DNA from: Microbacterium sp. B19
GTDB lineage: Bacteria > Actinomycetota > Actinomycetes > Actinomycetales > Microbacteriaceae
Assembly (NCBI RefSeq): GCF_000333395.1
Contig: NZ_BADA01000461.1
Location: forward strand, 1-34,336
Direction: 5' to 3'
DNA length: 34,336 nucleotides
Under the pieces are notes generated by a model, which saw only the letters and a list, made by a program, of their open reading frames with translations, was not told the origin of the DNA and did not search any database. Numbering within the stretch: the stretch's first letter is position 1; every line of letters starts with the position of its first letter. The translations under genes were made by a program, and so were the position numbers. This document shows, one piece after another, positions 1 to 34,336 of this stretch.

Positions 1-1000
1 GCCGGCGCCGCGCGCACGCGAGGGTGCCGGGGAGGGCGGCGCGGGCGGCCTCGAGCCGTTGGCGCGCGCTCGGCGCCTCGCCGAGGACCTCGTCGCGGAC
101 TTCGCGCACGCGGGCCACGACCTCGATCGCCGCGCTCGGGCGCCGCACCGACGCGGCCCGGAGGTCGGCGGCTGCGACGCGAAGCCGTTCGACCGCGTCA
201 GGGGCGACCTCGCCAGAACGGGCCTCGGCGAGCTCGAGGGCCGACGCGATCTCGGCCTCCGCGGCCGAGACCTCCGCGGTGGCGTTCTCCGCCGCCTGCA
301 GGACGAAGCGGTGCGCGTCCTCCACGGCCCGGAACAGCCGATCCGCCCGCCGGAGCGCGAGGGAGGCCTCGAACGGGTCCGCGTCCGGCGCCTTCAGCGC
401 CGCATCGGCCCGCGCCAGCGCGGCCCGTGCCCCGCGCTCGGCGCGGTCGGCATCCGTCCACTCCTCCGCGTCGAACCGGGGTCGGGCCTCGGCGACGAGT
501 CGTGCGGGGTCTCCCGAGGTCCGGGCGATCTCTTCGCGCCGGGCGCGGACGGCGGCGATGCGAGACGCGATGCTCCCGTGCGCGCGGCTCCAGTCGGAGA
601 GGCGTTCGCGGGTCTGCTCGACCGCGGTGCGACGGCGCTCGAGATCGTCCCGCAGACGCACGGCGTCGGTCCGCCGCTGCGCCGGGATCCGCGTCGAGGT
701 CGCCAGGGCCGCGACCTCCTCGAAACCGCGGTCGCGCCCGCGCAGCGCGGCGGCCAGCCCGCGGCGGAGGTCTGCGGGGGCCTCGTCGGCAACGGCCGCC
801 TCGAACGCGACATCGAGGTCGTTCACCGCATCGTCGAGCCGCGCGAGCGCGGCTTCGGCGGCCGATCGGGCGTCGGCTGCCGCGGCGGCGGCGCGGGGCG
901 ACCTCCGGCGCGCGCGCACGACGAGCGTCACGACTCCGGCGATGACCAGTGCCGCCAGGAGGGCGATCGACGCGGGCAGCGCCCAGGAGAAATCAGACAC
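1..1000 (-). CDS. membrane-anchored coiled-coil protein, partial (5' part)
   Basis: This reading frame is open from a GTG at 1000 to the window edge, so only the first 333 residues are present. The protein begins with a short polar stretch and one hydrophobic segment (about residues 8-28, ending in an Arg-rich stop-transfer RARRR). It is therefore probably inserted in the membrane with the long remainder in the cytoplasm. That remainder is Ala/Arg/Glu-rich, almost free of Gly and Pro, and looks like long alpha-helical coiled coil. It resembles the coiled-coil tails that follow TPM domains in actinobacterial membrane proteins, but no TPM domain is visible. The GTG overlaps the stop codon of the upstream HAD phosphatase by 8 bp, so the two are probably translationally coupled. 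The function is unknown and the C-terminus is not seen. Confidence 0.7.
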   Translation of the reverse strand, partial: MSDFSWALPASIALLAALVIAGVVTLVVRARRRSPRAAAAAADARSAAEAALARLDDAVNDLDVAFEAAVADEAPADLRRGLAAALRGRDRGFEEVAALATSTRIPAQRRTDAVRLRDDLERRRTAVEQTRERLSDWSRAHGSIASRIAAVRARREEIARTSGDPARLVAEARPRFDAEEWTDADRAERGARAALARADAALKAPDADPFEASLALRRADRLFRAVEDAHRFVLQAAENATAEVSAAEAEIASALELAEARSGEVAPDAVERLRVAAADLRAASVRRPSAAIEVVARVREVRDEVLGEAPSARQRLEAARAALPGTLACARRR

Positions 1001-1694
1001 CGTCGGCGGGGCCGGGGTCCTCGTCGGACACCAGTAGCAGCGCGCGCAGTTCGTCGGCGGTGTCGACCGCCGCTTGGGCGCCGTCGGCCTCGTGCGGCCA
1101 GCTGAAGCCCCAGCGGACGAAGATCACCGGCACATCGGCATCCGCTCCGCCCTCGACGTCGTGGTGACGATCGCCGATGAGGACGGGGCGCGAGGTGTCG
1201 TAACCCCGGACCTCCAGGCGCCGCAGCGCCTCGCGGACGATGTCGGACTTCGCGCTCAGCGTGCGCTCATCGGGGCTCGCACCGACGATCGCCTCGAGGT
1301 CGGGGGCGAGACCGAAGTGGTCCATGAGCGCCACGACCTGCACCTCGGGCTTCGAGCTCGCGGTCGACTGCGGCACGCCGGCGGCGTGCAGGTCGCGCAC
1401 GATGTCCGCGACACCCGGGTACAGCTGTGCGCTGCCGGTGTAGCCCTCGTTCTTGTTGAGCGCGCGGTAGAACGTGACGGCCTCGGTCGCCTCGTCGGGT
1501 GTCATGCCGACGTTGACCTGGAACGACTCGAACATCGGCGGCCCGATCCAGTGCGACAGTTCGCCGCGGAGGGGCGGCCTGCGCCCGAAGTGCTCGAGGG
1601 TGACAGTGAGACGGCGGAGGATGCCCTCGGATGCATCGACGAGGGTTCCGTCGACGTCCCAGAGGACGCACGACCAGGGGGAGCGCACGGGCAT
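993..1694 (-). CDS. HAD-family hydrolase (phosphoglycolate phosphatase-like)
   Basis: This is a haloacid-dehalogenase superfamily phosphatase of about 233 residues. The nucleophile motif DVDGT lies at residues 13-17 from the ATG at 1694 (Asp13 nucleophile, Asp15 acid/base). A helical cap follows, then the Ser/Lys region (SSKPE) near residue 115 and the metal-binding motif GDRHHD near residue 175. The order matches subfamily I phosphatases such as phosphoglycolate phosphatase or pyrophosphatase PpaX; the substrate cannot be told from sequence. A GTG at 1703 would add three residues. I prefer the ATG because TAGCGT sits 7 nt before it, as in a leaderless promoter. The gene lies 54 bp downstream of the giant repeat protein on the same strand and overlaps the next gene. 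Confidence 0.87.
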   Translation of the reverse strand: MPVRSPWSCVLWDVDGTLVDASEGILRRLTVTLEHFGRRPPLRGELSHWIGPPMFESFQVNVGMTPDEATEAVTFYRALNKNEGYTGSAQLYPGVADIVRDLHAAGVPQSTASSKPEVQVVALMDHFGLAPDLEAIVGASPDERTLSAKSDIVREALRRLEVRGYDTSRPVLIGDRHHDVEGGADADVPVIFVRWGFSWPHEADGAQAAVDTADELRALLLVSDEDPGPADGV

Positions 1695-1748
1695 GGGCTC
1701 CACGCTACCGGGGTGAGGGAGCTCCGTCCGTGTCGGTGGCGCGCTCGA

Positions 1749-4700
1749 TCATGCGGCCGCTCGCATCCGGGAGGCCGTGGCGGCCGCGCCCGCCGTGACC
1801 TGCGCAGGCTTCGAGGTCAGATCGACGCCGGCCACGACCGCTCCGGCGGTCACGGCGACGCCGGACCGGCATGTTCCCGCGTCCGTCGGCCGAGCGCTCA
1901 ACAGCCGAGAGCACACCGTGAAGGTGCCCGCCGGCACCTCGAGCGAGAATCCGCCGGAGTCCCACGCGTCCGCGTACGTCGACGCGACCACGGCTCCCTT
2001 TGCGTCCCTTGCCTCGACGTATCCCGACGCCCACCGCGTCGTGGTGCTCGACACCGCAAGGGAAAGGCGTCCGGTGAGCACGCCGGCACGATCGAGCTTC
2101 CGTGTCGGGATGGTTGTGGTGCCGCCGGCGCTGACCACGAACGAGGGAGCGGACTCCCGAGTCAGCGCGGAGGGCGCCCATCCCGGAGCGTACGAGGTGA
2201 TCCCGCCGTCTACTTCACCGTGGAACTGGACGCGGTACGAGCCTGTTGGAAGCCCGGTGAAGCTGTAGGCGCCGGTCTCGTCCGTGGACGCGCCCCTCAT
2301 CGCGGCGGTGTCGCCGTCCCGCCAGAGCAGCACCATCTCGCCGCTCACGGGCTGTCCGCTCCTCGCGTCCACGACTGTTCCCGTGACGGTTCCCGGCGCG
2401 GGGACGGCGATCTTCTTGACCTGTGACCCCGCGACGGCGGTGAACGTCTGCGACACGAGCGCATTGTCCGAGGGACCCCCCGTGGCCACGTCGATCCGGT
2501 ACGACTTGCCGGCGACAACGCTGGAGGGAAGCGAGAACGAGCCGTTCTTGGCGCTCGAGACCCGTATCTCACCCAGCGAGCGGCTCGCGTCCTCGCCGAA
2601 CGCGGCGGAGCGGTCGAGGGGAACGAGCCGGACCACGGCGCCCGCTACGGGCGTCCCGGTCTTCGCATCGGTGAGAGAGCCGGACACGGAACCGTCTCCG
2701 GTGGCCATCGTGAAGGAGACCGGTGTGGTGCGACCCTGTTTCACGGAGATCTTGGTCGCGGTCGTCGCCGACGAGCCGCCGAACCACGTGTCGACCCCTC
2801 CAGCGGCCCTCGACCCGGCGAACGCCCGGTAGGTGCCGGTCGGGACATAGAACGTCGCGGAGAGGGAGGACGGCGAGGACGACGAGGAGGTGACGGAGGG
2901 AGAGAACGTCCTGCCGGCCGCATCGATGAGGGCCACCGTGGTGGAGGCCGGGCCTTGGCCGAGCACGGTCACCGAGACCGTGCCGGCGGCGACCTTCGGC
3001 GTCACATCCGGTGTTCCGACATCCGTCGCAGAACCGGCCACGGTGACCCACCTCGCCGACTCCGGCGTGACGGCCCCACCGAGGAAGATCGGGCCCGCGG
3101 ACACGGTGTACTGTCCGGGAGCCAGGGCGCCGAAGCGGAACGCCGAGCCGGCCGCGCCGTAGGTGTAGTCCACCGACCTGGCCTCCCCGCCGATCATCTG
3201 CAGGAGCTCGAGCGAAACGTACGACTCGCCCGGGGGCGTGGGGAGGGTTCCCGTGATCGCTCCGGCGACGGACGTCGTGATGTTCTTGATCACCGGCGTC
3301 GCGCCGACGGTGAACGCGACGGCATCGGCGAAATTCGACGCGGCGTCGGACCACGCGGGGGCGAGGTCGCTGTCCTCCGACGGCTGGAAGGACAGGGTGT
3401 AGGACCCCGGCATGACGCCGCGGACGCTGAATCGGCCGTCGGAGGCAACCCTGACGCTCGGAGAGTACCCGCCGAGAGGCGACGCCACTCGGACCGTGCC
3501 TCCGGTCGCCGGTGTCGTCCGTCCGGAGACGGCGACGGTTCCGGAGACGGTGACCCCTGCCACGCGGAGATCCAGCGTGACGGGTTTGGCGGCCACGGTG
3601 ACGAACGTGGCTGCGGCCAGCGCGGCCGCCGAGCCCGAGAAGACCCGTCCCCCTGCTGCGTCGACGGCGGTGGTGACCTCACCCGGCGCGACGCCGGGGA
3701 AGGAATACGCCCCGTTCGCATCGGTCTGGGTCCATCCGAGGGTCGCCCCCGAACGCGAGTAGAGGTGGACGGCCGAGGACGACACCGGGGATCCGTCGGC
3801 ATACGTCGCCTTGCCCGACACCTTCGTCCCCGAGGCGAGTGTCATGTTCGCCGTGACTTCTCGCCGGGATCCCGAATCGACGGTGATGACGTCGGCCGTC
3901 GCGAGAGAGGGCTTGTCCGAGAAGTACTCGGCGAGGAGCGAACCGGAAGGGGGGTCGGCCTGCAGGGTGTATGAGCCGGGCGCAAGGCGCGAGATGGTGA
4001 AGGTGCCGCGATCATTCGTCGAGGTCTGGTCCCTCCACGTCCAGCTGCCGTCCGCGGTTCGGATGTACGCCACGATCGACACCCCCGCCGCTGGTACGCC
4101 CCCCGGGCCCGAGACGGTGCCGGAGATCGACCCCGCGGCGGCCAGAGAGGCGTTCACCCCGGTGCGCTTCTGTCCTGCCGTCAGCGTGATGGTTCGCGCG
4201 TCGTCGAAGGATGCGGCGTCATCCCACCACTCGTCGAGCACCGGGAGGCTGTAGGTACTGAACTGCACCCGGTAGCTGCCGGCCGGCAAACCCGTCAGGG
4301 TGTACGAACCGTTTCCGGACACGGTGGTCGAGGCAACCGTCTTCCATCGGTCGGTGTCCGAGACGGCCGAAACGGTGAGGCTGCCCGTGGTCGCTGTCGA
4401 GGGAAGGGTGATGGTGCCCGAGATGGATGCGGCGAGTGTCAGAGTGGCATCGATGCCCGTGACGCGCCCGCCCGCGCCGAGGGCCACGGTCGTCGCCGAA
4501 GCGAAGTCCGGTTGCGCGTTCCACCATTGGCTGACGACCGGCAGCCAAGAGGACGAGAACTTGATCTTGTACGAGCCGGGCGCGAGATCGCTCAGTGTGT
4601 ATGACCCGTCCTCGGAGACCTGGGCGGTCGCCTTCACGCTCCACGACTCAGCCGCGGCATAGGCCTCCACCGACACCGAGCCCTGGGACAGGCTCACACC

Positions 4701-7700
4701 CTTCGGCAGAGTCACCTTCCCCGAGATCGTGGGCGACGAGGAGAGAGCGGCATCCACTCCCGTCTTCTTCTGCCCGGATGCCAGAACGATTCGTGTCGCG
4801 GTGGAGATGTCGGCCTTGTCGTCCCACCACTCCGAGGTGACCGGCAACCCGTTGGGCGTGAACTTGACGACGTAAGTGCCGGCCGGAAGGCCGGTGAGCG
4901 TGTACGAGCCATCGCCCGCCACGTAGGCGTTCGCGAGGGTCTGCCAGGAATTCCCCGGGGCGTAGGCGGAGACCTGCACGCGCCCTTGACCCAACGTCAC
5001 TCCGGACGGCAACGAGACGGTGCCGGAGATGCTGGCCGAACGCGCGAGCGTGGCATCGATGTTCTTCTTGTTCTCTCGCGCCTGGACGGTGATCGCCGTG
5101 GCCGAGGCGAAATCGGGCTTGTCGTTCCACCATTCGCTCACCGCGTCGATGTCGTATGTCTGGAACTTGACTTTGTAGGAGCCCGGAACGAGACCTCCCA
5201 CCGAGTAGGTGCCGTCCGAGGCCACGGTGCCGTATGTGGCGCTGTCCCATTCGGACGTCGCGGGTACCACCTTCACTTCGAGCGAACGCCACCCGGGATT
5301 CACACCGGGGGGAAGCGTGACCTTTCCGGAGATCGTGGCTGCGGGCTCGAGCGAGGCGTCGATGCCCGTGAGGACTCCTCCGCCCGTCACGGTGATCGGG
5401 GTCGCCGACTGCACGGTGCGCGCGTCCTTCCAGAACTCGGGCAGAAGAGCGCGGTTCTGGGGAACGAACGAGACGTTGTAGGTCCCCGGCGTGACACCGC
5501 TGATCGTGTACGTGCCATCCGCGCGCACGGTCGTCATCCAGTTGCCGTCCAAGGAGCCGGAGGTGGGACGCAGTTCCACCATGGTTCCGGACAGCGCGGA
5601 AGCGAGATCGGCGGGAGCGGATACCCGGCCCGACACGATGCCGCCCGAGGCGAGTGCGGCGTCGACGCCGGTCTTGACCTGCCCCGCGGTGAGGGTCACG
5701 ATCGCCGCGGAGCCGTAGTCCGTGGCGTGGTCCCACCATTGCGGAAGCACCGGGAGATCGCGCGGGGTGAAGGAGATTCGGTACGAGCCGGCGGGCAGCC
5801 CGGCGAGCAGGTACGAACCGTCGCTCTGGACGACCGTCGTGTGCAGCTCGGTGTCGGACGGTGACGTCGAAAGCGCCTGCACCTCGACCGTGCCGTCGGA
5901 GAGTCGGATGCCAGCGGGCAAGGTGACCCGACCCGAAACCGACGCGGACTTGGCCAGCTTCGCGTCGATGCCGGTCAGCACCTGTCCCGCCGTCACCGTC
6001 AGGACGTCGGCCGTATCCCAATTCGGTCGAGCGTTCCACCATTGCGTGACCGTGCGGGTCGATCCGGAATGGAACTCCAGCTTGTACGAGCCGGGCGGAA
6101 CGTCATGGAGCTGGTACGAACCGTCGGCGAGTACTTGGGTGCTGGCCACCGATGTGTACTTGACAGTGGACGACTCGACATAAACCGTGACGGGTGCCGC
6201 GGCGAGCGATACTCCCGTGGGAAGGGTGACTGTTCCGGAAATCCGGGCGCCGCGCGGCGGGGTCGTGTTGATGCCGGTGCGCACCTGCCCCACGGCCAGC
6301 GTGAGAGCGCGCGCCGACTCGGCGGTGCTCGCGCTCTCCCACCACCACCGCTCGGCGACGGGGAGGTTCGAGCTGTCGAATTCGATCGTGTACGTCCCGG
6401 CGGGAAGGTCCAGGATGGAGTACGTGCCGTCGGCGCGGACATTCCCGCTCGCGATGAGAGCTTTCGTCGTATCGAAGACCCAGACCGTGATGTGGCCGCG
6501 GTCCAGGGTGACGCCGTCAGGCAAGGCGACTCGACCCACGACGCCCGACGTCCGCGGCGGCTCCGCGCGCAGGGTTCCGTCGACGCCCGTCTTCGCCTGC
6601 CCCGCGGTCAGCGGGATCGCCTGGGCGGCATCCGCCGTCGCCGCACCTTTCCACCATTCGTCGACGCCATGGCTGCCGGTGAAGCGAACGCGGTACGTCC
6701 CGGGTGCGAGTCCGGCGACGACGTAGGAACCACTCGCCGCCACCGAGGCATCCTTGACCACGGTGTGCGCGTCACCGATCGAATAGACCTCCACTCGTGG
6801 GCTCGTCACGACGGTCGAGGAGCCATCCGGGAAGGAGACGGTCCCCGCGATGGACGCTCCGGACGACAACGTCGCGTCGATGCCGGTCCGGGCCTCACCG
6901 GTCTTGATCGTCAGCAGGGTCGCCGTGGAGAAGTCGGCTCGCCCCTTCCACCACTGCTCGAGGAGGGGGGCGTTGAAGGTGGCGAACTTCACCTTGTAGG
7001 TTCCAGCTGCCAGTCCCGTGAGGGAGTAGGTGCCGTCGCGACGCACCGCCGCGGAGGCGAGGACGCGGTCCGACGAGAAGGTCGAGTACAGCTCGACTCT
7101 CAGAGTGGTGGGATCCACCGAGGCACCCGACGGCAGCGCCACCTTGCCCGAGATGGAGGCGAGGGGCGCCAGTGGGATGGCAAGCGGGCCGGAGGCCTGA
7201 CCGGGAGTGAGGACGAGCTCGGTCGCGGAGGCGAAGTCGGGCTTGTCGTTCCACCACCGGTCTGCGACGGGGATACCGCTGACCGCGATGTGGATCTTGT
7301 ACGAGCCGCCGGCGAGACCGATCACCTGGAAGGTGCCGTCCGAGGCCACCGGCGCCGACGCGACGAGCGATCCCGGCGCCGAGGAGTTGAACACTTCCGC
7401 GGTCGCGGATCCCGACGAGAGGTCGATGCCGGACGGCAGGCTCACGCGCCCTCGGATGGAGGCTCCCGCGGTGAGCGCTGCGTCGACTTGCGTACGGGCC
7501 TGACCCGCGGTCACCGTCACGGACGTCGCCGACGCTCTGTCCGCGGCCTTCTTCCACCACTGGTCGACGACGGGGAGATCGTGGGCGTGGAAGAGAACCG
7601 TGTAGGTACCCGCGCGGAGGCCGGTGATCGAGTATGTTCCGTCCGCTGCCGCGAAGGAGCTCGCGGCCGCATCCGTTCCCCCGGCGGCGAACGCGGAGAC

Positions 7701-10256
7701 CTCCACGGCCCCGGACGAGAGCGCCACTCCCGTCGGGAGACTCACCTTGCCCGAGATCGAACCGGCCCTGGACATCGTGGCATCCACTCCGGTCCGGGCT
7801 TCCCCGGCGGCCAGGGCGAGGGGGATCGCGGAGTCCGCGTCGGGCTTGTTGTCCCACCACTGCTCGAGGAGAGGCGATGTGCGCGCCGAGAACCGGATCT
7901 TGTAGCGCGCCGTGGGCAGGCCGGTGACGGTGTAGGTCCCGTCGGACGCGACATCCACCGCGCGCGTGAGGGGGTACCCATCCGCACCGACCACGGTGAC
8001 CGTGAGATCGCCGGGAGTCGGCGTCACCCCCGCGGGCACCGTCACCTTTCCGGAGATGGATGCCAGGGGTCGGAGCACCGCGTTCACCCCGTCGCGAGAT
8101 TGTCCCGTCTTCACCGTGACCGCGGTGGCCGTGTCGTAGGTCGTCGCCGCATTCCACCATTGAGCTACCGCGGGGAGGGTTCCGGGATCGAAGTCGACCC
8201 GATATGTCCCGGGCGGGAGCCCGGTGATCGTGTAGCGACCGTCGGGGCCGGCAACGGCCGTCGCGGCGATCACGGCCGCAGACGACCAGGCGCGGATCGT
8301 GACGTTGCCGGCCGTCGCGGACACGCCGGCGGGGAGGGTGACGGTGCCGGAGATCGTCGCGCTGCGGGCGAGGACGACGTTGACGTCTTTCACGGTCTGT
8401 CCGGTGCGGACGACGACCGGTGTGGCGGTGTCGAAGTCGGGCTTGTCGTTCCACCACTCCGCGAGAACCGGCAGGTCTTTCGGTGTGAAGGAGATCGCGT
8501 ACGATCCGGCACGCAGACCGGACAGCGCGTACGATCCGTCGGGCGCGACGGTCGTCTGCGCAACCGCTGACGTGCGGTCAGACGTCGAGAACGCGCGCAC
8601 GGCGATCTGGCCGGATCGGATGTCGACTCCGGAAGGCAGGGTCACGCGCCCGACGATGCCGGCCATCGAGGCAAGAGCCGCGTCGATGCCGGTGACCCGT
8701 TGGCCGGCGGACAGGGTGATCGTGGTCGCCGAATCGAAGTCCGGACTGTCGTTCCACCACTCCGACACGAGAGGGAGCGCGCCCGGAGAGAAGGACACGC
8801 GGTAGCTGTCGGCCGCGAGGCCGGCGAGGGTGTACGTCCCATCTCGGCGAATCGTCGTGCGGGCGACGGCCGTGGTGGGATCCGAGGTCCGGAAGGCCAG
8901 GATCGTGACGCCTCCGGTGGAGAGGTCCACGCCGGCCGGAGCGGTCACGGAGCCGGAAATCGACCCGAGGGCGCTCAACGTCGGGTTCACGTCCTTCGCG
9001 GTGCTGCCGGCCACCAGATTCAGCGCCGTCGCAGAGGCGAAGTCGGGTGCATCCCGCCACCATTCGGGAACGATCCCCGCGGCCCCGCCGAACAGCAGCT
9101 TGTACGCCCCTGTCGGCAGGCCGGCGATCGAGAACGTGCCGTCCGACCGGGCGGTGGTGGAGGTGACGGCGACTTCGGGGCGCGCGACGTCGTACACCGA
9201 CACGCTCACACTCGCGAGGTCGGTGCCGGCGGGTGCGGAGATTCGGCCGGAGACCGTCGCGCCCGTGCGGATGGTCGCGTCGATGCCGTCGCGGGCCTCC
9301 CCCCGCGCGAGCGTGACGGATGTCGCCGACCCGATGACGGCCGCGTCCTTCCACCACTGGGGGAGCAGGGAGCTGTCCCACGGGCTGAAGCGCACCAGGT
9401 ACGAGCCGGCCGGCAGGCCGCGGATGACGTAGCGGCCGGTGACGTCGATGCTGCTCGCGCCGACGGCGACGGACTCATCGCTCGTGCTGTAAGCCGCCAC
9501 CTGGACGGCCTTTTCGGTCGCCCCGGAGGGTATCTGAACCCGTCCGCTGAGCGAGGCTCCTGCCTGAAGGGAGGCGTTGATGCCCGAGACCTGTTGCGCG
9601 CCGACGAGGGTGATCGGGGTCGCCCAGGAGGACGAGGTCTTGGCATCCCACCATTGCGGTAGGAGGTTGGCCTCGGGCGACGCGGAGAACTTCACGGTGT
9701 AGACGTCGGCGTCGAGCCCCGCGGCGCGATACGTGCCGTCGGCCGCCACCGGGACGGCGGCGGCGATCGAGCCGCCGGAGGCGTAGACCGTGGCGGTGAC
9801 CAGCCCGGCAGTGAGAGACCGGCCGGCGGGGAGCGTCACCGCGCCCGAGATGGAGCCGGTCGTCGGTAGGGCGGTGGGTGTCGGTTTCGGCGTGGCCGTC
9901 GGTGTGGCCGTCGGCTTCGGTGTGGCCGTTGGCTTTGGTGTCGCCGTCGGGGTAGGCGTGGAGGTCGGTGTCGCCGTCGGCTTCGGTGTCGCCGTCGGGG
10001 TAGGCGTCGCCGCCGGGCGGGGGCTGGTCGACGATGTGGGCGTGGCAGCCGGGCTGGGTGTGGCCGTGGACGTGCGTGTCGGCGTCGGGGCGGCCGACCG
10101 GGCCGGTGTCGGTGTCGCGGCCGACGTCGACACGGGCGGCGTGGGCGTCGGTGTCGCGCCGTACGCAGCGGGCGCGATCAGGACGGACCCGACGAGTGAG
10201 AGACCGACCAACGTGGTCGTCCAGGCGTGCAGCATCGATCGCGCAGACGTGCGCAT
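1749..10256 (-). CDS. giant secreted protein with Pro/Thr-rich stalk and about 27 tandem Ig-like (CNA-B/carboxypeptidase-regulatory-like) repeats
   Basis: The protein has 2835 residues. Residues 1-34 form a Sec-type signal peptide (Arg-containing n-region, hydrophobic core at 13-29, cleavage near AYG/A). Residues 35-132 are almost only Thr, Pro, Ala, Ser and Lys (TPTATPKPT units), a typical extended, possibly glycosylated, wall-spanning stalk. From residue 135 come repeats of about 100 residues. Each has an opening strand like ISGTVTLPAGV, a DGTYTLTGLPAGTYKV core, an aromatic pair before a DFASAT-like segment, and a closing TGxDATL. I count 19 well-kept repeats (135 to about 2036; 18 carry WW, one carries FW) and about eight more divergent ones to the end. 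The core matches surface prealbumin-like CNA-B/SdrD-B or carboxypeptidase-regulatory folds. No LPXTG motif, membrane tail or enzyme domain is visible, so it may be released or held non-covalently. The start has a run of G just upstream as ribosome-binding site. Adhesion or a matrix role is inferred. Confidence 0.9.
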   Translation of the reverse strand: MRTSARSMLHAWTTTLVGLSLVGSVLIAPAAYGATPTPTPPVSTSAATPTPARSAAPTPTRTSTATPSPAATPTSSTSPRPAATPTPTATPKPTATPTSTPTPTATPKPTATPKPTATPTATPKPTPTALPTTGSISGAVTLPAGRSLTAGLVTATVYASGGSIAAAVPVAADGTYRAAGLDADVYTVKFSASPEANLLPQWWDAKTSSSWATPITLVGAQQVSGINASLQAGASLSGRVQIPSGATEKAVQVAAYSTSDESVAVGASSIDVTGRYVIRGLPAGSYLVRFSPWDSSLLPQWWKDAAVIGSATSVTLARGEARDGIDATIRTGATVSGRISAPAGTDLASVSVSVYDVARPEVAVTSTTARSDGTFSIAGLPTGAYKLLFGGAAGIVPEWWRDAPDFASATALNLVAGSTAKDVNPTLSALGSISGSVTAPAGVDLSTGGVTILAFRTSDPTTAVARTTIRRDGTYTLAGLAADSYRVSFSPGALPLVSEWWNDSPDFDSATTITLSAGQRVTGIDAALASMAGIVGRVTLPSGVDIRSGQIAVRAFSTSDRTSAVAQTTVAPDGSYALSGLRAGSYAISFTPKDLPVLAEWWNDKPDFDTATPVVVRTGQTVKDVNVVLARSATISGTVTLPAGVSATAGNVTIRAWSSAAVIAATAVAGPDGRYTITGLPPGTYRVDFDPGTLPAVAQWWNAATTYDTATAVTVKTGQSRDGVNAVLRPLASISGKVTVPAGVTPTPGDLTVTVVGADGYPLTRAVDVASDGTYTVTGLPTARYKIRFSARTSPLLEQWWDNKPDADSAIPLALAAGEARTGVDATMSRAGSISGKVSLPTGVALSSGAVEVSAFAAGGTDAAASSFAAADGTYSITGLRAGTYTVLFHAHDLPVVDQWWKKAADRASATSVTVTAGQARTQVDAALTAGASIRGRVSLPSGIDLSSGSATAEVFNSSAPGSLVASAPVASDGTFQVIGLAGGSYKIHIAVSGIPVADRWWNDKPDFASATELVLTPGQASGPLAIPLAPLASISGKVALPSGASVDPTTLRVELYSTFSSDRVLASAAVRRDGTYSLTGLAAGTYKVKFATFNAPLLEQWWKGRADFSTATLLTIKTGEARTGIDATLSSGASIAGTVSFPDGSSTVVTSPRVEVYSIGDAHTVVKDASVAASGSYVVAGLAPGTYRVRFTGSHGVDEWWKGAATADAAQAIPLTAGQAKTGVDGTLRAEPPRTSGVVGRVALPDGVTLDRGHITVWVFDTTKALIASGNVRADGTYSILDLPAGTYTIEFDSSNLPVAERWWWESASTAESARALTLAVGQVRTGINTTPPRGARISGTVTLPTGVSLAAAPVTVYVESSTVKYTSVASTQVLADGSYQLHDVPPGSYKLEFHSGSTRTVTQWWNARPNWDTADVLTVTAGQVLTGIDAKLAKSASVSGRVTLPAGIRLSDGTVEVQALSTSPSDTELHTTVVQSDGSYLLAGLPAGSYRISFTPRDLPVLPQWWDHATDYGSAAIVTLTAGQVKTGVDAALASGGIVSGRVSAPADLASALSGTMVELRPTSGSLDGNWMTTVRADGTYTISGVTPGTYNVSFVPQNRALLPEFWKDARTVQSATPITVTGGGVLTGIDASLEPAATISGKVTLPPGVNPGWRSLEVKVVPATSEWDSATYGTVASDGTYSVGGLVPGSYKVKFQTYDIDAVSEWWNDKPDFASATAITVQARENKKNIDATLARSASISGTVSLPSGVTLGQGRVQVSAYAPGNSWQTLANAYVAGDGSYTLTGLPAGTYVVKFTPNGLPVTSEWWDDKADISTATRIVLASGQKKTGVDAALSSSPTISGKVTLPKGVSLSQGSVSVEAYAAAESWSVKATAQVSEDGSYTLSDLAPGSYKIKFSSSWLPVVSQWWNAQPDFASATTVALGAGGRVTGIDATLTLAASISGTITLPSTATTGSLTVSAVSDTDRWKTVASTTVSGNGSYTLTGLPAGSYRVQFSTYSLPVLDEWWDDAASFDDARTITLTAGQKRTGVNASLAAAGSISGTVSGPGGVPAAGVSIVAYIRTADGSWTWRDQTSTNDRGTFTISRLAPGSYTLQADPPSGSLLAEYFSDKPSLATADVITVDSGSRREVTANMTLASGTKVSGKATYADGSPVSSSAVHLYSRSGATLGWTQTDANGAYSFPGVAPGEVTTAVDAAGGRVFSGSAAALAAATFVTVAAKPVTLDLRVAGVTVSGTVAVSGRTTPATGGTVRVASPLGGYSPSVRVASDGRFSVRGVMPGSYTLSFQPSEDSDLAPAWSDAASNFADAVAFTVGATPVIKNITTSVAGAITGTLPTPPGESYVSLELLQMIGGEARSVDYTYGAAGSAFRFGALAPGQYTVSAGPIFLGGAVTPESARWVTVAGSATDVGTPDVTPKVAAGTVSVTVLGQGPASTTVALIDAAGRTFSPSVTSSSSSPSSLSATFYVPTGTYRAFAGSRAAGGVDTWFGGSSATTATKISVKQGRTTPVSFTMATGDGSVSGSLTDAKTGTPVAGAVVRLVPLDRSAAFGEDASRSLGEIRVSSAKNGSFSLPSSVVAGKSYRIDVATGGPSDNALVSQTFTAVAGSQVKKIAVPAPGTVTGTVVDARSGQPVSGEMVLLWRDGDTAAMRGASTDETGAYSFTGLPTGSYRVQFHGEVDGGITSYAPGWAPSALTRESAPSFVVSAGGTTTIPTRKLDRAGVLTGRLSLAVSSTTTRWASGYVEARDAKGAVVASTYADAWDSGGFSLEVPAGTFTVCSRLLSARPTDAGTCRSGVAVTAGAVVAGVDLTSKPAQVTAGAAATASRMRAAA
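4150..9854 (-). repeat. tandem array of 19 coding repeats of about 300 bp
   Basis: This is the DNA of the well-conserved part of the giant protein. The period is about 297-303 bp (99-101 codons). Adjacent copies share the coding pattern for the aromatic pair, the DGTY core and the TGxDATL end, but differ clearly in sequence. It is therefore an old, diversified array and not a recent expansion. Eight weaker copies continue to the 3' end of the gene. Confidence 0.85.
9861..10154 (-). repeat. low-complexity Thr-Pro minisatellite
   Basis: On the + strand this stretch is made of short GTCGGTGTGGCC / GTCGGCTTCGGTGTC-like units repeated in tandem with periods of about 18-24 bp. It encodes the TPTATPKPT stalk. 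Such DNA is prone to slippage, so the stalk length may vary between strains. Confidence 0.75.
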
Positions 10257-10339
10257 TTCCCCCCCCAGGGCGGCCGCAGGGCCGTCAGCGCGGGTCGAGC
10301 GGCCCGCGGTTCACCGCGGAATCTTCTCCCGCTGACTAC

Positions 10340-10369
10340 GTTCTATCGCACGCGGGAAACGGCGGGCAA
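10340..10369 (-). promoter_or_regulatory. candidate promoter of the giant repeat protein
   Basis: On the minus strand TTGCCC (10369-10364) and TAGAAC (10345-10340) are 18 nt apart. They would start a transcript with a leader of about 75 nt before the ATG at 10256. The remaining gap (10257-10443) shows no other clear feature. The match is moderate. Confidence 0.35.
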
Positions 10370-10443
10370 GGAGAATATTCCCCCCGCCATGCCGCCACCG
10401 CACCCCCGAGGCTGCCGAAGGCTCTCGCGGAGCACGAGGGACG

Positions 10444-12531
10444 TCAGCGCCGGGGCAGGTCGCGGAGCAGCCGGTCCGGGTGGATCGGCAGGTCGCGGAC
10501 GCGCACGCCGGTCGCGTGGTGAACGGCGTTGGCGACGGCGGCCGCGGTCCCCACCATCCCGATCTCGCCGATGCCCTTCCCGCCGATCGGTGAGAGGTGC
10601 GGGTCGTGCTCGTCGATCCACTCGACCTCGACGTCGGGGGCGTCGGCGTGCGCCGCGATGTGGTAGCTCGCGAAATCCCGCGCGAGGTAGCGCCCCGTGC
10701 CGGGGTCGACCTCCGCGTCCTCGTGGAGCGCCATCGACAGTCCCATCGTCATCCCGCCGACGAGTTGGGCGCGGGCGGTCCGCGGGTTCAGGATGCGGCC
10801 CGCCGCGAAGACGCCGAGCATGCGCGGCACCACGACCTCGCCCGAGTCGAGGTCGACGCGGGCCTCGACGAACTGCGCACCGAACGAGAACCGGGCCATC
10901 GGCTCCATCGCCACGACCTCCTCGGCGGTGTCGACGGTGACCGAGATGCCCTCGGGGGGCATCGTCGGTCGCGAGGCCAGGCGGCGCGCGAGCTCCTCGC
11001 CCGCCCGGATCACGGCCCACCCCCACGAGGCGGTTCCCCAGGACGCCCCGGACACCGCCGCGGGGGGCAGCCGCGTGTCGCCGATTCGCACGTCGATGCG
11101 GTGGAGTTCGACGCCGAGAGCGTCCGCGGCGAGCTGCACGATGACGGTCCGTCCGCCCGTCCCGATCTCGGTCGCGTTGATGGCGAGCTCGAAGCGCCCG
11201 TTCGGAAGTGCGGTGATCCGGGCGGTGCTGGGCACCACGTCGGCGGGGTACAGCGAGGACGCGACGCCCGTGCCGACCATCCACCGCCCCTCCCGCCGGC
11301 GTCCGGGGCGCCGGTCGCGCGCGGCCCAGCCGAACCGCTCGGCCCCGCGCCGCAGGCACTCCACGAGGTGTCGGCTGCTGAAGCGCTCGCCGCTCTCCGG
11401 GTCGACCGCGGGCTCGTTCCGGACGCGCAGTTCGACCGGGTCGATGTCGAGCGCGAACGCGAGTTCGTCCATGGCTGACTCGAGCGCGTACAGGCCGGGG
11501 GTCTCGCCGGGCCCGCGCATGTAGGAGGGGGTCGGCACGTCGAGGGCGACGACGCGGTGCGTCGTCCGCCGGTGCGAGGCGGCGTACATGTGCCGCGTGG
11601 GGACGGCGGTCTGCTCGACGAACTCCTGGATGCCGGACACCTGGCCGATCGCGTCGTGGCCCACGGCGGTGAGGGTGCCGTCGGGATCCGCCCCCAGCCG
11701 CACGCGCGAGATCGTGGGCGATCGGTAGCCGGCGAGGCCGAACATCATCTGACGGGTGTACGCGATCTTGACCGGCCGACCGACGAGGAGGGAGGCCATC
11801 GCGGCGAGGACCGCGCCCGGGCGCGTCGGGCCCTTCGAGCCGAACCCGCCGCCGACGTGCTCGGACCGGATGCGGACCCGCTCGGGTGGGAGGTCGAACA
11901 GCGTGGCGATGGTGGCCTGCGCCCAGTTGGTGCCCTGGGTGGAGTCGAGGAGGTCCAGCCCGTCGTCGTTCCAGCGGGCCACCGTGGCGTGCGGCTCCAT
12001 CGGGTTGTTGAAGGCGGCGGGCGTCGAGTACGTCGCGTCGATCGTGACGGCGGCGGACGCCAGGGCGGCGTCGACGTCGCCGATGACGCTGTCGGTGGCG
12101 AACATCGCGTTGGTGTACTCCGGCGCGTAGAGGCGCGGATGCGTGCGGGTCAGGCGGACGTCGGCCTGCTCCTCCTCGTAGACGACGGGCAGGCGCTCCG
12201 CGGCCTCGCGCGCCGTCTCCGGGGTGTCGGCCAGAACGACCGCGACGACCTGGCCGCGGTACGACACCCGGGAGGACTGGAGGACCAGCACCTCGGCGTC
12301 ACCGGCGTCGTGCAGGCGGGGCGCGTTCTCGGCCGTCATGACGAACGCCACCCCGGGCATCGCCGCGACGGCGGCGGAATCGATCGACACGACGCGTCCG
12401 CGGGCGATCGTCGAGGTGACGATCCAGGCGTAGAGGACGTCGGACGGCGTGTGCTCGTAGGAGTAGCGGGCGGCGCCGGTCACCTTCACGCGGCTCTCGA
12501 CGCGGGCGACGTCACGTCCGACGGCGCTCAC
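10444..12531 (-). CDS. molybdenum hydroxylase large subunit (molybdopterin-binding, PaoC/YagR-like)
   Basis: This is the catalytic subunit of a xanthine-oxidase-family enzyme, about 695 residues. It begins VSAVGRDVARVESRVKVTG, the usual start of the small aldehyde-oxidase a/b-hammerhead domain. Molybdenum-cofactor domains follow: HVGGGFGSKG near the first cofactor loop, MRGPGETPG near the substrate channel, and the C-terminal GKGIGEIGM motif, whose Glu (about residue 656) is the catalytic base of the family. The GTG at 12531 overlaps the stop of the FAD subunit by 4 bp (GTGA). The frame stays open upstream to 13146, but that part lies under the FAD gene and has no family similarity. No signal peptide is present. 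Likely reactions are oxidation of an aldehyde or hydroxylation of an aromatic heterocycle; the substrate is unknown. Confidence 0.92.
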   Translation of the reverse strand: MSAVGRDVARVESRVKVTGAARYSYEHTPSDVLYAWIVTSTIARGRVVSIDSAAVAAMPGVAFVMTAENAPRLHDAGDAEVLVLQSSRVSYRGQVVAVVLADTPETAREAAERLPVVYEEEQADVRLTRTHPRLYAPEYTNAMFATDSVIGDVDAALASAAVTIDATYSTPAAFNNPMEPHATVARWNDDGLDLLDSTQGTNWAQATIATLFDLPPERVRIRSEHVGGGFGSKGPTRPGAVLAAMASLLVGRPVKIAYTRQMMFGLAGYRSPTISRVRLGADPDGTLTAVGHDAIGQVSGIQEFVEQTAVPTRHMYAASHRRTTHRVVALDVPTPSYMRGPGETPGLYALESAMDELAFALDIDPVELRVRNEPAVDPESGERFSSRHLVECLRRGAERFGWAARDRRPGRRREGRWMVGTGVASSLYPADVVPSTARITALPNGRFELAINATEIGTGGRTVIVQLAADALGVELHRIDVRIGDTRLPPAAVSGASWGTASWGWAVIRAGEELARRLASRPTMPPEGISVTVDTAEEVVAMEPMARFSFGAQFVEARVDLDSGEVVVPRMLGVFAAGRILNPRTARAQLVGGMTMGLSMALHEDAEVDPGTGRYLARDFASYHIAAHADAPDVEVEWIDEHDPHLSPIGGKGIGEIGMVGTAAAVANAVHHATGVRVRDLPIHPDRLLRDLPRR

Positions 12532-13529
12532 GCCTCCTCCCCCTGACGCTGCGCGAGGTCGCGGAGCACACCGGAGATCAACCGGTGCGCGAGCTCGAGC
12601 TTGAACGCGTTCTCGGGCTCGGGCTCCGCGGCCGACAGCTCCGCGGCGATCGCGTCGTCGAGGGTGTCGGGGTCCAACGGGACACCGAGCAGACGGTGCT
12701 CGATCACGCGCGCTCGCCAGGGACGGTGCGACACGGCACCGAGGGCGATCCGGACGTCGCTCACGATCCCGTCCTCGAGGCGGAGGCCGGCGGCCACCGT
12801 CACCAGCCCGAAGGCGAACGACTGGCGATCGCGCGCCTTCCGGTACGACGTCGACATCCCGGCGGGTGCGGCGGGGATCGTGATCGAGGTGATGAGCGCA
12901 CCGGGCGGGAGCGTCGTGTCCCGGTCGGGGCGGTCCCCGGGAAGACGGTAGAGCTCGTCCACGGGGATGGATGCCGAGCCCCCTGCGGTCTCGAACTCCA
13001 CCGTCGCGTCGAGGGCGACGAGCGCCACCGCGAGATCGCCCGGGAACGTTGCGAGGCACGAGGTCGATGCGCCGAGCACCGCGAGTTCGCGCGCCGCCCC
13101 CGAACCGCGCGCGGAACAGCCGGAGCCGGGATCCCGCTTGTTGCACGGCGTCGAGACGTCGGCGAAGAAGACGCAGCGCGTCCGCTGGAGGAGGTTGCCG
13201 GCGACCGTGGCCATGTTGCGCAGCTGTCCGGACGCCCCGGCCAGGACCGCTTCCGCGACGAGCGGATGACGCGAGCGGACCGTCATGTCACCGGCGAGGT
13301 CGCTGTTGCGCACGCTCGCGCCGATCCGCACTCCTCCGTCGGCGTCGACCGAGATGCCGCCGAAGTCGAGGCGGCTGACGTCGACGAGACGGGACGGGTG
13401 CTCGACGCCGAGCCGCATCAGGTCGACGAGGTTCGTTCCCCCTCCGAGCAGGCGCGCGTCGGGGTGGGCGTCGAGGAGCGCGAGAGCCGACGCGGCGTCG
13501 GCGGGCCGGTCGTACGCGAAGGACTTCAT
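12528..13529 (-). CDS. molybdenum hydroxylase FAD subunit with extra [4Fe-4S]-type cysteines (PaoB/YagS-like)
   Basis: This is the medium subunit, 333 residues, which passes electrons from the iron-sulfur clusters to FAD. The FAD-binding loops are LLGGGTNLVDLM at 27-38 and the region ending MATVAGNLLQRTRC at about 106-119. The insert carrying Cys119, Cys129 and Cys138 (RC...PCNKR...GSGC) is a hallmark of the PaoB/YagS group, where these residues help hold an additional [4Fe-4S] cluster. It separates this enzyme from classical xanthine dehydrogenase and CO dehydrogenase. The C-terminal CO-dehydrogenase-flavoprotein-like domain (about 225-325) is complete. The ATG at 13529 overlaps the stop of the small subunit (ATGA), and the stop overlaps the GTG of the large subunit. 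Confidence 0.92.
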   Translation of the reverse strand: MKSFAYDRPADAASALALLDAHPDARLLGGGTNLVDLMRLGVEHPSRLVDVSRLDFGGISVDADGGVRIGASVRNSDLAGDMTVRSRHPLVAEAVLAGASGQLRNMATVAGNLLQRTRCVFFADVSTPCNKRDPGSGCSARGSGAARELAVLGASTSCLATFPGDLAVALVALDATVEFETAGGSASIPVDELYRLPGDRPDRDTTLPPGALITSITIPAAPAGMSTSYRKARDRQSFAFGLVTVAAGLRLEDGIVSDVRIALGAVSHRPWRARVIEHRLLGVPLDPDTLDDAIAAELSAAEPEPENAFKLELAHRLISGVLRDLAQRQGEEA

Positions 13530-14059
13530 CGGGCGTCCAGGACGGCGGCGACGATGTTCGAGTAGGCCGCGCAGCGGCACAGGTTCCCGCTCATGCGCTC
13601 CCGGACCTCCGCCGCGTCGAGTTCGGCGCCCGCGGGACCGGTCGGAGCGGCGACATCGGCGGTCACGCGGCTGGGCCATCCCTTCGCCGCTTCGTCGAGC
13701 ACACCGACGGCCGAGCAGATCTGACCGGGCGTGCAGTAGCCGCACTGGAAGGCGTCGCGCTCGATGAACGCGCGCTGGACGGGATGCAGGTCGCCCGCGT
13801 CGGCGAGCCCCTCGACCGTCGTGACGTCCCGACCCTCGGCCGCGACGGCGAGCGTGAGGCATCCGAGTTCGCGTCGTCCGTCGATGAGGAGCGTGCACGC
13901 TCCGCACTGTCCGTGGTCGCAGCCCTTCTTGCTGCCGATGAGATCGAGGCGCTCGCGAAGGAGGTCGAGCAGGGACATCCGGTTGTCGACCTCGACCGAC
14001 TCGGGGCGTCCGTTGATCGTCACGACGATGTGCGACGTGTGCGTGGCCTCGGGGATCAT
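13526..14059 (-). CDS. molybdenum hydroxylase [2Fe-2S] small subunit (PaoA/YagT-like)
   Basis: This is the electron-transfer subunit, 177 residues. The plant-type ferredoxin domain has Cys47, Cys52, Cys55 and Cys67 (C-x4-C-x2-C-x11-C). The second domain has Cys106, Cys109, Cys161 and Cys163 (CGYC ... CRC). Both [2Fe-2S] sites are therefore intact. I choose the ATG at 14059 because family homology starts soon after (IVVTINGR). Upstream codons in frame are Arg/Pro-rich and lack a hydrophobic core, so there is no sign of the Tat signal that E. coli PaoA carries; the complex is probably cytoplasmic. The order small, FAD, large is the usual one. No PaoD/XdhC-like maturation factor lies in the window. 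Confidence 0.92.
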   Translation of the reverse strand: MIPEATHTSHIVVTINGRPESVEVDNRMSLLDLLRERLDLIGSKKGCDHGQCGACTLLIDGRRELGCLTLAVAAEGRDVTTVEGLADAGDLHPVQRAFIERDAFQCGYCTPGQICSAVGVLDEAAKGWPSRVTADVAAPTGPAGAELDAAEVRERMSGNLCRCAAYSNIVAAVLDAR

Positions 14060-14066
14060 GCGATGC

Positions 14067-14072
14067 AGTATG
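14067..14072 (-). promoter_or_regulatory. -10 box for a leaderless start of the molybdenum hydroxylase operon
   Basis: On the minus strand CATACT ends 7 nt before the ATG at 14059, and no Shine-Dalgarno sequence precedes that ATG. This is the arrangement of leaderless actinobacterial transcripts. No good -35 is visible. Confidence 0.4.
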
Positions 14073-14102
14073 CACGAGCGGCGACCAGGGGGGAACGGCG
14101 CC

Positions 14103-14287
14103 TTCTCAGCCCTCGATAGCGGCCTTCTCAGCGCGCGACGGGGAAATCCGCGCAGAAATGCGGCCGACGGAGGCGTTCTCAGCGGCGGCGTTCGACGCCG
14201 AAACACACGAGAAACCGTGATTTTACGGGGATCGGGCCCGTTCTCGACGCGCGGCGGCCCGCCGCGGACGTGGCGGCGATTCTCACG
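14103..14287. promoter_or_regulatory. repeated TTCTC boxes and palindromes in the divergent control region
   Basis: The 347-bp gap between the molybdenum hydroxylase and the catabolic run (14060-14406) holds no gene. TTCTCAGC occurs exactly at 14103-14110, 14125-14132 and 14176-14183, with looser copies at 14241-14248 (TTCTCGAC) and 14280-14287 (TTCTCACG). The first two are 22 bp apart, about two helical turns. Palindromes lie at 14186-14200 (CGGCGT-TCG-ACGCCG) and 14250-14266 (CGCGGCGG-C-CCGCCGCG). These are candidate binding sites, perhaps for the IclR protein encoded in the run. That link is inferred. Confidence 0.35.
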
Positions 14288-14308
14288 CGCGGTGTCGGAA
14301 AACGTAAC

Positions 14309-14336
14309 TTGGCGCGAGCGGTCCGCTCCCTATAGT
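14309..14336 (+). promoter_or_regulatory. sigma-70-type promoter of the 13-gene catabolic run
   Basis: TTGGCG (14309-14314) and TATAGT (14331-14336) are separated by 16 nt. Transcription would start near 14343 and give a leader of about 65 nt before the ATG at 14407, which has GGAG (14398-14401) as ribosome-binding site. It is the strongest promoter-like match in this gap. Confidence 0.6.
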
Positions 14337-14406
14337 TCTCGTCAAGCGACAGACCCATTCTCTCCAGGTGAGAGACCCGAACCTCCCAACGACAGATGGA
14401 GAACTG

Positions 14407-15450
14407 ATGAAACTCGGCCCCTTCACTCGCGGCGGCGCACTCGCGTCGCTCGTCGTGGCCGCCGCCCTCGTGATGAGCGGCTGCAGCGGATCCGCGAGCA
14501 CCTCCTCCTCCGCCGCCGCGAGCGGCATCCCGCAGAAGACGATCGGCGTGTGGCAGTCGCAGGGCGACGGCGACGGGGAGAAGCAGACGCTCGCCGCCAT
14601 CCAGCAGGCCGCCGACACCGTCGGATGGACCACCGTGGTGACCGACTCCGCGGGAGACCCGCAGAAGATGGCATCCACGATGCAGTCGCTCATCACGCAG
14701 CACGTGGACGCGATCCTCACGAACTACGTCGCGACCGGCCTCATCGCGCCGCAGTTGAAAGCCGCCGCTGCCGCGGGGATCCCGGTCATCGCCGTCGGCT
14801 ACGCGGGCGTCCCGAGCGACGACTTCGCCGGCATGTACTACCCCGACCAGGGCGAGCAGACGACGATGCTGCTCCAGCAGATGGCGAAGGACCTCCCGAA
14901 GGGAGGGTCCGTCGCGCCGCTGGCGGTCGCCGGCTACTTCGGGATCGACGCCGAGGTCGACACGCTGAACGAGGACGGCCCGGGCCTCGGCTTCACGCCG
15001 CTGCAGCGCATCGATGTGCCGGTCACCGACATCTTCGGCGGCACGACCTCGGCCGCGGTCGACGTCCTCAACGCCAACCCGGACCTCGCGGCGCTGTTCA
15101 CCGCGCTCGACATCGGCGTGCAGAGCACCGTGCCGGCGCTCAAGCAGACCGGACGGAACGTGCCGATCTACGGTTTCGGTGCGATCCCGGGTGCCCTGAG
15201 CTTCGTCCGCCAGGGCGGGGTGACCCTCGTCACGTCGGACGGCGCCAAGTCCGGTTTCGTCGCGATCGACGCGCTCCTCGACCACTGGGTCAACGGCACG
15301 GACATCCCCAAGACCACGCCGGCCGAGTACGCCTACAACTACACGATCGTCGACAAGTCGAACGCTCCCGCGGAGGGGACCGACGTCTACCCGCAGGACG
15401 ACTTCGCCAAGCCTTTCCTCGACAAGTGGAAGAGCAAGTACGGGATCTGA
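14407..15450 (+). CDS. ABC transporter substrate-binding lipoprotein (sugar-type, Peripla_BP_4-like)
   Basis: This protein of 347 residues captures the transported compound at the outer face of the membrane. The first 25 residues are a lipoprotein signal ending MSG-Cys26; a Ser/Ala-rich linker follows. The mature domain starts TIGVWQSQGDGDGEKQTL and runs as a type I two-lobed binding protein (PQLKAAAAAGIPVIAVGYAG at the first lobe, DVLNANPDLAALFTALD at the second). This is the RbsB-type family, but the ligand residues do not point to ribose. I choose the ATG at 14407 over an upstream in-frame ATG (14368) because only it places GGAG and the signal peptide correctly. It is the first gene of the run and is followed by a strong hairpin. 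Confidence 0.9.
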   Translation: MKLGPFTRGGALASLVVAAALVMSGCSGSASTSSSAAASGIPQKTIGVWQSQGDGDGEKQTLAAIQQAADTVGWTTVVTDSAGDPQKMASTMQSLITQHVDAILTNYVATGLIAPQLKAAAAAGIPVIAVGYAGVPSDDFAGMYYPDQGEQTTMLLQQMAKDLPKGGSVAPLAVAGYFGIDAEVDTLNEDGPGLGFTPLQRIDVPVTDIFGGTTSAAVDVLNANPDLAALFTALDIGVQSTVPALKQTGRNVPIYGFGAIPGALSFVRQGGVTLVTSDGAKSGFVAIDALLDHWVNGTDIPKTTPAEYAYNYTIVDKSNAPAEGTDVYPQDDFAKPFLDKWKSKYGI

Positions 15451-15456
15451 TCCCTC

Positions 15457-15485
15457 GGGCCGCCCGCTCTCGCGGCGGGCGGCCC
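15457..15485 (+). terminator. intercistronic GC hairpin after the binding-protein gene
   Basis: A perfect 11-bp stem (GGGCCGCCCGC at 15457-15467 with GCGGGCGGCCC at 15475-15485) has a 7-nt loop and starts 6 nt after the stop codon. There is no U-tract. It probably stabilises the binding-protein mRNA or lets only part of transcription continue, a common way to make more binding protein than permease. Confidence 0.6.
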
Positions 15486-15526
15486 TCCCCGCCATACCGA
15501 ACCGACCCGCGCCGAAAGGGGCCCCC

Positions 15527-16531
15527 GTGACGACCCAAGCGACACCCGAGCGACGGGCGACCGTCGCCGAGACGGCACCGACGCCGCGCCGCCGCCTCAC
15601 GGCGGCCGGTCTCGAGCGATGGACGCTCCCGGCCGTGTTCGTCCTCGCGATCGCGCTGTTCTCGATCCTGAAGCCCGCGGTCTTCCCCACGCCGGCCAAC
15701 TTCATCGCGATCGTGCAGCAGAACCTGCCGCTGCTGGTGGTGGTCGGCGGGCTCTGCGTGGTCCTGGCGCTGCGCGAGTTCGACCTCTCCTTCGGCTTCG
15801 TGGCCGGCGCCGCGGGAGCCCTCGCCGTCCAGTCGATGGTGCTGTGGCAGGCGAACTGGATCGTCGCCACGCTTCTCGGCATCGTCTTCGGCGCGGTGCT
15901 CGGCGCGGTCAACGGCATCCTGGTCGCCTACACGCGGCTTCCCTCGTTCATCGGCACGCTCGCGACGGGGGCGACGATCCAGGGCGTCATGCTCGCGATC
16001 TCGAGCCAGACGATCTTCTCCGGCATCGCGCCGGAGTACACGCTCATCACCGGCGCCACCATCGGAACGCTGCCGATCGACATCGTCGTCGTCGCCGTCC
16101 TTCTCGTCGCCATCGGTGCCCTGCTGCGCTTCACCGTCTTCGGACGACACGCCTCCGCCATCGGTGACAACCCCGTCGCCGCGCGGATCGCGGGCGTCAA
16201 CGTCAAAGGCATCCAGGTCCTGAGCTTCACCCTGGTCGGCGCGTGCGCCGGCATCAGCGGCGTGCTCCTCACCTCGCAGGCGGGTCAGTACTACCCCGAC
16301 CCGGGCAGCAGCCTGCTCCTGCCGGCCTTCGCCGCGGCCTACCTCAGCCTCTCGCTCGGACGCGGCTGGCGCTTCAACGTGGGCGGGGCCGTCCTCGGCG
16401 CCCTCTTCCTCGCCGTAGTGAGCACGGGCGTCACGATGCTCAATCAGCCGAGCTGGCTCGGCCAGCTGCTGCAGGGTCTCATCCTGCTGATCGCCATCCT
16501 GGCGCTGAACCGCCGCCGGGGGACGCGATGA
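15527..16531 (+). CDS. ABC transporter permease (RbsC/BPD_transp_2 family)
   Basis: This integral membrane subunit of 334 residues has about eight to ten hydrophobic segments, the first at about residues 37-57. It carries family signatures such as LREFDLSFGFVAGAAGALA (segment 3 region), the GAVLGAVNGILVAYTRLPSFIGTLATG loop and GRHASAIGDNPVAARIAGVNVKGI, the coupling region that touches the ATPase. It forms the pore for the imported compound. The GTG start at 15527 has AAAGGGG 6 nt upstream. The stop overlaps the ATG of the ATPase (ATGA). Confidence 0.93.
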   Translation: MTTQATPERRATVAETAPTPRRRLTAAGLERWTLPAVFVLAIALFSILKPAVFPTPANFIAIVQQNLPLLVVVGGLCVVLALREFDLSFGFVAGAAGALAVQSMVLWQANWIVATLLGIVFGAVLGAVNGILVAYTRLPSFIGTLATGATIQGVMLAISSQTIFSGIAPEYTLITGATIGTLPIDIVVVAVLLVAIGALLRFTVFGRHASAIGDNPVAARIAGVNVKGIQVLSFTLVGACAGISGVLLTSQAGQYYPDPGSSLLLPAFAAAYLSLSLGRGWRFNVGGAVLGALFLAVVSTGVTMLNQPSWLGQLLQGLILLIAILALNRRRGTR

Positions 16532-18072
16532 CGGCGTGGCTGCGGACCGTCGGACTCACCAAGACGTTCGGCGGGGTGACGGCGATCGGCGACGCCGCGG
16601 TCGCGCTCGGCGCGGGCGAGGTGCGCGGTGTCGTCGGCCCGAACGGGGCCGGGAAGTCGACGCTGATGCAGATGCTCGCCGGCATCCATGCTCCGGACGG
16701 CGGCGAGATCCTCATCGACGGCACCGCCGCGCAGTTCAAGGGCCCGGACGACGCGCTCGAAGCGGGCATCGCGCTGGTGCCCCAGGAGATGCAGCTCGCG
16801 CCGCACCTCAGCGTCGCCGGGAACATCGTCCTGGGCCGCGAACCCCGGCGATTCGGCGTGGTCTCGGAGTCGCGCTCGCGCGCCGTCGCGGAGCGGGCCC
16901 TGGAGCGACTCGGCGCGCCGATCGAGGCCACGGCACCGATCCACTCGCTGACCTCGGTGGAACGCCGACTGGTGATGGTGGCGCGCGCCCTGGTCACGGA
17001 TGCGCGACTCATCATCCTGGACGAGCCGACCGCGGCCCTCGCCCCGCAGGAGGCCGCCGCGATCCTCGACATGGTGAGGAGCCTCTCCGCGAAGGGAGTC
17101 AGCGTCCTCTACGTCTCGCACCGCTTCGACGACATCGAGGCCGTCGCGGATTCGGTCACGGGGGTGCGGGACGCGCGCGTCGTCGCCGACCTGGCGAAGG
17201 AGGAGATCAGCCGATCCGCGCTCGTGCAGCTGGTCACGCCCGTCGACCAGATCTCGCACCGCGTGGACGCGCCCGCCGACCGCCTCGCCGATTCCGGAAG
17301 CACGCGAGAGACCGCTCTCGTCGTCGAGGACCTGCGCGGGGGACCGCTCGAGAATCTGTCGTTCTCCGCCCACCGCGGCGAGATCCTCGGCCTCTCGGGC
17401 CTCGCCGGTTCAGGCGCCGACGAGGTGCTCTGGTTCGTCGGCGGCATCGACCCGCGGGGCGGCGGAGCGGTCACGGTCGACGGGATGCCACTGCGTTCGG
17501 GCGACCGACTGCAGGCCGCCCGCGCGGGTGTCGCGTACGTCCCCGGGGACCGGGGCCTCGCGGCCCTGCCGAGTCATGACATCCGATCCAACATCTCCGT
17601 GTCGAGCCTGCGCGGCCTCGCCGTCGCGGGGGTGCCGAACCGCGCGCGAGAGACCGACACCGTGACGGCGCTCGCCGCGCGCGTGCGCCTGGCCGCGCCG
17701 ATCTCCGCGGCGTTGTCGACCCTCTCGGGCGGCAACCAGCAGAAGGCGATCTTCGCCCGGTGGATGGCGGCCGACGCGCGGGTGCTGCTGCTGCACGACC
17801 CGACCGCCGGGGTCGACGTCGGCGCCCGGGCCGAGATCCATCAGCGCGTGCGCGAGCTCGCCGCGACGGGCGTGACCGTGCTCGTCGTGTCGACCGACGT
17901 GCCGGAGATCTGCGAGCTCGCGGACCGCGTGATCGTCCTCGATCGCGGGCTTGCCGTCGCGGAGATCTCGGGCGACGCCATCAGCGAGCCGGCGCTCCTC
18001 GCCGCGATGACGAGTGGAGCGACGGCGCAGACGACCGCAGGACATCCGGACCCCCGTGGAGGAACCTCGTGA
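16528..18072 (+). CDS. ABC transporter ATP-binding protein, two fused nucleotide-binding domains (RbsA-like)
   Basis: This ATPase of 514 residues drives the importer. Domain 1 has Walker A GPNGAGKST at residues 37-45 and Walker B LIILDEPTAAL near 160. Its signature motif is degenerate (LTSVERR). Domain 2 begins near residue 265; its P-loop region is changed to SGLAGSGADE, while its signature LSGGNQQK and Walker B (VLLLHDPTAGVD) are intact. One canonical P-loop with one canonical signature is normal for the sugar-type fused ATPases RbsA, MglA and XylG. The ATG overlaps the permease stop; the end overlaps the GTG of the IclR gene (GTGA). An in-frame upstream extension lies inside the permease gene and is not used. 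Confidence 0.93.
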   Translation: MTAWLRTVGLTKTFGGVTAIGDAAVALGAGEVRGVVGPNGAGKSTLMQMLAGIHAPDGGEILIDGTAAQFKGPDDALEAGIALVPQEMQLAPHLSVAGNIVLGREPRRFGVVSESRSRAVAERALERLGAPIEATAPIHSLTSVERRLVMVARALVTDARLIILDEPTAALAPQEAAAILDMVRSLSAKGVSVLYVSHRFDDIEAVADSVTGVRDARVVADLAKEEISRSALVQLVTPVDQISHRVDAPADRLADSGSTRETALVVEDLRGGPLENLSFSAHRGEILGLSGLAGSGADEVLWFVGGIDPRGGGAVTVDGMPLRSGDRLQAARAGVAYVPGDRGLAALPSHDIRSNISVSSLRGLAVAGVPNRARETDTVTALAARVRLAAPISAALSTLSGGNQQKAIFARWMAADARVLLLHDPTAGVDVGARAEIHQRVRELAATGVTVLVVSTDVPEICELADRVIVLDRGLAVAEISGDAISEPALLAAMTSGATAQTTAGHPDPRGGTS

Positions 18073-18893
18073 CCAGACAGACCAGCAGCACGTTCACCGC
18101 GGCGATGGCCGCGAACCCCGGTGAGGTGCGCGCGCGCACCACCGGCACGTCGGGCTCGGAGAGCTCGCGGCGGGTCCTCGCCGTACTCCTCTCCTTTACC
18201 GAGGAGAACCACACGCAGTCCGTGCAGGAGATCGCCGGCTACCTCGACGTCCCGGTCAGCTCCGCGTACCGCTACGTCGGTCAGCTCAAGGACTTCGGGC
18301 TCCTGGAGGAGGCCGAGTTCGGCGGCTACCGGGTGTCGCTGCGCGCGGTCGGCCTCGCCGCCGCGGCGCGCGCCGGGTCCGCGGGGCTCGCCGAGGTCGT
18401 GCGCCCGGTGCTCGAGCGGTTGGCCCGGGAGACCGGCGAGACCTCTCTCCTGGTGCGACGTCTCGGGCAGGCGGTCGTCGCGGTCGACATCGAGGAGTCG
18501 CGGCGCCCCGTGCGGTTGCGCTTCGAGAAGGGCGTGCTCATGTCCCTCCACCAGGGCGCCGGCGCGCGCGTCCTGCTGTCGGCCCTGACCCCCAAGGAGC
18601 GGGCCGAGTACTACAAGTCGATCTGGGCCTTCGAGGAGGACCCGAAGCTGCCGACGGATGCCGAGCTCGCCGACATCGCGGCCGCCGGCTGGACCGAGAG
18701 CTTCGGTCAGATCGAGGACGGCATCTGGGGGACCGCCGCGGCCATCCGCGTCAATCGCTCGGTCGTCGCCGCGCTCGCGGTCGCCGGTCCGCTCTACCGC
18801 CTCGACGACGACAAGCGCGCCCACATCATCGAGGCGGTCCGGGCGGCCGCGACCGAGATCAACGCCACGGTCGGCGAGGGGACGAACGCATGA
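18069..18893 (+). CDS. IclR-family transcriptional regulator
   Basis: This 274-residue regulator has a winged-helix DNA-binding domain near residues 33-90 (SSRRVLAVLLSFTEE, VQEIAGYLDVPVSSAYRYVGQL, GGYRVSLRAVGLA). An IclR effector domain follows to the end (VVRPVLERLARETGETSLLVRRLGQAVV, LHQGAGARVLLSALTP, GIWGTAAAIRVN, VAALAVAGPLYRL). It binds a small molecule and controls promoters, in this position most likely those of its own run and perhaps the divergent molybdenum hydroxylase. GGAGGAA lies just before the GTG start. It sits between the importer and the enzymes and overlaps both neighbours by 4 bp, so its level should follow that of the operon. Confidence 0.92.
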   Translation: MTRQTSSTFTAAMAANPGEVRARTTGTSGSESSRRVLAVLLSFTEENHTQSVQEIAGYLDVPVSSAYRYVGQLKDFGLLEEAEFGGYRVSLRAVGLAAAARAGSAGLAEVVRPVLERLARETGETSLLVRRLGQAVVAVDIEESRRPVRLRFEKGVLMSLHQGAGARVLLSALTPKERAEYYKSIWAFEEDPKLPTDAELADIAAAGWTESFGQIEDGIWGTAAAIRVNRSVVAALAVAGPLYRLDDDKRAHIIEAVRAAATEINATVGEGTNA

Positions 18894-20392
18894 CGACGAC
18901 GGCACATGCGCTCCCGCTGTGGATCGCGGGCGAGCCCCACGAGGGGACGACGGTCATCGAGCGCGAGAACCCCGCGCGTCCGGGGGAGGTCGTCGGTGCG
19001 GTCGCGGCCGGCGACGCCCGGCTCACGACGATCGCCATCGACGCGGCGCACGCCGCCTTCCCGGCGTGGGCGGCACGACCGGTCGCCGAGCGCGTCCGCC
19101 GGGTGCGCGACGCGATCGCGCAGGCTTCGGCCGACAACCCCGCGCGTTCGCGTCTGCTGGCCCGGGAGCTCGGCAAGGTCGCGCCGGACGCGCTCGGCGA
19201 GCTGGGCTTCGCGGCCGCGTTCGCCGACTTCGCCGCGCCCGTCGCGGAGCGGATCAGTGCCGACGTCGTCGTCGAGGACGCCGAGGGTCGCCTGGTGATC
19301 GTCAAAGAGCCGTTCGGCGTCATCGCGGCCATCACGCCGTGGAACGCCCCGGTCATCCTGGCCGCCCTCAAGGTCGTTCCGGCGCTCATGACGGGGAACA
19401 CGATGGTGCTCAAGCCGTCGCCGCTGGCACCGCTGGCCGTGACGGACTTCCTGTCCGCGGTGGCCGCCGAACTGCCCGCCGGGGTCCTCAACGTGGTCAA
19501 CGGCGGAGCGGACGTCGGGGAGACGCTCGTCTCCGACCCGCGCGTCGCGAAGATCACATTCACCGGGGGACTGCCCACCGCCCAGGCGATCGCCGCGTCC
19601 GCCGCCCGGCGCGTGACGCCGACGGTGATGGAGCTCGGCGGGAACGACGCCGCGATCTTCCTGCGGGACGCCGAGTACACCGAGGCGATGTACACGCGCG
19701 CGGTGTTCGGCGCCTTCCTCACGAGCGGACAGGTGTGCATGGCGATCAAGCGGATCTTCGTGCCGCGCGAGCGGCACGACGAGTTCGTCGCCGGCTTCCG
19801 CGCCGCCGCGGAGTCCGTGCTGCGCGTGGGCGATCCGCTCGAACCGGGCGTCACGATGGGTCCGGTCGTGAGCCGCGATCACCAGGAGCGCCTGCGGGGC
19901 CTGATCGAGTCGGCCGAGGCCGCCGGTGGCATCCGGTACGAGCTCGGTCGCTGGGACGTCGAGCCGGACGCGGCCGACGGGTACTGGGTCCGTCCGACCC
20001 TCGTGACGGGGCTGACCGACGAGCACCCCCTCGTCGCCGACGAGCAGTTCGGGCCGGTGGTCCCCGTGCTCGTGTACGACGACGAGGACGAGGTGGTCCG
20101 CCGGGCCAACGCGGTCGACCAGTCGCTCGCATCGTCGGTATGGTCGACCGATCCCGCCCACGCCGAGGCCATCGCCCGACGCCTGGATGTCGGCTTCACG
20201 TTCCTCAACTGCGCCAATCGCGCCGGCACGTCGCTCCGCGCTCCCTTCGGGGGCCGCGGACTCAGCGGCCACGGCCGCGAGTTCGGCGAGCTCGGCGTCG
20301 GGGAGTACCTCCAGACCCACTCGATCAACTACCCCGCGGCGGTCCGCACCGGCGAGGCCGCGGGGAACGCCTACCCGGTCCCCGCGTCGTGA
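18890..20392 (+). CDS. NAD(P)-dependent aldehyde dehydrogenase
   Basis: This protein of 500 residues oxidises an aldehyde to a carboxylate. All key residues are present: TPWN at 149-152 (Asn152 stabilises the oxyanion), Lys175 in VLKPS (cofactor), TFTGG at 223-227, the general base Glu248 in MELGGND and the nucleophile Cys283 in SGQVCMAIKR. The QVCxAIKR context groups it with AldA-like aldehyde dehydrogenases of actinobacteria and not with betaine-aldehyde enzymes. The length is full. The start overlaps the IclR stop (ATGA) and the end overlaps the next gene (GTGA). It probably acts on the aldehyde made by one of the two alcohol dehydrogenases in the same run. Confidence 0.93.
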   Translation: MTTTAHALPLWIAGEPHEGTTVIERENPARPGEVVGAVAAGDARLTTIAIDAAHAAFPAWAARPVAERVRRVRDAIAQASADNPARSRLLARELGKVAPDALGELGFAAAFADFAAPVAERISADVVVEDAEGRLVIVKEPFGVIAAITPWNAPVILAALKVVPALMTGNTMVLKPSPLAPLAVTDFLSAVAAELPAGVLNVVNGGADVGETLVSDPRVAKITFTGGLPTAQAIAASAARRVTPTVMELGGNDAAIFLRDAEYTEAMYTRAVFGAFLTSGQVCMAIKRIFVPRERHDEFVAGFRAAAESVLRVGDPLEPGVTMGPVVSRDHQERLRGLIESAEAAGGIRYELGRWDVEPDAADGYWVRPTLVTGLTDEHPLVADEQFGPVVPVLVYDDEDEVVRRANAVDQSLASSVWSTDPAHAEAIARRLDVGFTFLNCANRAGTSLRAPFGGRGLSGHGREFGELGVGEYLQTHSINYPAAVRTGEAAGNAYPVPAS

Positions 20393-21411
20393 CCGTTCCG
20401 ACACCGCGCATCGGGGGACGCACGGTCCGGCTCCGCGCGGCCCGGACACTGGAGGTCGACGTCCTCCCCGTGCCGGAGCCGCGAGCGGGAGAGGTGCACG
20501 TGCGCATCCGGGCCGTGGGGATCTGCGGCACGGACGTGCACGGGTACCTCGGCCGCACGGACTCCTACCCGGCGACGCTGGGACACGACGCGATCGCCAC
20601 CGTGGTCGAGGTCGGGCCCGACACCCCGTCGATCCTGGCGGTGGGGGACCGGGTCGTCATCGACCCGACCCTCGCGTGCGGGGAGTGCGCGGCGTGCCGG
20701 GCGGGGTCGCCGCAGATCTGCCGCAACGGCGGTTACCTCGGGATGGGCGTTCCGGGCGTCATGGCGGACCACCTGGTCGTGGCGGCCGACCGCCTCGTGC
20801 CCGTGCCGGACGTCGTGGCCGACGACGCCGCGACGGTCCTCGAACCGATCACGGTCGCCCTCCACCTGCTCGAGCGCATCGGGTCGTTCTCGCCGCCCGG
20901 ACGTCGCGCCCACGTGATCGGGGGCGGGCCCCTCGGCGTGCTGCTGGCGCAGACCCTCGAGGCCTTCTCGTGGGACACCACGGTGTACGAACCGCAGCCG
21001 CATCGCCGGGAGATCGCGCAGAGCCTCGGTCTCCGCGTGGTCGATCCGGCGGAGATGGATGCCGGCTCCCCGGGCGACTCCGGCCCGGTTCTGGTCGTCG
21101 AGACCTCGGCGGCGGCCGCCGGGGTGGAGACCGCGCGGATGCTCGCCGCGCCCGGTTCGGTCGTCGCCCTCGTGGGGCGCGCGCCGACCGGTTTCAGCAG
21201 CGCCGAGATCCTGCTGCACGAGCTCACGGTGCTCGGCGTGCGCGCCGGCACGGGGCAGTACGCGCGGGCGGTCCAGCTCGTCGCCGACGGTTCCGTCGCC
21301 CCCGCGGCCACCATCACGCACCGGTTCGATCTCGCCGACGCCGCGGACGCTTTCGCGGCCGTCACCGACTCCGAGCAGCACGTGATGCGGGCCGTGCTCC
21401 TCGCATCCTGA
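20389..21411 (+). CDS. zinc-dependent medium-chain alcohol dehydrogenase (sorbitol/threonine dehydrogenase-like)
   Basis: This protein of 340 residues oxidises an alcohol with NAD(P). Catalytic zinc ligands are Cys46 (GICGTDVHG) and His66, followed by Asp67 where most relatives have Glu (GHD instead of GHE). The later Glu in VLEPITVAL is also in place. The structural zinc cluster is complete (CGECAACRAGSPQIC, C-x2-C-x2-C-x7-C). The Rossmann motif is GGGPLGVLLAQ, near 180. The start is the GTG at 20389 overlapping the aldehyde dehydrogenase stop. The GHD variant and the ALDH neighbour suggest a polyol-like or hydroxymethyl substrate, but this is inferred. Confidence 0.9.
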   Translation: MTVPTPRIGGRTVRLRAARTLEVDVLPVPEPRAGEVHVRIRAVGICGTDVHGYLGRTDSYPATLGHDAIATVVEVGPDTPSILAVGDRVVIDPTLACGECAACRAGSPQICRNGGYLGMGVPGVMADHLVVAADRLVPVPDVVADDAATVLEPITVALHLLERIGSFSPPGRRAHVIGGGPLGVLLAQTLEAFSWDTTVYEPQPHRREIAQSLGLRVVDPAEMDAGSPGDSGPVLVVETSAAAAGVETARMLAAPGSVVALVGRAPTGFSSAEILLHELTVLGVRAGTGQYARAVQLVADGSVAPAATITHRFDLADAADAFAAVTDSEQHVMRAVLLAS

Positions 21412-21440
21412 TCCCGCCTCCCGACAGGAAGACACCCCCC

Positions 21441-22190
21441 ATGACCACAGACATCACCGGCTATCGAGCGAAGGTCGGCGTCATCGTCCCCTCGACCAAC
21501 ACGGTCGTCGAGCACGACACCGCCCTGCTCGCGCCGCACGGCGTCACCTTCCACACCGGCCGCATGTACATCGACGACCCGGCGATGGACGACGACACCA
21601 CCTTCGTGAATCTCATCGAGCAGATCCGCGCGTCCATGAAGGTCGCGCTGCGCGACGTCATGACCTGCAAGCCCGACCTCATGATGATGGGGATGTCCGC
21701 CGAGACCTTCTGGGGCGGTGTCGAGGGCAACGCCTCCTTCATCCGCCGCGTCGAGGAGATGGTCGGCGGGCTGCAGGTCACGACCGGTGCCTCCTCCTGC
21801 CGTGCCGCGCTCGAAGCATTCGACGTCAGGCGCATCGCGGTCTTCTCGCCGTATCAGCCGGTCGCCGACGTCAACGTCAACCGCTACTTCACCGAGGCCG
21901 GCTTCGACGTGCTCAACGTGACCGGGTTGCGCGTCCCGAGCGCGACCGCCATCGCGGAGGTGTCCGAGGAGACCGTCATCCGCACACTCAAGGAGATCGA
22001 CTCGCCCGACGTCGAGGCCATCGTGCAGGTCGGGACGAACCTGTCGATGGTCCGGCTCGCCGACCAGGCCGAGCACTGGCTCGGCAAGCCCGTCATCGCG
22101 ATCAACGCCGCCACCATCTGGCACACCCTGCGCTCCGCGGGATTCACCGACACCTGGGGTGCCGCGGGATCCCTCCTCCGCAACTTCTGA
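21441..22190 (+). CDS. maleate isomerase / arylmalonate decarboxylase-family protein (Asp/Glu racemase superfamily)
   Basis: This protein of 249 residues has the pseudo-symmetric two-domain fold of the Asp/Glu racemase superfamily. VGVIVPSTNTVVEHD (12-26) is the family start motif; FSPYQPVADVNVNRYF (135-150) opens the second half; KPVIAINAATIWHTLR lies near the end. Maleate isomerase and most racemases use two cysteines, arylmalonate decarboxylase one. Here the two positions read MGMSAE (Met85-Ser86) and VQVGTN (Gly198-Thr199), so neither is Cys. The known cofactor-free mechanisms need at least one, so the reaction may differ. It probably acts on an unsaturated or substituted diacid. ATG at 21441 has AGGAAG upstream, 30 nt after the previous gene. 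Confidence 0.85.
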   Translation: MTTDITGYRAKVGVIVPSTNTVVEHDTALLAPHGVTFHTGRMYIDDPAMDDDTTFVNLIEQIRASMKVALRDVMTCKPDLMMMGMSAETFWGGVEGNASFIRRVEEMVGGLQVTTGASSCRAALEAFDVRRIAVFSPYQPVADVNVNRYFTEAGFDVLNVTGLRVPSATAIAEVSEETVIRTLKEIDSPDVEAIVQVGTNLSMVRLADQAEHWLGKPVIAINAATIWHTLRSAGFTDTWGAAGSLLRNF

Positions 22191-22240
22191 CCCGCGCCCC
22201 GGACGATCCGGGCCGCACGAGCCGACACGACAGGACTGAC

Positions 22241-23449
22241 ATGACCGAACACACTCCCTTCCGCGAGCTCGACGCCGACGTGGTCGTCGTCGGAGGAGGG
22301 CCCGTCGGGACGACGACCGCACTCACCCTCGCCCAGGGCGGGCTCCGTGTGATCGTCCTGGAGGGGCGCGCCGCGACGAGCCTCGAGGCCCGTGCGACGA
22401 CGTTCCATCCCCCCACCCTGGAGATGCTCGACGAGCTGGGCCTGGCGGAGGAACTGATCCGCCAGGGCATCATTGCGGAGTCGTACCAGTTCCGCGACGC
22501 GGAGCGGGGCAAGATCGTCGACCTCGAGTTCTCGGTCCTCAGCGAGGACACCCGCTACCCGTTCCGTCTCCAGGTGGAGCAGAGCGTCATGACGCTCATG
22601 GCCAACCGGGCGCTCGAGGCGCACCCCCTCGCCGAGCTGCACAACCTCGCGACCGTCACCGCCGTCCGACCGCAGGACGACCACGTCGAGGTCGAGGTCG
22701 TGGGCGGCCCGCGGGAGGGCGTCCTCCGCGCGCGGCACGTCGTCGGAGCAGACGGGATGCGAAGCACCGTGCGCTCGCAGCTGGGCATCGGGTTCACCGG
22801 GCACACGTATCCCGAGCGGTTCCTGGTCACCTCCACCTCGGCGCCCCTGCACGAGCTGCTCCCCGACATCGCGAGCGTCAACTACGTCGCCGACCCGGTC
22901 GATTGGCACGTGCTCATGCGCAACCCGAGCGGGTGGCGCGTGCTGTTCCCGGCGCCGTTCGGTGAGGAGACCGCGGAAGAGCTGCTCTCGTCCGAGAACG
23001 TCCGTCGGCAGTTCGACCGCGTGCTCCCGGGCCACGACCCGGAGAAGATCGACTGGGTGACCCTGTATGAGGTGCACCGGAAGGTCGCGGACTCGTTCCG
23101 GGCGGGCAACGTCTACCTCGTCGGAGACGCGGCGCACGTCAACAACCCCATGGGAGGAATGGGGATGAACAGCGGCGTGCACGACGGGTACCTCCTCGCG
23201 AAGCTGCTGGTGCGGGCGGGGAACGGCGAGGACGTGGATGCCGAGCTCGACGACTGGGCGCGCCGTCGCCGCGAGGTCGCCCTCGACTACGTGGGCAAGG
23301 AGACCGAGGGCAACTGGTCGGCGCTGCGCGACACCGACGAGGAGCGCCGTGCCGCGCAGCGCGCGGCGTGGGAGGCGCTGGGGGAGGACGAGGAGGCCCG
23401 ACGGTCGTTCCTGCTCACGTCGTCGATGCTCGCGAGCCTGCGGGGCTGA
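22241..23449 (+). CDS. FAD-dependent monooxygenase (PheA/TfdB/MhpA-like, FAD_binding_3)
   Basis: This protein of 402 residues is a class A flavoprotein hydroxylase. It has the FAD-binding GGGPVG at 18-23, the [17 protein letters not shown] segment typical of aromatic hydroxylases, the DG motif [12 protein letters not shown] near 170, and the GD motif [19 protein letters not shown] near 290-310. It lacks the C-terminal thioredoxin-like domain of phenol hydroxylases (530-600 residues) and is closer in size to salicylate, 6-hydroxynicotinate or vitamin B6 ring-opening monooxygenases. It likely adds oxygen to, or opens, an aromatic or heteroaromatic ring with NAD(P)H and O2. AGGA lies 5 nt before the ATG, and the previous gene ends 50 nt upstream. 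Confidence 0.9.
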
Positions 23450-23454
23450 CCCCG

Positions 23455-24051
23455 ATGCAGCCCTTCATCCGTCACGAGGGGGTCGGAGCCCCCCTGCGTC
23501 TCAGCAACGTCGACACCGACCAGATCCTCCCCTCGAAATACCTCAAGCGCGTGACGCGGACGGGGTTCGAGGACGCCCTGTTCGCGGCGTGGCGCACCGA
23601 CCCGGACTTCGTCCTCAACCGACCGCCCTTCCGGGACGCCTCGGTCCTCGTCGCGGGCCCGGACTTCGGCACCGGGTCGTCGCGGGAGATGGCCGTGTGG
23701 GCCCTCCAGGACTACGGCTTCCGCGTCGTCATCGCGCCCCGGTTCGGCGACATCTTCTTCAGCAACGCCGGCAAGGCGGGCCTCCTCGCGGTGCGGCTCG
23801 ACGAGGACGTCGTCGAGCGACTCTGGGATCACCTGGATGCCACGCCGGGGGCGACGATCGCCGTGGACCTCGAGCGGGGCACGGTGGAGGCGGGTGGCAT
23901 CCATGTCGGGTTCCTCCTCGACGAGTACACGCGGTGGCGTCTGCTGCACGGATACGACGACATCGCGATCACCCTCGAGTCCGCGGAGGCGATCGATCGA
24001 TTCGAGGCGGCGCGCAGCGACCTCAAGCCCGTGATCGGGGCCGGTCGATGA
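23455..24051 (+). CDS. leuD: LeuD-like small subunit of an aconitase-family hydro-lyase
   Basis: This protein of 198 residues is clearly homologous to the 3-isopropylmalate dehydratase small subunit ([17 protein letters not shown] at 17-33; [11 protein letters not shown] at 68-78; [25 protein letters not shown]). The catalytic Ser-Ser-Arg-Glu is kept, but the next residue is Met79, where LeuD proteins normally have His (SSREHA). The gene comes before leuC, not after it, and is separated from it by an amidase gene. The context is a catabolic run, so I think it handles another 2-alkylmalate/alkylmaleate pair (as DmdB does) and not leucine synthesis. The symbol gives the family only. The start ATG is 5 nt after the monooxygenase stop. 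Confidence 0.88.
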
Positions 24052-24683
24052 CGGCGCGGGAGGGCGTCCAGAGCGACGCGGAGGCCGGCTTCGGGCGGAG
24101 GCTGACGCCGGGGGCGTCACCGGCGCTCGTCGTCGTCGACATGGTGCGGGCCTACTTCGAGCCGGGCGAACAGCTGTACATGGGGCTCGACGACTGCCTC
24201 CTCTCGGCGGAGCGCGTGCTTGCGGCAGCGCGTCGGGCGGGGATCCCCGTGCTGCACACCACCGTCTCGTTCGTGGAGGGCGGGATGGACGGCGGCTACT
24301 TCTTCCGGAAGGTCGGGGCGCTGTCGGTCTTCGTCGGTGACAAGCCCGGCGGCCGCATCATGCCGCAGGTGGCACCTCACCCGGGGGAGCCGGTGCTCGT
24401 CAAGCAGTACGCGAGCGCGTTCTTCGGAACCTCGCTCGCCTCGACGCTGCGCGCACAGGGGGTCGACACGGTCATCGTCGTCGGTGTGAGCACGAGCGGC
24501 TGCATCCGCGCGACGGCCGTCGACGCCCTGCAGCACGGCTTCATCCCGCTCGTGGTGCGCGACGCCGTCGGCGATCGCGCGGACGGCCCCCACGAGGCGA
24601 ACCTCTTCGACATCCAGGCGAAGTACGGCGAGGTCCTCGACGAGGCGGCGGTCCTCGAGTACCTCGGCGGGGTGACGCGATGA
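24048..24683 (+). CDS. isochorismatase-family amidohydrolase (N-carbamoylsarcosine/maleamate amidase-like)
   Basis: This cysteine hydrolase of 211 residues has the full catalytic triad of the family: Asp31 (LVVVDM), Lys119 ([13 protein letters not shown]) and Cys152 ([15 protein letters not shown]). It has the cis-peptide region just before the Cys. Family members hydrolyse amides or carbamoyl groups, for example N-carbamoylsarcosine, maleamate (NicF), nicotinamide or ureidoacrylate (RutB). The [11 protein letters not shown] form with a long N-terminus fits the carbamoylsarcosine/maleamate branch better than true isochorismatase. Its place between the two halves of a LeuCD-like enzyme implies that the pathway intermediate loses an amide nitrogen. 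Both ends overlap neighbours by 4 bp (ATGA). Confidence 0.9.
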
Positions 24684-26116
24684 CGTCGGCGACGACCGCG
24701 CCGCGGACGATGATCGACAAGATCTGGGAGCGCCAGGCGATCGCGCGCGGGGACGGGCGGCCCGACCTGCTCTACATCGACCTCCACTTCGTCCACGAGG
24801 TGTCGAGTCCGCAGGCGTTCGACGGGCTGCGGGTCGCCGGTCGACCTGTCCGGCGGCCCGACCTGACGATGGCCACCGAGGATCACAACGTCCCGACCGA
24901 CACGCTCCTGCTTGCCGATCCGGTGAGCAGGCTCCAGGTCGAGACGCTCCGCCGCAACTGCGAGGAGTTCGGGATCGAGCTGCAGCGGCTCGGCGACCCA
25001 GGACAGGGCATCGTCCACGTGATCGGCCCCGAGACGGGACTCACGCAGCCCGGGATGACGATCGTGTGCGGCGACAGCCACACCTCGACCCACGGTGCGC
25101 TCGGTGCCCTCGCGTTCGGCATCGGCACGAGCGAGGTCGAGCACGTCCTCGCGACCCAGACGCTGCCGCAGGCCCGTCCGAAGACGATGGCGGTGACCGT
25201 GAATGGACGCCTTCCCGACGGGGTGTCGTCGAAGGACCTCGCCCTGGCGCTCCTGTCCCGGGTGGGGACCGGGGGCGGCCAGGGTCACGTCGTCGAGTAC
25301 CGCGGGGAGGCGATCCGGGCGCTCTCGATCGAGGCGCGGATGTCGCTGTGCAACATGAGCGTGGAGTGGGGCGCCCGCGCGGGTCTCGTCGCGCCGGACG
25401 AGGTCACGTTCGCGTACCTCCGGGGACGCCGGTACGCGCCCGCGGGTGACGCGTGGGAGCGCGCGGTGGCCGAGTGGTCGTCGCTGACGACCGACGAGGG
25501 CGCCGTGTTCGATCGGGAGATCGTGATCGACGCCGCGGAGATCTCGCCGTTCGTGACATGGGGGACCAACCCGGGCCAGGGCGCCCCCCTCGATTCCGCC
25601 GTGCCGGATCCGGAGGCGTTCACCGACCCGGAGGAGCGCGAGGCCGCCCACCGCGCGCTCGCGTACATGGACCTGCGCCCCGGCACCCCGCTGCGCGGCA
25701 TCCCGCTCGACACCGTCTTCATCGGCTCGTGCACGAACAGCCGCATCGAAGACCTGCGCATCGCCGCGGACGTCCTCCGCGGACGGCGCGCCGCCGCCGG
25801 GATCCGGCTCCTCGTCGTCCCCGGGTCGATGGCGGTCAAGCGCCGTGCGGAGGAGGAGGGCCTCGACGAGGTCTTCCGTGCCGCCGGCGCCGAGTGGCGC
25901 GGGGCGGGGTGCTCGATGTGCCTGGGGATGAACCCCGACGTCGTCGGACCGGGCGAACGCACCGCGTCCACCTCCAACCGTAACTTCGAGGGCCGCCAGG
26001 GACCGGGTGCTCGCACGCACCTGGTCTCCCCGGCGGTGGCCGCGGCATCCGCCGTGATCGGCCGCCTCGCCTCTCCCGCCGACCTGTCGGCATCCGATCA
26101 GAAAGTGATTCCATGA
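24680..26116 (+). CDS. leuC: LeuC-like large subunit of an aconitase-family hydro-lyase
   Basis: This protein of 478 residues is full-length and very similar to actinobacterial 3-isopropylmalate dehydratase large subunits. The [4Fe-4S] ligands are Cys351 (GSCTNSR), Cys411 and Cys414 (GCSMCLGMN). Substrate-binding stretches include ATEDHNVPT (65-73), [23 protein letters not shown] (130-152) and [12 protein letters not shown] near 430. With the LeuD-like protein it would reversibly add water to an alkylmaleate-type double bond. The lyase that directly follows can cleave such a product, a pairing known from 2,3-dimethylmalate metabolism (DmdAB with Dml). A role as the cell's only leucine dehydratase cannot be excluded without the rest of the genome. 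It overlaps both neighbours by 4 bp. Confidence 0.9.
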
Positions 26117-27015
26117 CCCCCGCCTCCCAGCTCCGCGGACTGCTCGCCGACACCGCCGCACCCCTCGTCGTCCCCGGCGCGGGGACGCCCCTCGAGGCGC
26201 TCGCGATCCAGCGCGCGGGCTTCGGCGCGGTCTACCTCAGCGGCTACGCCATCGCGGCCTGGCGGCACGGCCTGCCCGACATCGGACTCCTCGGTGCCGG
26301 GGAGGCCCTCGAGGCGCTGACGGCCACCGCCCGCGTGACCGACCTGCCCCTGCTCGTCGACGCCGACACGGGGTACGGGGATGCCACCTCGGTGTGGGCG
26401 AACGTCCGCATGCTCGAGGCGGCGGGGGCGGCCGGCATCCAGATCGAGGATCAGGTCTGGCCGAAGCGCTGCGGCCACATGGTCGGCAAGGAGGTCATCG
26501 ACGCCGACGAGGCCGTCCGCAAGATCGCCACCGCGGCCGAGGCCCGGCGCGATCCCGACACCGTCATCGTCGCGCGCACCGACTCGCTCGCGCCGCTCGG
26601 ACTGGACGAGGCGCTGTCGCGGGCCCAGCGGTTCCGCGAGGTCGGCGCCGACGTCGTCTTCATCGACGCGCCGTCGTCGATGGCGGACCTCCGCCGGATC
26701 GGTGCGGAGCTCGACGGCCCGATCATGGCCAACATGAGCGAGGGCGGTGTGACCCCGGCGCTGTCCGCGGACGAGTTCCACGCCCTGGGATTCCAGCTCG
26801 TCATCTTCCCCACCGCCCCGCTGCGCGTCGCCTCGATGGCGATGTCGGACTTCCTCACCGACCTGCGCCGGGACGGCGATTCGCGGTCGTGGCGGGAACG
26901 AATGGACGGCCTCGACGAGCTCAACGATCTCGTCGGTCTCGATCGCTACCTCACGATCGGCGACCGGGCGTCGAGTCTCGATCTGCCCCGGGCCGCCGTG
27001 CAGGGGGCGTCGTGA
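26113..27015 (+). CDS. isocitrate lyase/PEP mutase-superfamily C-C lyase (methylisocitrate or dimethylmalate lyase-like)
   Basis: This TIM-barrel lyase of 300 residues splits a 2-hydroxy dicarboxylate into a 2-oxoacid and a shorter acid. The metal site is [11 protein letters not shown] (80-90). The flexible catalytic loop carries KRCGH at 118-122 with the acid/base Cys120, which marks true lyases (PrpB, Dml) and is absent from PEP mutases and phosphonopyruvate hydrolases. [21 protein letters not shown] and FIDAP further down are also typical. Directly after the LeuC-like gene with a 4-bp overlap, it probably cleaves the hydrated product of LeuCD, giving pyruvate or glyoxylate plus acetate, propionate or a homologue. 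PrpB itself is less likely because no methylcitrate synthase or dehydratase PrpD is nearby. Confidence 0.9.
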
Positions 27016-28118
27016 GGATTCGCGGCGCGGTCCTCGAGGAGGTGGGGCGGCCCGCCCCCTTCCGCGAATCGCGGCCCCTCACCGTCTCGGAACTCGAGCT
27101 GGCCGAACCCGGTCGCGAGGAGATCCGGGTGCGGATCGAAGTCGCCGGGCTCTGCCACTCCGACCTCTCGGTCGTCGACGGCAACCGCGCGCGTCCCACG
27201 CCGATGCTCCTCGGGCACGAGGCCGCCGGGATCGTGGATGCCGTCGGCCCGGGCGCCGATCCGGAGATGCTCGGTCGGCGAGTGGTCATGACGTTCCTTC
27301 CGCGCTGCGGCGCGTGCGAGGGGTGCGCGAGCAACGGGCTGCGGCCCTGCGTGCCCGGCTCGGCGGCGAACGGAGCCGGCGAACTGATCGCCGGCGGTCG
27401 GCGCCTGAGCAGGGACGGCATCCCGGTGCACCATCATCTCGGCGTCTCCGGTTTCGCCGACCACGCGGTCGTCTCCGTCCACTCGGTCGTGCCCGTGTCG
27501 GACGATGTGCCCGCGGACGTCGCCGCCGTCCTGGGGTGCGCCGTGCTCACCGGCGGCGGAGCCGTGCTCAACGCCGGGCGGCCGTCGCCCGGGCAGACGG
27601 TGGCCGTGGTCGGACTCGGCGGCGTCGGCATGGCCGCGCTGCTCACCGCGCTCGCGCTGGACGATCTCACGGTCATCGCGGTCGATGCCGTCGAGGCGAA
27701 GCTCGCGCTCGCCCGTGAACTCGGTGCTGCGCGGGCGTTGTCTCCCGCCGAGGCCGTGGAGTCCGGGCTGCGCGCTCCCGTGGTGATCGAGGCCGCCGGC
27801 AACGTGCGCGCCCTCGAGACGGCGATCGCGCTGACCGAGGCCGGAGGGCGCACCGTCACCGTCGGACTCCCCGCGCCGGACGCGCGCGTGAGCTTCTCGC
27901 CCACGGCCCTCGTCGCGGAGGGGCGCTCGATCATCGGCAGCTACCTCGGCTCCGCGGTGCCCGAGCGCGACATCCCCGTGTTCGTCGACCTCTGGCGACG
28001 CGGGCGTCTGCCGGTGGAGCGTCTCGTCTCGTCGGAGATCGCGCTCGACGACATCAACGAGGGCATGGACGCTCTGGCATCCGGTGCCGCCGTGCGTCAG
28101 ATCATCCGCTTCGCCTGA
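27012..28118 (+). CDS. zinc-dependent alcohol dehydrogenase (class III-like)
   Basis: This protein of 368 residues is the second medium-chain dehydrogenase of the run and belongs to another branch from the first. It has catalytic zinc ligands in GLCHSD and GHEAAG (the usual GHE), a complete structural zinc cluster (CGACEGCASNGLRPC), and a Rossmann motif GLGGVGMAAL near 198. It resembles class III and mycobacterial-type alcohol dehydrogenases. It may oxidise the primary alcohol at pathway entry or reduce an aldehyde formed on the way. The GTG start overlaps the lyase stop. It is the last gene of the run, followed by two hairpins. Confidence 0.9.
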   Translation: MRIRGAVLEEVGRPAPFRESRPLTVSELELAEPGREEIRVRIEVAGLCHSDLSVVDGNRARPTPMLLGHEAAGIVDAVGPGADPEMLGRRVVMTFLPRCGACEGCASNGLRPCVPGSAANGAGELIAGGRRLSRDGIPVHHHLGVSGFADHAVVSVHSVVPVSDDVPADVAAVLGCAVLTGGGAVLNAGRPSPGQTVAVVGLGGVGMAALLTALALDDLTVIAVDAVEAKLALARELGAARALSPAEAVESGLRAPVVIEAAGNVRALETAIALTEAGGRTVTVGLPAPDARVSFSPTALVAEGRSIIGSYLGSAVPERDIPVFVDLWRRGRLPVERLVSSEIALDDINEGMDALASGAAVRQIIRFA

Positions 28119-28149
28119 CTCGGCGCTCAGGGGAGGGTTTCCGGCGGGG

Positions 28150-28225
28150 GGAGGAGCCCCGCGGGGCTTGGCCTCCTCCGCTCCCCGTTTCTCCTCCGCT
28201 CGTCGCCCGGAGCGATCCGGGCGAC
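28150..28225. terminator. two hairpins between convergent genes
   Basis: AGCCCC-GC-GGGGCT (28155-28168), widened by GAGG/CCTC arms (28151-28154 and 28172-28175), is followed by a perfect 10-bp stem with a 4-nt loop (GTCGCCCGGA at 28202-28211, TCCGGGCGAC at 28216-28225). Neither has a U-tract, as is common in high-GC actinobacteria. They probably end transcription of the catabolic run and of nucS from the other side. Confidence 0.55.
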
Positions 28226-28228
28226 CTG

Positions 28229-28923
28229 TCAGAACAGCCGCGGAGCGCCCGACTCGATGCCCTTCATCTCGTCGTAGTCGAGGGTGAGGCAGCGGATGCC
28301 GCGGTCGGTCGCGAGCACGCGCGCCTGCGGCTTGATCTCCTGCGCCGCGAAGACGCCGCTCACGGGTGCGAGCAGCGGGTCGCGGTTGAGGAGCTCGAGG
28401 TAGCGGGTGAGCTGCTCGACGCCGTCGATGTCGCCGCGGCGCTTGACCTCGATCGCGACCGTGCCGCCGTGTCGTCGCGCAGCAGCAGATCGACGGGGCC
28501 GATCGCGGTGGGGTACTCCCGGCGGACGAGCGTGAGGCCCTCGCCCACGACCGACACCTGCTCCGCGAGCAGCCGCTGCAGGTCGGCTTCGACGCCGTCC
28601 TTGATGAGACCGGGGTCGACGCCGAGGTCGTGCGAGGTGTCGTGGATCACCTCGTAGATCTTCACGACGAGCGCGTCGCCGGACTTCTTGTGCGTGACGC
28701 GCCACTGCTGAGTGACGCCGACGCTCGCGGCATCCTCATCCGGCTCCTCGACCGTGAGCGTGCACGGCGGGCTCATCCAGTTCAGCGGCTTGTAGGACCC
28801 GCCGTCCGAGTGCACGAGCAGCGACCCATCGCCCTTGTGCACGAGCAGACGCGTGGCGAGCGGCAGATGGGCGTTGAGCCGACCGGTGTAGTCGACGGAG
28901 CAGCGGGCGATGACGAGACGCAC
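28229..28923 (-). pseudogene. nucS: nucS, mismatch-specific endonuclease, broken by a 1-nt frameshift
   Basis: NucS cuts mismatched DNA and is the key enzyme of non-canonical mismatch repair in actinobacteria that lack MutS/MutL. The N-terminal DNA-binding half reads normally from the GTG at 28923 ([50 protein letters not shown]). After PVDLLLRDD the frame is wrong. The family sequence resumes in another frame as [20 protein letters not shown], through [23 protein letters not shown] to RLF at 28229. The total of 695 bp is one short of 232 codons. Restoring one base near 28469-28475 gives a normal 231-residue protein. As written, the product loses the catalytic Glu and Lys of EVKRR. It may be real or a sequencing error. 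A leaderless -10 (TAGGCT) lies 6 nt before the GTG. Confidence 0.88.
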
Positions 28924-28932
28924 CCGACGAGC

Positions 28933-30174
28933 CTAATCGCGGCGGGCGGCTCTCTCGGCCTCGGGTTCAGCGACGACGAGCGGCTTCGCCGCTCCCGAGA
29001 AGAGTCCGGATGCCACGATCAACCCCACCACGATGAGCAGCGTGTTGAGCAGACCGATGTGATCGCCGATCCAGCCGAGGATCGGCGGGCCGCACAGGAA
29101 CGCGACGTACCCGATGGTCGCGGCCGCGGCGACCCGGGAGGCGGCCTTGGCGGGGTCGTCGGCCGCGGCGGACATGCCGATCGGGAAGCCCAGCGAGGCA
29201 CCGAGACCCCAGAGCGCGGCGCCGAGGTACACGAGCGGTCCGAACGGCGCCACGATGAACAGCAGCAGTCCCGCGGCGGCGGTGACCGCGAGGATCCGCA
29301 GGACCCACACGCGTCCGAACCGGTCGACGACGGGACCGCCGAGGAGGCGCCCCGCGGTCATCGCGACCGAGAACACGGCGAGCACGGCCGGCCCTGCCTC
29401 TTCGGGCGCGCCGTGTCCGAACACGACCGCGGAGGGCAGCCAGTCGTTCGCGCTGCCCTCGGCGAATGCCATCCCGAGCATGATCACGCCGAGCGTGTAC
29501 GTGCGCGGCTCGCGCCACGCGGCGAGCGACGTGCCGAGGCGCTCGCGCCAGTGCGCGCGCTGCTCCGCGGGCGGGGCGTCCATCGCGATCTCGCGGGACG
29601 GGACGTTGGCGATCGCGACGAAGGCCACCACCGCGATCACGATCGCCATCGCGAGGCTGTGCGCGAAGACCGGCAGGCCGCCACGGACGGCCAGGAACCC
29701 GATGCCGGCGCCGATCACCGTGCCGAAGCTGAAGAACGCGTGCAGCAGAGGCATCACGGTGCGGCCGGTCGCCTTCTCGAGCGCGGCGCCCTCGACGTTC
29801 ATCATGACGTCGACCGCCCCGTTGCCGAACCCGAACAGCGCGAGGCCGACGAGCGCGACGCCGTACAGCTGAAGGGTGTCGGACCCGAACCCGATGATGA
29901 ACAGCCCGACCGCGACGAGCAGGAGGGCGATGAGCATGCCGCGGCGTGCACCGACCCGCGCGATGACGGCGGGCGCGACGGTCAGACCGATAATGGATGC
30001 CACCCCCATGCCGAGCAGCAACTGCCCCACGCCGGCGTTCTCGATGCCGAGCGACTCGCGGATCGCCGGGACCCGGGAGGCCCAGGTCGAGATGCTCAGG
30101 CCGCTCGCGAGGAAGATCGCGCAGATCGCGATGTACCAGCGCACGAGGCGCGAACGGGTGAGCGTGGAATCCAT
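28933..30174 (-). CDS. MFS transporter
   Basis: This protein of 413 residues has about twelve hydrophobic segments in two halves, joined by a charged loop near residues 195-225. The loop after segment 2 carries ARVGARRGM, and the equivalent loop of the second half carries DRFGRVWVL; both are major-facilitator signatures. WASRVPAIRESLGI near the start and GNGAVDVMMNVEG near segment 4 recall the YbjJ/fucose-permease-like group. The substrate is unknown. The ATG at 30174 has TACTGT 6 nt upstream and no ribosome-binding site, so it is probably leaderless. It is divergent from a LacI gene, which likely controls it. The stop is 9 bp before nucS. Confidence 0.9.
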   Translation of the reverse strand: MDSTLTRSRLVRWYIAICAIFLASGLSISTWASRVPAIRESLGIENAGVGQLLLGMGVASIIGLTVAPAVIARVGARRGMLIALLLVAVGLFIIGFGSDTLQLYGVALVGLALFGFGNGAVDVMMNVEGAALEKATGRTVMPLLHAFFSFGTVIGAGIGFLAVRGGLPVFAHSLAMAIVIAVVAFVAIANVPSREIAMDAPPAEQRAHWRERLGTSLAAWREPRTYTLGVIMLGMAFAEGSANDWLPSAVVFGHGAPEEAGPAVLAVFSVAMTAGRLLGGPVVDRFGRVWVLRILAVTAAAGLLLFIVAPFGPLVYLGAALWGLGASLGFPIGMSAAADDPAKAASRVAAAATIGYVAFLCGPPILGWIGDHIGLLNTLLIVVGLIVASGLFSGAAKPLVVAEPEAERAARRD

Positions 30175-30251
30175 ATCGCCACAGTAACCAGGATTCGCGG
30201 ACGAATCGAATCGATTCGAGAGATCGGTTCCACGCGGGGTACGATCAGGCG
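30175..30251. promoter_or_regulatory. divergent promoters and LacI-type operator
   Basis: A perfect 14-bp palindrome with a central CG, TCGAATCGATTCGA, lies at 30206-30219, as expected for a LacI-family operator. A second inverted repeat, ATTCG-CGGA-CGAAT, is at 30193-30206. The -10 boxes are TACTGT on the minus strand (30186-30181) for the transporter and TACGAT (30240-30245) for lacI, each 6 nt from its start codon. The palindrome sits about where both -35 regions would be, so one bound dimer could block both genes. Confidence 0.6.
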
Positions 30252-31307
30252 GTGAGCACGCGCCGCGCGACCATCAGCGACGTCGCCCGAGAGGCGGGCG
30301 TCTCCGTCTCGACGGCATCCGTCGTCTTCAGCGGCAAGACGCCGACGTCGGAGGCGACGCGGGCGCGGGTGCTCACGGCCGCAGAGAAGCTCGGTTACAC
30401 CGGTCCGGATCCTCGCGCGGCTTCGCTGCGCCGCGGTCGGTCGGGCATCGTCGGCGTCGTCTTCGACCAGCACCTCGGCACGGCGTTCCTCGACCCCGTG
30501 ACGACGCACATGATGGACGGCCTCGCCGACGGCGTCTCGCGCCTGGGCGCCGCACTCCTCCTCCTGCGCGACGACGGTGTGACCATCAGCGAACCGTCGC
30601 TGCACACCGCTCCGATCGACGCCGCGGTGCTCATCGGCTGCAGCCCCCGCATGGCCGACTCGCTCGAGATCGTCCGGGGGCGTGGCATCCCGGTCGTCGT
30701 CATCGAAGGGGATGCCGGGGACGGAATCCCGCGCGTGCTGCTCGACAACGTGGAGGCGCAGCGCGAAGCAGCCCGACACCTTGCCGACCTCGGGCACACC
30801 GACGTCGTGGTCGTGACGCTGCCGGTCGACGTCGAGCGGCGCCGCGGGTGGATCCCCGACGACGCCGCCGTGCACGTCGACATCACCGCCGACCGGCTCG
30901 CCGGCGTCCGCGAGGTGTTCCCCGACGCTCCGGCGCTCGCCGCCGCGGCCAGCTCGATCGACGAGGGCGCGATCGCGGGCCGCACGATCTTCGCCGACCC
31001 ATCGCGCCGACCCACGGCCGTGATCGCGCAGAGCGATCTGCTGGCGGCGGGCGTCATCCGCGCCGCCGAGGAGGCGGGACTCCAGGTGCCCCGCGACGTG
31101 AGCGTGACGGGCTTCGACGGCGTCGTCGTGGATGGCCTCGCGCCCCACGTGCTCACGACCCTCGTGCAGCCGGCCACGGCGAAAGGCCGCGCGGCGGGCG
31201 AGGCCGTCGCGGCGATGCTCGAGGGCTCGACCCCCGCCGGACTGGACCTGACCTGCACGTTCCGCGTCGGCACGACGACCGCGCCGCCGCGCTCGACAGG
31301 CGTCTAG
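30252..31307 (+). CDS. LacI-family transcriptional regulator
   Basis: This repressor of 351 residues has an N-terminal helix-turn-helix (ATISDVAREAGVSVSTASVVFSG, about 6-28) and a hinge region (DPRAASLRRGRSG). A sugar-binding-protein-like effector domain follows (GIVGVVF, VVVIEGDAG, AAEEAGLQVPRDVSVTGFDG). The GTG start at 30252 lies 6 nt after a -10 box and is probably translated without a leader. Its operator is most likely the palindrome just upstream, so it should control itself and the divergent MFS transporter. The effector is unknown. Confidence 0.92.
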   Translation: MSTRRATISDVAREAGVSVSTASVVFSGKTPTSEATRARVLTAAEKLGYTGPDPRAASLRRGRSGIVGVVFDQHLGTAFLDPVTTHMMDGLADGVSRLGAALLLLRDDGVTISEPSLHTAPIDAAVLIGCSPRMADSLEIVRGRGIPVVVIEGDAGDGIPRVLLDNVEAQREAARHLADLGHTDVVVVTLPVDVERRRGWIPDDAAVHVDITADRLAGVREVFPDAPALAAAASSIDEGAIAGRTIFADPSRRPTAVIAQSDLLAAGVIRAAEEAGLQVPRDVSVTGFDGVVVDGLAPHVLTTLVQPATAKGRAAGEAVAAMLEGSTPAGLDLTCTFRVGTTTAPPRSTGV

Positions 31308-31312
31308 CGTCG

Positions 31313-31341
31313 TTGTGAGACGCGATGCGCTTTCGTATGAT
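31313..31341 (+). promoter_or_regulatory. promoter of the small RNA candidate
   Basis: TTGTGA (31313-31318) and TATGAT (31336-31341) are exactly 17 nt apart, one of the best sigma-70-type matches in the window. It starts 5 nt after the lacI stop codon. No protein-coding gene follows on this strand. Confidence 0.55.
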
Positions 31342-31347
31342 TGGGGT

Positions 31348-31418
31348 ACGCCTTCCCCTGAGGGGTGTGAGGAAGTGAAGCCGGGACCCCCGCCGCATGA
31401 CGGGACCCGGCTTTCGCG
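31348..31418 (+). ncRNA. putative small RNA, about 70 nt
   Basis: A well-spaced promoter is followed about 30 nt later by a strong hairpin, with no open frame of note between. The predicted RNA would hold a first stem (CTTCC...GGAAG, with CCCCTGAGGGG inside) and the terminal stem at 31378-31413. Its C-rich loops recall actinobacterial 6C-type RNAs, but I cannot assign it to a known family. An alternative is that the hairpin only terminates lacI and the DUF3800 gene. Confidence 0.4.
31378..31413. terminator. strong hairpin between lacI / small RNA and the DUF3800 gene
   Basis: AAGCCGGGACCC (31378-31389) pairs with GGGACCCGGCTT (31402-31413). That is 8 bp, one A-A mismatch and 3 more bp, with a 12-nt loop, followed by TTCGCG. 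It lies 8 bp beyond the DUF3800 stop codon, so it can serve both strands. Confidence 0.65.
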
Positions 31419-31421
31419 TAT

Positions 31422-32003
31422 CTACAGTTCGATGACGATCTCGTGCAGTTTGTGGTTGATGAGCCCTCGGAACTGAGGGCGCCCCTCGTATGCCGCGGCG
31501 ACCGCGCCGGCTACGGCGTCCGCGACCCACAGGAGCGGTTCCTCCGAAGGCCGCGCGTGGTCGACACGGATCGACGGAGGCAAGGCGCCCGTCGTGCGGA
31601 GGCTGGCGATCATGGCGAGATCCCTCTGATTACCTATCCGGTCGCGCGACTCCAACCACACGTGTTGCACGTCGTCAGCGACCAGCTGGTGGACCAACAT
31701 TTGCAGGCATTTGCGACGCGCCCGCTCCTGTCGGCGAGAGTCGAGACGGGTGGCTGTCACGACCATGTTCGACAGCGAGAGCTCGCCGACGAGAGTCGCG
31801 ATCCGCATCTTGTCGCGTTCTTCCTCGCTGCTCCAATGGAGGCGCCCCGTTGCGCGTGCGAGTGACCGCAGGCGGCTCCGGTCGGCTTCGAGCGCCTCGG
31901 GCACGACGGGGCCCACGGCGGCAGCCAGGAGGTAGAGACCGCGAGCGACGAGCACGGACTCATCGACCCAAGCGTGCACCGGGAGGGGGGTGGGCGGACT
32001 CAT
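31422..32003 (-). CDS. DUF3800-like protein
   Basis: This protein of 193 residues shows the features of DUF3800, an RNase H-like fold of unknown role often found near mobile or defence genes. An early acidic strand HAWVDES (10-16), a middle region with DDVQHVWLESRDRIGNQRDLAM and a late WVADAVAGAVAAAYEG all fit, where the Asp residues would form the metal site. I choose the ATG at 32003 because family similarity starts right after it; the frame stays open upstream to 32354 without similarity. There is no good ribosome-binding site, but the ATG overlaps the stop of a small upstream frame (ATGA), which could couple translation. Confidence 0.75.
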   Translation of the reverse strand: MSPPTPLPVHAWVDESVLVARGLYLLAAAVGPVVPEALEADRSRLRSLARATGRLHWSSEEERDKMRIATLVGELSLSNMVVTATRLDSRRQERARRKCLQMLVHQLVADDVQHVWLESRDRIGNQRDLAMIASLRTTGALPPSIRVDHARPSEEPLLWVADAVAGAVAAAYEGRPQFRGLINHKLHEIVIEL

Positions 32004-32080
32004 CGAGCGGCCGGGGGCCGGGTCGTCCACACGGAAGCCTGCGACGCGAAGGCAGTTCCGAAATCGGCCCCTCGTTCCAT
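32000..32080 (-). CDS. possible 26-residue upstream peptide coupled to the DUF3800 gene
   Basis: An ATG at 32080 preceded by AAGGGAG opens a short frame (MERGADFGTAF...) that ends in a TGA overlapping the DUF3800 start codon (ATGA). The overlap and ribosome-binding site suggest a leader peptide that brings ribosomes to DUF3800. No similarity is recognised, and the frame could extend upstream to 32224. Confidence 0.25.
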   Translation of the reverse strand: MERGADFGTAFASQASVWTTRPPAAR

Positions 32081-32344
32081 GAGCTCTCCCTTCGCCATCG
32101 TCGACACTGCCGTTCTTCGGCTCGAGCCGAGCGACGAGGCAGCTCCGGCTCGTCGCGCACGCGGGAAAAATCCCCCGGTGTCCGTGCATGAGCGCGTCAC
32201 GTGTGCGGGGAGGAGTCCCGTCAAGCGGCATCCCCGCGCACATCCTGAGCATCACCCGACCGGGGAGACGAATGCCTCGGGTAGAATGGATCCGACACCC
32301 CGAGAGCCCGGGCACCTGCCCGTCGACCCCGAGGAGGCCCACTC
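32081..32344. other. intergenic region between DUF3800 and mrpA with promoter signals
   Basis: No convincing gene is seen here. An imperfect inverted repeat joins GTGCGGGGA (32203-32211) with TCCCCGCGCAC (32231-32241). TAGAAT at 32282-32287 is a good -10 box for mrpA, though the -35 is weak. GAGGAGG at 32331-32337 is the ribosome-binding site of the GTG at 32345. Confidence 0.5.
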
Positions 32345-34336
32345 GTGCTGGCATTCCTCGGCGCCTTCGCCCTCGTTCCGATCCTGCTGCCGTTCCTGGT
32401 GGCGAGAATCGGCGCCCGCGCGTTCTACGTCGCCGCCGTCCTCCCCGCCCTCGCTTTCGCGCACGCCATCGTGCTGGCGCCGACGGTGCTCTCCGGTGCC
32501 ATTCCGTTCGAGGAATACGCCTGGATCCCCGGTCTCGGCGTCACGCTCTCGATGCGCATGGACGTCCTGGGATGGCTCCTGACGCTGATCGTGACCGGTG
32601 TCGGCGCGCTCGTCATGCTCTACTGCCGCTGGTACTTCCGCGGCAAGACGACCGGGGTCGGACAGTTCTCCGCGGTGCTCCTCGCCTTCGCGGGGGCGAT
32701 GTACGGCCTCGTCCTCACCGACGACATCGTCGTGCTGATCATGCTGTGGGAGGTCACGAGCGTCCTGTCGTACCTGCTCATCGGGTACTACCACGGCCGC
32801 GCCGCGAGCCGCCGGGCCGCGCTCCAGGCGCTGCTGGTGACGACGCTCGGCGGACTCGTCATGCTGATCGGCGTCGTGCTGATGGTCGTACAGGCTGGCA
32901 CCACCAGCCTGTCCGCGATCCTCGCCGACCCGCCCGTCGGACCCGTGGCCGACGTCGCCGTGCTGCTGCTCCTGGTCGGGGCACTGAGCAAGTCGGCGAT
33001 CTTCCCGTTCCACTTCTGGCTCCCCGGTGCCATGGCGGCCCCGACCCCGGTGAGCGCCTACCTGCACGCCGCGGCCATGGTGAAGGCGGGCATCTACCTG
33101 ATCGCGCGCCTGGCGCCCGGCTTCGCCGACACCCCGTTCTGGCGCCCCACGCTCATCACGCTCGGCGTCTTCACGATGCTGCTCGGCGGATTCCAGGCGC
33201 TTCGCGAACGCGACCTCAAACGCATCCTCGCGTTCGGCACGGTGAGCCAGCTCGGCTTCCTGACCGTGATGCTCGGGTACGGCACCCGGGATGCCGCTCT
33301 CGCCGGCATCGCGCTGGTCCTCAGCCACGCGCTGTTCAAGTCGTGCCTCTTCCTCGTCGTCGGCGTGATCGACCGCCAGCTCTCCACGCGTGACATCGGC
33401 GAGCTGTCCGGCGTCGGTCGCCAGGCACCGGTCATGGCGACGGCCGCGTTCATCGCGATCGCCTCGATGGCCGGTGTCATCCCGGCCTTCGGCTTCGTCG
33501 CGAAGGAGACCGCGCTCACGGCGCTGTGGCACGAGGCGACCGAAGGGGCGCCGTGGGGCATCGTCGCGCTGATCGGCGTCGTCGCCGGGTCGGCGCTCAC
33601 GGCGGGGTATGGCATCCGGTTCCTCTGGGGGGCGTTCTGGACCAAGAAGTCCATCGAGCGCACCGAGTGGCCCGACCCGCCCATCGGGTTCCTCGCCTCG
33701 CCGGTCCTGCTGTCGGCCGCGACGCTCGCGCTCGGCTTCCTCGCGCCGATCGTCGACGGATGGCTCGCGCCGTACGCCGACACCGTCCCCGAGGCGACCG
33801 CGGGCGTCCCGGCCCCCGACCACACGTACCACCTGGCCCTCTGGCACGGCCTCGAGCCGGCGCTGTTCCTCTCGCTCGGCACGCTCGCGCTCGGCGCCGG
33901 AATCTTCTGGCTCGTGCGCCGCACCCAGCTGCACAAGCGCAAGCGGATGCTGCCCTTCACGGCGAACGACGCGTACAACGGCGTGCTGCGCGCGATCGAC
34001 CGGTCGTCGGAGTGGACGACGGCACGGTTCCAGCGCGGTTCGCTGCCGTTCTACGTCGGCACGATCTTCGTCGTCCTCGTCGTGGCCGAGGGCACGGCGC
34101 TGCTCGCCTCGGACGAATGGCGTGCGCAGCTCGACGCGTGGCAGTCGCCCGCGCAGCTCCTCGCCGCTCCGGTGATGATCGCCGCCGGCATCCTCGCGGT
34201 CCGCGCGCCCAAGCGCTTCACGGGCGTCGCGCTCGTGTCGGTGACCGGTCTCGGCATGGTCGTGCTCTTCGCGACGAGCGGTGCCCCCGACCTCGCGCTC
34301 ACGCAGGTGCTCATCGAGACGATCACGCTCGTGGTG
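32345..34336 (+). CDS. mrpA: Mrp-type Na+/H+ antiporter subunit A, partial (5' part)
   Basis: The frame is open from the GTG at 32345 to the window edge (664 residues; full MrpA is about 800-1000). MrpA is the largest subunit of a seven-protein antiporter for pH and sodium tolerance and is related to complex I NuoL. Proton-path residues of the family are visible: Glu136 in LMLWEVTSVLSYLLIGYY, Lys216 in LVGALSKSAIFPFHFWLPGAM, and His241 and Lys247 in YLHAAAMVKAGIYLIARL. The later segment LRERDLKRILAFGTVSQLG is also typical. Many hydrophobic segments follow. GAGGAGG lies 7 nt before the start. The remaining mrp genes should follow beyond the window. Confidence 0.93.
   Translation, partial: MLAFLGAFALVPILLPFLVARIGARAFYVAAVLPALAFAHAIVLAPTVLSGAIPFEEYAWIPGLGVTLSMRMDVLGWLLTLIVTGVGALVMLYCRWYFRGKTTGVGQFSAVLLAFAGAMYGLVLTDDIVVLIMLWEVTSVLSYLLIGYYHGRAASRRAALQALLVTTLGGLVMLIGVVLMVVQAGTTSLSAILADPPVGPVADVAVLLLLVGALSKSAIFPFHFWLPGAMAAPTPVSAYLHAAAMVKAGIYLIARLAPGFADTPFWRPTLITLGVFTMLLGGFQALRERDLKRILAFGTVSQLGFLTVMLGYGTRDAALAGIALVLSHALFKSCLFLVVGVIDRQLSTRDIGELSGVGRQAPVMATAAFIAIASMAGVIPAFGFVAKETALTALWHEATEGAPWGIVALIGVVAGSALTAGYGIRFLWGAFWTKKSIERTEWPDPPIGFLASPVLLSAATLALGFLAPIVDGWLAPYADTVPEATAGVPAPDHTYHLALWHGLEPALFLSLGTLALGAGIFWLVRRTQLHKRKRMLPFTANDAYNGVLRAIDRSSEWTTARFQRGSLPFYVGTIFVVLVVAEGTALLASDEWRAQLDAWQSPAQLLAAPVMIAAGILAVRAPKRFTGVALVSVTGLGMVVLFATSGAPDLALTQVLIETITLVV

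Follow-up and report, generated by a model that had tools for sequence, protein, structure and literature searches.

A one-base frame break in nucS of a Microbacterium draft genome, probably a base-level sequence error

Analysis of a 34,336-nucleotide contig of the Microbacterium sp. B19 draft (the whole stretch, contig C116, is called the window below) revealed that nucS, on the minus strand at 28229-28923, is written in two reading frames and lacks 1 base at about 28470/28471. The most probable explanation is an error at the base level of the draft assembly, which is a poor one: it comprises 3.65 Mb in 576 contigs, is 87% complete, and has sampled contigs as short as 97 bases. We infer that the living genome carries an intact nucS that is probably functional, which would encode a NucS/EndoMS mismatch endonuclease of the ordinary kind, 231 residues long.

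From a GTG at 28923, the minus-strand frame stays open for 187 codons (28360-28923); its residues are NucS-like to about codon 150 and unrelated beyond, so that comparison of the ORF with relatives gives about 150 native and 37 aberrant codons. Codons 1-150 (28474-28923, minus strand) encode the DNA-binding domain and the first part of the nuclease domain, with Asp 145, as placed by the ORFs, Pfam, and alignment to the intact gene of a relative, G009. The remainder lies in the other frame at 28229-28468 on the same strand; there the ORF translations, Pfam, and G009 place the C-terminal tail and the terminal stop (28229) as well as the Glu and Lys, which are residues 159 and 161 when the protein is intact. 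Pfam detects NucS_N (PF21003) in the first part (28469-28923) at 89.5 bits, against a cut-off of 23.9, together with positions 1-40 of the NucS_C profile at 35.7 bits, and positions 42-124 of NucS_C (PF01939) in the second part (28229-28474) at 88.1 bits. The PF01939 domain is present but split across two frames rather than continuous, a pattern that is not explicable by chance. The preliminary description had proposed a frameshifted gene with two NucS-like halves in different frames and one missing base near 28469-28475, and both points are borne out: in the alignment, this nucS is 1 base shorter than its closest relatives at about 28470/28471. The break site (28470-28471, minus strand), located by the alignment of 109 related loci and by a coding-through test against G009, falls in the turn that links the stretch carrying the Asp to the one carrying the Glu and Lys. 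It is internal to the contig (28.5 of 34.3 kb), neither at an edge nor in a long homopolymer. No second nucS copy was found, the only other PF01939 match in the genome being on contig C323 (21.5 bits, below the cut-off) and the other DNA matches spanning about 30 to 130 bases.

In the intact NucS of G009, Asp 145, Glu 159, and Lys 161 align with residues 160, 174, and 176 of Pyrococcus abyssi NucS (2VLD), positions that we take to be catalytic. Codons for all three residues are present in this nucS, but they are spread over two frames. The break, lying between Asp 145 and Glu 159/Lys 161, therefore separates the catalytic residues instead of preceding them all; the earlier statement that it comes before the catalytic residues holds for the Glu and Lys and fails for the Asp. 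Since one base is missing between these codons, no complete nuclease domain is encoded as written. Among 120 NucS protein records, the length of the Asp-Glu turn is 14 residues in 93, 15 in 9, and 21, 24, 34, 41, or 42 in six, with 12 records outside the pattern, three of which are this locus; among other species, the turn thus differs in length by whole codons. As a separate observation, six same-genus genomes (loci L266, L267, L269, L272, L273, and L274) have a NucS turn enlarged in frame, to 21 to 42 residues as against 14.

A single open frame of 229-232 codons was found in all 109 related nucS loci read, and the three copies that fail the single-frame test are this locus itself. The set comprises 29 same-genus genomes (the best of 198 genomes) and 80 named public contigs (the best 80 of 587), some of them probably the same species fetched twice; the closest named relatives of this nucS are Microbacterium. 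The comparison with sister strains suggested in the preliminary description returned an intact gene at these 109 loci. Preservation of both coding halves would suit a gene whose frames are joined by programmed frameshifting, or whose two parts work as separate polypeptides. Both ideas were rejected as very improbable: the two-frame layout occurs in 0 of the 109 loci, and inspection of the site by eye showed no slippery heptamer, as had already been remarked. Also against both ideas, the ORF carrying the second part is listed from 28705, within the first part, and reading of the sequence after the break places the first ATG, GTG, or TTG of the second frame only downstream of the Glu and Lys codons.

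At the codon level, nucS appears healthy on both sides of the break. It is 95% identical to its G009 counterpart, with 33 synonymous and 0 non-synonymous codon differences, of which 24 fall in codons 1-150 and 9 in codons 154-231. The absence of non-synonymous differences in both halves indicates normal purifying selection until very recently. A relative-rate test covered 6,872 sites in the flanks and took as outgroups G197 and G053, which agree at the counted sites; private changes number 106 here and 123 in G009 (p 0.29), and transitions make up 38 of the 106 and 53 of the 123 (p 0.28), so that no transition-biased excess of substitutions is seen on this lineage in these flanks. The preliminary description had also considered that the strain should be a mutator; the sequence gives no support for this, with no decay of nucS, no longer branch, and no transition excess in the flanks. 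An old pseudogene, in a lineage that lost NucS long ago and has since lived as a mutator, could appeal only to the frame break itself and is contradicted by the codon differences, by the branch length, and by the transition share, neither of the latter two being raised; we consider it hardly conceivable and rejected it. Nothing here points to a lineage that has long been NucS-null; a very recent loss would not be visible in the substitutions. Because the gene otherwise looks healthy, the break is most likely an error of sequencing or assembly, and at the most a mutation of very recent date.

The background of frame breaks in the draft was sampled in 72 genome stretches plus the window, giving 451,727 bases to set against 948,753 bases of G009 at partly overlapping loci. 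Most stretches were picked by contig number, while C57, C67, C323, and C484 were picked for weak nucS matches and six stretches were mapped to G009 by search. In the 157,241 bases that could be aligned to G009 (about 105 predicted genes), 104 gap clusters were found. The coding-through test, which asks whether a gap disrupts an open, codon-like reading frame of one of the two genomes, gave 37 frame-keeping clusters, 40 outside coding sequence, and 4 frame-breaking ones, the other 23, close to alignment edges, being skipped. All four frame-breaking coding indels are of 1 base and lie on the side of this genome: two in dprA, one in a metY-like gene (a Cys/Met-metabolism PLP enzyme), and one in nucS; none was found on the G009 side in the 157,241 aligned bases. 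The two dprA breaks, at positions 3272 and 3327 of locus L138 (C323), are about 55 bases apart, and the metY-like break is at position 6492 of L213 (C55); both gene names come from Pfam matches to the intact G009 frames. C55 was picked by number, but C323 was not a blind choice, having been fetched for its weak nucS-domain match. On contig C390 (L238, 1-28), two 1-base deletions relative to G009 lie within 28 bases of the contig end, an edge case left uncounted. Counted by gene, 2 (without nucS) or 3 are broken here as against 0 in G009, a difference that is non-significant alone (p 0.5 and 0.25).

Errors plainly do not abound in the draft, and its background of other frame breaks is low. A composition-only frameshift scan, which is noisy, marked 34 sites in the 452 kb from this genome, 50 in 767 kb from G009, and 5 in 55 kb from G197, with no clear excess here over G009. 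At stricter thresholds chosen post hoc for its three scores (70, 45, and 30), it retained 1 site in G009 and 6 here, nucS and a probable antisense shadow included; four of these 6 (on C45, C540, C240, and C500), when checked, proved to be two different genes side by side or to match a family weakly or not at all, and the filtered list was weighed on neither side. Antisense shadow frames and over-long starts distorted an ORF-based count of broken genes, in whose place the coding-through test was used. It is possible that the breaks in dprA and the metY-like gene are true mutations. PMC8228993 reports that strains with and without nucS have similar numbers of short indels. Loss of nucS therefore does not explain the dprA and metY-like breaks, which need another cause, and this cause would cover nucS too.

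We also surveyed nucS across the genus, using the intact G009 protein as a query against 366 genomes including this one, and obtained a match at E 0.001 in 363. Most genomes were judged by match strength alone, a best E of about 1e-110 or better being read as full-length, a rule that misses breaks in the last residues. A set of 15 genomes was re-searched and read, made up of some near the limit and of the weaker cases apart from this genome and G039. Besides the present genome (87% complete), nucS is frameshifted in G023 (83%; locus L277), G090 (68%; L276), G308 (76%; L270), and G181 (96%; L275), the last being the best candidate for a real natural loss of nucS. In G078, G290, and G297, the catalytic turn merely contains insertions that keep the frame. 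For G286, G305, and G313, the match stops where the fetched DNA stops, probably at a contig end; the search gave no convincing nucS match in G277 and G289 (98-99% complete, fragmented) and no match in G039 (44% complete). These six genomes are undecidable and were tallied as non-frameshifted. On this tally, a frameshifted nucS occurs in 4 of the 24 genomes below 90% completeness as against 1 of the remaining 342 (Fisher p 7e-5; with this genome left out, 8e-4). Apparent nucS breakage in the genus therefore follows assembly quality. The suggestion in the preliminary description that the break might be an assembly error is accordingly favoured, both by this association with low completeness and by the other 1-base coding breaks of the draft, of which G009 yielded none.

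A stretch of 26.4-26.5 kb, from 1712 to about 28131-28193 of the window, is absent at this place in G009, G053, and G197, the three genomes in which this place was judged. Its flanks lie close together in relatives, about 182 bases apart in G009, and the distance from its right edge to the end of nucS is 36 to 98 bases, according to the relative compared. Within it, Pfam outlines a catabolic-looking cluster at 10444-28118 that includes molybdenum hydroxylase subunits, a sugar-type ABC transporter, an aldehyde dehydrogenase, two zinc-type alcohol dehydrogenases, an EutA/arylmalonate decarboxylase-related protein, an FAD monooxygenase, an isochorismatase-like hydrolase, a LeuC-like aconitase, and a PEP-mutase/methylisocitrate-lyase-like lyase. 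The same stretch holds, at 1749-10256 on the minus strand, one ORF of 2,835 residues with many similar WW-containing repeats, as seen by eye. Searches of a plasmid collection gave no match to 1712-9711 and partial matches in 38 records to 10300-28200, covering at most 8% of the query among the ten matches listed; no tRNA and no Rfam family at the gathering threshold was found in the window. A second stretch of about 0.94-0.97 kb, from 31292 to about 32234-32261, likewise has no counterpart here in G009, G053, and G197, and the ORF at 31422-32354 has no Pfam match.

That NucS has truly been lost, very recently, in the strain, in the culture, or in part of the population, is the second explanation in likelihood, after an error. 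Such a loss would leave a predicted 187-residue product that keeps the DNA-binding domain and the Asp and lacks the Glu, the Lys, and the C-terminal tail, and the strain is then predicted to be a transition-biased mutator with relaxed homeologous recombination. The deposited sequence itself shows the break, and a loss this recent would be silent in the substitution record. According to PMC5290159, M. smegmatis and S. coelicolor survive deletion of nucS and become hypermutable. Furthermore, MutS_I (PF01624) has 0 matches in this genome (87% complete), compared with matches in 11 of 14 control genomes, so that no MutS is seen as a stand-in for NucS. Against a recent loss stand the lack of any trace of relaxed selection or mutator activity in nucS and its flanks, the further 1-base coding breaks of the draft, which are not reported to be an effect of NucS loss, and the concentration of frameshifted nucS in low-completeness genomes. 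That relaxed homeologous recombination in a recent natural null might have gone along with acquisition of the catabolic-looking 26.5-kb stretch seems more doubtful still.

If real, the break would be a natural knockout of the actinobacterial mismatch-repair nuclease and a test of NucS loss outside the laboratory. Among the titles listed in searches of the open PMC literature, none concerns a natural nucS frameshift in Microbacterium, and a literature search on indel errors in draft genomes gave nothing related. Because frameshifted nucS tracks low assembly completeness, apparent natural loss of NucS in drafts needs read-level proof; as it stands, with a base-level error the likely cause, the case is mainly a caution on drafts and is ordinary unless reads say otherwise.

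Compared with the known NucS/EndoMS enzymes of Actinobacteria and Archaea (PF21003 plus PF01939; structures 2VLD and 5GKE), the gene has both domains above the cut-off, the Asp, Glu, and Lys of its intact relative in G009 align with residues 160, 174, and 176 of 2VLD, and its counterparts are ordinary in 109 of 109 loci; unlike them, the copy in this draft lacks one base between the Asp and the Glu/Lys codons. The sequence as written lacks part of the active site, in which it resembles the laboratory NucS-null hypermutators of M. smegmatis and S. coelicolor (PMC5290159 and PMC8228993), but this lineage shows neither their transition bias nor a faster branch. With respect to indel errors of draft genomes, the break is atypical in lying neither at a contig end nor in a long homopolymer. 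It resembles them in being an isolated 1-base coding break in otherwise selected sequence, in having further examples in the same draft, and in that nucS is also frameshifted in other genomes of the genus with low completeness.
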